From assembly GCF_009711975.1 (NCBI RefSeq), contig NZ_VIKW01000022.1, positions 1 through 64,000 of the forward strand: a DNA stretch of 64,000 nt, given 5' to 3'. Positions within the stretch are counted from its first letter, which is position 1. Every line of letters begins with the position of its first letter. This document shows positions 1 to 64,000 of the stretch, piece after piece. The notes beneath the pieces are model-generated. The model was given only the letters and a program-made list of their open reading frames with translations, was not told the DNA's origin and did not search any database. This DNA comes from Anabaena sp. UHCC 0204 (GTDB taxonomy: Bacteria; Cyanobacteriota; Cyanobacteriia; Cyanobacteriales; Nostocaceae). A program made the position numbers and the translations under genes.

Positions 1-294
1 GGTATTGTTTATAGAACAAAATTTTATAAATATATTTTTCATGCTTTTCAAACAAATGAAATAAAAAAGCAAATTCATGAGAATATAGGTGCAACAATTA
101 ACCAGATAACAAATAAAAATTTAAACTCTTTTGAAATATTGCTTCCTCCCCAAATAGAAGAACAAAAAGCCATATCCGAAATACTCAGCGATATAGACAA
201 AGAAATAGAAGCATTAGAAAAAAACCGCGATAAATACAAAGCCATAAAACAGGGAATGATGCAAGAACTATTAACAGGAAAAACGAGAATTTAG
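1..294 (+). CDS. hsdS: Type I restriction specificity subunit HsdS, C-terminal end (partial)
   Basis: An open frame enters from the left edge and ends at a TAG at 292-294, giving 97 residues. The protein reads through a second target-recognition half, then the proline-rich junction IEEQKAISEILSDID and a coiled-coil ending KAIKQGMMQELLTGKTRI. That junction plus helix is the standard C-terminal end of HsdS, the subunit that sets DNA target choice for the HsdM2/HsdR2 complex. hsdR follows on the same strand 800 bases downstream, which supports a type I locus; hsdM would lie outside the window. The target sequence cannot be inferred because most of the protein is missing. Confidence 0.9.
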   Translation, partial: GIVYRTKFYKYIFHAFQTNEIKKQIHENIGATINQITNKNLNSFEILLPPQIEEQKAISEILSDIDKEIEALEKNRDKYKAIKQGMMQELLTGKTRI

Positions 295-357
295 ATCCCC
301 GACTTCTTTTGTTAACTTATTTTTAAGTATAATTTTAATTACAGAAGTCGGGGATCT
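293..357. terminator. Long-stem inverted repeat after hsdS
   Basis: Arms at 293-307 and 343-357 are perfect 15-base reverse complements (AGATCCCCGACTTCT / AGAAGTCGGGGATCT) around a 35-base AT-rich loop. The repeat overlaps the hsdS stop codon. It may terminate transcription or be a small mobile repeat: the motif GAAGTCGGGGATCT recurs near 59311-59325. There is no clear T tract. Confidence 0.5.
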
Positions 358-365
358 TAGCCCTA

Positions 366-416
366 ATTATATCATCTTCCTTTGCGACTTTGCTCCTTTG
401 CGACTTTGCGCGAAAC
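366..416. repeat. Heptad-type short tandem repeat (TTTGCGAC family)
   Basis: The stretch carries TTTGCGACTTTGC and close variants in tandem (TTTGCGACT, TTGCTCCT, TTTGCGACT, TTTGCGCG). Related CTCTGCG/CTTTGCG tandems occur at about 15252-15280, 29640-29668, 30822-30842 and 31433-31462. This is the short tandemly repeated class common between genes of heterocystous cyanobacteria. No gene is seen between 358 and 494. Confidence 0.6.
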
Positions 417-494
417 CTATATAGGGGTAGGGGTAAAACGCAATGCTAAACCCCTACAATATCTGGTTAATTAGAGATAATTATTTAACAAAAA

Positions 495-719
495 TTAACC
501 TTGCAAAAAATCATCGGGTTTAATCCCCGCTTGCTTTAAAATAGCTCTTAATGTCCCCTCTGGCATATCACCAGAATGATTAGGAATGGTAGTATAAAGA
601 TTCGTTTCAGCATTAAACCAAATTTCATGACTTCCTGCTGCTTGACGATAAAAAACAAAACCAAACTTTTTAATAATCTTAATAATTTCCCGATAACTAA
701 AACCCGATAATCTACCCAT
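495..719 (-). CDS. hicA: HicA-like mRNA interferase toxin
   Basis: This 74-residue protein has the HicA dsRNA-binding-like fold signature: an N-terminal segment GFSYREIIKIIKKFGF, the strand with the catalytic-type histidine in AAGSHEIW, then TTIPNHSG and GTLRAILKQAGI. HicA toxins cut mRNA and tmRNA when not bound by HicB. It follows the HicB-like gene at 726-950 by 6 bases on the minus strand, so the two are co-transcribed in the order antitoxin then toxin. The pair sits inside the type I restriction locus, between hsdS and hsdR, and points the opposite way, which suggests an insertion. The family assignment is strong; activity is not shown. Confidence 0.88.
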   Translation of the reverse strand: MGRLSGFSYREIIKIIKKFGFVFYRQAAGSHEIWFNAETNLYTTIPNHSGDMPEGTLRAILKQAGIKPDDFLQG

Positions 720-725
720 AAATAA

Positions 726-950
726 CTAAAATCCTACCACCAAAGGATAATTAAATTCTTCAGCTATAGGTTGTAAATAATCTAATTGTTGATTTTGAGC
801 TTCTAATAACTTTCTAGCAACATCACGAGCTATTTCTAAAGTTTCAGCAACCGTCCTACCTTGAGCAACTAACCCTTGTAAATCATCAGATGTTGCTAAA
901 TAAACACCCTCTGGTAATTTTTCAATATGGATATTAAGTAACTTTTCCAT
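726..950 (-). CDS. hicB: HicB-like antitoxin
   Basis: This 74-residue protein has the partial RNase H-like HicB fold: an N-terminal strand ending in EGVYLATSDDLQGLVAQG, then the helix TVAETLEIARDVARKLLEAQ. Such proteins block HicA and often repress their own promoter. It lies 6 bases upstream of the HicA-like gene on the same strand. It has no obvious C-terminal DNA-binding domain, so autoregulation is uncertain. Confidence 0.85.
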   Translation of the reverse strand: MEKLLNIHIEKLPEGVYLATSDDLQGLVAQGRTVAETLEIARDVARKLLEAQNQQLDYLQPIAEEFNYPLVVGF

Positions 951-1089
951 AACTTATGGTTTGCTCAATTAGTTAATTACCTTAAATAATAACATATAAG
1001 ATATTATTTGCATCTTTACGTAAAAATACCATCACACTCATAAACTAATACAAAGTAAAATATGTAAACCATTAACAAAGAGTAACGTA

Positions 1090-4000
1090 ATGAGTCAAGT
1101 CGGACAACCAGAACGCGCAACCCAAAACCGCGTAGTGCAACTATTCCAGCAACAACTAGGTTATACATACTTAGGAAATTGGCACTACCGCGAGAATAAC
1201 AGCAACGTTGAAACCGACCTACTCACCGCATTTTTACGCGATACCCAAAAATACAATCAAGACATTATCACCAAAGCCCTTCACGAACTAAATAAACTCA
1301 CCACAGACACAACCCCAAACCTCTACGACATCAACAAAGAAATTTATGGCTTATTACGCTACGGTATCAACATCAAACCAGAAGCAGGTGAAAATACTCA
1401 AAGCATTTACCTGATAAATTGGCAAGAACCCTTAAAAAATCACTTTTATATCGCTGAAGAAGTCAGCATTAAAGGCGAAAATAATAAACGACCAGATATA
1501 GTTTTATACATTAATGGCATCGCGTTAGCAGTTCTCGAACTCAAAAGTAGCACCGTACCCGTTTCCGAAGCTATCCGTCAAAACCTAGATAATCAAGAAT
1601 CATTATTTATTAAATCATTTTTTAATCCTATTCAATTAATCGCAGCAGGTAACGACACCCAAGGACTACGCTATGGAACAACAAAAACCTCAGAAAAATA
1701 TTATCTAACTTGGAAAGAAGACACTCATCAACATATCACAAACCCTTTAGACAAACATCTGCTGCAACTGTGCGAAAAACACCGCTTTCTCGACATCATT
1801 TATAACTTTATCCTCTTTGACGGGGGTATCAAAAAACTCTGTCGTTCTCACCAATATCTAGGCATAAAAGCCGCCCAAGACCACATAAACCGCCAAGAAG
1901 GTGGCATAATTTGGCACACTCAAGGTAGTGGAAAAAGCTTAACAATGGTCTGGTTAACCAAATGGATTCGGGAATTTAACCCTAAAGCTCGTGTTTTAAT
2001 TATCACCGACCGGGAAGAACTAGATGATCAAATCGAAGGCGTTTTTTTAGGTGTCAACGAAAACATCTACCGCACCAAAAGCGGACAAGATTTAATTACC
2101 CAACTCCAAAAAACCACACCTCCATTAATTTGTTCATTAATTCATAAATTCGGAAAAAAGAAAGAAAACCTAACCCCCCAACCCCCTTCCCTACAAGGGA
2201 ATGGGGAGAATTTAAAGCCTCTTTCCTCCCAGGAGAGAGGTTTGGAGAGAGGTTCTTCAGACTATGAAGACTATATAAAACAATTAAAAAGCAGCTTACC
2301 CAAAAACTTCCAACCTTACGGAGAGTTTTATGTATTTGTAGATGAATGTCATCGCACCCAAGCGGGGAAATTACATAAAGCCATGAAAGATATATTACCA
2401 AATGCCTTATTTATCGGCTTTACAGGAACACCATTATTAAAACAAGACAAACAAAGCAGTTTAGAAGTTTTTGGTAAATATATTCACACCTACAAATTTA
2501 ACGAAGCAGTCGGTGATAAAGTCGTTTTAGATTTACGTTATGAAGCGCGGAATGTTGAGCAGTATATCACCTCACAAACCAAAATTGATCAATGGTTTGC
2601 AGCCAAAACCCAAGGCTTAACAGAAACCGCAAAAGCCGAACTCAAAAAACGCTGGGGAACAATGCAAAAAGTCCTCAGTTCCAAATCACGACTTGAGGAA
2701 ATTGTCAAAGATATTTTATTAGATTTTAGCACCAAAGAACGACTAGCAAATGGCAAAGGTAACGCCATACTTGTAGCTGGAAGCATTTACCAAGCTTGTA
2801 AATATTATGAATTATTCCAAAATGCTGGTTTTACCAAATGTGCCATTATTACATCTTATGATCCTACCATCAAAAGTATCAAAGGTGAAAACACAGGAGA
2901 GGGAAAAACCGATAAAATACATCAATATGAAATCTATCAAAAAATGCTCAATGGACAAAATGCAGATAAATTTGAACAAGATGTAAAAAACAACTTTATC
3001 AATTCACCCGGAGAAATGCAATTATTAATAGTCGTGAACAAACTCTTAACAGGTTTTGATGCACCTCCCGCTACCTATCTTTATATAGATAAATCTATGG
3101 AAGATCATAATTTATTTCAAGCCGTTTGTCGCGTCAACCGTTTAGATAGTGAAGACAAAGAATATGGTTATATTATAGATTACAAAGACCTATTTAAAAG
3201 TTTAGAAAAATCCGTTAAAGATTACACCTCAGAAGTCTTTGCAGATTATGATATTGCTGATATAGCCGGGTTATTAAGTGACAGATTAGAAAAAGGCAAA
3301 AATGACCTAGACACCGCCAAAGAAGCCATTAAAGCCTTATGTGAACCTGTAAAACCGCCTTATCATACAGAAGATTATATTCTTTATTTTTGTGGTAATC
3401 CTCAAAACCCAGAAGATTTAAAAAAGCACGAACCGCAAAGATTAGTATTATATAAAAGTGTTAATTCCTTAATTAGAAATTATGCAAATATAGCCAATGA
3501 AATGGAAAAAGCAGGATATACAACGCGAGAAATTTATGATATTCAACAGGAAGTTAAACATTATCAAAAAGTCAGCCAAGAGGTAAAATTATCAAGTGGT
3601 GACTATATTGATTTTAAAGCCTATCAAAATGATATGCGTCACTTAATAGATAGTTATATTGGTGCGGAGGAAAGTCAAATTTTAGCAAACTTTGAAAATC
3701 TCACCTTAGTAGAATTAATAGTTAACAATGGTGTGAATGCAGTTGATAGTTTACCCCCAGGAATTAGAAACAATAAAACCGCAGTCGCGGAAACCATAGA
3801 GAACAACCTACGGAAATTAATTATTGAACAACAACCAACCAACCCGAAATATTTTGATAAAATGTCAACTTTGCTAAATGAACTAATTGAAAACCGCAAA
3901 ACCGCAACAGCAGACTATCAAAATTACTTACAGCAAATTGTCGAATTAGCTAAACAAGTTCAACAACCAAATACATCATCAGCATATCCCCAATCATTAA

Positions 4001-4215
4001 ACACCCCCGCAAAAATCGCATTATATGATAACCTAGATCAAAATGAAGAACTAGCGTTAACAATAGATGCAGTAATTCGTCAAACTAAACAAGATGGTTG
4101 GAGAGGAAATAACATCAAAAAAAGACAAGTAAAAAACGCCATTAAAAAATATTTACCAGCACCAGAAGAGATAGATAATATTATGGAAATTGTTAAAAAT
4201 CAAAATGAGTATTAA
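1090..4215 (+). CDS. hsdR: Type I restriction enzyme subunit R (HsdR)
   Basis: The 1041-residue length is typical. The N-terminal HsdR nuclease domain has the PD...E-x-K pattern at P135-D136 and E150-L-K152. The translocase has Walker A GSGKS at about 279-283, DECH at 418-421, the FTGTP motif, and NKLLTGFDAP and CRVNR in the second RecA lobe. A C-terminal helical region contacts the methylase. The subunit drives ATP-dependent DNA translocation and cleavage once HsdS has bound unmethylated DNA. Residues of about 360-389 are encoded by an interspersed repeat inserted in frame between the two conserved blocks (see 2168-2255). The gene is intact in frame and is followed by a YgjP-like metallopeptidase, a frequent neighbour of hsdR. 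Confidence 0.95.
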   Translation: MSQVGQPERATQNRVVQLFQQQLGYTYLGNWHYRENNSNVETDLLTAFLRDTQKYNQDIITKALHELNKLTTDTTPNLYDINKEIYGLLRYGINIKPEAGENTQSIYLINWQEPLKNHFYIAEEVSIKGENNKRPDIVLYINGIALAVLELKSSTVPVSEAIRQNLDNQESLFIKSFFNPIQLIAAGNDTQGLRYGTTKTSEKYYLTWKEDTHQHITNPLDKHLLQLCEKHRFLDIIYNFILFDGGIKKLCRSHQYLGIKAAQDHINRQEGGIIWHTQGSGKSLTMVWLTKWIREFNPKARVLIITDREELDDQIEGVFLGVNENIYRTKSGQDLITQLQKTTPPLICSLIHKFGKKKENLTPQPPSLQGNGENLKPLSSQERGLERGSSDYEDYIKQLKSSLPKNFQPYGEFYVFVDECHRTQAGKLHKAMKDILPNALFIGFTGTPLLKQDKQSSLEVFGKYIHTYKFNEAVGDKVVLDLRYEARNVEQYITSQTKIDQWFAAKTQGLTETAKAELKKRWGTMQKVLSSKSRLEEIVKDILLDFSTKERLANGKGNAILVAGSIYQACKYYELFQNAGFTKCAIITSYDPTIKSIKGENTGEGKTDKIHQYEIYQKMLNGQNADKFEQDVKNNFINSPGEMQLLIVVNKLLTGFDAPPATYLYIDKSMEDHNLFQAVCRVNRLDSEDKEYGYIIDYKDLFKSLEKSVKDYTSEVFADYDIADIAGLLSDRLEKGKNDLDTAKEAIKALCEPVKPPYHTEDYILYFCGNPQNPEDLKKHEPQRLVLYKSVNSLIRNYANIANEMEKAGYTTREIYDIQQEVKHYQKVSQEVKLSSGDYIDFKAYQNDMRHLIDSYIGAEESQILANFENLTLVELIVNNGVNAVDSLPPGIRNNKTAVAETIENNLRKLIIEQQPTNPKYFDKMSTLLNELIENRKTATADYQNYLQQIVELAKQVQQPNTSSAYPQSLNTPAKIALYDNLDQNEELALTIDAVIRQTKQDGWRGNNIKKRQVKNAIKKYLPAPEEIDNIMEIVKNQNEY
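2168..2255 (+). repeat. Interspersed cyanobacterial repeat translated within hsdR
   Basis: The DNA reads CCTAACCCCCCAACCCCC, then CTACAAGGGAATGGGGAG, then the AGGAGAGAGGTTTGGAGAG segment. This is the well-known family of short noncoding repeats scattered through cyanobacterial genomes. Here it is read in frame as a proline/serine/glycine-rich stretch (LTPQPPSLQGNG ... LSSQERGLERG), in a loop just upstream of the DECH helicase motif. Exact ends are approximate. Confidence 0.7.
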
Positions 4216-4234
4216 GATAATTGATAAAGCCAGA

Positions 4235-4425
4235 AGCCAGGGAATAAATTCCCTGTCTAAAAGTTAAAGTCGGTTAAAACCGACTATTTTGATTTTATTT
4301 ATTTGATGTTGGATGATAAATTTAGATTTATGGTTAAAAATAATAATAAATGAAAAATTTAGATTGTTAATAATAGTACGTTTTAACGTACTTTCGCTAT
4401 TAGACAGGGAATTTATTCCCTGGCT
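4235..4425. repeat. MITE-like element with 26-bp terminal inverted repeats
   Basis: The left arm 4235-4260 and the right arm 4400-4425 are exact reverse complements over 26 bases. Each contains its own palindrome (CAGGGAATAAATTCCCTG at 4238-4255 and its mirror at 4405-4422). The interior holds two more palindromes, AGTCGGTTAAAACCGACT at 4268-4285 and GTACGTTTTAACGTAC at 4376-4391. It encodes nothing. Degenerate relatives occur at 50985-51104. It occupies most of the hsdR-ygjP gap and could fold into hairpins in the transcript. Confidence 0.75.
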
Positions 4426-4441
4426 ATATTATATATAACTC

Positions 4442-5149
4442 ATGACTCCTAATAATACCATGAAAACCTATCAAATAACCATCGCTGACATAATTATAGA
4501 TGTTGTCAGAAAAGATATTAAAAACCTACATTTAGCGGTTTATCCCCCAGATGGCCGCGTCAGAATTGCGACACCTTTACATATTAATGATGAATCTGTA
4601 CGGTTATTTGCAATTTCCAAATTAGCATGGATTAAAAAAAATCAAACTAAATTTCAATTAAAACCACGTCCAGAAACAATAGAATATTTATCAGGAGAAA
4701 ATCATTATTTTCAAGGTAAACCCTATACATTAAATGTAATTTATCAAAATCATCCCAAAGTAGAAATTAGAAATAATCAATATCTTGATTTATCTGTCAA
4801 ACCAGGAAGCGACAAAGAACAACGTCAAAAAGTCTTAAACTCTTGGTATCGTCAACAATTAAAAGCACAAATTCCCCCATTAATAGATAAATGGGAAAAG
4901 GTAATTAATGTGAATATAAATGAATGGGGAATAAAAATCATGAGAACCAAATGGGGTACTTGCAATATCCAAGCTAAACGCATTTGGTTAAATCTGGAAT
5001 TAGCTAAAAAAAATCCTTTATGTTTAGAATATGTGATAGTCCATGAAATTACTCATCTTTTAGAACGCAGTCACGGGGCTAAATTTCAGGCTTTAATGGA
5101 TAAATTTATGCCAAAATGGAGAGAATATAAAGCAGAATTAAACCGTTAG
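4442..5149 (+). CDS. YgjP-like (DUF45) zinc metallopeptidase
   Basis: The 235-residue protein carries the gluzincin motif HEITH at H201-E202-H205, with a further histidine in ERSHGAKF, ahead of the family's MPKWREYKAELN end. The upstream MRTKWGTCN segment is also a hallmark. YgjP/DUF45 proteins are predicted minigluzincin peptidases commonly encoded beside type I restriction genes; their substrate is unknown. The start at 4442 is an ATG; a second ATG six codons in (4460) is also possible. It lies 226 bases downstream of hsdR with a MITE between them, so co-transcription is plausible but not certain. Confidence 0.88.
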   Translation: MTPNNTMKTYQITIADIIIDVVRKDIKNLHLAVYPPDGRVRIATPLHINDESVRLFAISKLAWIKKNQTKFQLKPRPETIEYLSGENHYFQGKPYTLNVIYQNHPKVEIRNNQYLDLSVKPGSDKEQRQKVLNSWYRQQLKAQIPPLIDKWEKVINVNINEWGIKIMRTKWGTCNIQAKRIWLNLELAKKNPLCLEYVIVHEITHLLERSHGAKFQALMDKFMPKWREYKAELNR

Positions 5150-5240
5150 AAACCAAACTAATACCAAACCGTGAAAATAAACAGAAGTAGATGTAATAGG
5201 TAATAGGTAAAAATTTAACTAATTACCCATTACCTAATGA

Positions 5241-6242
5241 TTAAGCAGTTACCTTGTTACTTTCTAAATGAGCCAATCTTTCAGCTAATAGTTTTTCCAA
5301 AGAAATCAAAGCCTTGGTAAAACCATCAATACCTTCTGCAAGTTTATCAGAAGCCATGCGATCGCTATTGTGCATTTGCTCAAAGGTAGTTTTATCAAGA
5401 GAAATCTTAGCAATTGATAGATTTGCTACCTTAGCAGGATCAAGCTTCCGGGGTAATTCTGCCACAGTGTTTTGTAATTCTGTCAACAACCCTGGAGAAA
5501 TAGTTAACAAATCACAACCAGCAAGTTCAGTAATTTCGCCGATATTACGGAAACTAGCACCCATCACTTCAGTTTTATAACCAAACTTCTTATAGTAGTT
5601 ATAAATGGTAGTGACAGATAATACACCAGGATCTTCCGCAGCGGGGTAGCTATCGCGGCCAGTATCTTTCTTGTACCAGTCGAGAATGCGGCCGACAAAA
5701 GGAGAAATGAGAGTAATACCAGCTTCAGCACAGGCGATCGCTTGGTGCAGACCGAACAGTAAAGTTAAGTTACAATGAATACCTTCTTTTTCCAAAATTT
5801 CCGCAGCCTTGATACCTTCCCAAGTCGCAGCAATCTTTATTAAAACTCGCTCCGGAGAAATACCAGCAGCTTTATATTGAGCAATCAAATCTCGCGCTTT
5901 AGCCAGAGTAGCATCTGTATCGTAGGATAAACGAGCATCAACTTCTGTAGATACTCGACCAGGGATAATTTGCAAAATCTTCAATCCAAAAGCAACCGCC
6001 AAGCGGTCAAAAGCCAGGGACACTATCTGTGCTGGACTAGCACCTGCACCTGCATCTTTCTTCGCTGTCATTAAAGTTAGATCAACAATATTCTGATATT
6101 CCGGCATTTGTGCCGCCGCAGTAATCAGTGAGGGATTGGTAGTAGCATCTTGAGGTTTAAATTGTTCAATTGATTGGATGTCTCCAGTATCCGCTACTAC
6201 AACTGTTACTTCCCGCAGTTGCTCTAGTAAGTTTTTAGGCAT
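5241..6242 (-). CDS. tal: Transaldolase
   Basis: The 333-residue protein matches the classical TalB-type transaldolase. [22 protein letters not shown] near the N-terminus forms the first strand. The Schiff-base lysine is in [12 protein letters not shown], followed by CNLTLLFG and [13 protein letters not shown]. It moves dihydroxyacetone units between sugar phosphates in the oxidative pentose phosphate and related pathways (cytosol). It is last of three minus-strand carbon genes, after gap1 and pyk. The 133-base gap to pyk is filled by short repeats, so co-transcription is possible but the gap is long. No disrupted residues seen. Confidence 0.96.
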
Positions 6243-6249
6243 AACATAC

Positions 6250-6350
6250 TCCTTCGTCAGTTGTCAGGGGACAGGGGACAGGGAATAGGAGACAGGAAAT
6301 AGGGCAGGGAGAAGATGTTTCCCAATGACCAATGACCAATCACCAATTAC
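6250..6350. repeat. Short tandem repeats between pyk and tal
   Basis: The stretch has AGGGGACAGGGGACAGGG-type heptads followed by tandem CCAATGACCAATGACCAAT and CACCAATTACC units. These are low-complexity repeat families of the Nostocales type. No gene or clear terminator hairpin is visible. Confidence 0.55.
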
Positions 6351-6375
6351 CCTACCAATTACTATTTTAGATGTG

Positions 6376-7806
6376 TCAAGCAGTAATTGGCTGTCCAATA
6401 GAATGCACTTTAATTAAACTGGTTGTTCCTGATTGACCAATTGGGACACCAGAAGTAATTACCACCTTATTGCCTTCCTTAGCAAAACCACCTTCAACAA
6501 CACTGTTGACGACTTTCTCAAACATCTCTTCAGCAGTGTGAACTGGTGGAATCAGCAAAGGTTCTACACCCCAAGATAATGCTAACTGACGATAAGCAAT
6601 ATCCTCAGAAGTGAGAGTAATAATCGGAGTCAACGGACGGTACTTAGAAATTAATCTCGCGGTATTTCCCGATGTTGTATTGCAAAGAATAGCCTTAGCG
6701 CCGGTTTCATAAGCCATACGACATACAGATTGGGCAACTGATTCGGTGACACTCAAACGACCAGCTTCATGATTCCAAGTATGTCTAGCACCTTCCTGAA
6801 TTGCCTTTTCCGTTTCCACAGCAATATTGTGCATTGTTTGGACTGCGGCTATGGGATATGCTCCCACAGCGGTTTCTCCCGACAACATCACCGCATCCGT
6901 CCCATCTAAGATCGAGTTAGCAACGTCAGTCGCCTCGGCACGGGTAGGATCAGGGGCGCTAATCATTGACTCTAGCATTTGGGTAGCCGTAATCACTGGC
7001 TTACCAGCATGATTACAACGACGAATAATATCTTTTTGAATTAAAGGAACTCGATGAATCGGTACTTCTACGCCCAAATCACCACGGGCAATCATAATTG
7101 CATCAGCCACCTTGAGAATAGAATCTAACCGCTCTACAGCTTCGGCGCGTTCAATTTTAGCAATGAGGCGAATTTTTGCACCAGCAGCTTCAATCATCCG
7201 TTGGGCAGGTTCAAGGTCTTGAGGCGATCGCACAAAGGAAACTGCAACCCAGTCTACACCCAACTGAATCCCAAACCGCAAATCCATCAAATCCTTTTCT
7301 GTAATCGAACTCACAGGTAAAGGAGTCGCAGGTAAATTCACACCCTTATGAGTCGAAATTAATCCCCCAATCTTTACCTCAGCCCGAATTTTATCAGCAT
7401 CACGGCTAGTCACAGTCAACTTCACCCGACCATCATTAATTAAAATCGGTTCACCTGGTCGCATCATTGCAAACAAAGTTGGTAGAGGTAAAGGAATTTC
7501 ATCAATACTTTCCCCTTTATCTTGGAGGAGAAAAGTCACCTCGCTACCAGCTTCTAGCATTAACCCTTCTGGAGGTAACTTCCCCAACCGAATTTTTGGA
7601 CCACACAAATCCTGCATCACTGCTACTGGTTTATGTAAATCCTTACTAATTTGCCGCAAATGATGAAAAGTCTGGGCGTGTGCCTCATAAGCCCCATGAG
7701 AAAAATTTAGCCGAGCCACATTCATTCCCGCTTTTATCAAAGCTTCTAGCTTCTCTGGTGCAGAAGTAGCTGGACCAATAGTACAGATAATTTTAGTGCG
7801 ACGCAT
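6376..7806 (-). CDS. pyk: Pyruvate kinase
   Basis: At 476 residues this is a full-length pyruvate kinase: MRRTKIICTIGPA at the start, LNFSHG, the KIERAEAV catalytic-lysine region, MIARGDLGVEV, the TATQMLESM signature, MLSGETAVG, and a C-terminal regulatory-type domain. It converts phosphoenolpyruvate and ADP to pyruvate and ATP. The C domain is of normal size without the extra PEP-utiliser-like domain seen in some isozymes. It lies between gap1 and tal on the same strand, consistent with a role in sugar breakdown. Confidence 0.96.
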   Translation of the reverse strand: MRRTKIICTIGPATSAPEKLEALIKAGMNVARLNFSHGAYEAHAQTFHHLRQISKDLHKPVAVMQDLCGPKIRLGKLPPEGLMLEAGSEVTFLLQDKGESIDEIPLPLPTLFAMMRPGEPILINDGRVKLTVTSRDADKIRAEVKIGGLISTHKGVNLPATPLPVSSITEKDLMDLRFGIQLGVDWVAVSFVRSPQDLEPAQRMIEAAGAKIRLIAKIERAEAVERLDSILKVADAIMIARGDLGVEVPIHRVPLIQKDIIRRCNHAGKPVITATQMLESMISAPDPTRAEATDVANSILDGTDAVMLSGETAVGAYPIAAVQTMHNIAVETEKAIQEGARHTWNHEAGRLSVTESVAQSVCRMAYETGAKAILCNTTSGNTARLISKYRPLTPIITLTSEDIAYRQLALSWGVEPLLIPPVHTAEEMFEKVVNSVVEGGFAKEGNKVVITSGVPIGQSGTTSLIKVHSIGQPITA

Positions 7807-7848
7807 AACAAAATTAGGGAATAACGGTACGGTAGAAGCACTCAGTTA

Positions 7849-7936
7849 AGCCCAGGAGGGAGTAGGGGAGCGGAGGGGCAGGGGGCAGGGGGGCAGGGGA
7901 GCAGGGGGGCGGAGGAGCAGGGGAGCAGGGGAGAAT
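7849..7936 (+). repeat. G-rich tandem tract between gap1 and pyk
   Basis: The plus strand carries repeated GGGGAGCA, GGGGCAGG and GGGGGGC runs, with more than four separated runs of three or more G. It lies upstream of pyk, so the G-rich strand is the template strand and the pyk leader RNA would be C-rich. The sequence could form a G-quadruplex, but it also resembles the common GGGGAGCAGGGGAGCA filler repeat of cyanobacteria. Confidence 0.6.
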
Positions 7937-8009
7937 AATGTATCATCTATTGTCTTTTGCCTATTCCCTTCTTACTGTCACCTGTACACTGTCACCTTTA
8001 CCCTGTTAC

Positions 8010-9083
<1,074 letters not shown>

Positions 9084-9232
9084 TTAATTCTAATCTGACT
9101 TAGTTGATCGTTACAGTCACAAAAGGCATAAAGCTAATTTAACTGGCATATTTTAAGGTTTAGTCATTAGTTATTAGTTATTTGTGATCATTGGATACTT
9201 TGTTGATCTATCTGTGTATCTGTGTCACTTTT

Positions 9233-9751
9233 TCATCTTTTACCTATTTTCCAATCTTCACCACCAGGTAACTGAGTTAAAAGTTCAGCAATAACTTTTG
9301 GTAATTCTTTAACAGAATATAAATAAGTCAATTCCAAAAAATTCTCAGTGATAGAAATCACCTGTTCTCTATTTACTATTTCTGCTAATTGAAATTCATT
9401 ATAAATCCCATTCAAGACTTCTAAACTAGCATCAGCTATGGCTAATTCAATTTCATCTTCTAACCAACTATCCCATTCATCTTGATTGATATAATAGGAT
9501 TTTTTATTTTCTTTGAGATTTACTTTTTTAATTTCTATCAATGAATTGCGAATAGAAGCAACCCAAGAATTAGTTAATCTTTGTTCTATTTGGTTTTTAA
9601 TTAAATGAATTAACAAAATTCTCAAAAATGCTTGAATATTTCGTAAAATAGCTTGTTTACTCATCCCCTCTAATTCATCAACAATAGCTAAAGCGTCGGT
9701 GTAACGTTGTTCTATAATACTATTTCTCAGGTCTATTAATTCCTGGGTCAT
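9233..9751 (-). CDS. DUF29 family protein
   Basis: This 172-residue protein has the DUF29 layout: a helix-rich start (ELIDLRNSIIEQRYTDALAIVDELEGMSKQAILRNI), then LRILLIHLIKNQIEQRLTNSWVASI. DUF29 is widespread in cyanobacteria and has no established function. The second DUF29 protein of the window (30886-31383) belongs to a different subgroup. It has no signal peptide or membrane segment. It stands alone between gap1 and an orphan HicB gene. Confidence 0.75.
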   Translation of the reverse strand: MTQELIDLRNSIIEQRYTDALAIVDELEGMSKQAILRNIQAFLRILLIHLIKNQIEQRLTNSWVASIRNSLIEIKKVNLKENKKSYYINQDEWDSWLEDEIELAIADASLEVLNGIYNEFQLAEIVNREQVISITENFLELTYLYSVKELPKVIAELLTQLPGGEDWKIGKR

Positions 9752-9817
9752 ATTGATTACCTCAACTTAGAAATTTACTAATCTCAAAAAAGAAAAATTA
9801 AGAGTTTTGCAGCATTT

Positions 9818-9982
9818 TTAAATATTATCACGGTCAAATTCGTGATATAAATCTAATAAATTCTCCTGGAGTTCTTTTAAATAATTTCCTTGAGTCCAAT
9901 AATCAGGATATTCTTCTAAGTAACCGATAAACATATCCTCGTCTTGCCAATAAATATATTTTTTTTTAGTGATTGTTTCCAT
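9818..9982 (-). CDS. Orphan HicB-like antitoxin, C-terminally shortened
   Basis: A 54-residue frame starts METITKKKYIYWQDEDMF. It is nearly identical to the HicB protein at 15459-15659 for its first 49 residues, then diverges (DRDNI) and stops. It lacks the last twelve residues of the other copy and has no hicA after it. It is best read as a duplicated, partly decayed antitoxin. It could still act as a decoy partner for the HicA at 15283-15462. It is shorter than usual gene-calling cutoffs. Confidence 0.65.
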   Translation of the reverse strand: METITKKKYIYWQDEDMFIGYLEEYPDYWTQGNYLKELQENLLDLYHEFDRDNI

Positions 9983-10056
9983 GATCATCTCAACCTATAA
10001 GTAAAGGCTTGATCTAATTATATCAGATTTTTTCAAAAATTAAACATCAACTAGCA

Positions 10057-10512
10057 TTAAGCAATTTTTTGATAGACAAGGTTAATCTTTGATTGAGATG
10101 TTTCTGTTTTTTGAGTGTCAAATAAATTAGGATCAACTTCAATACAATCATTTAAAATATGAACAGGTAATAATTCTGTTACTCCTAAAATATCTACAGA
10201 ATAACCATCCCTGATAAAAACAGTAATAATTTCTTGAGTATTTTTAACTAAGGTCGCTTCTAAATCTATAATTTGTCCTTCTTCTTGCAAAATTTGTAAA
10301 AAATCTGAGGAAGAAATGGTGATATTTTCTTGATTATTCAAAATAGATGTTAAACTATTTCCTAATAATCCTGTTGCATCTATTTCAGTAATTAGCCATT
10401 GTGATTCAGGATAGGTTTTAGCTAGATCATCAACAATGAAATAAACTCGATTTTCTAGTTTTTCTTCTGGTTGAATAACTAGGGTAAAAGCCGATTTTTG
10501 CAGGTTATTCAT
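10057..10512 (-). CDS. Unknown protein overlapping a toxin-like gene (possible partner)
   Basis: This 151-residue acidic soluble protein was not recognised. It has no signal peptide or membrane segment. Its ATG overlaps the TGA of the upstream gene by four bases (ATGA), so the two are translationally coupled, as in many toxin-partner pairs. Its last residues, TSQSKINLVYQKIA, nearly match the end of the unrelated XRE protein at 16473-16802 (TSQPKINVVYQKIA). Function is unknown; an immunity or antitoxin role is only an inference from the coupling. Confidence 0.6.
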   Translation of the reverse strand: MNNLQKSAFTLVIQPEEKLENRVYFIVDDLAKTYPESQWLITEIDATGLLGNSLTSILNNQENITISSSDFLQILQEEGQIIDLEATLVKNTQEIITVFIRDGYSVDILGVTELLPVHILNDCIEVDPNLFDTQKTETSQSKINLVYQKIA

Positions 10513-10835
10513 AGAGGTTGTGGTTGTTTACTACGGTTGGGAATACCACCTGTTATGTTAGCAAGCCAAAGATGTTGATGAGGCGGTGGTAAATGATCAG
10601 GGCGGGGTGTACCATTAGGATATGTAGGACTGGTAAAGTCAATATCTCGCACTGGTTGACCATTAGTATCAAATTCTCTAGCTTGATAAATTCTTTGATG
10701 GTATTGATCCCATCTTAATCTGGAATGGGCTGCTTGTGCTAAAGGATCGGCTATAGGTTCACCAAATCTGGGAGGTATTTGACTTTGATAAACTGGTGTT
10801 CCATCCGCATATCTGGAATGGATTTTTTCAGACAC
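10509..10835 (-). CDS. Small protein resembling a polymorphic-toxin C-terminal domain
   Basis: The 108-residue protein starts at a GTG (10835) with GGAG 10-13 bases upstream. It has conserved-looking charged and aromatic motifs: RWDQYHQRIYQ, REFDTNGQPVRDIDFTSP and RPDHLPPPHQHLW. The order (K/R)EFDxNGxPVRDIDF followed by HQH is reminiscent of nuclease-like toxin tips carried by RHS or other polymorphic toxins. Here it is a stand-alone gene with no delivery domain. It is coupled by an ATGA overlap to the gene at 10057-10512. The family assignment is by eye. Confidence 0.5.
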   Translation of the reverse strand: MSEKIHSRYADGTPVYQSQIPPRFGEPIADPLAQAAHSRLRWDQYHQRIYQAREFDTNGQPVRDIDFTSPTYPNGTPRPDHLPPPHQHLWLANITGGIPNRSKQPQPL

Positions 10836-10893
10836 TAATTAGAGACTCCTGAAAATTAAGTGTTTTATTATTAACCCACGTTTTGACCTAATT

Positions 10894-12618
10894 TTAACGC
10901 CCCAATTGCTTTAATAAATTATTACGATTCTTGATTGCTAGTTCAAAATCTGGTTTAATACTAATTGCCTTTTCACAACATTTTAGTGCTTCTTCATACC
11001 TTTGTAGATACCATAGGGAAACACTTTTAGCGGTCCAAGGTTCATGTTTGTCAGGTTTAATAGCAATGGCTTTATCATAAGATGCGATCGCTTCTTCGTA
11101 TTTTTGTAATTGTCTTAGGGAAACACCCCGGTTATGCCAAGCATCATAATCATCAGGTTTAATAGCAATAGCTTTATCGTAAGATGCGATCGCTTCTTCG
11201 TATTTTTGTAATTGTCTTAGGGAAATACCCCGTCCATGCCAAGCTTCATGAAAGTCAGGTTTAATAGCAATAGCTTTATCATAAGATGCGATCGCTTCTG
11301 TGTATTTTTGTAACTTCTCTAAGGCAACACCCCGGTTATACCAAGCTTCATGAAAGTCAGCTTTAATAGCAATGCCTTTATCATAAGATGTGATCGCTTC
11401 CGTGTATTTTTGTAACTTCTCTAAGGCAACACCCCGGTTACTCCAAGCTTCGTGATAGTCAGCTTTAATAGCAATGGCTTTATCGTAAGATGCGATCGCT
11501 TCCGTGTATTTTCGTAACGCACCTAAAGCAATACCCCGGTTATACCAAGCTTCATGATCGTCAGGGTTAATGGCAATTGCTTTATCGTAAGATGCGATCG
11601 CTTCTCTGTACCTTTGTAATTCGTCTAGTACAGTACCCCTGTGAAACCAAGCATCATGATCGTCAGGGTTAATGGCAATTGCTTTATCAAAATATGAAAT
11701 AGCTTCTTCATACCTTTCTAAATCAATTAATTCAATCCCCTGTTCAAACCAATATTGACTAGATTGATTTAGTGTTACTGGCTGTCTATTCTGTTGTTTA
11801 ATAATTGAAAAAACCTGATTTAATTCTTCTAATGCTTCCTTTGCATCTTTATAACGTTGTCGCCAATCATAACGCACCATTTTAGTAATAAAATTCTCTA
11901 ATTTATTACTAACAGAAACTAAATTACTCCAAATAATTTCCCCTTCCTCATCTTCTGATAATGTATTAAGAGAAATTCCAGTTAATCCTTCAATTGCTGT
12001 CATTCCTAAAGCATAAATATCACTACTTAATTTAGGCTTACCAAAACCCTGTTCTGGTGGCATATATCCATGAGTACCGACACCTACAGTTTTACTTGTT
12101 AAGCCTGATTTCATCGCAATAGTAGTATTAATTTGTTTGACTACCCCAAAATCAATTAATACTAATTTCCCATCTTTGCGTCGCATGATATTGGCAGGTT
12201 TAATATCTCGATGAATCACCTTATTTTCATGGACATAAACCAATATTTCTAAAACATCTCGTAAAAATTGAATTGCTTCTCCTTCATTCAACTTCTTACC
12301 AGGTGTTATTTCCTGAGTTAAATCATATCCATCAATAAATTCTTGAATCAAATAAAAATCTTGATCTTCCTGAAAATAGCCAGACAATTTAGGAATTTGA
12401 TCGTGATTTTGTCCTAATTGATATAGTATTTGTGCTTCTTGTTCAAATAAACGGATAATTTCTGGGTCAATAATTGTTGGGTGCAGCTTTTTAACCACAC
12501 AAATCGGTTTAGGAGTCACGGGAATATCTAAATCTTCTGCGAGGAAGGTTTCACCAAATCCACCTGCACCTAGTTGTTTAATAATCCTGTAACGTTGACG
12601 GAGAATATTACCAATCAT
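10894..12618 (-). CDS. Serine/threonine protein kinase with eight TPR repeats
   Basis: This 574-residue protein has a Hanks-type kinase domain at about 1-275: glycine loop LGAGGFGETF, the VVKKL lysine, catalytic HRDIKPANI, the LIDFGVV metal site, and GTHGYMPPEQ in the activation segment. A linker follows, then eight 34-residue TPR units at about 292-563, several nearly identical (YDKAIAIKPDF, AWYNRG), showing recent internal amplification. It has no membrane segment, so it is probably a soluble signalling kinase with a protein-binding tail. Five of the TPR units carry a HIP1 site at the same codon position, 102 bases apart. Its substrate is not visible. Confidence 0.93.
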   Translation of the reverse strand: MIGNILRQRYRIIKQLGAGGFGETFLAEDLDIPVTPKPICVVKKLHPTIIDPEIIRLFEQEAQILYQLGQNHDQIPKLSGYFQEDQDFYLIQEFIDGYDLTQEITPGKKLNEGEAIQFLRDVLEILVYVHENKVIHRDIKPANIMRRKDGKLVLIDFGVVKQINTTIAMKSGLTSKTVGVGTHGYMPPEQGFGKPKLSSDIYALGMTAIEGLTGISLNTLSEDEEGEIIWSNLVSVSNKLENFITKMVRYDWRQRYKDAKEALEELNQVFSIIKQQNRQPVTLNQSSQYWFEQGIELIDLERYEEAISYFDKAIAINPDDHDAWFHRGTVLDELQRYREAIASYDKAIAINPDDHEAWYNRGIALGALRKYTEAIASYDKAIAIKADYHEAWSNRGVALEKLQKYTEAITSYDKGIAIKADFHEAWYNRGVALEKLQKYTEAIASYDKAIAIKPDFHEAWHGRGISLRQLQKYEEAIASYDKAIAIKPDDYDAWHNRGVSLRQLQKYEEAIASYDKAIAIKPDKHEPWTAKSVSLWYLQRYEEALKCCEKAISIKPDFELAIKNRNNLLKQLGR

Positions 12619-12702
12619 AGAAAGATATTTTTATAACCCTGGTCTTTAAATTCTAGCATCAAGAGCAATAAACTTTTACAAGAGTACGAGAACCTTAAAT
12701 GT

Positions 12703-12731
12703 GTAGGGGTTTAGCACTGCTAAACCCCTAC
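12703..12731. terminator. Hairpin downstream of phosphoketolase
   Basis: Arms GTAGGGGTTTAGC (12703-12715) and GCTAAACCCCTAC (12719-12731) form a perfect 13-base stem with a 3-base loop. It lies 26 bases after the end of the phosphoketolase gene. The same GTAGGGGTTTAGC motif appears in degenerate form near 427-462, so it is also a repeat family. No strong T tract follows. Confidence 0.55.
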
Positions 12732-12756
12732 CGATAAAATCAGCTTGACTCAATTA

Positions 12757-15138
12757 TTAATATGGCCAAGTCCAATCACGGATTTCTGGCATATCTTCAC
12801 CATGCTTCTCGATATAATGCTTATGTTCAATCAAAGTATCTTGTAATCTTTGCTTCACATAAGCAGCTTTAGAACCTAATTTTGGTACACGATCTATGAC
12901 ATCCATTACTAGGTGGAATCTATCTAAATCATTCATCACCACCATATCAAAAGGAGTGGTTGTTGTTCCTTCTTCTTTGTAACCACGGACATGAAGATTT
13001 TTATGATTAGTATGACGATATGTGAGGCGATGAATTAACCAAGGATAACCATGAAAAGCAAAGATAATTGGTTTATCAGTTGTGAAAATTGTATCAAAAT
13101 CTTTGCTGCTTAAACCGTGAGGATGTTCACTTTGTGGTTGTAGTTTCATCAAATTAACTACATTCACTACCCGCACTTTTACTTCTGGGCAGTGCTGACG
13201 TAAAATATCAACTGCTGCTAAAGTTTCTAAAGTAGGAATATCCCCTGCACAAGCCATAACTACATCAGGTTCACCATCTAAATCACTGCTCGCCCATTCC
13301 CAAATACCTAAACCTTTGGTACAGTGTTTAATGGCTGCATCCATGTCTAAATATTGTAATGCTGGTTGTTTTCCAGCCACAATAACATTGACATAATGAC
13401 GACTTCTTAAACAGTGATCAGTGACGGATAACAAAGTATTCGCATCAGGTGGTAAATAAACACGAATAATCTCTGATTTTTTGTTCATGACATGATCAAT
13501 AAAACCAGGATCTTGGTGAGAGAAACCGTTATGATCTTGTCGCCAAACGTGGGAAGTGAGAAGATAATTTAATGATGCAATTGGTCTTCTCCAGGGAATT
13601 TCCAGAGTTGTTTTTAACCATTTAGCGTGTTGGTTAAACATGGAATCAATGATATGAATAAATGCTTCATAACAGGAGAAGAAACCATGACGACCTGTGA
13701 GAAGATATCCTTCTAACCATCCTTGACAATTGGTTTCACTCAGCATTTCCATGACTCGACCATTAGGTGATAAATGATCATCTTCGGGAAGAGTTTCGGC
13801 GACCCAAGTGCGGTCTGTGACTTCTAATACAGGATCAATGCGGTTGGATGCGGTTTCATCAGGACCGAAAACGCGGAAGTTGCGGCTTTCCTCGTTCAGT
13901 TTCATGATATCCCGCAGGAATTTACCACTAACTTTAGTAGCTTCGGCGTTAACAGTACCTGGTTTGGGGACTTCTACTGCATAGTTGCAAAAATCAGGCA
14001 TGATTAAATCACGCAGCAACATACCGCCGTTAGTATGGGGGTTGTCTCCCATGCGACGATGGCCTTTAGGTGCGAGTTCTGCAAGTTCTGGAAGAAGCGT
14101 ACCGTTTGCGTCAAAGAGTTCTTCGGGTTTGTAACTCTGCATCCAGTCTTCGAGGAGTTGCAGATGTTCTGGATTACCAACTACATTACCAAAAGGGACT
14201 TGATGCGATCGCCAATAATCTTCTGTTTTCTTTCCGTCTACTTCCTTGGGACCTGTCCAACCTTTAGGAGTCCGTAATACAATCATCGGCCATTGCGGGC
14301 GTTCTTTGAAACCATGTACCCGCGCTTCTCTTTGGATACCTTGAATTTCTTGAATGATTGTATCTAATGTTGCCGCCATTTTTTGGTGAACTTCGGCGGG
14401 ATCAGACCCTTCCACAAAGTAAGGTTTATAGCCATAGCCGATAAATAGGCTTTCTAGTTCATCATGAGGTATCCGTGCTAATACTGTGGGGTTAGCAATT
14501 TTGTATCCATTCAAATGCAGAATTGGTAAAACTGCACCATCAGTAACGGGGTTGAGGAATTTGTTAGAATGCCAACTGGTAGCTAATGCGCCAGTTTCTG
14601 CTTCTCCGTCACCAACAACCGCAGCGACGATTAAATCAGGGTTGTCAAAAACCGCACCAAAGGCGTGAACCAAAGCATAACCGAGTTCTCCCCCTTCATG
14701 GATAGAACCGGGGGTTTCTGGGGCGACGTGGCTGGGAATACCACCAGGGAAGGAGAATTGTTTGAACAGTTTTTGCATTCCTCCAGCATCTTGGGTGATG
14801 TTGGGGTAATATTCGCTATATGTTCCTTCTAGGTAGGTATTGGCGACAAGTCCGGGTCCGCCATGTCCGGGTCCAGCTATGTATATGGTGCTGAGGTCGT
14901 ATTTTTTAATGACTCTGTTCAGATGGGCGTAAATCAAGTTTAGCCCTGGAGTAGTTCCCCAATGTCCTAATAGTCTGGGTTTGACGTGTTCTTGTTTGAG
15001 TGGTTCTCTCAGTAGGGGGTTGTCGAGGAGGTATATTTGTCCGACTGAAAGGTAGTTGGCTGCACGCCAATAAGCATTAATTCTTTGTAATTCTGTGTCT
15101 GTTAAGGGTTTTATTTGTGGAGTGCTGGCTAATGTCAT
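12757..15138 (-). CDS. xfp: Phosphoketolase (xylulose-5-phosphate/fructose-6-phosphate)
   Basis: The 793-residue length is standard. Signatures seen are AGPGHGGPG, the thiamine diphosphate motif [27 protein letters not shown] near the N-terminus, and [10 protein letters not shown] in the pyrimidine domain. The enzyme splits xylulose-5-phosphate (or fructose-6-phosphate) with phosphate to give acetyl phosphate plus glyceraldehyde-3-phosphate (or erythrose-4-phosphate). It starts at an ATG at 15138. Together with tal, gap1 and pyk nearby it suggests clustered sugar-catabolic genes, though distances rule out a simple operon. Confidence 0.96.
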
Positions 15139-15282
15139 TTGGAACTCCGGTAAGATGTATTTACACCAATGTCAGTGTAATGGTTTGTTGTTTCTGTGTC
15201 ATCTTACCTATGATTAGTTTTTCTGGGGGGAAGTTACAGATTTTTTTTATGTCACGCAGAGGCGCAGAGGCGCAAAGAGGAG

Positions 15283-15462
15283 TTAAGTGTTTTGTAGTAT
15301 TTTGAGAATATGTTTAGCTAAGTTCTCATTAATTTCTCTATGTCTAGGAATGGGTTGTGATACTTTAGTAATAGGATTTTGATACCAATCATGATTGCCA
15401 CCATGTCTGATAAAAATACAACCCATTGCTTCTAATTCTTTTATTAAGTCCCTTCTTTTCAC
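15283..15462 (-). CDS. hicA: HicA toxin with GTG start
   Basis: A 59-residue frame reads KRRDLIKELEAMGCIFIRHG, then GNHDWYQNP, then the basic end SQPIPRHREINENLAKHILK. This is the canonical HicA family with its conserved histidine in GGNHDWY. Translation starts at a GTG (15462) that overlaps the end of the upstream hicB by four bases (15459-15462), so it is coupled to the antitoxin. It is below usual length cutoffs and would be missed with an ATG-only search. Confidence 0.88.
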   Translation of the reverse strand: MKRRDLIKELEAMGCIFIRHGGNHDWYQNPITKVSQPIPRHREINENLAKHILKILQNT

Positions 15463-15659
15463 AATAATTCTAACTCCGCAACTTTTCTGATAGCAGGAAT
15501 ATTACCACTGGTAAATTCGTGATACAAATCTAATAAGTTGTTTTGGAGTTCTTCTAAAGAATTTCCTTGAGTCCAATAATCAGGATATTCTTCTAAGTAA
15601 CCAATAAACATATCCTCGTCTTGCCAATAAATATATTTTTTCTTAGTGATTGTTTCCAT
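15459..15659 (-). CDS. hicB: HicB antitoxin
   Basis: The 66-residue protein starting METITKKKYIYWQDEDMFIG has the HicB beta-strand pattern and the helix SLEELQNNLLDLYHEFTSG. The ATG at 15659 is preferred because the orphan copy at 9818-9982 starts at the equivalent codon; an upstream start at 15701 would add 14 unmatched residues. It overlaps hicA by four bases. It neutralises HicA. A near-identical N-terminal copy lies 5.7 kb away. Confidence 0.85.
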   Translation of the reverse strand: METITKKKYIYWQDEDMFIGYLEEYPDYWTQGNSLEELQNNLLDLYHEFTSGNIPAIRKVAELELL

Positions 15660-15775
15660 AATGGTTTTGACCTCATAATTAAGTATGGGAATAATGCACA
15701 ATTTAATTATATAGTATAAGCCATTCCAGATAATTTATAAATATGATATTTGATTTGCTTTAGTGTTTCTACGAC

Positions 15776-16201
15776 TTAAACATCTTTAAAAAAGACAGAT
15801 GGAGAAATATGAAAGAATTTAGCCAGTTTTTCTATGTGATTCATAGTCATTTGCTGTTTTCCGCTGAGAACCTCATATAAAACTGTTTCCTGTTCAAATA
15901 TTGGCATTAAATCTTGGGATTGTAAGTTCAATTCTTCCAGTAATACTTTTAATAATTCGATTCCATAAATGTCTGCCACAGGATAATGATGTTCTTCATA
16001 TTCAGATACTAATAGTCCTAATAAATGAAGATAATCTCGTTCGTCAGAAGTTAGCCTTTCTTGATCTAATAAGGAATCAATGATATTTTGAGTTGTCGCT
16101 AGTTCTTCCTCTGATGTAATTTTGCGAGGAGGAAAAGCAGTTATCAATTCTAGATATGTTTTAGGTGTACCAAGGGTCTTGTTTCCAATTTTGTTTGTCA
16201 T
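15776..16201 (-). CDS. higA: HigA-family antitoxin (XRE helix-turn-helix)
   Basis: The protein has the HigA-like order: an N-terminal TPKTYLELITAFPPRKITSEEE segment, helices including EERDYLHLLG-type residues, then a C-terminal HTH (EQETVLYEVLSGKQQMTMNHIEKLAKFFHISPSVFF). It would bind HigB and repress the operon. The ATG at 16201 (MTNKIG) is used; one further upstream at 16210 is possible. Either choice overlaps the end of the toxin gene by 41-50 bases, in a different frame. It lies downstream of higB, the usual order for this family. Confidence 0.88.
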   Translation of the reverse strand: MTNKIGNKTLGTPKTYLELITAFPPRKITSEEELATTQNIIDSLLDQERLTSDERDYLHLLGLLVSEYEEHHYPVADIYGIELLKVLLEELNLQSQDLMPIFEQETVLYEVLSGKQQMTMNHIEKLAKFFHISPSVFFKDV

Positions 16202-16463
16202 ATTCTGCATGGGTAAGGATATGGCGAATATAAACTTCTTGATATTGATAGTCTACTAAAGCGATCAGTCGGTAATTGTTACCACTAATATTAAAAACAG
16301 TAAAATTGCCAACTAAATCAGCAGATGGGAATACTTGACGTAATGCAACAAAATTTTCCCATTTGGCTTTATTAATAATTTTATACCATGTTTCTAGATT
16401 TGATTCAGCTTTTGGATGTTGCTCCCAAAATTCTTTCAGTCTTTTTTTGCTGATAATGTGCAT
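16161..16463 (-). CDS. higB: HigB-family toxin
   Basis: The 100-residue protein MHIISKKRLKEFWEQHPKAE with TWYKIINKAKWENF, FNISGNNYRLIALVDY and YIRHILTHAEYDK matches the HigB_toxin family, a RelE-like fold that cuts mRNA on the ribosome. Its order, toxin before antitoxin, and the overlap with higA fit a typical higBA module. Confidence 0.9.
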   Translation of the reverse strand: MHIISKKRLKEFWEQHPKAESNLETWYKIINKAKWENFVALRQVFPSADLVGNFTVFNISGNNYRLIALVDYQYQEVYIRHILTHAEYDKQNWKQDPWYT

Positions 16464-16472
16464 ATCTAGACG

Positions 16473-16802
16473 TTAAGCAATTTTTTGATAAACAACATTA
16501 ATTTTAGGTTGAGATGTTTCTGCTTGTTGATTTGTTACCATTATTTCTATATTTTGTCCTAATTTTATTAAGTAAGTTAATAAATTCTCAATTGTAAAAT
16601 CTTTGAGAATACCGTTATTTAAATTATTTACTTTTTCAATTTCTAACCCTAAAAGTTGTGCCGCTTGTTGCGTTGTGATTTGTTGCTGTTCTAAAATATC
16701 AGCTATGACAGAAGCTAATTTAACTTTGGCTAGTTTTTCTTCTGCATTAGCAAATCCTAAATCTTGAAAGATGTTGCCGGAACTGATTGTATAATCTAAC
16801 AT
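16473..16802 (-). CDS. Lone XRE-type antitoxin-like protein
   Basis: The protein starts MLDYTISSGNIFQDLGFANA and continues AEEKLAKVKLASVIADILEQQQITTQQAAQLLG. This is the HTH family that usually forms the antitoxin half of RelE-like pairs. The ATG at 16802 fits the family start; an upstream start at 16835 adds 11 odd residues. No toxin gene is adjacent: the next gene upstream is a hydrolase on the other strand. It may be an orphan, or act on the neighbouring higBA. Its C-terminal tail TSQPKINVVYQKIA recurs in the unrelated protein at 10057-10512. Confidence 0.78.
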   Translation of the reverse strand: MLDYTISSGNIFQDLGFANAEEKLAKVKLASVIADILEQQQITTQQAAQLLGLEIEKVNNLNNGILKDFTIENLLTYLIKLGQNIEIMVTNQQAETSQPKINVVYQKIA

Positions 16803-16965
16803 AATCTTTATATTATATTGTATATAATAGCACATAATTATAGTTACATCATGCGTGTCAAACTATGAAATTCAACTTCTTTAAAAAATAGAGTATTTAT
16901 AAAAACTTACTGATTATTATTAAATCGGCAGAATTACAAATTAACACATTAGCAAAAAACGAAAA

Positions 16966-17706
16966 ATGCAAATTGTTAAACGCAATATCGAATTAAGAGT
17001 AGATGATAGTTTAATGCGGGTTTATGTCGCTTCTCCTAAAGCAGAGGGTAAATATCCAGGAATTGTTTTTTACAGTGATATTTATCAATTAGGTGATGCC
17101 ATAATTCGCTTAGTTAATTATTTAGCTGGTTTTGGTTATGTTGTCGCAGCAACGGAAATTTTTCACCGCATTGAACCTGTGGGTTCTGTAATTGAACCTA
17201 ATGATATTGGGAGAATGCGCGGTAATGATGATGCACGACGGACGTTAATTTCTGAATATGATGCTGATACTCGCGCTGTCATTGATTTTCTCAAACATGA
17301 TAGTTCAGTTATTGCTGATAAAATCGGAACATTGGGTTTTTGTATTGGTGGACATTTAGCTTTTCGGGCTGCTTTTGAAAGTGAAATTGAAGCTTGTGTT
17401 TCTTGTTATCCTACAGGTATTCCTATTGGTAAATTAGGTAAAGGTGTGGCGGATACTATTCACAGATTTGAGGAAATTAAAGGGGAAATGCTGTTGATTT
17501 TTGGTACTCAAGATCCACATATTTCTGAACATGACAGACATACTATAATTAATGCTTTAGAAAATGCTAAAGTTCATCATCAATTTTTCTCTTATGAAGC
17601 AGAACATACTTTTATGAGAGATGATGGTTATCGTTTTGATGCTGTTGCGGCTACTTCAGCTTGGGAACAAATAATTGCTTTTTTAGAACGGAAATTTAAA
17701 AGGTAA
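16966..17706 (+). CDS. Dienelactone hydrolase family protein
   Basis: The 246-residue alpha/beta hydrolase has a cysteine nucleophile in GFCIGGH (C126), the acid in FGTQDPHIS and the histidine in EAEHTF, the dienelactone hydrolase triad. The physiological substrate is unknown; many members act on esters or lactones. There is no signal peptide. It is transcribed toward the DGR template repeat and occupies the place where a DGR reverse transcriptase would normally sit. Confidence 0.9.
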   Translation: MQIVKRNIELRVDDSLMRVYVASPKAEGKYPGIVFYSDIYQLGDAIIRLVNYLAGFGYVVAATEIFHRIEPVGSVIEPNDIGRMRGNDDARRTLISEYDADTRAVIDFLKHDSSVIADKIGTLGFCIGGHLAFRAAFESEIEACVSCYPTGIPIGKLGKGVADTIHRFEEIKGEMLLIFGTQDPHISEHDRHTIINALENAKVHHQFFSYEAEHTFMRDDGYRFDAVAATSAWEQIIAFLERKFKR

Positions 17707-17730
17707 TTCGTAATTAAGAGGATATTTTAA

Positions 17731-17775
17731 GTTTGGGTAAGTCTTCGGCTTTGACACCTACCAAGCTACCCAAAC
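17731..17775. terminator. Hairpin between dienelactone hydrolase gene and DGR template repeat
   Basis: GTTTGGGTA (17731-17739) pairs perfectly with TACCCAAAC (17767-17775) around a 27-base loop. It lies 25 bases after the hydrolase stop codon and may terminate that gene. Read on the minus strand it is about 105 bases beyond the template repeat, so it could equally be a structured part of the DGR template RNA. Confidence 0.4.
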
Positions 17776-17880
17776 CAGTTTGATATTAGGATGCTGTCAC
17801 CAACATCACAGGAACAGGTCTGGACTCTCCTTTGACACGCCCGACGAATTCCCATCCGTCAGTTCTGGTACAAGAGAGTG

Positions 17881-18008
17881 CTGGCAGCACCACCGCACAC
17901 TACCCGAAAACCCACATTGTTGTTACGGTTGTCGGGGGTATTCCTGTTGCGATTGGCAGAACGACACCACTTAGGGTTGTTGTTCCACGAACCACCGCGC
18001 AGCAGCCG
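17881..18008 (-). other. DGR template repeat (TR)
   Basis: On the minus strand this 128-base segment reads like the end of the variable gene but is rich in AAC/AAT codons: [18 protein letters not shown], then [12 protein letters not shown]. Compared with the variable repeat at 18268-18395, 115 positions are identical and 13 differ. Every difference is at an adenine of this copy (T on the plus strand), 13 of 27 adenines. Adenine-only substitution is the hallmark of DGR mutagenic retrohoming. AAY codons avoid stop codons under adenine change, as in known TRs. The segment has no start codon context of its own. It lies 252 bases downstream of the variable gene's stop on the same strand. Confidence 0.93.
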
Positions 18009-18260
18009 GAGTTGCCTGTCCCTTCTTTATCCTCTTGTTTGCACAAGAGAAATAAATAGCTGTTTAGGAATCTGATTTACAGATTCAGATTTATATGTTA
18101 TTATAAATCAAACCAAGGCTGTAAAAGTTTCTATTAAATTAAATAACGCGGCTTTCTGAAAAAGCCCAAAAATTAAAAAAAGATCGCTCCACTCCGTTAC
18201 GCTTGGTAAGGGTAAAGAGGAAAAGAGCAGAGGGCAAAAGGGCAAGAGTGTAAAGGGCTA
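18009..18260 (-). other. Spacer between variable gene and template repeat
   Basis: No gene is visible. It contains low-complexity purine-rich DNA near 18211-18255 (AAGAGGAAAAGAGCAGAGGG type) and a small hairpin GGCTTTCTGAAAAAGCC at 18152-18168. There is not enough room for an avd gene (typically over 100 codons). Confidence 0.5.
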
Positions 18261-19238
18261 CTAAGTCCTGGCAGCACCACCGCACACTACCCGAAAACCC
18301 ACAAGGCCGTTACGGACGTCGGGGGCAAGCCTGTTGCGAGTGGCAGAACGACACCACTCAGGGTAGTGGTTCCACGAACCACCGCGCAGCAGCCGATGTT
18401 GATTATCATTCTCATTTATCCATGCACTGCCGTCACTAGGTGCATCTTCATAGCTATCATGCCAACTATCGGCGCACCATTCCAAGACATTTCCGTGCAT
18501 ATCATATAAACCAAAGGCGTTGGGCGGAAAAGTTCCTATTGCTGTTGTTTGTACGCGATATTTTCCCTTGGGGGCATTACCATAAGTGTAGTTACCATCA
18601 TAGTTTACCACATCTGTGGTGATTGTGTCACCAAAAGCAAAAGGTTTTGCCGAACCAGCCCGACAAGCATATTCCCATTCCGCTTCACTGGGTAAGCGAT
18701 ATTGTCGTCCTGTTTTCTTAGCCAATCTAGCACAAAATTCGACGGCATCGTACCAAGATACTTGCTCTACTGGTAGTTTATCACCTTTGAAGTAAGAAGG
18801 GTGTGGATCTAGCCAATCCTCGATGGTAGGACAGGAATAAACTACCTTTTCCCATTGTTCCTGGGTAATGGTGTATTTCCCCAGGTAAAACGGTTTGACA
18901 GTTACATAGTGTTGGGGACGTTCATCATCATCACTATCTACTTCAATTTTTGGTGCGCCCATTAAAAATGTACCACCAGGAATATAGATCATTTCTAACT
19001 TAACACCAAAACCCAATTCTTCGATAAAAGATTGATTTGTTGCTGGAGTAAGAGAAGTTTTAGGTAGTTTATCTAATTCCTGTTGACGTTCAGAAATTTG
19101 TAGTTTAATTCTATTAATTTCACTATTGTACTGACCGATAAGCCGTGGATTTGTTTCATCTCGCCGCTTTTCTTCATACTGCTTGAGTAAATTAAAATCT
19201 TTTTCTAATTCTTCTTCGAGGTGCTGATGCAAATTCAC
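18261..19238 (-). CDS. DGR variable protein with FGE-sulfatase/C-type-lectin-like domain
   Basis: This 325-residue protein starts at a GTG (19238) with GGGAG just upstream inside the previous gene. Residues 1-60 form a charged helical hairpin module (DFNLLKQYEEKRRDETNPR). Residues of about 75-325 are an FGE-sulfatase domain: [69 protein letters not shown]. The catalytic cysteine position of true formylglycine-generating enzymes is not conserved in GGSWNHYPEW, so it should be a ligand-binding lectin-type fold and not an oxidase. The last 43 codons are the variable repeat; residues 291, 292, 294, 300, 304, 305, 308, 311 and 312 differ from the template. It is co-transcribed with 19242-19925. 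Confidence 0.92.
   Translation of the reverse strand: MNLHQHLEEELEKDFNLLKQYEEKRRDETNPRLIGQYNSEINRIKLQISERQQELDKLPKTSLTPATNQSFIEELGFGVKLEMIYIPGGTFLMGAPKIEVDSDDDERPQHYVTVKPFYLGKYTITQEQWEKVVYSCPTIEDWLDPHPSYFKGDKLPVEQVSWYDAVEFCARLAKKTGRQYRLPSEAEWEYACRAGSAKPFAFGDTITTDVVNYDGNYTYGNAPKGKYRVQTTAIGTFPPNAFGLYDMHGNVLEWCADSWHDSYEDAPSDGSAWINENDNQHRLLRGGSWNHYPEWCRSATRNRLAPDVRNGLVGFRVVCGGAART
18268..18395 (-). repeat. DGR variable repeat (VR)
   Basis: This 128-base segment forms codons 282-324 of the variable protein. It matches the template repeat at 17881-18008 without gaps; all 13 mismatches fall at template adenines. The last 36 bases before the stop, including the GC-rich GTGTGCGGTGGTGCTGCC, are identical in both copies. 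This is where the initiation-of-mutagenic-homing element would be expected. Confidence 0.93.
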
Positions 19239-19241
19239 TGC

Positions 19242-19925
19242 TTACTTTCTCCCTAATTTATTCATAATTTGCTCCCAAGCAGACTTGATATTAAAACCAG
19301 TTCCTAATTCTAGTTCACCTTCATAATTAACTAACAAGGGAACAATAGGAAAAGTGACTGTGATTTTATGTTTTGCATCTAATTGAGGAGATTTAATAAT
19401 TTCTGTAATTTCGGCTTGACTGCTAGGTGGTAAAGAAGGTATACGTTCCTCTAACACTGCCAACATCTGGTGCATTTCTGATTCAGATACCTGATTAGCT
19501 GCTACTGCATTTAATATATTTTCTGTCAGAGCTAATTGAGTTTGATTTAGCTGTTCGATAATAACTCTGAGGATGGATTGTTCCGCAGCATTATAACGAT
19601 TTAATAACGAATCATGATTAATAAGAACAATATTTAACTTTGCGTCTATTTGCTGTAATTGGCTTTCTACTAACTGTAATTGATTTCCTACCACCTGCAT
19701 TTGTGGTTCAGATATACCAATTAACTGTTGTTCTAGTTCGGTGTATTCTTGTCTATAGTTATTAATAGATTCCTTTTGTCGTTTAATTTCTTTTTTATAT
19801 TTCTTAAGTATGCGGGGGTTGTCTTCGACACTTAACTCTTCCTCAAATTCTTTAAGTAATTTTTGGTCTTGAGTAATGTTATCTAGTAAATCTGTCAGTC
19901 TCTGTTGGAAAATCTGAGAAAGCAT
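19242..19925 (-). CDS. Coiled-coil partner of the DGR variable protein
   Basis: This 227-residue protein was not recognised as a named family. Residues of about 17-65 (LLKEFEEELSVEDNPRILKK, YKKEIKRQKESINNY) match the N-terminal module of the variable protein (LLKQYEEKRRDETNPR, YNSEINRIKLQISERQ). A long coiled coil follows (about 65-170), then a beta-rich segment HKITVTFPIVPLLVNYEGEL and the end AWEQIMNKLGRK. It ends 3 bases before the variable gene's GTG, so both are translated from one message. The shared module suggests homotypic association of the two products, as with effector-associated adaptor domains in conflict systems; this is inference. Confidence 0.7.
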   Translation of the reverse strand: MLSQIFQQRLTDLLDNITQDQKLLKEFEEELSVEDNPRILKKYKKEIKRQKESINNYRQEYTELEQQLIGISEPQMQVVGNQLQLVESQLQQIDAKLNIVLINHDSLLNRYNAAEQSILRVIIEQLNQTQLALTENILNAVAANQVSESEMHQMLAVLEERIPSLPPSSQAEITEIIKSPQLDAKHKITVTFPIVPLLVNYEGELELGTGFNIKSAWEQIMNKLGRK

Positions 19926-20035
19926 GAGTTAAATGCCTTAATTTGGGGATATTGTAGAGTTTACGGTATTTTTTAATTGTATCATAAGATCCGCTAAACT
20001 GGGATTGAAAGAAGCAAAATTTATTTAATTTATTT

Positions 20036-20854
20036 ATGACTTTTTCCCCTCCTCTGATTTATCAATCAGATCCTCCTCTTCCTCCTTGGGAAAACCTACC
20101 GACAATGTATGATTTACCTAGTGAAAATCCAGAAAAATCCGGTTTACCAGACGAATTTCATTTTTTACAACCTTTACTTTTATATCTCACCTTTCAACCT
20201 CTAAACTGGAGTCCAGAACTCATTTTTAGTGCTGCTGATATGAATCTTTATTATGATCTGGAGCATCCTTTATGGTATAAACGTCCTGATTGGTTTGGTG
20301 TCGTTGGAGTTTCTCTGTTATTCCAAGGTAGAGATTTGCGTTTAAGTTATGTCACTTGGCAAGAAATAGTTAACCCTTTTGTGGTGGTAGAATTATTATC
20401 TCCCGGTACAGAGGATGAGGATTTAGGAAACACAAAAACTACAAAAGATAAACCTCCGACAAAATGGGAAGTTTATGAAAATATTTTGCGGATTCCTTAC
20501 TATATTGTTTTTAGTCGCTACACTAATGAACTTCGTGCATTTCATTTAGTTGGTGGTCATTATGAACCTATGAATTTGATTGCAAATCGTTTACCCATGC
20601 CCGAATTAGGGTTAAGTTTAGGATTGTGGGAAGGTTCATTTCGAGGGATTTCTAAGTTGTGGTTAAGGTGGTTTACTTTGGAGGGAGAATTAATTTCTGA
20701 ACCAACTGAAGAAGCTATTTCTGCAACTGAAGAAGCTGCTGCTGCGACAGAAAGGGCTATTATTGCTGAACAAGAAGCAACTGAAGCGAAAATAAAAGCT
20801 GCAAAATTAGCCCAAAGGTTGCGTCAGTTAGGTATTAATCCTGATGAAATTTAG
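20036..20854 (+). CDS. Uma2 family (DUF820) putative endonuclease
   Basis: The 272-residue protein has the cyanobacterial Uma2 layout: LPDEFHFLQP, then ADMNLYYDLEHPLWYKRPDWFGVVG, VVVELLSPGTEDEDLG, KWEVYENILRIPYYIVFSRY and LRAFHLVGGHYEP, a PD-(D/E)xK-like fold. The tail is an alanine/glutamate-rich coiled coil (EEAISATEEAAAATERA). These genes are highly multiplied in cyanobacteria and of unknown role. It is divergent from the DGR operon, with about 110 bases between them holding both promoters. Confidence 0.88.
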   Translation: MTFSPPLIYQSDPPLPPWENLPTMYDLPSENPEKSGLPDEFHFLQPLLLYLTFQPLNWSPELIFSAADMNLYYDLEHPLWYKRPDWFGVVGVSLLFQGRDLRLSYVTWQEIVNPFVVVELLSPGTEDEDLGNTKTTKDKPPTKWEVYENILRIPYYIVFSRYTNELRAFHLVGGHYEPMNLIANRLPMPELGLSLGLWEGSFRGISKLWLRWFTLEGELISEPTEEAISATEEAAAATERAIIAEQEATEAKIKAAKLAQRLRQLGINPDEI

Positions 20855-20934
20855 GAGGATTGATAGTTAATACCCAAGTGCTAATCATGTTGGGTTTCCT
20901 TGCGTCCACCCAACCTACATTCAATTATTAGGAA

Positions 20935-21238
20935 CTAATCATTAATTGACAACAAACCAGGGGGAGGAGTGATTTCAACTCGACGGGTTTCTAAATCAAC
21001 AATAGGAACAATTTCCATGACAAAAGGAATTAAAATTGTTTTTCCGGCTTTATCTTCAGAAAAAGTAGCATCGAATTTGACTTCTAACAAATCATGACCT
21101 GAAGGTAATATATCTACTACTGTTCCTATAAATTGGCCAGATTCCTGCATGAAGACTTGCAATCCTAACAAATCTATCACATGAAATTCACCTTCTGCTA
21201 ATTCTGGTCGATCGCTTACAGGGACAAAAAACCGGAAA
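20935..21238 (-). pseudogene. Truncated copy of the 3' end of rimM
   Basis: On the minus strand the segment encodes FRFFVPVSDRPELAEGEFHV followed by DLLGLQVFMQESGQFIGTVV and an end ITPPPGLLSIND. This matches the C-terminal 100 residues of the full RimM at 27393-28103. Homology stops near 21238; the RNA-binding N-terminal half is absent, so it cannot be functional RimM. The two copies are direct repeats about 6.1 kb apart, with the duplicated toxin-like genes between them. Confidence 0.85.
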
Positions 21239-21513
21239 TGGGGGATAAAAATGCCATTTGTTACATTATTTGAAGATTTGGTGTAACATTATTGACCATA
21301 GTGGAAGATACAAACTGACTGGAGTTTGGACTAATTTCTTCGGGTAAAGCTTCAAACACAAGCTAAGAGAAGGTTTCAAACTTTAGAAATCTCCTTTGGA
21401 TTCGTAATCTCCAGAGCTTACTTAGTAAGGGTTTCAGCCTATGGAAGTTAACTTAGTCCCAACTCCAGAGCAATATTGTTACCAAGAAAAAAATTAGTTC
21501 ACAGGTACGTAAA

Positions 21514-23310
21514 ATGAGCGAAATAACATTGGTTTCATTTTTAGATGAGGCAGCCGAAAATCAACGGAAGAAGGAGTTATCGATCACCCTCCAGTTTGAC
21601 AACGGAGATACAGAGAAATATTCGATTAATACTAAACCAGCAAGTAAATCTAAGTTGGTGTTTGAATCTGAGAAGTCAATTCTCAACAATTTATCTGTCC
21701 GCGAAGTGGTGAAGGGGTTGGATCATGCAGCCGATTTAATGTTTCTTGCATATAATGCCTTAGCAGCAAGAAAAAACGACTCGCTCCAAGCAACAGTGTC
21801 TGGATTACAGAAATCCCTGTTAGATGCCACGATGGAAGCCACTGTAACAATGGGGGTTTTTAAAACTAAGTCTGAAAAGGTCGTAAATGATGCGTTTAGT
21901 GCCTATAAATGGCTAGTCAAGGGTAAGGAGTCGTTGGCTCTAAAACAACTACAACGTTGTGGAGAGACGGCTTTGCAAATGGCGGATGAATCGCAAAAAC
22001 TAGCGGATCGTTTTCAGAAGATTGTTGATGAATCTCAGACTGCCGTGGAAGCAGCTATTACTCAGAAGGTGACCGATCAAAACACCAAGAAAAAACTACA
22101 AGAAAAGCTTAACCTGATCAAAACCCTTCAGACAAGAACTGTAGAGCTTCAGAAAAATATTCAAACAGACCTTGTTGCGGCACAAAAAGAATATGAAGAA
22201 GCCAGAGAGCGAGAAAAGGTTGAAGGTGAACGCGCTTTCATTACCGGAATAGTTGGGGCTACTATTGGCGCTTTGGCTGCTGGTGTTGGTGCGGGAATTC
22301 AAGCGGCGATCGCCATCAAGTCCCCCGTTGGACTTCCAGGAAGTCAATCAGGTGGTAATCAGCCAAGCGGTCAAGCCCCTTCACCAGAGATAGTGCAACA
22401 AAAGGAAAGTCTCAGCAAGCAATTGCAAGATAAAGAGGCAGCAAAGACCGCTATTTTTGCAGAGAAGACAGAAAACGACGCTCAAATCACAAAAGCTGAA
22501 GCAATTATCAAAGATCCTCAATCTCCAACACAGGCTAAGGCGGACGCAGAAACACAAAAGGCTGCGGCTGAGGCAAAACGTGCTGATATTGATAAAAAGC
22601 TAAAAGCGGCAGAAGAAGCTGTTAAAACTGTTTTATCAGGATTGAGCGGCGTGTCACAGCAACTTCAACAAATATCGAGCCAGTCATACTCGGCTGCGGA
22701 CACTGCGTCGAAACAGAAGATGGCATACTACGAACACAGAAATAAGCTGGCAGCAGAAAACCGAGAAGCGTTAGCTAATCTTGCACAATATGTAGTGGAA
22801 ATTAAATATACCACTGATGACACTAAGAATATAGAAACGGCAATCAAAAGTCTACAATTTGCCATTGAAGCTCTCAGCGGAGTTGTAGCTGCATTAAGTC
22901 AGACAACACTGTTCTGGCGTAATATGGCGAACTATTGTAAAGAAACTCTGGGAAGCACTAGCTTTACTGAAGACCTTGAATTTATCCAAAGTAGTTTTAC
23001 TTTAGAGGAACGGAAGGATTACTACTCTAGCGAGGACTTCATCCAAGGGGCGTTGGTTAATATAGCTCAATGGGTTGCACTGAATAATGTCTGCGATCAA
23101 TATCTGACAGCAGTAAACGAGGTATATGGCAAGGTAAATAAAAATGTCGGAAAACCACCATCCGATGACGAAGCAGCAGCCCAAGTCGCTGGATTAGCTC
23201 AAGCAGTTCTTAAATCTGCTCAAAATGAAGCTGCGGCTGTAGATGCTGAAATTGAGTCTTTTCGGAAGCAGATGCAGACTATAAATGTTTCAGCGCAACC
23301 AGTAAGCTAG
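21514..23310 (+). CDS. Large helical protein, candidate pore-forming toxin component (copy A1)
   Basis: This 598-residue protein is nearly all helix after an N-terminal beta segment (ITLVSFLDEA to KLVFESE). A hydrophobic glycine/alanine hairpin lies at about 241-268 (AFITGIVGATIGALAAGVGA), inside long coiled coils. It has no signal peptide. Residues near 430-470 read FAIEALSGVVAALSQTTLFW, then RNMANYC. It is paralogous to 24929-26275 (shared SVREVV/AADLMFLAYNALA and TLFWR motifs), which lacks most of the central insert. Long helices plus one buried hydrophobic hairpin resemble ClyA/XaxA/HBL-type helical toxins. The call is by architecture only; no family was confirmed. The signal-bearing gene at 23467 follows it. 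Confidence 0.5.
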   Translation: MSEITLVSFLDEAAENQRKKELSITLQFDNGDTEKYSINTKPASKSKLVFESEKSILNNLSVREVVKGLDHAADLMFLAYNALAARKNDSLQATVSGLQKSLLDATMEATVTMGVFKTKSEKVVNDAFSAYKWLVKGKESLALKQLQRCGETALQMADESQKLADRFQKIVDESQTAVEAAITQKVTDQNTKKKLQEKLNLIKTLQTRTVELQKNIQTDLVAAQKEYEEAREREKVEGERAFITGIVGATIGALAAGVGAGIQAAIAIKSPVGLPGSQSGGNQPSGQAPSPEIVQQKESLSKQLQDKEAAKTAIFAEKTENDAQITKAEAIIKDPQSPTQAKADAETQKAAAEAKRADIDKKLKAAEEAVKTVLSGLSGVSQQLQQISSQSYSAADTASKQKMAYYEHRNKLAAENREALANLAQYVVEIKYTTDDTKNIETAIKSLQFAIEALSGVVAALSQTTLFWRNMANYCKETLGSTSFTEDLEFIQSSFTLEERKDYYSSEDFIQGALVNIAQWVALNNVCDQYLTAVNEVYGKVNKNVGKPPSDDEAAAQVAGLAQAVLKSAQNEAAAVDAEIESFRKQMQTINVSAQPVS

Positions 23311-23410
23311 AGCATTTACAAAGGGCGATTAATAGGCACAGTTTTGTATCGCTTACTTTAATCTGTACTTTTAAGCGATATGGATGTCTATTATTGTCAT
23401 CCATATCTAC

Positions 23411-23511
23411 TCTAAAATTAAAACCAAAAACTACCTGTCTCAGTCATAAACAAGAAAAATTAGAGTATGAAAATGAAATTTTTGCTCCAAAAAAGCCTAC
23501 AAACTTCAGTC
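23411..23511 (+). repeat. 101-base direct repeat, copy 1 (upstream and start of B1)
   Basis: Identical over 101 bases to 24387-24487. It covers the leader and the first 15 codons of the gene at 23467, showing very recent duplication. Confidence 0.85.
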
Positions 23512-24291
23512 AAGTTTGTGTGGAAAACCTTAGTAGTTTTCATCCTATCTACGTTACTTTTCCTTCCCACACCCATATTGGCATTAGACTACAGTGGGAC
23601 TGTACAGTCATATATATCTGTTGTGAAGGTAGATATAGATGGCATAGTTACATCTATTAAAAAACTGCCAAATCTATCTTATGAGAATGGTAAAACTGCA
23701 CTGGCTGAGATAGACACCAAATTACAACAGATTCAAGGCAATGCTGGTAAAAATGCCATAGATTTCGAGAAGTTAAGAGATGAAGGGCAGAAAGAATCTA
23801 ATCAACTTCTAGATGAGATAAATAAGCTATATACTTCTCAACAAGCTTTAGAGAAGCAGGTACAGAGAAATCAAGTGGAATTCAAGCAAAAGCAAAGTGA
23901 ACTAGAACGCATTCAAAAGGCAGCAAAAATGCTGGGAACGCAAGTAGACAGTCAGTTCTTTCAAGGACTTGATAACTTTAAGAACTATGTGGAAAGAAAT
24001 AGGTCAGATATATTATTAATCCAGTCTAAGCTACAGTCATTAAAAGACAGTAGAGCAAAGTTAGAGACAGATAATCAGAGGCTATCTCAGGGAATAGTAT
24101 TAGCCGACAAAATATCCAAGTTGTCTACTAACATAAAAAATCGTGTCAACGATGCAAAACAGAAAACTAGCAATATCAAAGATTATGCGGAAGAATTAGA
24201 GTCTTTTAGCGATCAAGATATACTGAGCGAAATCAGCGAACTGGATCAATTTATTACGGATTTAACTAACAACCTCCCATTGGCAAGCTAG
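23467..24291 (+). CDS. Secreted coiled-coil protein (copy B1)
   Basis: This 274-residue protein has a basic start, a hydrophobic core (TLVVFILSTLLFLPTPILA) and an LALDYSG junction, so a Sec signal peptide of about 37 residues is likely. The mature protein is coiled coil throughout (LQQIQGNAGKNAIDFEKL; SQQALEKQVQRNQVEFKQKQ), ending SEISELDQFITDLTNNL. It is paralogous to 26420-27220, with the first 80 residues almost identical. It follows A1 by 156 bases. It could be the exported partner of a two-part helical toxin, or a surface protein. Confidence 0.6.
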   Translation: MKMKFLLQKSLQTSVKFVWKTLVVFILSTLLFLPTPILALDYSGTVQSYISVVKVDIDGIVTSIKKLPNLSYENGKTALAEIDTKLQQIQGNAGKNAIDFEKLRDEGQKESNQLLDEINKLYTSQQALEKQVQRNQVEFKQKQSELERIQKAAKMLGTQVDSQFFQGLDNFKNYVERNRSDILLIQSKLQSLKDSRAKLETDNQRLSQGIVLADKISKLSTNIKNRVNDAKQKTSNIKDYAEELESFSDQDILSEISELDQFITDLTNNLPLAS

Positions 24292-24386
24292 GAAAGCTAT
24301 TCAGTAATCTGTGTTAGCGGAATAACTCTACATTGCTCGGATTTGTAACTTTCGCAAAATGGATAGATAGCAGCAATAGTTATCTA

Positions 24387-24487
24387 TCTAAAATTAAAAC
24401 CAAAAACTACCTGTCTCAGTCATAAACAAGAAAAATTAGAGTATGAAAATGAAATTTTTGCTCCAAAAAAGCCTACAAACTTCAGTC
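24387..24487 (+). repeat. 101-base direct repeat, copy 2 (start of a deleted third B gene)
   Basis: Identical to 23411-23511. It ends at an AGTC junction where the sequence jumps to the 3' end of a B-type gene. Confidence 0.85.
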
Positions 24488-24530
24488 TTTTAGTGACCCG
24501 GATATATTAGGTGAAATCAGCGAACTAAAT

Positions 24531-24781
24531 AGGCTTTGCTGAAAAAGTTATCTGTGAGGGCTAGGAGTATGGCTAACGCCACGCTGCGCTATCAGAAGTT
24601 CAGGAGTATGGCTAACGCCACGCTGCGCTATCAGGAGGAGTAGGAAGGAGGCAAGAATGGTCTCGAACCTGAGAAAATGAGCAGGTTTTGATCGTTTTCA
24701 GGCTAATTCCTTACATCCAATTTAATTTTTTCCACCTAAAACGCTTGATTTATCTAGGTTTTACATTTATTCAGCAAGCCC
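24531..24781. mobile_element. MITE-like insertion with GGGCTTGCTGAA-type ends
   Basis: The ends AGGCTTTGCTGAA and TTCAGCAAGCCC are imperfect inverted repeats. The element interrupts B-gene sequence, and TAAAT flanks both sides (24526-24530 and 24781-24785 region), a likely target duplication. It encodes no transposase. Single ends of the same family appear at 27336-27354, 45712-45726 and 61151-61165. Confidence 0.75.
24563..24634 (+). repeat. Two copies of a 33-base repeat inside the MITE
   Basis: 24563-24595 and 24602-24634 are identical (AGGAGTATGGCTAACGCCAC, then GCTGCGCTATCAG), separated by six bases. The unit contains GCGTTAGCCATAC, a repeat often seen in Nostoc-type genomes. Confidence 0.8.
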
Positions 24782-24928
24782 TAAATAAATTTATTGCCGA
24801 TTTAACTAATAACCTTCCATTGGGAAGCTAGGAAAGCTATTCAGTAAAAACCTGACTAATTTAGTAATTAGTAGATGATGCCAGCTAAGTATTAACTAGT
24901 TAACACACACATTAATGGAGTAAGTCAA

Positions 24929-26275
24929 ATGAGTGAAATTACAATAGTTAACAACAACTCAATACCAGGATCGATCACACTTTCTATCAACGGTAAACAA
25001 GAAGTATATTCTGTGCAAAATCTTCCAGCAAGCGGCAGTCAATTAGTGCTGGAATCTCGCCAGGATATTTTAGGTAAATTGTCCATTGATTCCTTGGTTT
25101 CCAACTTTGAAAATGCGGCGGATTTTATGTTTTTGGCATACAACGCCTTAGCGGGTACAGAAGTTTGGACAAAAGTGTCTGGATTGCAGAAGTCACTGCT
25201 TGATATTTCTGGTGATTGCATGAATACACTTGACATTTTTGGTCTTCGCTCCCAAGAAGTCGCCAAAACTTTAATTAAGATCTATGGATTGTTATTACAA
25301 CGTAAAGACACGTTAGCCATAATTAAATTAAAATATTGTGCGGACCTTGCCCGCGATATGGCTAATGAATCAGAGCAATTAGCGGCAAAGATTTCAGAAC
25401 TTGGTAATCAATCCCAGGTTGTAAATGAAGATGCTATTAACCTAAAAACTCTGACTGAAGGCGAGAAGTCGAACCTGAATAAACAATTGAATGATTTTAA
25501 AGCAAAACAGGCAGCAGCCGAAACGCAACGTGAAAAGCTTAGAGAAGACATGGATAAGCTGTCCAAAGAATATTATGCCAGCGTCGCTAAACTCCAGGAT
25601 GGCTGGTTCATGGGTGCTGTTAAAGCGGTCGCTAACTTTTGCGGAATCAAAGTTCGAGATCCTAAGGAGGAAGCTCTACGGGAAACTCATGCTACCTACA
25701 TCAGAGACTCGCAAAGGCAAAATCAGTTAATCCTTGACAATTTGAATGATCTTAAACAATATGCAGCAGAAATTATGAAAGCGCAAAGTGCTGTTTCTGA
25801 GGCGGAAAAATCTGTTCAAACTTTCCATTATGCAATTCGCGCGCTCTCTGCAATAGTGTCCACATTAACTGATGCAACACTCTTCTGGCGTTCAATCGAG
25901 ACATATTGTAGGCAACTTGAAAGTTCAGACTTATCAAATACCGTTCAAGATTATCAGGGTGAATTATCTCCAGAGGAGCTAATTAAGGAATACTCTAGCC
26001 CGGAATTTATGGTGCTGTTCGTGAAAAATTTATCTCAATGGGTAGCTTTAGATAGCGTCTGTCGGGAATATCTAGTAGGAGCAAAAAATACATACAATAA
26101 AGTAGGAGCTAACATTGTCGCATCACCTTCAATTGACCAAGCAAAAGAACAAACACCTATATTAGCTAAACGGATTTTTGATTCTCTTGACAAACAGGTG
26201 AAAACTGTAGAAGCAGCGGCGGTAAAAGATAAAAGATGGGGGAATTATATAACAGTATTGAATGCTAGGTATTAG
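24929..26275 (+). CDS. Large helical protein, candidate pore-forming toxin component (copy A2)
   Basis: This 448-residue paralogue of A1 (21514-23310) has the same start (MSEIT), the same SLQK/SGLQKSLLD and AADFMFLAYNALAG segments and the same ALSAIVSTLTDATLFWRSIE block near 350. It lacks about 130 residues of A1's central region. Its hydrophobic stretch is shorter (GWFMGAVKAVANFCGI). It has no signal peptide. GGAG lies 9 bases before the ATG. It is followed by the signal-bearing B2. Function is unknown; see A1 for the toxin-like reasoning. Confidence 0.5.
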   Translation: MSEITIVNNNSIPGSITLSINGKQEVYSVQNLPASGSQLVLESRQDILGKLSIDSLVSNFENAADFMFLAYNALAGTEVWTKVSGLQKSLLDISGDCMNTLDIFGLRSQEVAKTLIKIYGLLLQRKDTLAIIKLKYCADLARDMANESEQLAAKISELGNQSQVVNEDAINLKTLTEGEKSNLNKQLNDFKAKQAAAETQREKLREDMDKLSKEYYASVAKLQDGWFMGAVKAVANFCGIKVRDPKEEALRETHATYIRDSQRQNQLILDNLNDLKQYAAEIMKAQSAVSEAEKSVQTFHYAIRALSAIVSTLTDATLFWRSIETYCRQLESSDLSNTVQDYQGELSPEELIKEYSSPEFMVLFVKNLSQWVALDSVCREYLVGAKNTYNKVGANIVASPSIDQAKEQTPILAKRIFDSLDKQVKTVEAAAVKDKRWGNYITVLNARY

Positions 26276-26419
26276 GTAAGAAGCAGTTAAACATCGGACA
26301 GGTGCAATAGATAGCATTTTTTGGTGCTTTGTCATCTATTGCCATCTATTGCTATCTAAACTTAAATCAAAAAACTACTGAGTTAATTTGTGGAAACCCA
26401 AAACTATCGGAGTATAAAC

Positions 26420-27220
26420 ATGAGATTCTTTATCAAGAAAAACCTACCAAGTCCAGTTAAGTTTGTCTTGAAAACCTTAGTAGTTTTCATCCTATCTGCC
26501 TTACTTTTCTTTCCTACACCCGTGTTGGCCTTAGACTACAGTGGCACTTTACAGTCCTATGTATCTAATGTGAAGGTAGAGTTAGATAGTGTATTAACAG
26601 CGATTAAAAAACTGCCAAATCTATCTTATGAGAATGGGAAAACAACACTGGCAGAGATAGAGAGTAAATTACAAAAAACTCAAACTGATGCTAGGAAAAA
26701 TGCCACAGATTTTCAGAAATTAAGCAATGAAACTCAGCAAGAATACAACAAAATCAATGACGATATCAAGAGTCTATATATCACCGAAGAAGCTTCGCAG
26801 AAGCAACTTGACGACTTACGTGAAAGGCAAAGGCTCAAACGTGCCGAGAACGAGAAGAAACTCTTAGCCTGGCTCATTGCATCGGATGATAGTCCCAATC
26901 CGCTAGTAATAGATGGTAGTTATGAAGAGTATGACAAATATCTCCAGTATGTTTTATCGTTAAATACTCAGTTAAAAAATCTCCAACTGAGTAGAGCCGA
27001 GTTAGAGAGCAAGAATCAGAGTCTGTCCGAGGTAATAGTCTTAACCAATAAAATCTCCAACCTGTCTGATAAGGTAGAAAAGCGAATTAAGTTGGCAAAC
27101 CAAAAATACGGTAACGTCAAAGACTATGCGGATGCACTTGCATCTTTTAGCGACCCGGATATATTAGGTGAAATCAGCGAACTAGATCAATTAATTGCGG
27201 ACATCAGTAAAGACCTTTAA
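26420..27220 (+). CDS. Secreted coiled-coil protein (copy B2)
   Basis: Starting at the ATG at 26420 (MRFFIKKNLPSPVKF) this makes 266 residues with a signal peptide core TLVVFILSALLFFPTPVLA. An upstream GTG at 26390 is less likely because the B1 start aligns with 26420. The body is coiled coil (KINDDIKSLYITEEASQKQL, DDLRERQRLKRAE), with an end SFSDPDILGEISELDQLIAD shared with B1. It pairs with A2. Confidence 0.6.
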   Translation: MRFFIKKNLPSPVKFVLKTLVVFILSALLFFPTPVLALDYSGTLQSYVSNVKVELDSVLTAIKKLPNLSYENGKTTLAEIESKLQKTQTDARKNATDFQKLSNETQQEYNKINDDIKSLYITEEASQKQLDDLRERQRLKRAENEKKLLAWLIASDDSPNPLVIDGSYEEYDKYLQYVLSLNTQLKNLQLSRAELESKNQSLSEVIVLTNKISNLSDKVEKRIKLANQKYGNVKDYADALASFSDPDILGEISELDQLIADISKDL

Positions 27221-27392
27221 TTAAGCACTTAGGAAAACCATTCAGTAATCTGCACCAATGGGTTAATCTTCAGAACAGGGAAAAGCGAACTAACTTGGCA
27301 AACTCTTCCCTGTTCCCTGCCTTCACAGACAAATTTTCCAGCAAGCCCTAAATAAGCTGTGTTGAGTCTATTAATATTGGTGTCACTAGCCA

Positions 27393-28103
27393 CTAATTGT
27401 TAATGAATAATAAACCGGGGGGAGGAGTAATTTCCACTCGACGATTTTCTAAATCTACAATAGGGACAATTTCCATGACAAAGGGAATTAAAACATTTTT
27501 TGGTACTTTGTCAGTGGTCAACTCTTCATTATTAGCAATAAAAGCAGAATCGAATTGAACTTCTAATAAATCATGACCGGAAGGTAAGATATCCACAACC
27601 GTTCCTACAAATTCCCCAGATGATTGGAGAAAGACCTGCAATCCTAGTAAATCTAACACATGAAATTCACCTTCGGCTAATTGTGGGCGATCGCTCACAG
27701 GCACAAAAAACCGACAATCACGCATATTTTCAGCTTGATGGCGATCGCTTACTCCCTTCAATTTAATCACATAAAGATTCTTCCCATCAAGATACCGTCC
27801 ATTTAATAACTCTACAGGTTGGAGTTCCGTTTCCCCTGGACGTAATAACCAGCGTTTTCCCGGTTCTTCAAAGCGTTCAGGAAAATCAGTATTAGGATAA
27901 ACCCGCAACTCCCCAGTTAAACCTTGAGGTGAGACAATTTTGCCAATTTCCAACCAATCATCAAGATTAGGGACTGGGGACACTTCGACAAGCTCAGTGC
28001 GTCGCTGGGGACTGGGGACTGGTTTAGTCGGTTTAGGAGGGCGGGGAGACCCCGCCCCTACGGGTTTCTTCTTCTTCGTGTTCTTCGTGCCTTCGTGGTT
28101 CAT
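27393..28103 (-). CDS. rimM: Ribosome maturation factor RimM with repeat-derived N-terminal extension
   Basis: Residues of about 47-236 form a complete RimM: WLEIGKIVSPQGLTGELRVY (the OB-like RimM domain), FFVPVSDRPQLAEGEFHVLD, and the PRC-barrel-like end VDILPSGHDLLEVQF. It assists 16S rRNA processing and 30S maturation by binding S19. The first 46 residues are translated from three interspersed repeats (CACGAAGAACACGAAG, GGGCGGGGTCTCCCCGCCC, CACTGAGCTTGTCGAAGTG). The start ATG lies 5 bases after the avtA stop with AAGGA beside it. A shorter product from an internal non-AUG start is possible. The 3' third is duplicated at 20935-21238. Confidence 0.92.
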   Translation of the reverse strand: MNHEGTKNTKKKKPVGAGSPRPPKPTKPVPSPQRRTELVEVSPVPNLDDWLEIGKIVSPQGLTGELRVYPNTDFPERFEEPGKRWLLRPGETELQPVELLNGRYLDGKNLYVIKLKGVSDRHQAENMRDCRFFVPVSDRPQLAEGEFHVLDLLGLQVFLQSSGEFVGTVVDILPSGHDLLEVQFDSAFIANNEELTTDKVPKNVLIPFVMEIVPIVDLENRRVEITPPPGLLFINN

Positions 28104-28108
28104 TTTCC

Positions 28109-29392
28109 TTACACACTTACAGCCGCAACTTGATAAACCTGTTCAGCAACCTTCGCTAAACGCTGCATACCGATAGTAATTTCTTCATCACTACCCGTTA
28201 AACTAATTCGCAGACATTGGTGTTTGTGTTCCCACTCTTCTTTTAAACCAGGGAAGAAACTACTACCAGGAACAACAATCACACCCACCTTCTTTAATTC
28301 CTGGTAAAATTCCCAATCAGTCATAGGTAAATCTTGCAACCACAACCAGCCAAAAATCGCTCCTTCACCACGATGTAAAAACCAAGGTAAATTTTTCGGC
28401 ATTGCTGCTTCCAATGTACTTTCCAACACATCAAACTTTTTCTGATAGAAAGGACGAATCACATTTTCCGCAATATTTGCTAATGTACCTGATTCTATCG
28501 CTCTAGCTGCGATCGCTTGACCATATCGAGACGAATGAATTCCCACATTGGTTTGGAAACATTCCAAAACTTGAATCAGGTTTTCATCACCAATAGCTAC
28601 CCCAATGCGTTCCCCAGGCAATCCCGCCTTTGATAAACTCATACAGTGGAGGATATTTTCCCCAAATACCGGAGTCATTTCTGTAAAATTCAACGCCGGG
28701 AAAGGAGGTGCATAAGCTGAATCAATTAGCACGGGTACATTATAAGGTGCAGCTAAATCAGTGATTTTGTTCACCTCATCATTAGTTAAAACATTACCCG
28801 TAGGATTACAAGGACGGGAAAAAATCACACAACCAGTATTTTCTGTAATCGAAAGTTGGTTAAAATCAGGACGATATTTAAAGCGGTGCGCTGCTGCATC
28901 AATATCTAGAGTAGGCTTGTAAGCAACCAAAGCTTCTGGAAATAAACACACACCGCCATAACCAGTATAATCTGGACTTAATGGCAGCACAATTTCTTTT
29001 AACGCTCCATTACCCATATCGCCACCAAAAGCATTAGCAGCGTAAAAATAGATAGTTTGACTACCCGCAGTAATTAAAATATTCCGCTCAGTTAAACTTA
29101 ACCCATAACGCTGGTTAAAATCCTTGACAATTGCCTCAATTAATGGTGCATAACCCTGACTAGAACCATAACGACAAACAACTTCACCATATTCAGAACT
29201 AGCTAATAAATCTGCCGTGCAATCCCGCCATAACTGTTCTACCTCTGGTAAAATCAACGGATTGCCAGCACTCAAATTATATAATTCCTGTCCCTTACTA
29301 GCTCTGAGGGTTTCGTTAATATCTTTCATAATCGCTCTCACGCCAGTTAAGTTGGACATTTGAGCGCCAATTTTAGTAAGGGCAGGTTTCAT
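28109..29392 (-). CDS. avtA: Valine-pyruvate aminotransferase (AvtA-like)
   Basis: The 427-residue fold-type I PLP enzyme has YNLSAGNPLILPEVEQLWRD at the start, ITAGSQTIYFYAANAFGG, SRPCNPTGNVLT, and the PLP lysine in CMSLSKAGLPGERIG. These are features of the AvtA class, which transfers the amino group between alanine and valine. Substrate choice cannot be proved from sequence. rimM follows 5 bases downstream on the same strand, so they share a message. Confidence 0.85.
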   Translation of the reverse strand: MKPALTKIGAQMSNLTGVRAIMKDINETLRASKGQELYNLSAGNPLILPEVEQLWRDCTADLLASSEYGEVVCRYGSSQGYAPLIEAIVKDFNQRYGLSLTERNILITAGSQTIYFYAANAFGGDMGNGALKEIVLPLSPDYTGYGGVCLFPEALVAYKPTLDIDAAAHRFKYRPDFNQLSITENTGCVIFSRPCNPTGNVLTNDEVNKITDLAAPYNVPVLIDSAYAPPFPALNFTEMTPVFGENILHCMSLSKAGLPGERIGVAIGDENLIQVLECFQTNVGIHSSRYGQAIAARAIESGTLANIAENVIRPFYQKKFDVLESTLEAAMPKNLPWFLHRGEGAIFGWLWLQDLPMTDWEFYQELKKVGVIVVPGSSFFPGLKEEWEHKHQCLRISLTGSDEEITIGMQRLAKVAEQVYQVAAVSV

Positions 29393-29703
29393 AGTTTTGT
29401 TACAGACTGAATTAATCGCAAAAGTGGATAATTGATTGAGTGGTTGCAGCTAAGACAATGTTTATTATAGTTGCCAAAATAGCCACTACCTTTCACCAAT
29501 CTAAACCAGTGAATGCGATTTTAACAAAATCTGGCAGTTAATAAAGCCCCACTTGTAAAGGTGGGGGGTTTCTCTTGTTATAGGTACTAATGTACTATAT
29601 ATAAAATCACTTGACAAGTAATTATGGAAAATATTCCTCTCTGAGACTCTGCGACTCTGCGTGAGATAAAATTACGTAAATCCTCACCACCAAGGAGAAT
29701 GGA
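29393..29703. promoter_or_regulatory. Divergent intergenic region avtA/frmA with hairpin repeat
   Basis: It must hold the promoters of both outward genes; no motif is convincing. AGCCCCAC/GTGGGGGG arms at about 29545-29568 form a short hairpin of a common repeat type. A CTCTGCG heptad repeat lies at 29640-29668. GGAGAATGG is the frmA ribosome site region. Confidence 0.45.
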
Positions 29704-30813
29704 ATGGAAGTCAAAGCAGCAGTAGCGCACACCGCAGGTAAACCCCTAACTATCGAAACCGTACAATTAGCAGCACCACAAGCCGGAGAAGTATTAATTG
29801 AGATTAAAGCCAGTGGGGTTTGTCATACTGACGCTTTTACTCTTTCTGGTAATGATCCTGAAGGTTTATTTCCCGCCATTTTAGGACATGAAGGCGCTGG
29901 TATAGTTGTCGAAGTGGGGGCTGATGTCAACAGCCTCAAAAAAGGAGATCATGTAATTCTTTTATACACGCCTGAATGTCGGCAATGTGATTATTGCTTA
30001 AGCTTTAAAACCAATCTCTGTCAAGCAATTCGCGGCACACAAGGACGGGGTTTAATGCCCGATGGTACTAGCCGTTTTAGTATCGGTGGCGACATGATTC
30101 ACCATTATATGGGTACATCCACCTTCGCTAATTATACGGTATTACCAGAAATCGCCGTTGCCAAAATTCGAGAAGATGCCCCTTTCGATAAAGTTTGTTA
30201 TATCGGTTGTGGTGTTACAACAGGTATAGGTGCGGTGATATATACAGCTAAGGTAGAGCCAGGCGCAAATGTGGTAGTTTTCGGTTTGGGTGGGATTGGT
30301 TTAAACGTCATCCAAGGGGCGCGAATGGTGGGCGCAAATATGATTATTGGTGTAGATATTAATCCCAAAAAACGGGCTTTAGCTGAAAAATTTGGGATGA
30401 CACATTTTGTCAATCCTAATGAAGTGGAAGGTGATTTAGTTGCTTATTTAGTAGATTTAACAAAAGGTGGTGCTGATTATTCTTTTGAATGTATTGGTAA
30501 TGTCAATATCATGCGTCAAGCTTTGGAATGTTGTCATAAAGGTTGGGGTGTGAGTGTGATTATTGGTGTTGCTGGTGCGGGTAAAGAAATCAGCACTCGT
30601 CCATTTCAATTAGTAACTGGAAGGGTTTGGAAAGGTTCGGCTTTTGGTGGTGCAAGAGGACGGACAGATGTGCCGAAAATAGTAGATTGGTATATGGATG
30701 GTAAGATTAATATTGATGATTTAATTACTCATGTGATGCCAATTGAAAAAATTAATGATGCTTTTGATTTGATGCACAGGGGGGAGTCTATTCGGAGTGT
30801 GGTGACTTTTTAG
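29704..30813 (+). CDS. frmA: S-(hydroxymethyl)glutathione dehydrogenase / class III alcohol dehydrogenase
   Basis: The 369-residue zinc enzyme has [24 protein letters not shown], the structural-zinc cysteines in [12 protein letters not shown]...NLC, and the Rossmann motif [13 protein letters not shown]. The [17 protein letters not shown] segment near the C-terminus is typical of class III (glutathione-dependent formaldehyde) dehydrogenase. It oxidises S-hydroxymethylglutathione with NAD and can reduce S-nitrosoglutathione. AAGGAGAATGG precedes the ATG. Confidence 0.95.
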
Positions 30814-30885
30814 GTTTTATGGCTCACGCAGAGGCGCAAAGGAAGAAGGGAGTTATAATTAGTTCAAGTTTGCTAGGTTTTAATT

Positions 30886-31383
30886 ATGCAGTCACGAAGG
30901 GCGAAAGAATCGGGTGTAAACTTGAATGATAATCTTTATGAAACGGATTTTTATGCCTGGACTCAAGAACAGGCTAAGTTGTTACGTTATCAACAATGGA
31001 ATCAAGTTGACTTAGGTAATTTAATTGAGGAAGTTGAATCTTTGGGGAGAAAGGAACGCCAAGAGTTAAGAAATCGGCTGAGTGTTTTAATTGGACATTT
31101 ACTCAAGTGGGAATATCAATCATCAAAACGTAGTCGCAGTTGGTTAGCAACTATTCGGATTCAACGCCGGGATATCATAAAATTGCTAAGTGAAAATCCT
31201 AGTTTACAATCTTCTCTAGAAATATCACTTCAAGAAGCTTATGAAAATGCTAGGGATTTAGCATCAGGAGAAACAAATTTACCTTTATCAACTTTTCCTC
31301 CACAATGTCTATATTTATGGGAAGATTTAATTAACTTAAACTTTTATCCCGGTGAATCTGCAAATGATGATTTAATGCAATAA
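30886..31383 (+). CDS. DUF29 family protein
   Basis: The 165-residue protein has the classic DUF29 motif LYETDFYAWTQEQAKLLR, then NLIEEVESLGRKERQELRNR, LIGHLLKWEYQ and RSRSWLATIRIQR. Function is unknown. The first residues (MQSRRAKESG) precede the family start and may be non-conserved. It lies 72 bases after frmA, separated by a heptad repeat. Confidence 0.88.
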   Translation: MQSRRAKESGVNLNDNLYETDFYAWTQEQAKLLRYQQWNQVDLGNLIEEVESLGRKERQELRNRLSVLIGHLLKWEYQSSKRSRSWLATIRIQRRDIIKLLSENPSLQSSLEISLQEAYENARDLASGETNLPLSTFPPQCLYLWEDLINLNFYPGESANDDLMQ

Positions 31384-31499
31384 TCAGCGTTATTAAATTA
31401 AAGGATGAAAATTGAACCTTTGCAACCTTAATTCTTTGCGCCTTTGCGCCTTTGCGTGAGACATATTCATATATTTAATCCAAAACGCCTAATAATCTA

Positions 31500-32684
31500 T
31501 CATTCTCCCAACTTTTCAAACAACTTCGCTAACATCACGTTAGAAAATATAAAACCATCGGGATCGCTAAAACGCAACCTACCCTCAACAATCTTCACCC
31601 AAGCTTGGGCAAAGTATGGTTGCAAACAGCTTTGAATTTTCTCTACTTGATGCTTACCGAAATTCGCGGTTAAGGAATTTAAACTTACTCCTTCGGCTAA
31701 CCGTAACCCTAACATTAATGTTTCTAACAAAACATCCTGTTGTGGTGTGACTTCACAATCAATGACAGCACCAGCTTTTAACCATTGGTAATATTCCTGA
31801 GTTTTCCGGGGACGGGTGAAGCGTTTACCATCAATATAGCTGGCTGCACCCATGCCAAAGCCATAATAGGGGCGATTTTGCCAATAAACTCGATTATGCC
31901 TACATTGATGTCCTGGTTGGGCATAATTGGAAATTTCGTAATGTTCGTACCCGGCATCAGTTAAGGTTTTTTGCCCCATTTGATACATTTTGACTGTGGT
32001 TTCATCTGTGGGTAAAGGATGATCTCCCGGTTTGAAATAACGATTGAAGGCTGTTCCCGGTTCAATGGTAAGGTCATAGATGGAGATATGAGTTGGTGTG
32101 GCTGCTACTGCTTGGGTTAAGGATTCTTGCCATTGTGCTAAGGACTGATGCGGTAAGCCAGAAATCAAGTCTAAGCTAAATTCGGGAATCTCGACTTTGT
32201 GGATTAACTCGATCGCTGTAAAAATATCTACAAGGGAATGCGATCGCCCTGCGGCTTTTAACAATTCTTCTTGAAAGGCTTGTACACCCAAACTGACGCG
32301 ATTTACTCCTAAGCTGCGATAACCGGCTATATGTGCTAAATCAAACGTCCCTGGATCAATTTCCATCGAAATTTCCACCTGAGATGTCATCCCAAATCGC
32401 TTTTCTAAGGTTGTTAATATCTGTTGCAATTGTTCTGTTGATAACAGCGAAGGAGTCCCACCACCAAAAAAAATTGTTTCTAAAGGTTGAGCATGAATTG
32501 GTGCAATTCTGATTTCTTGACATAAAACTTCAACATATTCGGCAATTGTCCCAGAATTTTCACCCCGTGAGCGATCGCCTACCACAAATACCGGAAAATC
32601 GCAATAAAAGCACCTGCGCCGACAAAAGGGAATATGCACATAAGCAGAACGGGGAACTCCCCAACCAATATCTTCTTGACTCAT
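31500..32684 (-). CDS. hemW: Radical SAM protein HemW (heme chaperone, HemN-like)
   Basis: The 394-residue protein has the radical SAM cluster motif in PFCRRRCFYCDF, then ETIFFGGGTPSLL, SLGVQAFQEELLKAAGR and SLDLISGLPHQS, and the HemN C-terminal domain. HemW-type proteins lack coproporphyrinogen oxidase activity in characterised cases and carry heme to targets; the HemN and HemW families are hard to separate without a tree. The extra cysteine spacing fits HemW. Confidence 0.88.
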   Translation of the reverse strand: MSQEDIGWGVPRSAYVHIPFCRRRCFYCDFPVFVVGDRSRGENSGTIAEYVEVLCQEIRIAPIHAQPLETIFFGGGTPSLLSTEQLQQILTTLEKRFGMTSQVEISMEIDPGTFDLAHIAGYRSLGVNRVSLGVQAFQEELLKAAGRSHSLVDIFTAIELIHKVEIPEFSLDLISGLPHQSLAQWQESLTQAVAATPTHISIYDLTIEPGTAFNRYFKPGDHPLPTDETTVKMYQMGQKTLTDAGYEHYEISNYAQPGHQCRHNRVYWQNRPYYGFGMGAASYIDGKRFTRPRKTQEYYQWLKAGAVIDCEVTPQQDVLLETLMLGLRLAEGVSLNSLTANFGKHQVEKIQSCLQPYFAQAWVKIVEGRLRFSDPDGFIFSNVMLAKLFEKLGE

Positions 32685-32926
32685 TTTGAGTAATAGTTAA
32701 GTTAATTTAATCTGACTGTTAACAATAATGAAAATGAGGAGTTTATTTACAAGTTTTTATCCTTTTTGCCTAAAAATAAAAATAATATGCAGTAAAAACC
32801 CTTTGGTTATAATGTTGGCATATTCTCTGTGCCTGAGCAGGTAATATTATTCCATCACCAAAAAGGATAGAAGCAAGCATACTTTACTTTATCGAATAAA
32901 TATCGTTGTAGGAACACAACACAACC

Positions 32927-34003
32927 ATGCTGGATGCCATTATTATTCTCTCATTTACTTTGGCAGCGGCGGGGATAGGTTATTACAGCACCGATCTACT
33001 CCCGCCCGGTACTCTTAATGGAGTCACAAATCTAGAAGCCTTACGCTTAGTTGTAGCCGTATTTGCTGCCATTATTGGTGGTGCGATCGGACTAAGTTTC
33101 CAGACTACATACCGCCGTCTCGAATCGCAAGTTCGGGAAATGCCTCTAGAAGTTATTTTAACCCGTGCCATTGGCTTAGTAATTGGGCTATTACTCGCCA
33201 ATTTAATGTTAGCCCCGCTATTTTTATTACCCATTCCCCCAGATTTCGGCTTTATCAAACCTCTTGTAGCTGTTGTTGGCAGTATCATCCTCTCTGTCAC
33301 CGGCATGAACTTGGCTGATGCCCATGGACGCGGTTTGTTAAGATTAATTAACCCCAACACTGTAGAAAGCATGGTAGTGGAAGGAACTCTCAAACCTGCC
33401 AATACCAAAGTTTTGGATACTAGCTGCATTATAGATGGCCGCATTGAAACATTGCTAGAAACAGGATTTCTGGAAGGGTTAATTCTTGTCCCCCAATTTG
33501 TTTTACAAGAATTACAACAAGTAGCTGATGCTAGTAAAGATCAAAAACGGGTGAGAGGGAGAAGAGGATTAGAAATCCTGAACCGCATTCGCGAAACTTA
33601 CCCAGATCGGATTTTAATTAACCCTGTGGACTATGAAGATACTCCCACTGTTGATGCTAAATTAGTCCGTTTTGCTCAAGAAATCAATGGGACATTACTC
33701 ACCAATGATTACAATTTGTCTAAAGTTGCTAGTGTCCAAAAAGTCCCCGTTTTGAATGTTCATGATTTAGTAAATGCCGTTCGTCCGACTTATTTACCTG
33801 GTGATAATCTTGATCTAAAAATTCTCAAAGAAGGGAAAGAACCAAGTCAAGGAATTGGTTATTTAGATGATGGGACAATGGTAGTAGTAGAAGAAGGTAG
33901 TCCTTATGTCGGTGGTGAATTGCGGGTAGTCGTCACCAGTGCTTTACAAACCTCAGCCGGCAGGATGATTTTTGCCAAACCCCAAGCTTCCGCATTAGCC
34001 TGA
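32927..34003 (+). CDS. Membrane-anchored PIN/TRAM domain protein (YacL-like)
   Basis: This 358-residue protein has four predicted membrane helices at about 3-22, 42-60, 84-106 and 112-130. A PIN nuclease domain follows with acidic residues in VLDTSCIIDGRI, QELQQVAD, TVDAKLVRFA and LTNDYNLSK. A TRAM domain ends it (GKEPSQGIGYLDDGTMVVVE). It is predicted to be an RNA-cleaving or RNA-binding protein at the membrane; the role is not established in cyanobacteria. Confidence 0.92.
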   Translation: MLDAIIILSFTLAAAGIGYYSTDLLPPGTLNGVTNLEALRLVVAVFAAIIGGAIGLSFQTTYRRLESQVREMPLEVILTRAIGLVIGLLLANLMLAPLFLLPIPPDFGFIKPLVAVVGSIILSVTGMNLADAHGRGLLRLINPNTVESMVVEGTLKPANTKVLDTSCIIDGRIETLLETGFLEGLILVPQFVLQELQQVADASKDQKRVRGRRGLEILNRIRETYPDRILINPVDYEDTPTVDAKLVRFAQEINGTLLTNDYNLSKVASVQKVPVLNVHDLVNAVRPTYLPGDNLDLKILKEGKEPSQGIGYLDDGTMVVVEEGSPYVGGELRVVVTSALQTSAGRMIFAKPQASALA

Positions 34004-34171
34004 GGAATATGGTGCGAAAAACTAGAATTAAACTATGGAATCGGTGTAGGGAAACTGCACCGATTTTGTTGATTAAGCTGAATATTTATATTTGGCTGAT
34101 CAATCTCAAACAGGATATTGTTATCTAATTAATATTAAAATAAGAATAGTAGTTGGTAAATAAAGTTAGAC

Positions 34172-34552
34172 ATGAAGACCATCTTATCAAATGAAAAAGC
34201 ATTTATTATTCGGACTGAGCGAGGACTAACAATTGCGGGAACGCGCATCACCCTTTATGATGTAATAGATTTGATTAAGGCTCAGTATCCTCCGAAGTTA
34301 ATTCGAGATAAATTCAATCTCACAGATGAACAAATTAGTGCAGCTTTATCTTACATTGAAACAAATCATACCCAGGTAGAAGCTGAATATCAAGAAGTTA
34401 TACAAACTAGAGAAGAAATTTATCAATACTGGGAAGAACGTAACCGCGAACACTTTGCAAAAATTGCAGCAAAACCACAAAAGCCAGAAAAACAGGCTCT
34501 TTGGGCGAAACTTGAGGAGCAAAAAGCTCAACGTACCTCAATAAAGCCATGA
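34172..34552 (+). CDS. DUF433 domain protein
   Basis: The 126-residue protein begins with the DUF433 helix-turn-helix-like region (RGLTIAGTRITLYDVIDLIK, QYPPKLIRDKFNLTDEQISA). It ends in a charged helical tail. DUF433 members are often antitoxin-like and paired with PIN or DUF5615 toxins; no toxin follows here. The PIN/TRAM gene 168 bases upstream is a membrane protein and not an obvious partner. Confidence 0.8.
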   Translation: MKTILSNEKAFIIRTERGLTIAGTRITLYDVIDLIKAQYPPKLIRDKFNLTDEQISAALSYIETNHTQVEAEYQEVIQTREEIYQYWEERNREHFAKIAAKPQKPEKQALWAKLEEQKAQRTSIKP

Positions 34553-34560
34553 TATTTTTA

Positions 34561-34653
34561 CAGGACTTACGCAATAACTCTCCGAAACTCTTATTTCTCT
34601 GTGTCCTCTGCGTCCTCTGCGGTTCGTCTTTTCATGATTTTGCGTAAGTCCTG
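34561..34653. mobile_element. 93-base MITE with CAGGACTTACGCA ends (copy 1)
   Basis: Perfect 13-base terminal inverted repeats: CAGGACTTACGCA at 34561-34573 and its reverse complement at 34641-34653. The core contains the GTCCTCTGCGTCCTCTGCGG heptads. It is the same element as 61170-61260. Non-coding. Confidence 0.85.
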
Positions 34654-34671
34654 CTAATGTAAAACCAGAAA

Positions 34672-35133
34672 TTATAGATATTTTTCCATGACATAATTTT
34701 TTAATTTTACCCCTCGACGTTCTACTTCTTGTTCCTTGACTATAGTAAATCCTTGGTATTGAAAAAATGATTTTGCGGTAATACTCACTTCTGCATATAG
34801 GCGATTAATTCCTCTGGATATGGCAATATTTTCTAGATGAGTCAAGAGTTTTGAACCTATACCCTGTCTTTGGTATTGGCTATGACAGTAAAAACAATCA
34901 ATGTGACCATTTGCTTCTAATTCTGCAAATCCAACTATTTCACCATGATTTTCAGCAATAAAAGGCCGCTTGGATTGTAACCTTTGATGCCAAAATTCAT
35001 AATCCATACTTTCGCCAGTCCAAGCATTTACCTGTTCTTGAGTATAATCACCAATATTTATTTGATGAACTGTATCATAAAACAGTTTCATGATTGCCTG
35101 AGTATCCGATATTTGATATTCTCTGACTATCAT
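34672..35133 (-). CDS. GNAT family N-acetyltransferase
   Basis: The 153-residue protein has the acetyl-CoA loop in YQRQGIGSKLLTHLEN, preceded by GFAELEANGHIDCFY and followed by LYAEVSITAKSFFQYQGF. The substrate is unknown. Its ATG overlaps the stop codon of the upstream carboxypeptidase gene by one base (TAATG), so the pair is coupled. Confidence 0.9.
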   Translation of the reverse strand: MIVREYQISDTQAIMKLFYDTVHQINIGDYTQEQVNAWTGESMDYEFWHQRLQSKRPFIAENHGEIVGFAELEANGHIDCFYCHSQYQRQGIGSKLLTHLENIAISRGINRLYAEVSITAKSFFQYQGFTIVKEQEVERRGVKLKNYVMEKYL

Positions 35134-35933
35134 TATTGAGTTTGCACAGGTTTAATATTTTTGGCCTTATAGAATGTTTCCAAACTATCACTATCACCCA
35201 CAAAACGCCAATGCCAAGGTTCATAACTGACACCTTGGAGATTCTCTTTAGGAAAAGAAAGTTCAAAACTAAACCGGGCTGCATTAGCTTGTAACCACTG
35301 ATAGGCTTTAGTGTTATCAAAATTAGCTTGGAGATTAGTGGCTGGTACAGTGCGATCGCCAATATCCACCGCATAACCTGTATGATGTTCACTATGACCA
35401 GGAGGGGCGCTGAGAGCGGCTCTTTCCGCTGGAGTTTGATTACGTTGGGCGCTAATCTCAAAAAATAACTGATTCTGCTGTTTTACTGACCGAAAACCAG
35501 AAATTGGTACTAAAATTACCCCAGCACTCCTAGCAGCTTGTACCATGGCTTGAAACTTAACAGCAGCAGATTTCCGCATTCTAATGCGTCCGTCAGCCGT
35601 AATAGCAACTAATTCTGATTCTGGTGCTTCTGGGTATTCAAAATGTCCCAAAACACTCTTACTATTATCTGGGGTATTAGTAACTAGAGGTGGAGAACTA
35701 ATCGTTTCAGCTACAGAATTAGTCGTTGGCTTAGGTGTCGTCAACGAAAACAAAAAGCCACTAATTACAGCCAGCAATACAAATCCTGCTAATCCACCTG
35801 TAATTAAAACCGGAGGTTGTAATTTTAATTTATTTCCCGTATCGGAAGTATCACGTAGAGCCGCCGGAATATCATCACTAGAATGAGAATATGAATTTGG
35901 CGATTTTTTCGGAAATCCAGCTTTATTATTCAA
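35133..35933 (-). CDS. D-alanyl-D-alanine carboxypeptidase, M15/VanY-DacB family
   Basis: The 266-residue protein has one N-terminal membrane anchor (ITGGLAGFVLLAVISGFLFS, about 44-63), then a periplasmic M15B peptidase: SGFRSVKQQNQLFFE, PPGHSEHHTGYAVDIGD (zinc His and Asp), and the last zinc site in EPWHWRFVG. It trims the terminal D-alanine of peptidoglycan stem peptides. It is followed directly by a GNAT gene. Confidence 0.93.
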   Translation of the reverse strand: MNNKAGFPKKSPNSYSHSSDDIPAALRDTSDTGNKLKLQPPVLITGGLAGFVLLAVISGFLFSLTTPKPTTNSVAETISSPPLVTNTPDNSKSVLGHFEYPEAPESELVAITADGRIRMRKSAAVKFQAMVQAARSAGVILVPISGFRSVKQQNQLFFEISAQRNQTPAERAALSAPPGHSEHHTGYAVDIGDRTVPATNLQANFDNTKAYQWLQANAARFSFELSFPKENLQGVSYEPWHWRFVGDSDSLETFYKAKNIKPVQTQ

Positions 35934-36071
35934 GTTTCTGCTCCTGATTTGTATTTAATGATTAAAAAAGGCAAGGACTAAGAGACAACAGTTTTTTTAA
36001 TTTTTAATTTTTACAGCAGATTGCAGATCAATGAAGTACATAATCTAAATTGAAACCTATACACAAAGTAC

Positions 36072-36136
36072 GGGCGAAGCATTCGGGCGATAAATTATCC
36101 ATTTTTGTACAAGGCTATTTTCCGAATGCTTCGCCC
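36072..36136. repeat. Inverted repeat GGGCGAAGCATTCGG
   Basis: Arms at 36072-36086 and 36122-36136 are perfect 15-base reverse complements around an AT-rich loop with GATAAATTATC. A related element occurs at 51291-51343. It is a noncoding interspersed repeat upstream of the AEC transporter gene. Confidence 0.7.
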
Positions 36137-36171
36137 CTACGAATCCTGCTGTAATTGTTCTAGGTGTAATC

Positions 36172-37089
36172 TTGATAAATCTTTTAGAACTATATGTCAA
36201 GTTAGTGGGGTTAATCCTCATAGGATTCATACTGGGACGGAAATTACCTAGTTATGCTTCCACTTATGTAGGCCAGTTTCTCTTTTGGCTGGGAGTACCT
36301 ATCAGTATTATTGGTTTTTTAATCCGAACAGACTTATCGGGACAAATCTGGATTGCGCCGATAATAGCTCATTTAGCTATCTTCTTAGGAGCATTTTTAG
36401 CATGGTTAATAATTAAAGCTCAAGCCTATTTCACTCAGTCAGTCCCCCAAAAATCAACTCAAGGTAGTCTGATTCTAGCAGCGATGGTAGGTAATACAGG
36501 TTATCTGGGTTTTCCCATAACTTTAGCAATGGTAGGTAAAGAATATTTTGCCTGGGCTTTATTCTACGATATGTTGGGGTCGCTTTTTGGGGCTTATGGT
36601 TTGGGTGTGTTTTTCGCAGCCAAGTTTGGTAGTAATGTCCAAAGTCATATCCAAACAGCCAAGGTAATTTTTATTAATCCTGCTTTATGGAGTTTTGGAT
36701 TTGGCTTGCTGTTGCGTCAGGTTGCACTTCCTTCGACAGTTGTATTTAGTTTGGAGAAATTGGCTTGGGGTGCGGTAGCTTTATCCTTGATGTTAATTGG
36801 AATGCGACTTTCTCAACTAAAATCTTGGCGCAAAGTCCCGCAAGCTGGGAGTAGTATCTTCATCAAAATGCTATTAGTGCCGATGATTTTAGGTAGTACG
36901 CTGTCGCTGTTTGGGGTGACTGGCAATGCAGCACAGGTGATAGTTTTGCAAATGGCTATGCCTCCAGCTTTAGCTACATTGGTAATAGCTGAGACATTTG
37001 ATCTTGATCGTGATTTGGCTGTTACTGCTTTAGCTATGGGGATTGTAGTATTATTAGTTACTCTGCCTGTTTGGTTATGGCTGTTTTGA
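36172..37089 (+). CDS. AEC family (auxin efflux carrier-like) transporter
   Basis: The 305-residue integral membrane protein has about ten helices, with the family's AMVGNTGYLGFPITLAMVG half-repeat and the later VLQMAMPPALATLVIAE. The start is a TTG at 36172, the earliest in-frame start before the first helix; no ATG precedes the first helix. AEC proteins export organic anions or malate-like compounds; the substrate here is unknown. Confidence 0.85.
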   Translation: MINLLELYVKLVGLILIGFILGRKLPSYASTYVGQFLFWLGVPISIIGFLIRTDLSGQIWIAPIIAHLAIFLGAFLAWLIIKAQAYFTQSVPQKSTQGSLILAAMVGNTGYLGFPITLAMVGKEYFAWALFYDMLGSLFGAYGLGVFFAAKFGSNVQSHIQTAKVIFINPALWSFGFGLLLRQVALPSTVVFSLEKLAWGAVALSLMLIGMRLSQLKSWRKVPQAGSSIFIKMLLVPMILGSTLSLFGVTGNAAQVIVLQMAMPPALATLVIAETFDLDRDLAVTALAMGIVVLLVTLPVWLWLF

Positions 37090-37157
37090 AGAAAGGTATC
37101 CTGGCTGTACCCCATTCTGGGATGATGTATTAAAAACAATTCAAATACTATCGCTCC

Positions 37158-38840
37158 ATGTCGAAGCCGAATAACCAAGCCCAACGGACTCAAATCATTG
37201 AAGTTCTGACACGGGATTACTTTCCAATGATTCCTCAACTTCAGGCTGAACTTCAGAAAAATTGGACACCAGAACAACATTATAAAAATCGTTTAAGTCG
37301 TTCTTTAGCTGCATTTGCGATCGCTAATCTCGCTGATCTTACTCCTCCTCAAGCTGCTCATTCAATTATCAATGGAGGAGATGATAATGGTATTGATGCA
37401 GTTTATTTTGATCGGGTTAATAATCGGCTTTTGTTAGTACAGGCTAAAGCGGGGAATGCTCCCAATATGGGTGATAATAAAAAATTTTGTGATGGAATTA
37501 GGGATCTTGTCCATAAAAGGTTTCAAAAATTTAATTCGAGTTTTTCCCGGTTGCAACAAGATATTGAAGATGCTTTAGACAAAAATGGCGTAATAATAGT
37601 TGGCTGTAATATATATTTAGATGAAAGTTTGGGAACTCATGTAGTTAATGATCTCAATCAATTAGAAAATGAACTAAATAAGTTTGATTCGCGTTTTGAA
37701 TGGCAAGATTTGAATATTGAAAATATTTATGGATGGTTGACAGCAAAACAAAAAAATGCACCTATTAAGGTTGAATTGACCTTAGAAAAATGGCATTGTT
37801 TAGAACAGCCCAGAAAAGCTTTTTATGGATTAGTGAATGCTATTGAATTAGCTAAGTTATATAACAACCATAATAAATTATTATTTGAGAATAATATCCG
37901 TTATTACCTGGGTACGGAAGATGTTAATACAGCAATTGCTGAAACTGTAGAACAACAACCATCAGAACTTTTTTATCTCAATAATGGATTAACCATTACT
38001 TGTGCAAAGGTTAGTTTACCATCTGGACACAATCAGGACTCAACTCAATTTACTTTAGAGGGGTTTTCGATAGTCAATGGAGCGCAAACAGTGGGATCTA
38101 TTGCATCTGTATTTAATGCTAATGGTTCTGTTTCTACGAATGCAAAATTATTAGTTACCATCATTGAATTAGGGACAATATCAGATAAAATAGGAGTAGA
38201 AATTACTAAAGCGAGGAATACACAAAATACAGTCCGTGATGTTTATTTTGCGGCGTTAGATCCTAATCAAGAACGGTTGCGGCAAGAATGTATGGTATCA
38301 AATATTGTCTATCAATATCGTCCATCAGCAGATCATCATGATGCTATCACCATTGAACAAGCTGCAATAGCCCTGGCTTGTTTTAGCGGTAATATTGAAA
38401 TAATTGTTGCCGCAAAGAAAGATATTAGTCAGCTTTATAAGCGTTATTATTCAAAACTTTTTAGTAATGAGCTTTCAGGAATTACACTTTGTCGCTATGT
38501 GCGTATATTTGAATATCTTGATCAGATTTTTGAAGATTCTCGAAAAGCAGAAACAGAACCTCGGCGTAAAAATTTCTATCAACATGGTAGATTGTTTATA
38601 TTAGATATTTTATCAAGGCGCTATAAATCTCTAATCAATAAACCAGAAGTTAATTTATCTCAAGATGACTTGACTGATTTTTCCAGAATTGGTACAGACC
38701 TTGCTGAGTTAATTTATACTCTCGCCGAATCTCAGTTTGCTAGTGATGAAAAAGGATATCTTGCTATTTTTAGAAGTTTGACAGATGTTAAGTCTTTAAC
38801 CAGTGCAGTGATGCAAAAATTAACTAACAGAGAAGCTTAA
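37158..38840 (+). CDS. AIPR family (abortive infection phage resistance) protein
   Basis: This 560-residue protein has the AIPR centre: FENNIRYYLGTEDVNTAIAE, then LFYLNNGLTITCAKV and FSIVNGAQTVGSIASVF, KARNTQNTVRD. The N-terminal region has a restriction-like fold pattern (GGDDNGIDAVYFD, LLLVQAKAG), consistent with a PD-(D/E)xK nuclease. AIPR proteins were named from phage abortive infection. It precedes the type III methylase by 70 bases on the same strand, so the three likely form one defence operon. Confidence 0.88.
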   Translation: MSKPNNQAQRTQIIEVLTRDYFPMIPQLQAELQKNWTPEQHYKNRLSRSLAAFAIANLADLTPPQAAHSIINGGDDNGIDAVYFDRVNNRLLLVQAKAGNAPNMGDNKKFCDGIRDLVHKRFQKFNSSFSRLQQDIEDALDKNGVIIVGCNIYLDESLGTHVVNDLNQLENELNKFDSRFEWQDLNIENIYGWLTAKQKNAPIKVELTLEKWHCLEQPRKAFYGLVNAIELAKLYNNHNKLLFENNIRYYLGTEDVNTAIAETVEQQPSELFYLNNGLTITCAKVSLPSGHNQDSTQFTLEGFSIVNGAQTVGSIASVFNANGSVSTNAKLLVTIIELGTISDKIGVEITKARNTQNTVRDVYFAALDPNQERLRQECMVSNIVYQYRPSADHHDAITIEQAAIALACFSGNIEIIVAAKKDISQLYKRYYSKLFSNELSGITLCRYVRIFEYLDQIFEDSRKAETEPRRKNFYQHGRLFILDILSRRYKSLINKPEVNLSQDDLTDFSRIGTDLAELIYTLAESQFASDEKGYLAIFRSLTDVKSLTSAVMQKLTNREA

Positions 38841-38910
38841 TCTAACAATATTAATTGACATGGAGTTTAAATTTTAAAATTTAATTTTTAAGACAAAATT
38901 AGAATTAATT

Positions 38911-40554
38911 ATGAGTAAAAAGCAGAGACTAGAATTAACATGGATTGGTAAAGAAATTCGCCCCCAATTAGAACCGCGAATTTTATTAGAAGATGCTGAT
39001 AAATCTTATCATGCTACACATCGAGTCAGTGAAAATGATATTTTTGATAATCGCTTAATTTTTGGGGATAATTTGTTAGCTCTCAAAGCTTTAGAACAGG
39101 AATTTACGGGAAAAGTTAAATGTATTTTTATTGATCCTCCCTATAATACTGGTTCAGCTTTTGAACATTATGATGATGGTTTAGAGCATTCTATCTGGCT
39201 TGGCTTAATGAGAGATCGTCTAGAAATTTTGCGTAATTTATTATCTAAAGATGGTTCTATTTGGATTACGATTGATGATAATGAAGCACATTACTTAAAA
39301 GTGATGTGTGATGAGATTTTTGGACGTACAAATTTTGTTAGAAATATTGTGTGGCAAAAAAAATATACATCAGCCAGTGATTCTAAAGGTATCCCTGATT
39401 CTCATGATCATATTTTAGTTTTTAGTAAAACAAATAGTTACTGCCGTAATTTATTGCCCAGAACAGATAAACAAAACTCACTTTATAAATATGATGATAG
39501 TGATGGTCGTGGTTTATGGAGAACCGATAATCTAAGTGTAAAAACTTACTCTGCCAATTATGATTATGAAATTATCAATCCTATAACGGGTATAAGTTAT
39601 TGGCCACCTAAAGGAAGATCATGGTTTACCAGTAAAGATAGAATGCAGGCAATGATTGATGATAAAAGAGTCTTTTGGGGAAAAGATGGTAAAGGCGCAC
39701 CACAACTTAAACGATATTTAAATGAAGTTCAACAAGGCGTAGTTCCTATTTCATGGTGGCCTCATGATGAAGTAGGTCATAATGATGAATCACGAAAAGA
39801 GCAGAAATCACTTTTTCCTAACAGTGCATTTTCAACTCCAAAGCCTGAAAGATTGCTCAAAAGAATTTTAGAAATTGCAACAATTCCAGGTGATCTAGTA
39901 TTAGATTCCTTCGCAGGTTCAGGAACAACAGGCGCAGTTGCTCACAAAATGGGAAGACGCTGGATCATGATTGAATTAGGAGAACATTGTCATACCCATA
40001 TTATTCCCAGACTCAAAAAAGTAATTGATGGCGAAGATCAAGGTGGCATTAGCAAAGCAGTAAACTGGAAAGGTGGTGGCGGTTTTCGTTATTATCGTCT
40101 TGCACAATCATTATTAGAAAAAGACAAATGGGGTAACTGGATTATTAATAAAGAATATAACCCTGCTATGTTAGCAGAAGCACTCTGCAAAATTGAAGGC
40201 TTCACTTATGCACCATCAGATACATTTTATTGGCAACATGGTTATTCTACAGAACGAGATTTTATTTATGTCACTACCCAAAATCTCAGTCACGAACAAT
40301 TATCTCAACTTGCTGATGAAGTAGGACAAGAACGCACATTATTAGTTTTATGTAGTGCCTTTCGTGGCAAAGTTGATATATTCCCAAATCTGACAATCAA
40401 AAAAATCCCTCAACAAATACTTTCACGTTGTGAATGGGGTCATGATGATTACAGTTTAAAAATCGAAAATCTGCCTAAAGCATTTCCAGAAATTGAAAAA
40501 ATATCACTAGAACAACCTATACAAAAATCACTATTTGACATGGATAACTTATGA
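38911..40554 (+). CDS. mod: Type III restriction-modification DNA methyltransferase (Mod), beta class
   Basis: The 547-residue N6-adenine methylase has catalytic DPPY at 75-78 in FIDPPYNTGS and the S-adenosylmethionine motif FAGSGTTG at 334-341. That order, catalytic motif first, is beta class. The target-recognition region lies between them. The C-terminal 200 residues are the Mod-Res contact type. It overlaps the Res gene by four bases (ATGA). Confidence 0.93.
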   Translation: MSKKQRLELTWIGKEIRPQLEPRILLEDADKSYHATHRVSENDIFDNRLIFGDNLLALKALEQEFTGKVKCIFIDPPYNTGSAFEHYDDGLEHSIWLGLMRDRLEILRNLLSKDGSIWITIDDNEAHYLKVMCDEIFGRTNFVRNIVWQKKYTSASDSKGIPDSHDHILVFSKTNSYCRNLLPRTDKQNSLYKYDDSDGRGLWRTDNLSVKTYSANYDYEIINPITGISYWPPKGRSWFTSKDRMQAMIDDKRVFWGKDGKGAPQLKRYLNEVQQGVVPISWWPHDEVGHNDESRKEQKSLFPNSAFSTPKPERLLKRILEIATIPGDLVLDSFAGSGTTGAVAHKMGRRWIMIELGEHCHTHIIPRLKKVIDGEDQGGISKAVNWKGGGGFRYYRLAQSLLEKDKWGNWIINKEYNPAMLAEALCKIEGFTYAPSDTFYWQHGYSTERDFIYVTTQNLSHEQLSQLADEVGQERTLLVLCSAFRGKVDIFPNLTIKKIPQQILSRCEWGHDDYSLKIENLPKAFPEIEKISLEQPIQKSLFDMDNL

Positions 40555-43259
40555 TAAATCAACTTGTTAATAACATTGCTAATCGTCTCAGTCTCAGACA
40601 ACCTCAACGACAATCATTAAAAATTTTAGATCGTGTTTGTCAACTTTTACCGATCAATGGACAATCAGATATACAAACAAGTTTAGCGAAAATTAATCAA
40701 GAATTTTACACCGTTACAGATTTTGAAAGGGAATTTCCATCACTATGTTTTGCACTAGCTACAGGTGTGGGTAAAACTCGATTAATGGGGGCTTTTATTA
40801 GTTATTTATATCTAGCTTATGACATCAAAAATTTCTTTATTTTAGCACCTAACCTAACTATTTATAATAAACTGATTAAAGATTTTACACCTAATAATCC
40901 CAAATATGTATTTACAGGTATTTCTGAATTTGCAATCAATTCACCAATTATTATCACAGGTGAAAACTATGAAACCAATGCGAGAACAATTTTAGATCCA
41001 CAAATTACTTGTAAAATCAATATTTTTAATATTTCAAAAATTAATTCTGAAGTGCGCGGTGGCAAAACCCCTAAAATCAAACGACTATCTGAATATATTG
41101 GTGAAAGTTATTTTGATTATCTTTCGCAGTTAAAAGACCTAGTAATTTTAATGGATGAATCCCACCGATATCGAGCTTCAGCAGGTATTCGAGCAATTAA
41201 TGAATTAAAACCATTAATGGGTTTAGAACTCACAGCTACACCTTCTATAGAAACCAGTAGAAAACCAGTATATTTTCAAAATGTTATTTATGAATATTCT
41301 TTAGGAAAGGCAATTACAGATGGTTTTGTTAAAGATCCTGCTGTTGTTACTCGTAAAGATTTTAATCCTGCCAGTTTATCACCAGCAGCAATTGAACAAA
41401 TCAAATTAGAAGATGGAATTTATTTACATGAAAATATTAAAGCTGAATTAAAAATTTATGCTCTCCAAACAGGAAAGCCAATTGTTAAGCCATTTATGCT
41501 GGTTATTGCTCGTGATACTAACCATGCTACACAACTTTTAGAACTTATTAAATCTGATGAATTTGCAGAAGGGTTCTATAAAGATAAAGTCATACAAGTT
41601 GATTCTAGTAAAACTGGCGCTCAAGAAGATGAAATGGTAGAAAGATTGCTAAAAGTAGAACATCCAGATGAACCAACAGAAATAGTTATTCATGTGAATA
41701 TGTTAAAAGAAGGTTGGGATGTTACTAACCTTTATACAATTGTACCATTAAGAGCCGCAAATTCGGAAATTTTGATTAAACAATCAATTGGTAGGGGACT
41801 ACGTTTACCTTATGGAAAGCGTACAGGTGTAACCATTGTAGATCGTTTAAATATTGTTGCCCATGACAAATTTCAAGAAATTGTAGAAGAAGCAAAACGC
41901 CCAGAATCAGAAATTAGATTGCAACAAATTATTCTCACACCTGAAGAATTAGAAGGAAAAAACAAAACAGTAGTTTCACGGTCAAAACTTGCCCAAAGTT
42001 TAGGAATTACTACGGAACAAAAGAGTGAACAAAATATAATTTTTCCAGAAACAGAAAATCAAGATATTCAAACATCTATATTTGCATCTCCCATTGAACA
42101 AAAGATTGCAAATCTGACTTACCAAGAAATTCGGAAATTAGAAAGTCAGCCTGAAAAAGTCCCAACTGCATCATATCTGTCAACGCCAAAAGTTCAAGCA
42201 ATAGTGCGGGAAGCTGTAGCTAGAGAATATCAGCCAGAACAACTGGAAATTGAAGGGGTAACTACACCACCAAATATTGAAGCTATTGTTGCTAAAACCA
42301 CTAATTTAGTTATTCAACAAACCATTGATATTCCCAAAATTATTGTTGTTCCCCAAGGAGAAGTAAAATCAGGTTTTAGGTCTTTTGCACTAGATGTAAC
42401 TGGCTTAAATTATCCTATACCATCGAAAAAAGAATTACATATTCAATCTCTAGTTACTGATGATTATAGCTCTCTAGAAATCAAAACAACAACGTTAGAA
42501 GAAGTGCAACTAGAAAACTATATTGTCAAAAATTTAGTTAATTTTGATGATATTTGCTATGATGAAAATGCTGATTTACTTTATGATTTAGCAAATCAAG
42601 TTATTAGTTATTTTCTTACATATTTATCGCCAGAAGATACACAGAAAGTTTTATTTTATTACCAAATTGAAATTGCTAACTTTGTCCATAACCAGATGAT
42701 AAAACATTTCTGGGAAGATAATAATGTTGAGTACAAACCCGAAATTAGCAAAGGTTTTACAACCTTAAAAGAGAGTGCATATACCACAAATACAAAGAAT
42801 TATTTAGATTATAGAACCTCGCCTCCAGATAAAAGCAATATGTCCAAATATCTGTTTACAGGGTTTTCTAAATGCCTCTATACAGAACAAAAATTTCAAT
42901 CAGAAGCGGAGAGAGTATTATCTATAATTTTGGAACGAGATGCAATAAAATGGTTTAAACCAGCAAGAGGACAATTTCAGATTTATTACCAATGGGATGG
43001 AAATTATTTAGAATATCAACCCGATTTTGTAGCAGAAACAGCAGAAATTATCTATATGCTTGAACCCAAAAATCGAGACGAAATAGATAATCCTCAAGTA
43101 GTTGCTAAGAAGGATGTAGCGGTTCAATGGTGTCAAAATGCTTCTGAATATATGCTACAACACAATGGAAAGCCTTGGGTTTATGTGTTGATACCCCATG
43201 ATGCGATCGCACAAAATATGACACTCAAAGGATTAGGCGATCGGTTTCAAAAAAAGTAA
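40551..43259 (+). CDS. res: Type III restriction enzyme Res subunit
   Basis: The 902-residue helicase-nuclease has Walker A ATGVGKTR (about 70-77), DESH at 202-205, LELTATPS, and the second-lobe KEGWDVTNLYTIVPL and QSIGRGLRLP. The C-terminal PD-(D/E)xK nuclease lies near 822-841 (QPDFVAE...MLEPK). Res cleaves when two head-to-head unmethylated sites are engaged, with Mod. The gene is intact and coupled to mod by ATGA. Confidence 0.94.
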   Translation: MINQLVNNIANRLSLRQPQRQSLKILDRVCQLLPINGQSDIQTSLAKINQEFYTVTDFEREFPSLCFALATGVGKTRLMGAFISYLYLAYDIKNFFILAPNLTIYNKLIKDFTPNNPKYVFTGISEFAINSPIIITGENYETNARTILDPQITCKINIFNISKINSEVRGGKTPKIKRLSEYIGESYFDYLSQLKDLVILMDESHRYRASAGIRAINELKPLMGLELTATPSIETSRKPVYFQNVIYEYSLGKAITDGFVKDPAVVTRKDFNPASLSPAAIEQIKLEDGIYLHENIKAELKIYALQTGKPIVKPFMLVIARDTNHATQLLELIKSDEFAEGFYKDKVIQVDSSKTGAQEDEMVERLLKVEHPDEPTEIVIHVNMLKEGWDVTNLYTIVPLRAANSEILIKQSIGRGLRLPYGKRTGVTIVDRLNIVAHDKFQEIVEEAKRPESEIRLQQIILTPEELEGKNKTVVSRSKLAQSLGITTEQKSEQNIIFPETENQDIQTSIFASPIEQKIANLTYQEIRKLESQPEKVPTASYLSTPKVQAIVREAVAREYQPEQLEIEGVTTPPNIEAIVAKTTNLVIQQTIDIPKIIVVPQGEVKSGFRSFALDVTGLNYPIPSKKELHIQSLVTDDYSSLEIKTTTLEEVQLENYIVKNLVNFDDICYDENADLLYDLANQVISYFLTYLSPEDTQKVLFYYQIEIANFVHNQMIKHFWEDNNVEYKPEISKGFTTLKESAYTTNTKNYLDYRTSPPDKSNMSKYLFTGFSKCLYTEQKFQSEAERVLSIILERDAIKWFKPARGQFQIYYQWDGNYLEYQPDFVAETAEIIYMLEPKNRDEIDNPQVVAKKDVAVQWCQNASEYMLQHNGKPWVYVLIPHDAIAQNMTLKGLGDRFQKK

Positions 43260-43316
43260 CAAGTGCAATAAAATTAGGGAAGAATTACTAATCCCCAAGC
43301 CCTAATTAGCAATTTC

Positions 43317-43835
43317 TTAACATTTTTGACTCATCTTTTCTGCCAGTTCCGCAGGAGTAATATGTTCGTAATCTTCAAAAGGTTGATGAATCCAAGGATT
43401 ATCAGCCAAGTAATCAGCGTAGTAATGCGGGACAACGACTGAACAAGCTTTATACCAAATTACAGCGGTGCGAATTTCCTCTATGGGGGATTGACTGTAG
43501 GAGTGTAACCAGGGAACAGTTTGTTGAATAGTGATTCCAGAGTCTACTAAGTCATCTACTAGCAGAATCCGCGCACCTAATTTATCTCCTGTCATCGTTA
43601 AGTGCTGGGAAACAATCAAACCGGCTCTATCTTGTTTACCTGCACCGTTGTAAGATGAGGTAGCTAAAATTGCCAAGGGTTGATTATAGATGCGAGAAAG
43701 AATATCCCCTACTCGCAATCCCCCTCTAGCTAAACAGACAATTTGGTTAAATTCCCAACCTGATTGATATATCTTGATGGCCAATTGTTCAATTTTGTGA
43801 TGATAATCTGACCAAGAAATGTAAAGGTCTGACAT
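43317..43835 (-). CDS. Phosphoribosyltransferase domain protein
   Basis: The 172-residue protein has the PRPP loop in ILLVDDLVDSGIT and IVCLARGGLRVGDILSRI. It resembles the xanthine/guanine type but is short, so the exact base is uncertain. It ends with a TPAELAEKMSQKC tail. Confidence 0.88.
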   Translation of the reverse strand: MSDLYISWSDYHHKIEQLAIKIYQSGWEFNQIVCLARGGLRVGDILSRIYNQPLAILATSSYNGAGKQDRAGLIVSQHLTMTGDKLGARILLVDDLVDSGITIQQTVPWLHSYSQSPIEEIRTAVIWYKACSVVVPHYYADYLADNPWIHQPFEDYEHITPAELAEKMSQKC

Positions 43836-43906
43836 AAGACTAATAAAAGTGTGTTAATAATTGTCAATTATCCATTGTCAATTGTCAATTAATATGAGCG
43901 TGATTT

Positions 43907-45364
43907 ATGGTCAAAGATAATTCTGATAATAACGATTTCCCAAAATCTCTGACAAGTGAAAAATTAGATTTTAAAACCAAACTGGCTTATGGGGCTGGCG
44001 ATTTAGGACCTGCTATTACGGCTAATATTGCTGTATTTTACCTGCTAGTTTTCTTTACCAATGTAGCAGGAATTCCGGCGGGTTTGGCAGGTAGTATTTT
44101 GATGATTGGCAAAATTTGGGATGGTGTCAATGATCCTGTAGTGGGAATGTTAACAGATAAAACCCAATCTCCTCGTTGGGGTCGTCGTCTACCTTGGCTT
44201 TTATATGGGGCGATTCCCTTTGGATTTTTCTTTTTTTTGCAGTGGATTGTCCCCCAATTTACTGCGGATAAAAGTAGTAATATGTGGTATTTATTTTGGT
44301 ATTATGTAGCTATTGGTATTGTATCTCAGGTATTCTATACTGTTGTCAATTTGCCTTATACAGCCATGACTCCTGAATTAACTCAGGATTATGATGAACG
44401 GACTAGTTTAAATAGTTTTCGGTTTACGTTTTCCATTGGTGGCAGTATTTTATCGTTGATTTTATCAAAAATTATTTTCTCACAAATTAGCGATCGCCAA
44501 CAACAGTATTTAGTTTTAGCCGCAGTTTGTACTGTGATTTCGGTTTTATCTTTGTATTGGTGCGTTTATGGGGTACGCGATCGCATTTTGGCTTTTGAAG
44601 CTAAACGAATTCCCTTAGCAGCAGAAGCAGAAATTCCTTTTTTGGAACAGCTAAAAATCGTTTTTAGTAATAAACCTTTTCTCTTTGTTATTTCTATATA
44701 TCTTTTTTCTTGGTTAGGTGTGCAAATCACCGCTAGTATTATTCCCTATTTTGTAGTTAACTGTATGCGTCTGCAAGATGGAGATGTACCAACAGTCATG
44801 ATTGCAGTCCAGGGAACAGCTTTATTTATGCTATTTATTTGGAGTTATTTAAGTAAAAAAATTGGTAAAAAACTTGTTTATTTCTTAGGAATGACTTCAT
44901 GGATTATTGCTGCTGCTGGATTATTTTTCTTACAACCTGGTCAAGTTGGCTTAATGTATGTGATGGCTGTCATGGCAGGTATTGGAGTTTCCACAGCTTA
45001 TCTAATTCCCTGGTCAATGATACCTGATGTGATTGAATTAGATGAATTGCAAACCGGACAACGACGAGAAGGGATTTTCTATGGTTTCATGGTTTTATTG
45101 CAAAAATTTGGTTTAGCTTTTGGACTATTTTTAGTCGGTAATACTTTACAAGCTTATGGTTTTAAAGAAGCTGTTGCTGGACAAAGTTCTTTACCTGTAC
45201 AACCTGAATCAGCACTTTTAGCTATTCGTATCGCTGTTGGACCTATTCCCACAGTTTGTTTAATTGCAGGTTTAATTCTGACTTACTTCTATCCAATTAC
45301 CCGCGAAATTCATGCAGAAGTAATACTAAAACTTCAGGAACAAAGGCAGAAAAATGGAGGATAA
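43907..45364 (+). CDS. GPH-type (glycoside-pentoside-hexuronide) cation symporter, copy 1
   Basis: The 485-residue protein has twelve predicted membrane helices, with KTKLAYGAGDLGPAITANIA at the start, GKIWDGVNDPVVGMLTDKTQ, RWGRRLPWLLYGAIPFG and YDERTSLNSFRFTFS. These are GPH/MelB-like sugar symporter motifs. A paralogue at 47514-48953 is closely related over its full length. The sugar transported is not evident. Confidence 0.88.
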   Translation: MVKDNSDNNDFPKSLTSEKLDFKTKLAYGAGDLGPAITANIAVFYLLVFFTNVAGIPAGLAGSILMIGKIWDGVNDPVVGMLTDKTQSPRWGRRLPWLLYGAIPFGFFFFLQWIVPQFTADKSSNMWYLFWYYVAIGIVSQVFYTVVNLPYTAMTPELTQDYDERTSLNSFRFTFSIGGSILSLILSKIIFSQISDRQQQYLVLAAVCTVISVLSLYWCVYGVRDRILAFEAKRIPLAAEAEIPFLEQLKIVFSNKPFLFVISIYLFSWLGVQITASIIPYFVVNCMRLQDGDVPTVMIAVQGTALFMLFIWSYLSKKIGKKLVYFLGMTSWIIAAAGLFFLQPGQVGLMYVMAVMAGIGVSTAYLIPWSMIPDVIELDELQTGQRREGIFYGFMVLLQKFGLAFGLFLVGNTLQAYGFKEAVAGQSSLPVQPESALLAIRIAVGPIPTVCLIAGLILTYFYPITREIHAEVILKLQEQRQKNGG

Positions 45365-45377
45365 CTAGCATTAGTAG

Positions 45378-45536
45378 TTAACAGGCATTTGATAGTTCTA
45401 AGTATTGAGATAATTGTTCTAATATCCACACTAAATCTTCTAAAGTATAAATATTTTGAGGTTCTGAATCAACAAAAAATCCTCCCGTATAAATTTCTGT
45501 GTCTTTTTCCGTAAAACTAATATCAATGAGTTGCAT
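45378..45536 (-). CDS. Small hypothetical protein (52 residues)
   Basis: The frame MQLIDISFTEKDTEIYTGGF ... SEPQNIYTLEDLVWILEQLS starts at an ATG (45536) with AGGGAA 8 bases upstream and ends in TAA at 45378. The composition (acidic, one helix) and the ribosome site support a real gene. It is not recognised. It is convergent with the transporter gene, 13 bases away. Confidence 0.5.
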   Translation of the reverse strand: MQLIDISFTEKDTEIYTGGFFVDSEPQNIYTLEDLVWILEQLSQYLELSNAC

Positions 45537-45828
45537 TGCTTGATTCCCTGATACTTGACACTATCCATATTCACTGAATTTGAGACATAGCGTAGTGATG
45601 AACACTGCTTAAAGTTGTGATATTTTAATAGTAAAGATTTGATGAAGGTCAGTTGCCTTGGTGATCAAAGTTTGCTAATTTGTGTGATTGATATCACAGA
45701 ATTTATGTAAGACTTGCTGAAAAAGTCTATGTGCAATTAACTTTGACCAATTTTAGTTAAAGCTTATTGACAGGTATTTATAAGTAAAATACGATTACTG
45801 TATATAAAGTGTTTTCACTTATAAATTT
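45537..45828. other. Intergenic DNA with a single MITE end
   Basis: GACTTGCTGAAAAAGTC at 45712-45728 is a small palindrome matching the end of the 24531 element. TAAAATACG and TATAAA near 45786-45805 could be promoter for the gene at 45829. Nothing else seen. Confidence 0.35.
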
Positions 45829-47286
45829 ATGAACCAGTTTAATCATAGCGAACTTGCAAAGTCAGGGGATATCAACGCGATTAATAATCTTGTTAATCAG
45901 TGGTTGCACTCACCTAGTATTACTGTCAAAACAACTCTTAAACAGGACTGTCTCCAGATAATGCTAGAATCAGCAAAAGTTCCAGAAAAAGAGTCAATCA
46001 TTTCTTGTATTCGTGATAACTTACTGAATTTATCTATTGACTCTGTGAAGAAAGTAAAAATATATGCACGAGAAGCAGGTGAAGATTTTCCAGATTGGCA
46101 GGAAGAAGTAGAATTAAATTATACATTGATAGTGCAGAAAACAGAAAGTCAGTTATCTACACAAAAACCATCTTTGTTTAATTCCTTTTTTGGTGTGATC
46201 GCAGGAACAGCAGAAGCGGTTGGTGGTGCAGCTTTGGGTGTTGGTGGTGCTGTTGGTGGTGCAGCTATACAAGCAGGGCAGGTTGTTGGTGGTGCAGCTA
46301 TAGGTGTTGGTAGTGCTGTTGCTGGTGCAGCTATAGGTCTTGGTGGTGCTGTTGGAGGTGCAGCCATACAAGCGACCCAAGTTGTAGGACAAGCATTAGC
46401 AATTGTTGGTAATAATCCCACCTTACAAACTGCGATCAAATCATTAAATCAGGATTGGTTAAATCCTTTAATGGATCAAGTAGATGTGGTGAAAGCTGAG
46501 GCTGCTGTAAGAAAATTACAACAAGAGTATCCAAATGAAAAACCTCCAGAAATTGCCCATCGTTTGATGTTGGAAAAGTCACTTCTTGCTGGAACAAGTG
46601 GTCTTGCTAGTAGTCTTGCACCTGGACAAGCTGCTGCCATGTTTGCAGTAGATTACGTAGCGACGGCTGCATTATCGGCTGAGTTAGTTTATCAAATTGC
46701 TGCTGCTTATGGAATGGATTTACAAAATTCAGAACGTAAAGGTGAAGTAGTAGCTATTTTTGGTTTAGGCTTAGGAGGAAAAACCGCTATCAAAGCTGGT
46801 TTAGGTTTATTGCGAAATCTGCCTGTTGCTGGTGCAGTGATTGGTGCTAGTTCAAATGCCGTGATGATTTATGGATTAGGTTATGCTGCTTGTCAATTTT
46901 ATGAAGCAAAACAAAATCCATTAACTTTAGAAGCGACTTTGGTAGATGCTCAAAAAGAGAGCGAAAAATATTTAGAAGCTGCTGTTTCTCAAACCAAGAT
47001 TATGGATCAAATATTGGTTCATATTGTGTTAGTTGGTAATCCTGATAAATCTTGGGAAAATATTTTACCAGAGTTAAAAGCAGCTAATCTGAGTCCTGCT
47101 TCTTTGGATGAAATTGCTGCTCATATTAAATCACCACCATCTTTAGAAAAATTACTGGAGCAAATTAATAGTGATTTTGCAGTTGCGTTGCTAGCACAAT
47201 GTGAAAAAATTGCTAATTTAGATGGCGTAATTACATCAGAAGAAACTCAAGTAATAGAAGCTATTCGTAAAAGGTTTAAGATGTAA
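45829..47286 (+). CDS. Glycine-zipper membrane protein of unknown function
   Basis: This 485-residue protein is not assigned. An N-terminal helical region (about 1-110) is followed by a tandem glycine-zipper stretch at about 122-190 (GVGGAVGGAAIQAGQVVGGA, AIGVGSAVAGAAIGLGGAVG), built from imperfect 20-30-base DNA repeats. A second hydrophobic domain at about 260-365 (AAYGMDLQNSERKGEVVAIF) resembles DUF697/YcjF-like membrane regions. The C-terminus has a TerB-like helix (NLDGVITSEETQVIEAIRKR). Glycine zippers often form membrane oligomers. It sits between two paralogous symporter genes. Confidence 0.7.
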   Translation: MNQFNHSELAKSGDINAINNLVNQWLHSPSITVKTTLKQDCLQIMLESAKVPEKESIISCIRDNLLNLSIDSVKKVKIYAREAGEDFPDWQEEVELNYTLIVQKTESQLSTQKPSLFNSFFGVIAGTAEAVGGAALGVGGAVGGAAIQAGQVVGGAAIGVGSAVAGAAIGLGGAVGGAAIQATQVVGQALAIVGNNPTLQTAIKSLNQDWLNPLMDQVDVVKAEAAVRKLQQEYPNEKPPEIAHRLMLEKSLLAGTSGLASSLAPGQAAAMFAVDYVATAALSAELVYQIAAAYGMDLQNSERKGEVVAIFGLGLGGKTAIKAGLGLLRNLPVAGAVIGASSNAVMIYGLGYAACQFYEAKQNPLTLEATLVDAQKESEKYLEAAVSQTKIMDQILVHIVLVGNPDKSWENILPELKAANLSPASLDEIAAHIKSPPSLEKLLEQINSDFAVALLAQCEKIANLDGVITSEETQVIEAIRKRFKM

Positions 47287-47416
47287 GTTGCTAGGTGGAA
47301 ATAAATTAAAGTTTGTAGTTAGGACTTTAGTCCTGATCATCCTTGTGTTGAGGGATAAATCCCTCACTACGAACTATAGTTTTATTTTATATTTAATGAA
47401 ACTCTTGTTATATACT

Positions 47417-47440
47417 AGGGGTAATTCATGAATTACCCCT
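47417..47440. terminator. 24-base perfect palindrome followed by T-rich DNA
   Basis: AGGGGTAATTCATGAATTAC, continuing CCCT, is fully self-complementary, then CTACTTTTGTTCTCTTTT follows. It may terminate the gene at 45829. A related palindrome is at 49054-49081. Confidence 0.5.
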
Positions 47441-47513
47441 ACTTTTGTTCTCTTTTGCGTAAGTCCTATCTCAAAAATACTCAAGTTTCATTTGTATAAA
47501 GGCGTAACATTGA

Positions 47514-48953
47514 ATGTTAGATGATAATGATGGGTTTAAACACACGCCTACAAGTGAAAAATTAGATTTTAAAACTAAGTTGGCCTATGGTGTAGGCACT
47601 TTAGGCCAATCAATGACTGGTAACATAGGCGTTATATTTATGTTGCTATTCTTTACTAATGTTGCTGGTATTCCCGCCGGTTTAGCTGGTAGCATTTTAA
47701 TGATTGGTAAAATTTGGGATGCTATTAATGATCCTATGGTAGGTTGGCTAACGGATAACACTAAATCCCGTCGTTGGGGTCGTCGTCTTCCTTGGCTATT
47801 GTATGGGGCTATTCCTTTTGCTATTTCTCGGTTTTTGTTGTGGGTTGTTCCCCAATTTAGTGCCAATCAAAGTAGTAATATTTGGTTATTATTTTGGTAT
47901 TATGTCGTCATAGGTGTGATATCTGAGGCGTTATTTACTGTGGTGAATTTGCCTTATGCAGCCATGACTCCTGAACTGACTCAGGATTATGATGAACGCA
48001 CTAATTTAAATAGTTTTCGCTTCACATTTTCGATTAGTGGCGATATTTTATCATTAGTTTTGGCAATAATTATTTTTTCGCAAATTGCCGATCCTCAACA
48101 ACAGTATTTAGTGTTAGCAGGGATTTGTAGTTTAGTTGCAGTGATAAGTTTGTATTTGTGTGTTTATGGGACACGCGATCGCATTTTATCCTTTGAAAAA
48201 GAACGTAATCAACAAGAAGAACCCGAAAAAATTCCCCTGCTGGAACAACTAACCACTATTTGGACAAACAAACCGTTCCTATTTGTTATTTCTATATTTC
48301 TCTGTTCGTGGTTGGGTGCAAATGTTACCGCTTCTATTCTTCCCTATTTCATCATTTACTGCATGGGATTACAAAACTCAGATGTCCCCCTGGTAATGAT
48401 TGTAGTCCAAGTTACGGCTTTATTTATGCTCTTTGTTTGGAGTCATTTAAGTAAGAAAATTGGTAAAAAAATGGTTTATCTCCTGGGTGTAAGTTTATGG
48501 ATAATTGCCACAGGTGGACTATTTTTTGTCCAACCCCAACAAATTTGGTTAATGTATATCATTGCTATGATTGCAGGTGTAGGACTTTCTACAGCCTATT
48601 TAATTCCTGCGTCCATGATTCCTGATGTTATTGATTTAGATGAACTCCAAACTGGACAAAGAAGGGAAGGTATATATTATGGTTTTATGGTTTTATTGCA
48701 AAAATTTGGTTTAGCCTTTGGGTTATTTTTAGTAGGTAATGTTTTGCAAGCATTAGGTTTTAACCCATCTGTCGCTGGACAAATTTCTACACAACCTGAT
48801 TCGGCATTATTAGCAATTCGGATTGTAGTTAGTCCAGTTACAATATTCTTCCTGAGTTTGGGTTTGATTTTAAATTATTTCTATCCTCTTACCCGCGATA
48901 TTCATACAGAAATTATGCTGAAACTCAAAGAACGTCGCCAGGAAATTGGATAA
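47514..48953 (+). CDS. GPH-type cation symporter, copy 2
   Basis: This 479-residue paralogue of 43907-45364 is alike through all twelve helices: TSEKLDFKTKLAYGVGTLGQ, RRWGRRLPWLLYGAIPFAIS, LDELQTGQRREGIYYGFMVL. The shared order and same strand indicate tandem duplication with the glycine-zipper gene between. The substrate is not evident. Confidence 0.88.
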   Translation: MLDDNDGFKHTPTSEKLDFKTKLAYGVGTLGQSMTGNIGVIFMLLFFTNVAGIPAGLAGSILMIGKIWDAINDPMVGWLTDNTKSRRWGRRLPWLLYGAIPFAISRFLLWVVPQFSANQSSNIWLLFWYYVVIGVISEALFTVVNLPYAAMTPELTQDYDERTNLNSFRFTFSISGDILSLVLAIIIFSQIADPQQQYLVLAGICSLVAVISLYLCVYGTRDRILSFEKERNQQEEPEKIPLLEQLTTIWTNKPFLFVISIFLCSWLGANVTASILPYFIIYCMGLQNSDVPLVMIVVQVTALFMLFVWSHLSKKIGKKMVYLLGVSLWIIATGGLFFVQPQQIWLMYIIAMIAGVGLSTAYLIPASMIPDVIDLDELQTGQRREGIYYGFMVLLQKFGLAFGLFLVGNVLQALGFNPSVAGQISTQPDSALLAIRIVVSPVTIFFLSLGLILNYFYPLTRDIHTEIMLKLKERRQEIG

Positions 48954-49033
48954 AATGAAAATTAACCGCAGATGAACGCAGATGAACGCAGATAAGGATG
49001 GATTTTATGATTCTGTGCAGTTTGATCTTAATT

Positions 49034-49122
49034 AGACATCTCCAAAAAAGAATGTAGGGACAATTCATGAATTGTCCCTACAAGGGTTTCAGAGTACGCA
49101 TATTTAATTTCTGGAGATGTCT
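49034..49122. mobile_element. 89-base MITE-like element with AGACATCTCC ends
   Basis: Terminal repeats AGACATCTCC at 49034-49043 and GGAGATGTCT at 49113-49122. The core holds a 28-base perfect palindrome (49054-49081; GTAGGGACAATTCA and its mirror). Non-coding. The CAGATGAACG tandem repeat lies just before it at 48967-48991. Confidence 0.7.
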
Positions 49123-49193
49123 ATTTGGTATAACTATATTTTTAAGCTAAAATCAAGCATTACAGCACTTTTGACGCAGATTCAATTTAGATA

Positions 49194-50951
49194 ATGAACG
49201 CTACACAAGAACAACTAAAACTAAAATTAACACAGGCTTTAGTGGCTGCTTTTGGTACAGATTATACCAATACAGATCCAATTTTGGTTTCTGCCAGTAA
49301 TCCTAAATTTGGTGATTATCAGGCTAATGTGGCTTTATCACTGAGTAAAAAGTTAGGAAAGCAACCCCGAATCATTGCTACTGAAATTGTCAATAACCTA
49401 GATGTATCTGATATTTGTGAACCTCCAGAAATCGCTGGGCCTGGTTTTATTAACCTCAAATTACAAACATCTTATCTAGAAGCGCAACTCAACGCCATTC
49501 AAGCAGATTCTAGATTGGGAATACCCACAGCGACAACTCCCCAAAAGCAAATTGTTGATTTTTCTAGTCCGAATATTGCCAAAGAAATGCACGTTGGACA
49601 TTTACGTTCGACAATTATTGGTGATTCCATTGCCCGGATTTTAGAATTTTGTGGCCATGCTGTTTTGCGGTTAAATCATGTGGGTGATTGGGGTACGCAA
49701 TTTGGGATGTTAATTACCTATTTACGGGAAGTTTATCCAGAAGCACTCACCACCGCAAATGCTTTAGATATTGGAGATTTAGTGAGTTTTTACCGCAAAG
49801 CTAAACAGCGGTTTGATGAAGATCCGATTTTTCAAGAAACTTCCCGTCAAGAAGTTGTAAGATTACAAGCTGGTGCGGAAGATACACTTCATGCTTGGAA
49901 ACTTTTATGTGAACAATCTCGACAAGAATTTCAAATCATTTATGATTTACTAAATGTCGAATTAGTAGAAAGAGGTGAATCTTTTTATAATCCTTTATTA
50001 CCAAAAGTTGTCGCAGATTTAGAAACAACGGGATTACTAGAAGAAAACCAAGGGGCAAAATGTGTTTTTTTAGATGGTTTTACGAATAGAGAAGGTAATC
50101 CTTTACCTTTAATTGTCCAAAAAACTGACGGTGGTTATAATTATGCAACTACAGATTTAGCAGCCCTCCGTTATCGGATTCAAGAAGATAAAGCCAAGCG
50201 GATAGTTTATGTTACAGACGAAGGACAATCTAATCACTTTTCCCAATTTTTCCAAGTAGCAAGAAAAGCAAATTGGATACCGGAAGATGTGGAATTAGTT
50301 CATGTTCCTTTTGGGTTAGTGTTAGGTGAAGATGGCAAAAAATTTAAAACTCGTTCTGGGGATACTGTGCGGTTGCGAGATTTGTTAGATGAAGCCATTA
50401 ACCGCGCTCGTGCAGACATAGAAAGTAGATTAAAAGAAGATGAACGAGTCGAAACAGAAGAATTTATTCAAAATGTCGCGGAAGTTGTCGGGATTAGTGC
50501 GGTTAAATATGCTGATTTAAGCCAAAATCGCACCAGTAGCTATGTCTTTAGTTATGACAAAATGTTATCTCTCAAAGGCAATACAGCCCCTTATCTTCTC
50601 TATGCTTATGTGAGAATTCAAGGTATTAGTCGTCAAGGAAATATTGATTTTACCAACTTGGGAATAAACCGCCAAATCTTACTGAAGGAAGATGCAGAAT
50701 TAACTTTAGCAAAACATCTTTTACAACTTGATGAAGTTATTAAAGAAGTAGAACAAGATTTATTACCAAATCGTTTGTGTGATTATTTGTATCAACTCAG
50801 CGATAAGTTTAATAAGTTCTATGAAAATTGTCCTGTTCTCAAATCTGAAGAACCTGCTAGAACTTCACGGTTAATGTTATGTGATTTAACTGCAAAAACT
50901 CTCAAGTTGGGATTATCTTTGTTGGGAATTAAGGTTTTAGAAAGGATGTAA
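49194..50951 (+). CDS. argS: Arginyl-tRNA synthetase
   Basis: The 585-residue class I synthetase has [20 protein letters not shown] (the HIGH-like motif), [14 protein letters not shown], then [20 protein letters not shown] (KMSKS-equivalent, degenerate as usual in ArgRS). The DALR anticodon domain ends it ([20 protein letters not shown]). It charges tRNA-Arg. Full length and intact. Confidence 0.97.
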
Positions 50952-51374
50952 AAATTCAATTATTTACGTTGACTTAGTTACTCTCGTTCCCTGTCTATGA
51001 CAGGGAATAAATTATATAGGCTCTGCCTTAATGCTATCATTACTTCAGAATTAATCCAGAGAATAAATTCTCTGTCTAAAAGCTCAAGTCGGTTAAAACC
51101 GACTAAGTCGAACGGACTAAATAATTCCAGGTTTGTAGTGAGGACTTTAGTCCTCATTTAAGGGCTGAAGCCCTTACTACCAAATCATCTCAATATTTTT
51201 TACATTACTTAATCTAAGTTGATTTATTTTTGTCTAATTACTTATATATATTATAAATGAGAGCGATCGCTCATTAGAAACAATATTCCAAGCATTCGGA
51301 CGATAAATTATCGGTTTTTTCCCAAGTTTATGCTCCGAATGCTGATGCTTCCATCTTCCGTCAGGGATACGCCC
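50952..51374. repeat. Repeat-rich intergenic region after argS
   Basis: No gene. It contains AGTCGGTTAAAACCGACT (51087-51104, the same palindrome as 4268-4285), the GTAGTGAGGACTTTAGTCCT family at 51135-51180 (also about 47313-47376), a HIP1 palindrome GAGCGATCGCTC (51261-51272), and AGCATTCGG/CCGAATGCT arms at 51291-51299 and 51335-51343 related to 36072-36136. Confidence 0.7.
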
Positions 51375-52550
51375 CTACTCATTTAGGATTGCTATATTTG
51401 GCAAAGTTACTGTAAAAGTTGAACCTACTCCCACTTGACTATTAACTGTGATTTCACCACCATGTGCATCAACACATTGTTTGACAATAGTTAATCCCAA
51501 ACCACTACCAGCAATTATGCCGACATTTTCTCCGCGATAAAATGGTTGAAATAGTTGTTTTTGGTCTTCTTCTGTAATCCCAATTCCCTGATCTTGAAAT
51601 CTCAAAATTACAGATTTTTCTTGTTTACTTAATTCAAAAAAGATTGTACCACCGGGAAGTGAATATTTAATAGCATTATTGAGTAAATTACCAACAATAT
51701 GCTTTAATAGAGTTTCATCTCCCCAAAACTGAAAATAATTATCAGAACTTGTAAAAATTAAATTCAAGTCTTTTTCTTGGGCAGATAATTGAGCTTGTTC
51801 TGTTAATTCATAACATAAGTTTTCTAAATAAATTATCTGTGGTTGGTAGGATAATTGACCTGCATCAGCTTGACCAATTAACGAGGCTTCATCTAATAAA
51901 TGTGAGACATTTTTAATGGCTGTGCGAATGAGTTGCAAATGATTAATTTTTCTATCACTTGTCAATCCTTCATTATGCTTTTGGAGTAATCCAGCCGCTA
52001 GGAGAATGGTGTTTAAAGGATTACGAATATCATGGGAAAGCATGGAAACAAATTCAGATTTAAACTGATTTATTTCCTGGGCTTTTAATAGTTCCGCCGT
52101 TCTTTCTTCAACTTTGGTTTCTAATGTTTGATTGACTGTTCGTAATTGTTCTAAAACCTGCTTGCGTTCTATAGCATATCGTACGGAACGCACTAATGTA
52201 TCTGGATTTACTTGTCTTTTAACTAGGTAATCTTGCGCTCCTTGTCTGACAGCTTCAATGGCTAGTTCTTGATCATTTGTGTTAGTGAGAACTATGATAG
52301 GAGTGCTAGGATTTTGCTCCATTAACTGTGGGATAGAAGATAATCCTTGACTATCAGGAAGAGTCAAATCTAACAAAATTACATCATAATTTTCGCTGTT
52401 TAATTTGTTAATTCCGTCTCGTAGTCTTTGGACATGAACTAAACTAAATTCTTGAGCTTGAGCTTGTTTGATAAACTCTTGTAATAGCCTAGCTTCTGCT
52501 AAGTTATCTTCAATTAATAGGATTTTTAATGAGTAGGTCGCAGCCATCAT
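51375..52550 (-). CDS. Hybrid response regulator-histidine kinase
   Basis: Order: receiver domain (about 1-130, LLIEDNLAEARLL, phospho-Asp in DVILLDLTLP, LTNTN, LVKRQ), coiled linker, HisKA with FVSMLSHDIRNPLNTI, then HATPase (NAIKYS, GSGLGLTIVK). The ATG at 52550 is preferred; an in-frame TTG at 52601 would add 17 residues with no good ribosome site. It is last in a phytochrome operon, after the response regulator, and probably receives or relays light signals. Confidence 0.88.
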   Translation of the reverse strand: MMAATYSLKILLIEDNLAEARLLQEFIKQAQAQEFSLVHVQRLRDGINKLNSENYDVILLDLTLPDSQGLSSIPQLMEQNPSTPIIVLTNTNDQELAIEAVRQGAQDYLVKRQVNPDTLVRSVRYAIERKQVLEQLRTVNQTLETKVEERTAELLKAQEINQFKSEFVSMLSHDIRNPLNTILLAAGLLQKHNEGLTSDRKINHLQLIRTAIKNVSHLLDEASLIGQADAGQLSYQPQIIYLENLCYELTEQAQLSAQEKDLNLIFTSSDNYFQFWGDETLLKHIVGNLLNNAIKYSLPGGTIFFELSKQEKSVILRFQDQGIGITEEDQKQLFQPFYRGENVGIIAGSGLGLTIVKQCVDAHGGEITVNSQVGVGSTFTVTLPNIAILNE

Positions 52551-52624
52551 TTCTTGGTTTGACCTCTTGCGAGTGCGGTAAATTTTTGTCTGGTTCTCCA
52601 AGGGTATATTGAATATTTATCTTT

Positions 52625-53071
52625 TTATTCTAACGGTAAAGTTGCGGTAGAAAACCAAAATTCTTCAATCCCTTTGATGATTTGGAATAGCTGACTGAGG
52701 TTACGAGATTTGGTGATGTAACAGTTGGCGTGTAAGTCATAACTATGGAAAATATCATCTTGATTTTTCGAGGTTGTCAATATGACGACGGGAATACGTT
52801 TTAATTGTGGATCAGCTTTAATTTCTGCTAATACTTCCCGTCCATCTTTTCTCGGTAAATTCAAATCCAATAATATCAAGTCAGGACGTGGTGCATCTGC
52901 ATATTCTCCTTCTTTACGAAGATAAGCCATAGCGTCTACACCATCCCTAACTGTCACTACTTGATGAGGTAATGAACTGCTTTTTAATGCTTCTTGAATA
53001 AGACGAACATCAGCTTTATTGTCCTCCACTAAAAAGATTGTTTTGTGAGTTTCTGCCATTTCGATGCTCAT
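52625..53071 (-). CDS. rcpA: Rcp1-like response regulator
   Basis: A single receiver domain ([18 protein letters not shown], phospho-Asp in [35 protein letters not shown]), as in cyanobacterial phytochrome response regulators. The ATG at 53071 has AGAGG 8 bases upstream. It begins inside the end of the kinase gene (overlap 53016-53071), so expression is coupled. It should accept phosphate from the adjacent phytochrome. Confidence 0.9.
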
Positions 53072-55325
53072 TATCACGGCCTCTGACGGGAATCGTAAAG
53101 TAGAAAGTAGCGCCCTGACCGAGTTGTGACTCTACCCAGATCCGCCCTCGATGACATTCGAGGATTTTTTTACAAATAGCCAAACCCATTCCTGTACCGG
53201 GATATTCATCTCTGGTGTGTAGACGTTGAAAGATGATAAAAATGCGATCGCTAAATTGTGGATCTATACCAATTCCGTTATCTCGAACAGAGAATAACCA
53301 TTCATCTTCTAATCTTTCCGCTGCGATATGAATTTTTGGTGGTTGACTACTGCGGAACTTGATAGCGTTACCAATGAGGTTCAAAAATAGCTGGATTAAT
53401 TGTGTACCATCAGCCATGACGGTAGGTAAGGGATCATAGGTAATGGTTGCGCCGGTTTCAGCAATGCGTTGACGTAAATTGCTCACAGCCCGATCTAAAG
53501 CTTTTTCAACTTCTATGACTTGAAAAGCAACTCCTAATGTATCTACTTTGGAATATGCAAGTACGTCATCAATCAACGTCTGCATTAAACTTACGCCTTC
53601 AACCACATAACCAATAAACTCTTTTCCATCCTCATCGAGTGCTGCTTCATAGCGCATTTCCAACAGTTGCACATAATTGGCTACTTGATTTAGTGGTTCT
53701 TGCAAATCATGAGAAGCGACATAGGCAAACTTTTTCAATTCTGCGTTAGAACGTTCTAAATCCTGTGCTAATTGTGCTAATTCATCAGCTTGACGTAAGA
53801 CAATATTGATGATTGTTTTGCGTAGTTCTAATGCAGCTTTAATTTCTACAGATTGCCAAGGTAAAGATGTTAGTTGAACTATTTCTTTCCATAATTCAAA
53901 TGATTGCCGTGGAGACAGCCGGACATTGTCTCCCGATTGATTTACAGAAAAAGCTTGATGGGGATTTCCACCCCAATTTACAGTTTGAATTACTTCAGGT
54001 CGAAACCACAATACATAATTTTGCTCGGAAATGGGAATAGCTAATAAACCACTGGCAACATTTTTAAAACTAATCGCATCTGGATAAATCTTCGGCAAAG
54101 AGTCTGTATAAAAAACCTCATTTTCGACATTATTTTTCAACCATTCTACTAAAAAATTCAGTTCTTCTTCTTTAGGAGTATTGCCAATCAGGGTATACTT
54201 ACCACCCAGATATATTGCTGCTCCTTGAGCATTTGTTAAATCTAGAATATTTGGTTGATTTCTGACTAAACCATCAATAAAGTCTTCTTCTTGAGACATA
54301 TATTCAACCAATGATGATTGAATTTGTTTCAAATTCATCCGATAATCATAGTCTTCTGTTTCTTCTCTGGCGGAAATTTCTGCAAAGATGACTCTGCCTA
54401 AAAATTCACAGGCTTTCCGTAATTCATAGGAAACAAATTTTGGTGATTGATGATGACAAGCAATTAAACCCCAAAGTTTTTTGTCTTTAATTAAGGAGAT
54501 TGTTAAAGATGCGCCCACACCCATATTATGTAAATATTCTATATGACAAGGGGCAGCATTTCTGAGAATTGAATTAGTTAAATCAATGGGTTTTCCCGTG
54601 AATGGATTAACTTTGGGAAAAAGCTCTACTGATGATTGAAAGTTGGTATCGGGAATAATCCTAATGGAGTTTTCTAGAAATAATTTTCGCGCTGGCCGGG
54701 GAATATCTGACTCTGGATAATGTAACCCTAAATAAGGTTCTAAACCATCTATTTTTTCTTCAGCAATCACAGAACCATGGCCATCATCACCAAATTTATA
54801 TAACATTACTCTGTCAAATCCTGTCATTTTTCGGATTTCTTGGACAATGATTCGACTAAAGTCAGCTAAATTTCTATTTTGCTCTAAGCGGTTAATTGAA
54901 GCTTTGGCTAAATGATAAAAACTTAAAAAAGGAATATTTTCTTGGGTAGTAGTAGGTTCTAATTCTAGGATTAAAAAACCTTCAGGATTGCGATGAAAAA
55001 CAGCATCAAATACTGTATATTCATCTCCTTTTTTTCTAATCCAGATTTTTGTAGGGTTAATAAAATCTAGATTTTCTTCTGACAACCAAAATTTAATTTT
55101 TTGAATTTGGTAAGGATCTAATAAATCTTCTAACTCCTGTTGCACCATATCTTCGGGAGATATGCCAAAGGTGTTAGAAGCATTTTTACTGACTTGTAAT
55201 ATTTGTAAATCTGGCTCTTGTAATACTAATAAAATCCCATGAGGTTGAATCTCACTAGCCAGATGTATTGCTGCTTCTTTTAAGCTAGTGATATTAATAT
55301 GCTGCTGCTTTAGATTGATATTCAT
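53016..55325 (-). CDS. aphA: Cph1-type phytochrome histidine kinase
   Basis: The 769-residue protein has PAS (about 20-125), GAF (145-320) with DIP at 207-209 and the chromophore cysteine C260 in [16 protein letters not shown] (about 330-500), HisKA with H539 in [10 protein letters not shown], and HATPase (GTGMGLAIC). The cysteine in GAF and no cysteine near the N-terminus place it with plant-like Cph1/AphA phytochromes that bind phycocyanobilin, not with bacteriophytochromes. It senses red and far-red light. It is first in an operon with a response regulator and a hybrid kinase. Confidence 0.94.
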
Positions 55326-55576
55326 AACGCTTCTCCTCCATAATTTGGGAGTATAAAAAATATGTAGATTTAATCTGGTTTTTCACATCTATAAAAATAT
55401 TCTTTGATTTAGTACCATTAATGGTGGCAAAGCTTGTTGTTATAGTTGCTCTTACCTGCTATTCTTACACAATTTAACAGTTACTTACGTAAACTACTGA
55501 TAAGAAATGTAAAAAGTAACATGATTAAAGCTATAAAATTTGTGTATATATATTAAGAAAAATATTTTAATTTAAA

Positions 55577-57070
55577 TCAAATCCAAGAACTAAACCACAT
55601 CCGCATTCTATAACCGTCAGGAGAGATGGGTAAACCGAGATAAATAGGCATCCAGACAATAAAAGCAGCGATAATTATAAAAGTTATAGTTACACCGACA
55701 AACCGCAATGTCCGATCATAACTAAGCAGACATTGATCAACAAACCAGGCGATCGCTATAAATGTAAAAACAACCGCAGACATATAATGATAGATAAAAA
55801 CACATCTTGTCACCTTCACCCAAGGTAATAAATTAGCCCCATAATTGATCACTAAAAATAAACCAATCCAAGTATCCACGCTGAGATTTTTGGGTATATA
55901 TAAAAGCTTTTTTTCTATCCCTGGGAAGATGATTTTCATAATCACCATCCCCATTAAAAATATCATAGCAGCCAAACCAAACCACCATAAAAAAGGATTT
56001 CCCATGGCATGAACATCATAAACTACTTTACCAGCACCACTAGGTAAAGGAGGTCCAAATACAGGTAAGGAATCATTAATACTTTGAGTAGTTTGATAAT
56101 AATAAGCCATTGGCCGAGTTAACAATGGCCATTTGTACCATGCTGCACAATAAGGATGAATATTAGAACTATTACCACCTAATTGGAGATGAAATTGTAA
56201 AATTTGTTTGTGAACTTCAATAAATCCATATCTTTGATCAAGTTGAAGATGAGGAATCCAAATCAGACTATAAACAACTATAGGAATAATGCCTAAATAG
56301 GCAAACATTTGCCAAATATTTAGTTGTGTCAGGTTTAGCAATGGTGTTTTTATAGTAATATTTGGGGAATTCCGAGAATGATTAAAAAAACGCAAATAAG
56401 AAAATAAAGGAACGCGCGATTTCAGATCAAAAGATTGTAGCCAGCGAATTATCCAAGCTGTTATCCATAGACTATAAGCACCACTTAAAAACCATAAACC
56501 ATTCCATTTAGTGCCAATAGAAGCGCCAAAACTGATCCCCGAAATAATTAATAAAAACCACCGTTTATGCTTTGGCTTTTCTAATGCTAATAATAATAAC
56601 CATTGTCCTAGTAACCCAAAAATAACTATATAAATATTGCTGAGAGCATAACGAGATTCTACCAAAAATAGACCATCACAAGCTGTAAAAAAACCTGCCA
56701 ATAAAGCAAAACGATGACGATAACTAATCTGATAACTTAATAAAGTAACTACTACAGGAATAAATGAGCCAGTCAGGGCATTTACCCAACGATAACTCCA
56801 AGGAGATAATAAAGAACCAGTTAAACTATTGACGATATCTTTATTTATGGGAATATAATTACTAATCCAAATCCCCAACCCAATCAAATATTGACTTAGG
56901 GGAGGATGGGCATTAAAAAATGGTGTATTTGTCAGATAATTATTACCAAATTTAGCAAAATAAACTTCATCAAATACTAAAGTATTAAATCTGTCCAATC
57001 CCCAAAAACGTAGGCTGAGTGAAAGCAGAAATATTCCCATTATTCCTAATCGAAACCAAGTTTTTTTCAT
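55577..57070 (-). CDS. PMT-type dolichyl-phosphate mannosyltransferase-like membrane protein
   Basis: The 497-residue protein has about ten membrane helices. The first loop carries the acidic pair FDEVYFAKFGNNYL and HPPLSQYLIGLG, the catalytic signature of GT39 protein O-mannosyltransferases, and a C-terminal HYMSAVVFTF helix. It would transfer mannose from a lipid-phosphate donor to exported proteins. The start ATG lies 3 bases after a small upstream frame. Confidence 0.88.
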   Translation of the reverse strand: MKKTWFRLGIMGIFLLSLSLRFWGLDRFNTLVFDEVYFAKFGNNYLTNTPFFNAHPPLSQYLIGLGIWISNYIPINKDIVNSLTGSLLSPWSYRWVNALTGSFIPVVVTLLSYQISYRHRFALLAGFFTACDGLFLVESRYALSNIYIVIFGLLGQWLLLLALEKPKHKRWFLLIISGISFGASIGTKWNGLWFLSGAYSLWITAWIIRWLQSFDLKSRVPLFSYLRFFNHSRNSPNITIKTPLLNLTQLNIWQMFAYLGIIPIVVYSLIWIPHLQLDQRYGFIEVHKQILQFHLQLGGNSSNIHPYCAAWYKWPLLTRPMAYYYQTTQSINDSLPVFGPPLPSGAGKVVYDVHAMGNPFLWWFGLAAMIFLMGMVIMKIIFPGIEKKLLYIPKNLSVDTWIGLFLVINYGANLLPWVKVTRCVFIYHYMSAVVFTFIAIAWFVDQCLLSYDRTLRFVGVTITFIIIAAFIVWMPIYLGLPISPDGYRMRMWFSSWI

Positions 57071-57073
57071 AAC

Positions 57074-57190
57074 TTATTGTGGTGTTTTTGGGGAAATAGC
57101 CGGAGTGTCATCCCATAATACTGAATTTTTCCTCTTAATGATGCCATATCTAGCGCCGCGCGGCAAAAATAACCCAGAAGATTTTTGCAC
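57074..57190 (-). CDS. Small basic protein upstream of the mannosyltransferase gene
   Basis: A 38-residue frame reads QKSSGLFLPRGARYGIIKRK, then NSVLWDDTPAISPKTPQ. It starts at a GTG (57190) preceded by GAGGAGAACACC, a strong ribosome site, and ends 3 bases before the next ATG. It is too short for standard cutoffs. The strong site and tight junction suggest a translated leader or small protein; the function is unknown. Confidence 0.5.
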   Translation of the reverse strand: MQKSSGLFLPRGARYGIIKRKNSVLWDDTPAISPKTPQ

Positions 57191-57285
57191 GGTGTTCTCC
57201 TCAACTGTCTTATTGAACTAATCTATTGGTATTTGTTCACAAATGCAGAATAATAGTTGTAATACAGTAAAAAGCTTAATTTACC

Positions 57286-57690
57286 ATGTCACAATTAGAA
57301 CGACTACGAAAAATGGCTGAAGATGAACTGACGGAGTATAGCACTGATGCCCGCAAAATGGAAAAACTGCGCCGTAAAATCGGTTTATCAGTATCATTGG
57401 CGGAACAGCGACAAATAAAAGCTGCATTATTAGACACAATGCAGTATAGTAAAATTGCAGAAATTGTGGAAGAGCAAAGACAAGCCGTATCATTGCCTTT
57501 TTGGGGGATTGCTGGTTTAGGTTTGCTGTTTGGGATTTCTCTGAATCAACCTATATGCTTATTAGCAGCGATCGCCGGAACTGTAGCAGCCTTTAAAATT
57601 CAAAAATGGGGTTGGCAATTGCAGGCAAATCGTCTATTATTACGCACATTAGAAGATATTGAAATCCGTATTTCTCAACCGAAAAGTTAA
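57286..57690 (+). CDS. Small membrane protein of unknown function
   Basis: The 134-residue protein has a charged helix (about 1-65) and two adjacent hydrophobic segments (about 68-84, LPFWGIAGLGLLFGIS; and 88-101, PICLLAAIAGTVAA), then a basic amphipathic tail. It forms a likely operon with the TerB-like gene 32 bases downstream. Not recognised. Confidence 0.75.
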   Translation: MSQLERLRKMAEDELTEYSTDARKMEKLRRKIGLSVSLAEQRQIKAALLDTMQYSKIAEIVEEQRQAVSLPFWGIAGLGLLFGISLNQPICLLAAIAGTVAAFKIQKWGWQLQANRLLLRTLEDIEIRISQPKS

Positions 57691-57722
57691 ATAAAAATAG
57701 AGACATTGAGGAGATAGAAATT

Positions 57723-58781
57723 ATGACAAAGTATGATTACATTTTTAAATCGCCAGAGATCATAGAAGAATCATTAAATCAAGAAGAAGCGGTTGCGGCT
57801 ATTGCGGTAATTACAACAATAGTTGATTCTGGAATTGAAGATATAGATGCGGAAAGTTTAGCTGATATTCTCTGGGAATTCGAGATTTTTGACGAATATT
57901 CCGAAGAAGAAATGTTAGAAACTATTGATAGACTCATAGAAATTGCTGAAAAGACCGGACTAGGAGCTTTATTTAATGCTGCTAATGCTGGTATTTCTGA
58001 TGAAGTAGTGTTAGATGGTTTTGCGGCTGGAGTAATTATGCTTTTAGAAGCTGAGGATCTAATTATTCCCGCAGACAAAAAACCTTATTTAAAAGAACTA
58101 CAAATAGCTTTAGAATTAGAAGATGAGGAAGCCGAAGAAATTGTCAAAGAAGTAATAGCTGCAATTGAAGCCGGAGATGAGCAAGAATATATAGATGAAG
58201 AATATGAACCAGTCATATTTAATGAATCTGGTGAACAAATTTATCAATCACCATTTGGTAATTTTACAGTTCCTATTCCTCTTGATTCCGAAGCTGGGGG
58301 GAGAATTCAAAGTCAAGAAGGAATGGTTGGCTTTTCTGATGATTTAGGAACTTTACTAAGAATTGATTATTATCCTCTCTCTCCAGAACAGATTGATGAT
58401 ATAGAATTTCAAGGAGAGGAAACATATTTCCATCAAATTCTTGTAGATAAATATGTTCCCCAGGCAATTATTTCTAATGTCCCTGGTGCTGAAGTCAAGT
58501 ATACAGAATATTTACAAGATAGCTTAGAAAGATATTATTATGTATTAGTTGATATGCCCAAAGGATCAACAATTTCCAAACATGAAAATAATGGTAATGG
58601 CATTAGATTAGATGCTTATCGAGGATTACTATCCTTTGTCAATAGCGAATGTTTATATATAGTCAGTAGCCAACGCAGTTTTTTAAATGGTGAAACTCCT
58701 AGTTCTGTCAAAGAAGAAGCCGAGAAAATTAAGCAAACGATTTTAGCTTTTGTGAAAACTATCGAGTTTACAGAAATTTAA
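57723..58781 (+). CDS. Acidic TerB-like N-terminal domain protein
   Basis: The 352-residue protein has a TerB-like helical N-terminal half (about 20-150; LNQEEAVAAIAVITTIVDSG, ANAGISDEVVLDGFAAGVIM), very acidic, then a beta-rich C-terminal half of unknown type (about 180-350; FGNFTVPIPLDSE). No membrane segment. It follows a small membrane protein gene closely. Confidence 0.75.
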   Translation: MTKYDYIFKSPEIIEESLNQEEAVAAIAVITTIVDSGIEDIDAESLADILWEFEIFDEYSEEEMLETIDRLIEIAEKTGLGALFNAANAGISDEVVLDGFAAGVIMLLEAEDLIIPADKKPYLKELQIALELEDEEAEEIVKEVIAAIEAGDEQEYIDEEYEPVIFNESGEQIYQSPFGNFTVPIPLDSEAGGRIQSQEGMVGFSDDLGTLLRIDYYPLSPEQIDDIEFQGEETYFHQILVDKYVPQAIISNVPGAEVKYTEYLQDSLERYYYVLVDMPKGSTISKHENNGNGIRLDAYRGLLSFVNSECLYIVSSQRSFLNGETPSSVKEEAEKIKQTILAFVKTIEFTEI

Positions 58782-58858
58782 ATTTTCCATATTAGCGATC
58801 GCACAGGACAAAATTGCGGGAAACTAACAACAGGTCTATTGAAGATAAGGAGAATCTC

Positions 58859-59215
58859 ATGGCTTGGACTAAAGTTTTAACAGTTGATGCACTTGCTGCT
58901 GGTGCGAGAGAAGTAGTCAAAGTAGGCGATCGCAAAATCCTACTCCTCAACCACGAAAATAAACTTTACGCTGTAGATAATACCTGCCCTCACCTCAAAC
59001 TGTCCTTAACAAAAGGGAAAATTGAAAATGGGGCGATCGTTTGTTCTTTCCATCGCAGTGCTTTTGACTTAAGTAATGGGGAAGTAAAAACCTGGTGTCC
59101 CTTTCCACCAGTAGTAGGTAAATTATTGGGAAAGGTTTCCCCAGAAAAAACCCTACCTGTCTATCCCCTGAAAGTGGAAGAAGGTAACATCTTGATTGAT
59201 GTACCAGCAGCATAG
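58859..59215 (+). CDS. Rieske [2Fe-2S] protein (small ferredoxin-like)
   Basis: The 118-residue protein has the Rieske pair CPH (TCPHLKLS) and CSFH (CSFHRSAFDL), 17-18 residues apart. The ATG at 58859 is favoured by TAAGGAGA 5-12 bases upstream; an earlier frame at 58814 has none. There is no membrane anchor, so this is a soluble Rieske protein of the NirD/biphenyl-dioxygenase-ferredoxin kind. Its electron partner is unknown. Confidence 0.9.
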   Translation: MAWTKVLTVDALAAGAREVVKVGDRKILLLNHENKLYAVDNTCPHLKLSLTKGKIENGAIVCSFHRSAFDLSNGEVKTWCPFPPVVGKLLGKVSPEKTLPVYPLKVEEGNILIDVPAA

Positions 59216-59391
59216 AAGTTAATTAATATATAGCGGTTGGGTGAAAATCCAATCGCTGCTACATTGTCAGCATCAGGTGGTTATCGAGTTTCGACTACGC
59301 TCAACTACCGCGAAGTCGGGGATCTGAACCTATAATTGGTATATCCCATCATAAAGTTTTTTCAATTCCCCTTCTGGGAAATTATTTGATT

Positions 59392-60501
59392 ATGCTCCAA
59401 AGACTATATGTACATAACTTCAGATGTTTAGAAAACTTTGAACTAACCATGAAAGAGATGTCATCTGCTCTCTTGATTGGAAAAAATGGTACAGGTAAAT
59501 CAACTATTGCAACTGCATTAGAGGTACTTCAATCTATTGGTAGAGGGATAAATAGAGTTGGTCAACTTGTAAAGTCTAAAGATTTTACTCGTAACAGATA
59601 TGATGTTCCCATTCGCTTGGAAATAGAAGTATTACTTGAAGAAAAATTATACAAATATGTCCTGGCTTTGGAATTGCCAGAAAAATTTAAAGAGCTGCGA
59701 GTTTTTGAAGAACAACTTTTAGTTGCCGGAAATCCAATTTACTCTCGCAAAGAAGCACAAGTTACTCTTTATAGTAGTTCAGAAAATCGGGAATCTCAGT
59801 TTTTAGTAGATTGGCATTTGGTAGCCCTTCCAGTCATTCAAGAGCAATCAGAAACAGATCCACTTCATACTTTTAAAAATTGGCTTGCTCATATAATTAT
59901 TTTAGCCCCAATTCCTACTTTAATGACTGGAGATGCCAACGGGGAAACCTTACAACCAAAAAGAGATGGTGCAAATATTGGGGAATGGTTTTCTGGTTTA
60001 CTGGGTAGATATCCTGCGGCTTATAGAGAAGTTGACAAATATTTACGGGAAGTTATGCCCGATTTTCAAGACTTTTTGAATGAACTTATCGGTAAAGACT
60101 TCAAAAGTTTAATTGTGAGATTTGCTGAAAATAATGCAACTTTGAATGTTAACTTTCAAGATTTATCTGATGGTGAAAAATGCTTTTTTCTTTGTACTGT
60201 AGTGTTAGCTGCTAATAAATTTTATGGTCCAGTTTTTTGCTTTTGGGATGAACCTGATAATTATCTTTCTATCTCAGAAGTTGGACATTTTATCACATCT
60301 CTAAGACGTTCATTTAAAAATAATGGACAAATTTTAGTAACTTCTCATAATCCTGAAGCAATTAGAAAATTCTCCAATGAAAACACCTTTGTTCTGGATA
60401 GAAAAAGTCACTTAGAACCAACTTTAATTAGATTGCTTAGTGATATACCTATTACTGGTGATCTAATTAATTCCTTGATTTGTGGTGATATAGAATTATG
60501 A
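59392..60501 (+). CDS. AAA family ATPase (OLD/SMC-like, AAA_21)
   Basis: The 369-residue ATPase has RLYVHNFRCLENFELTM at the start, Walker A GKNGTGKST, the LSDGEKCFFLCT signature, Walker B FCFWDEPDNYL, and a late H-loop ILVTSHNPEAIRKF. It is a compact ABC-type ATPase as found in defence pairs. The ATG at 59392 is used in place of a TTG six bases earlier. It overlaps the following TOPRIM-like gene by four bases (ATGA). Confidence 0.88.
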   Translation: MLQRLYVHNFRCLENFELTMKEMSSALLIGKNGTGKSTIATALEVLQSIGRGINRVGQLVKSKDFTRNRYDVPIRLEIEVLLEEKLYKYVLALELPEKFKELRVFEEQLLVAGNPIYSRKEAQVTLYSSSENRESQFLVDWHLVALPVIQEQSETDPLHTFKNWLAHIIILAPIPTLMTGDANGETLQPKRDGANIGEWFSGLLGRYPAAYREVDKYLREVMPDFQDFLNELIGKDFKSLIVRFAENNATLNVNFQDLSDGEKCFFLCTVVLAANKFYGPVFCFWDEPDNYLSISEVGHFITSLRRSFKNNGQILVTSHNPEAIRKFSNENTFVLDRKSHLEPTLIRLLSDIPITGDLINSLICGDIEL

Positions 60502-60905
60502 GTATAAATAAGAATAAACCACATCTGTTAATTTTACCTGAAGATGATGCTAATCGTCAAATTATTAATGGATTTATTCAAAATTTAAATGTGAATAATC
60601 GGGCTATTCAAATCTTACCAATTGCTGATGGTTGGAAAAAAACTGTAGATAAATTCACAAATGATCATATCAAAGCCATGCGGCAATATCCACAGAGAAA
60701 CATCTTATTAATTATTGATTTTGATGAATGTGAAAATAGATTAGATTTTGTAGAAAATTATATTCCAGATGATATAAAAAATAGAGTATTTGTTTTAGGT
60801 GTACAATCTAATCCAGAGAGTCTAAAGAGAGATATTCAAAAAAATTTTGAGACTATTGGAGAATCTCTCGCTACAGATTGTGTGGAAAATAATCATAAAT
60901 TATAG
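60498..60905 (+). pseudogene. TOPRIM-like partner of the ATPase, cut by an amber codon
   Basis: The 135-residue frame has a TOPRIM-like start (HLLILPEDDANRQIINGF) and an acidic motif LLIIDFDECENRLDFV. After TAG at 60903-60905 the same frame stays open for 26 codons to a TAA at 60984-60986: EHHLLIHNKPELERMILSVK, then PFLFSN. The context ...HKL-stop-EHHLL suggests a tryptophan TGG changed to TAG. The 26-residue tail would be lost. It is coupled to the ATPase by ATGA. Similar ATPase+TOPRIM pairs include OLD- and PARIS-like systems. Confidence 0.7.
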
Positions 60906-61002
60906 GAACATCATCTTCTCATACATAATAAACCTGAGTTAGAACGGATGATTTTATCTGTTAAACCATTCCTGTTTTCAAATTAAACTAAGAAACAATA
61001 TA

Positions 61003-61134
61003 CTAAGTAGGTAGATGCTAATCAACCCAACTATGTAACGAACTGTAAATTACCCAAAACTCTTGGGATTGCTGCGTTCCACTCCGTTCCACTCGCAATG
61101 ACATAGTTATAAGTTTTCCCACCTACCTACTTAG
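61003..61134. mobile_element. 132-base MITE-like element with CTAAGTAGGTAG ends
   Basis: Left end CTAAGTAGGTAG at 61003-61014 and right end CTACCTACTTAG at 61123-61134 are perfect 12-base inverted repeats. The core holds CTCCGTTCCACTCGCAATGA. Non-coding. Confidence 0.75.
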
Positions 61135-61169
61135 AATAAATTAATCATATAGCAAGCCCTAAATAGAAT

Positions 61170-61260
61170 AGGACTTACGCAATAACTCTCTGAAACTCTT
61201 ATTTCTCCGCGTCCTCTGCGTCCTCTGCGGTTCATTTCTTCATGATTTTGCGTAAGTCCT
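61170..61260. mobile_element. 91-base MITE with AGGACTTACGCA ends (copy 2)
   Basis: AGGACTTACGCA at 61170-61181 and TGCGTAAGTCCT at 61249-61260 are perfect 12-base inverted repeats. The element is nearly identical to 34561-34653, including the GTCCTCTGCGTCCTCTGCGG core. It follows a solitary end (61151-61165) of the 24531 family. Confidence 0.85.
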
Positions 61261-61412
61261 GTAGAATATTAACGACAAGCTAATGTTAAATAAAGCTACA
61301 AAATTTTAACAAAACTTTACTAAATAGCTCTGAAAATAATTTTTAGGCGATAATAGAAATATAAGCAAATAGAATTTACAGAAAATAATTCCTCTGTAAG
61401 TAGAGGTGGAAT

Positions 61413-61529
61413 ATGACAACCCAAGATTTTATTATCCCGCATGGTTACACCCATTTACTCGTTAAAATCGGTGTAGTGGTTTTAGCACTATTCCTGTGGT
61501 TTATATTCACAGCTACCCCCGTTGTTTAA
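61413..61529 (+). CDS. Small single-helix membrane protein (38 residues)
   Basis: MTTQDFIIPHGYTHLLVKIG is followed by the helix VVVLALFLWFIFTATPVV and TAA at 61527-61529. AGAGGTGGA lies just before the ATG. The one-helix design of 38 residues is like small subunits of photosynthetic or NDH complexes, but the family was not identified. It is too short for usual gene cutoffs. Confidence 0.65.
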   Translation: MTTQDFIIPHGYTHLLVKIGVVVLALFLWFIFTATPVV

Positions 61530-61544
61530 ATACATTCACAATTT

Positions 61545-61568
61545 AGAGGTGTTTTGCGAAACATCTCT
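61545..61568. terminator. Hairpin between convergent genes
   Basis: AGAGGTGTTT and AAACATCTCT pair over ten bases (one G-T) with a TGCG loop. It lies between the small membrane protein gene and the end of corA and could serve both. Confidence 0.5.
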
Positions 61569-62718
61569 AGCGGTGAAAATCTTTTTGGAAATTCACAGAA
61601 TTATTCAACCAACCACGTCGCCAAAAAAAGAATATCAGACTCATAGCCACTAACGCCATAACTCCTAAACATAAGGGATAGCCCCAATACCAATTTAATT
61701 CAGGCATATTCAGGGGTGATTTTTCAGTATTGAAATTCATTCCGTATACCCCAGCGATAAAAGTCAAAGGAATAAAAATAGAAGAAACCACAGTTAGGAG
61801 TTTCATAATCTCATTCATTTTATTACTAATCGCTGATAAATATACATCCATTAATCCAGATACTAATTCTCGGTATGTTTCCACTATATCCATGACTTGC
61901 ACTGCATGATCATAACAGTCCCTTAGATAAACTCTCACATCATCATTAATTAATTCACTACCATCTCTAATTAAAGAATTTATAGCATCTCTTTGAGGCC
62001 AAATTGCTCGACGAAGTTGCAATAATTCTCTCCTGATTTTATAAATTTTCTGTAAAGTTTTCTGAGTTGGGTTAACAATAACTTCCTCTTCTAAATCATT
62101 AATACGTTCGCCATAAAGTTCTAAAACTGGAAAAAATCCATCAATAATTGCATCTAATAAAGAATAAGCTAAATAATCACTTCCTTGTCTACGGATGATT
62201 CCTTTACCTTTATTAATTCTCATCCTTACGCCATCAAAACAATCATGTTCAGGTTCTTCCTGCACTGTTAGTACATAATGTTTACCTAATACCAAACTAA
62301 CTTGTTCACTATAATAACTCCCATTATTTTGATTAGGCACAACCATGTGAGCAATGATCACTAATTGATCTTCATAATCTTCGATTTTCGGACGTTCTAC
62401 CATATTGACAATATCTTCTAAAACTAGAGGATGTAAATCAAAGGATTGACCTAAACGCTGTAAAATATCTTTGCTACCTAAACCTTGAACATCTACCCAA
62501 GAAACAGATTCTGTATTCAAATAATTACTACATTCTTCTGGATAACTTATTTGTTTATGAATGAAATCAGTTCGGTTATAGTCCATTAAGAAAATGATCG
62601 GCTTTTCAGCATTTTCATCAACAATTATCATTCCCGGTGGAGTTCCTGGTTCATGATAAAATTCTTTACCATAAGACTGATTGATAACTCTAGGTAAACG
62701 GCGGATTTTTTTAACCAT
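61567..62718 (-). CDS. corA: CorA family magnesium/cobalt transporter
   Basis: The 383-residue protein has the CorA signature YGMNF after the first of two C-terminal membrane helices (FIAGVYGMNF), then WYWGYPLCLGVMALVAMSLI. The long cytoplasmic N-domain (LVLEDIVNMVERPKIEDYED; LRRAIWPQRDAINSLI) is typical. It imports magnesium. Confidence 0.94.
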   Translation of the reverse strand: MVKKIRRLPRVINQSYGKEFYHEPGTPPGMIIVDENAEKPIIFLMDYNRTDFIHKQISYPEECSNYLNTESVSWVDVQGLGSKDILQRLGQSFDLHPLVLEDIVNMVERPKIEDYEDQLVIIAHMVVPNQNNGSYYSEQVSLVLGKHYVLTVQEEPEHDCFDGVRMRINKGKGIIRRQGSDYLAYSLLDAIIDGFFPVLELYGERINDLEEEVIVNPTQKTLQKIYKIRRELLQLRRAIWPQRDAINSLIRDGSELINDDVRVYLRDCYDHAVQVMDIVETYRELVSGLMDVYLSAISNKMNEIMKLLTVVSSIFIPLTFIAGVYGMNFNTEKSPLNMPELNWYWGYPLCLGVMALVAMSLIFFFWRRGWLNNSVNFQKDFHR

Positions 62719-62853
62719 AAATATTTGATTTATCGTAGTTACGGAAAAGAAATGGTATTAGTCATCAGAATTTTAACGCATATAAAAAAGTTTGTCCTGT
62801 TACCAAGACAAACTAGAGATTATTAAAAATTAAGGATTTGGGTGAGTGACAAA

Positions 62854-64000
62854 TTAGAACATACCCATGCCGCCCATGCCGCCCATGCCACCCATGCCAC
62901 CCATACCACCCATGCCACCCATGCCACCCATGCCACCCATACCACCCATGCCACCATCAGGCATAGCGGATTGTTTTTCAGGCTTTTCAGCAATAATTGC
63001 TTCGGTGGTTAATACCATGCCAGCAATAGAAGCAGCATTTTGTAAAGCGGAACGAACTACTTTGGCGGGATCGATAATACCCGCAGCAATTAAGTCTTCA
63101 AATTCGCCTGTAGCTGCGTTATAGCCGATATTTAAGTCAGTTTCCCGAACTTTCGACACAATTACAGAACCTTCTGCCCCAGCGTTGTCTGCAATTTGAC
63201 GGAGGGGTGCTTCTAAAGCTTGTTGGACAATATTAGCGCCAATTCTTTCTTCAGCGGTGAGGCTTTGTTTAATTGCTTCCACCTGCATAGATAGATGAAT
63301 CAAGGTTGTACCACCACCAGGAACAATGCCTTCTTCTACTGCTGCCTTGGTAGCGTTGAGTGCGTCTTCAATCCGCAGTTTTCGATCTTTTAGTTCAGTT
63401 TCTGTAGCTGCACCGACTTTGATTACTGCAATACCACCAGCTAACTTAGCAATGCGTTCTTGCAGTTTTTCTGTATCATAATCGGAATCAGTTTCGGCTA
63501 ACTGTTTACGAATTTGAGCAATCCGGGTTTGAATTTCTGGTTTAGCAACACTACCAGCCACAATGGTGGTATTTTCCTTGTCAATGTTGATTTTCTCAGC
63601 AGTTCCCAACATTTCCAAAGTAGCGGTATCTAGGCTCAAACCGATTTCTTCAGAAATCATTTGTCCATCGGTGAGAATGGCAATATCTTCTAACATAGCT
63701 TTACGGCGATCGCCAAAACCAGGAGCTTTAATCGCAGCTATAGCCAATACACCACGAGCCTTATTTACTACTAAAGTCGCTAAAGCATCACCATCTACAT
63801 CTTCAGCAATAATCAGCAAAGGTTGACCTAAACGGGCAACTTTTTCCAAGATAGGTACTAAATCTTGAATACTGCTGATTTTTTTATCGGTAATCAGAAT
63901 CCGAGCATTTTCAAACTCTACTGTCATCCGTTCGTTGTTGGTGATGAAGTAGGGAGAAATATAACCTCTATCAATCTGCATACCTTCAACTACTTCTAGT
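62854..64000 (-). CDS. groL: Chaperonin GroEL, C-terminal part (runs off window)
   Basis: The visible 375+ residues cover the apical, intermediate and equatorial end of Gro[64 protein letters not shown], ending in a tail of about nine GGM repeats and GMF. The frame is open through 64000, so the N-terminal part lies beyond. The [19 protein letters not shown] segment resembles the second cyanobacterial paralogue (Cpn60/GroEL2) more than the groES-linked one; this is from recall. Confidence 0.93.

Follow-up and report, generated by a model that had tools for sequence, protein, structure and literature searches.

In the diversity-generating retroelement (DGR) of phage BPP-1, a spacer RNA located 3' of the template repeat (TR) recruits RT-Avd and primes the cDNA, according to the available part of PMC12875486. 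Remote targets using a shared TR are known in cyanobacteria (PMC7517822, accessible sections), and the expression of TR-RNA in Nostoc punctiforme was given as high in the text available from PMC12691664. In Nostoc sp. PCC 7120, all3226 was noted for 'remnant TR-VR homology' lacking an RT, which the accessible text of PMC7517822 interprets as leftovers after removal of the machinery. Diversification in trans was proposed for DGR 4 and DGR 5, two RT-less loci of Thiohalocapsa PB-PSB1 (PMC10907252, in the part available), and broken RTs beside clean variable repeats (VRs) were explained by very recent loss (PMC3521204, likewise in part). As far as their accessible text goes, the DGR surveys PMC7517822 and PMC3521204 begin from the RT, and the survey PMC8144416 states that remote targets would be missed.

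The locus analyzed here lies in a stretch of 64,000 nt of genome G000, referred to as the window. Complete cyanobacterial DGRs, namely that on contig C48 of the same genome and that of Dolichospermum sp. UHCC 0259 (L097), resemble it in their FGE/C-type-lectin (CLec) target, in TR-VR differences restricted to adenines and in having the same structured RNA 3' of the TR. However, they carry avd and the RT gene beside the TR, whereas the window cassette retains a 39-nt RT fossil alone. The BPP-1 DGR is similar with regard to the 3' spacer RNA, the difference between IMH and IMH*, and adenine mutagenesis, but all its parts are found in a single locus; the structured RNA of the window may be seen as the counterpart of the BPP-1 spacer by position and logic only. 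As in all3226, TR-VR homology occurs in a CLec gene with no RT nearby, a likeness drawn from the description in PMC7517822, the available text of which describes neither a template RNA structure nor co-divergence. DGR 4 and DGR 5 of Thiohalocapsa are comparable as targets without a local RT for which diversification in trans is proposed; according to the accessible text, their VRs match the TR of DGR 2, whereas the window cassette brings a TR and a template RNA of its own. In the open-access literature, no report was found of RT-less cassettes that combine a structured template RNA of their own with TR-VR co-divergence.

Repeat pair, target gene and RT fossil of the window

The window cassette and its upstream neighbor comprise the following features:

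17727..17885, minus strand: structured, spacer-like RNA directly 3' of TR1 that shares 5 nt with the TR end (scored at 176.3 bits by model R1, this element being among those used to build it)
17881..18008, minus strand: template repeat TR1 (ungapped against VR1; mismatches at 13/27 A and 0/101 non-A positions)
18009..18128, minus strand: conserved block upstream of TR1 (112/117 positions identical to genome G196, versus 107/139 for the remaining VR-TR gap)
18027..18065, minus strand: fossil of a DGR RT gene, i.e., its last 12 codons and stop (KQLFISLVQTRG-stop, compared with RT tails such as QQIFASLAWTRG-stop)
18032..18049, minus strand: small hairpin CTCTTG/CAAGAG within the fossil, a weak candidate for an RNA element on the 5' side (across 14 relatives, 92.9% of cells are paired)
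18252..18270, minus strand: IMH-like site at the VR end, AGGACTTAGTAGCCCTTT (G versus C switch, the same in VR2/TR2)
18261..19238, minus strand: target gene of 325 aa with an FGE-sulfatase (C-type-lectin-like) domain and a helical N-terminal part (PF03781, 210 bits)
18268..18395, minus strand: variable repeat VR1, the 3' end of the target gene (by alignment to TR1)
19242..19925, minus strand: gene of 227 aa directly upstream of the target, family unassigned (no match in Pfam or NCBIfam; beside the target in G196, G046, G049 and G054)

The initial annotation had described TR1 and VR1 as two gap-free repeats of 128 nt with 13 differences, each at an adenine of the TR, and with every C, G and T of the TR unchanged. 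A base-by-base alignment of 17881-18008 with 18268-18395 gave the same picture, with differences at 13 of 27 A positions and at none of the 101 others. If 13 differences were placed at random, the probability of every one hitting an A would be 9.5e-11, in agreement with the view that this restriction is not random. Non-A mismatches start directly beyond the tract (18009 and 18010 on one side, and C in the TR versus G in the VR at position 17880 on the other); thus, these coordinates are the exact tract ends. The changes fall on first (eight) and second (five) codon positions and on no third position, and they alter the same nine residues that had been listed before. TR1 can encode 3.6e14 protein variants, a stop being possible at one codon. 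Judged from the sequence, the difference pattern is that of mutagenic retrohoming into an FGE/C-type-lectin-fold gene. The repeat 3' ends differ in the IMH/IMH* manner in both pairs of G000, with AGGACT in the VRs and AGCACT in the TRs; the site is IMH-like by sequence, and a motif resembling it recurs on four other contigs of G000, in a total of five sibling FGE genes.

The assignment of VR1 to the 3' end of an FGE/C-type-lectin-fold gene held, since the gene matches PF03781 and its alignment to the Treponema denticola variable protein 1 (2y3c), one of its solved relatives, runs through the VR. In a moderate-confidence AlphaFold model, residues 3-26 and 31-56 form helices. The model was not used to place the variable residues because its mean pLDDT is 62.4, with values below 50 at residues 201-260 and 274-314; homology alone suggests that the changed residues lie on the surface, as proposed in the initial annotation. 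A genome_contigs scan revealed relatives of the target protein and no orthologue of the cassette.

Upstream of TR1, the RT tail is in frame and its spacing to the TR is the same as in relatives with an RT. This in-frame tail at a conserved distance indicates a deletion that removed all but 39 nt of the RT gene. Among 30 family loci inspected over 1.5 kb, some of them cut by contig ends, a near-complete RT precedes the TR in 20, fragments in five and none in five, the window included. Like the RT gene, avd is missing at the window cassette. Covariation did not support the hairpin within the fossil as an RNA element (48/500 shuffles, not significant). The block 18009..18128 could possibly represent the promoter and the 5' part of the template RNA; a promoter scan gave no match on the minus strand and a single match on the other strand, the number expected by chance.

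Enzymes and templates elsewhere in the genome

Reading the translations of the window open frames of at least 90 aa revealed no RT. The genome (5.74 Mb in 83 contigs, assembly completeness 99.99%) contains one RVT_1 match, on contig C48, and no DGR-type RT was found at the window locus. A search with the C48 RT itself returned only its own match, i.e., at E 1e-6 G000 yielded neither a second RT nor an RT fragment. The Avd family NF033474 exceeded its cut-off in G000 on C48 only, a second match on C17 being far below the cut-off, and no Avd gene was found with it at the window locus. Thus, the DGR interpretation of the initial annotation stood as far as the paired repeats, their rewriting at adenines alone and the FGE/CLec nature of the target are concerned, but a complete DGR at the window locus was rejected because neither RT nor Avd was found there.

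The complete DGR of the genome is located near a contig end (L002, G000:C48:8000-17731, positions 5098-9257) and consists of a kinase-FGE target gene with VR2, Avd, RT, TR2 and a structured RNA. The best solved match of its RT is 8ub7 (5.6e-48), which we take to be the BPP-1 DGR RT complex. The RT carries the motif IGNLTSQ, which fits the DGR RT motif (I/V/L)GxxxSQ given in the accessible part of PMC3521204. VR2 differs from TR2 at 18/29 A and 0/96 non-A positions. TR2 was rejected as the template of VR1 on the basis of 14/78 non-A mismatches; VR2 showed 15/79 against TR1. Since neither VR fits the other TR, TR1/VR1 and TR2/VR2 are separate pairs.

The sibling FGE genes served as a control: five keep the IMH-like motif, yet those matched by a TR have accumulated non-A mismatches. 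TR1 matched six places on five contigs of G000 (C2, C5, C7, C15 twice and C30) with 8-22 non-A mismatches, and TR2 matched sibling genes at five places on four of these contigs with 7-18. The loci on C3, C22 and C82 gave no TR match at the threshold used. With 7-22 non-A mismatches to both TRs among the matches found, the sibling genes are unsupported as present targets. A third template was considered at C30:2660-2794 (L166) and discarded; this is a decayed fragment of the same template RNA (33 bits) that follows an FGE gene at a distance of about 1 kb, probably a dead satellite.

Template RNAs and RT-less elements in the family

The homology between TR1 and TR2 extends 3' beyond the repeat. 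An alignment of 30 family elements, including both of G000, over 169 columns yielded a fold with 42 pairs, 21 of them changed on both sides, and 97.9% of cells paired; none of 500 shuffles attained any of five covariation measures. For 14 RT-less elements alone, 38 pairs were kept, 20 with changes on both sides. Here, 0/500 shuffles reached four of the five measures and 173/500 the fifth (further pair types), and part of this covariation may predate the loss of the RT. Rfam gave no match in the window. In the window RNA fold (whole-fold z of -3.29), GGGACAGG before TR1 pairs with CCTGTTCC in the RNA; this long-range pairing is not claimed, since 137/200 composition shuffles of the 5' piece from the window pair too. 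Model R1 also recognized an intact DGR outside the family, in Planktothrix sp. PCC 11201 (L116, 8409-8567, 145 bits). Thus, the template RNA is not confined to the family.

A DNA query comprising TR and RNA, with three candidates scored per genome, matched 163 of 217 family genomes, the own genome included. R1 was run on 40 of these 163, picked chiefly for few contigs, and gave 58 matches in 31 genomes at E 0.001, of which 50 in 29 genomes scored at least 88.9 bits. For 23 of the 50 strong RNAs, an RT match spanning 300 aa or more, in some cases containing a stop, lies within 3 kb upstream, and one more (G048) has it downstream. The other 26 are without a full RT nearby (RT fragments in four, no RT in 22), counts that rest on 40 of 217 genomes of one family. 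Eleven of the RT-less elements are in genomes with a full RT elsewhere and 15 in 13 genomes without one. RVT_1 matches were examined in ten of these 13 genomes. While G001 had no match at all, ten of 24 motif-checked matches were of the QGxxxSP type and the other 14 had other non-DGR motifs or were unreadable. The 21 that aligned to the C48 RT did so at E 1.9e-21 or weaker, mostly with less than 30% identity; by comparison, 8ub7 aligned at 5.6e-48, against a larger library.

VRs were sought within about 5 kb of 23 of the 26 RT-less elements (G003, G072 and G105 left out). Six have a VR free of non-A mismatches (G000, G196, G048, G049, G167 and G102), four have one to three such mismatches, two have six to seven, and eleven have no VR nearby. 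All 24 RT-bearing loci scanned (G056 included, G014 left out) have a VR segment of at least 49 nt with at most two non-A mismatches. The RT-less targets vary at the N-terminus; of ten proteins scanned, five contained a caspase domain and two a kinase, and the remaining three gave no match other than FGE. Some RT-less matches look like VR-RNA fusions that perhaps arose from recombination between repeats. At L179, L184, L185, L187, L189, L195 and L197, a sequence resembling the end of an FGE gene stands directly before the template RNA, as if VR and TR had recombined with loss of all between.

In a tree of 44 RNAs (three RNA-only matches left out), in which 19 rows carried the RT-less label and the fragment-bearing G209 was unlabelled, this label required 4 changes, compared with a mean of 14.5 after shuffling. 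One clade consists of 13 RT-less RNAs (support 90/80, below the star level of the tool); the RNAs of C48 and TR1 fall into different clades. Within the RT-less clade, the VR followed its own TR at 12/12 sites for G102/G098, 23/25 for G102/G001 and 23/23 for G098/G001. In pairs with G155, where decay was apparent, agreement was 3/7, 9/15 and 20/28. The argument from this clade is weaker than that from the window because a downstream avd-RT, as in G048, could have been lost independently.

G048, G049 and G167, which represent two genera, have identical TRs; between their VRs, differences occur at 15-20 of the 27 A sites and at 0/94 non-A sites. The 600 nt before their VRs are 85-96% identical, and G049 and G167 have no full RT in the genome. 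An RT-less cassette on a caspase-FGE gene, with an identical TR and common to two genera, was observed at L181, L174 and L192. There, the homologous block stops at the RNA 3' end; past this point the flanking sequences are unrelated, which looks as though gene and template moved as a unit.

Comparison with G196 and alternative explanations

In G196, which belongs to another genus, the cassette sits on one contig of 5.25 Mb between the same neighbors (the 227-aa gene, a hydrolase and a phosphoketolase) and has the same junction. Cassette, junction and neighbors being shared, the RT deletion most simply predates the split of G000 and G196. The two TRs differ at seven positions in the common tract of 125 nt, and at all seven each VR agrees with its own TR, either by identity or because the TR has A there. 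Since five of the seven fall within six adjacent positions, the independent events are fewer than seven. Each VR matches its own TR at every non-A position, and A positions differ at 13/27 in G000 and 8/28 in G196. Identity between the genomes is 94-96% for the TR, the RNA and the 120 nt upstream, compared with 89% for the 600 coding nt that precede the VR, 77% for the remaining gap and 82% for the downstream flank. The 7/7 agreement following a shared RT deletion indicates that retrohoming went on after the RT was lost, i.e., that it would have taken place in trans. As far as sequence comparison can tell, such co-divergence together with such conservation would not arise in a relic that was already frozen when the genomes split. 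By its RNA, the nearest intact DGR is that of G056 (same genus; order VR-VR-avd-RT-TR-RNA), with a sister grouping of 82/95.

An RT-deleted cassette that keeps its template RNA must use an RT in trans, or used one that has since been lost. We consider it quite probable that the window locus is an RT-less (non-autonomous, 'satellite') DGR cassette that was rewritten after the loss and is served in trans by RT-Avd made elsewhere. The comparisons indicate that an ancestral element with the RT gene directly before the TR lost this gene except for its last 12 codons before the lineages of G000 and G196 parted; avd, usually beside it, is absent as well. They show that TR1, the 3' structured RNA and the upstream block stayed conserved, and indicate that VR1 was still rewritten from TR1 after the loss. 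An RT-Avd complex encoded at another locus, that of C48 being the only candidate found in G000, would bind the TR1 transcript via its structured RNA and copy it into adenine-mutated cDNA. This cDNA would then home into VR1 at the IMH-like site, re-drawing the nine changed FGE/CLec residues.

Against the satellite reading stands the fact that the C48 RNA is of another clade than the TR1 RNA, so that either cross-recognition would be needed or a cognate RT was lately lost. The latter possibility, in which a cognate RT served TR1 until recently and is now lost or in an assembly gap, the C48 RT being inactive on TR1, is in line with the position of the TR1 RNA apart from the C48 clade and next to the intact DGR of G056, and an RT could lie in a gap because the genome is in 83 contigs. 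We hold it to be a tentative alternative, given that neither a second RT nor an RT fragment turned up in G000 at E 1e-6 and that the assembly is rated 99.99% complete. A dead remnant, in which loss of the RT is recent and the two repeats were frozen before non-A differences gathered, would also account for a locus without an RT. Such remnants have been described in print, and several RT-less elements of the family are decayed or without a VR nearby. Moreover, among the 23 RT-less elements scanned, five whose VR shows few mismatches or none are located in a genome without any full RT (G049, G167, G001, G098 and others), which means that a clean TR-VR pair can outlive its enzyme for some time. 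Nevertheless, this explanation is unlikely for the window because the deletion is common to another genus, the TRs have diverged since with the VRs following at every site and free of non-A mismatches, and both the RNA and the upstream block are better conserved than the flanks.

Ordinary gene conversion between the repeats, combined with selection on the binding surface of the target and without any RT, would leave the non-A sites identical. It would, however, reset the A sites too, yet these differ in both G000 and G196, and differences confined to A would arise by chance with a probability of about 1e-10. The VRs of G048, G049 and G167, which differ at A sites only although the TRs are identical and the upstream 600 nt vary, speak against it as well; we consider gene conversion scarcely credible.

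Beyond the window cassette and its proposed service in trans, the evidence is evenly balanced on whether the family holds long-lived non-autonomous 'satellite DGRs'. These would be composed of a CLec target end, a template and a structured RNA after loss of RT and avd, would persist across genera on caspase-like, kinase and short helical effector genes, and would be kept hypervariable by RT-Avd proteins belonging to other DGRs, including DGRs from a different RNA clade. In that case, a single enzyme would act on several independent templates. If so, RT-based DGR counts would overlook roughly every second template RNA of the sampled family genomes (26/50), and loci filed as dead remnants would in part still be diversifying, or would have done so until lately. 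The question of what the RT-Avd complex must see in a foreign template RNA would become testable, and the natural split into template plus target on the one hand and RT-Avd on the other would provide a model for targeted mutagenesis in which one enzyme works with several templates.

Other parts of the window contain further genes, named from their open frames. A type I restriction-like gene was read at 1090-4215 and a type III restriction-modification-like gene pair at 38911-43259. According to the translations, the short open frame 20935-21180 resembles a truncated copy of the RimM-like gene 27393-28103, and between the two lie two gene pairs that are alike, at 21514-24291 and 24929-27220.
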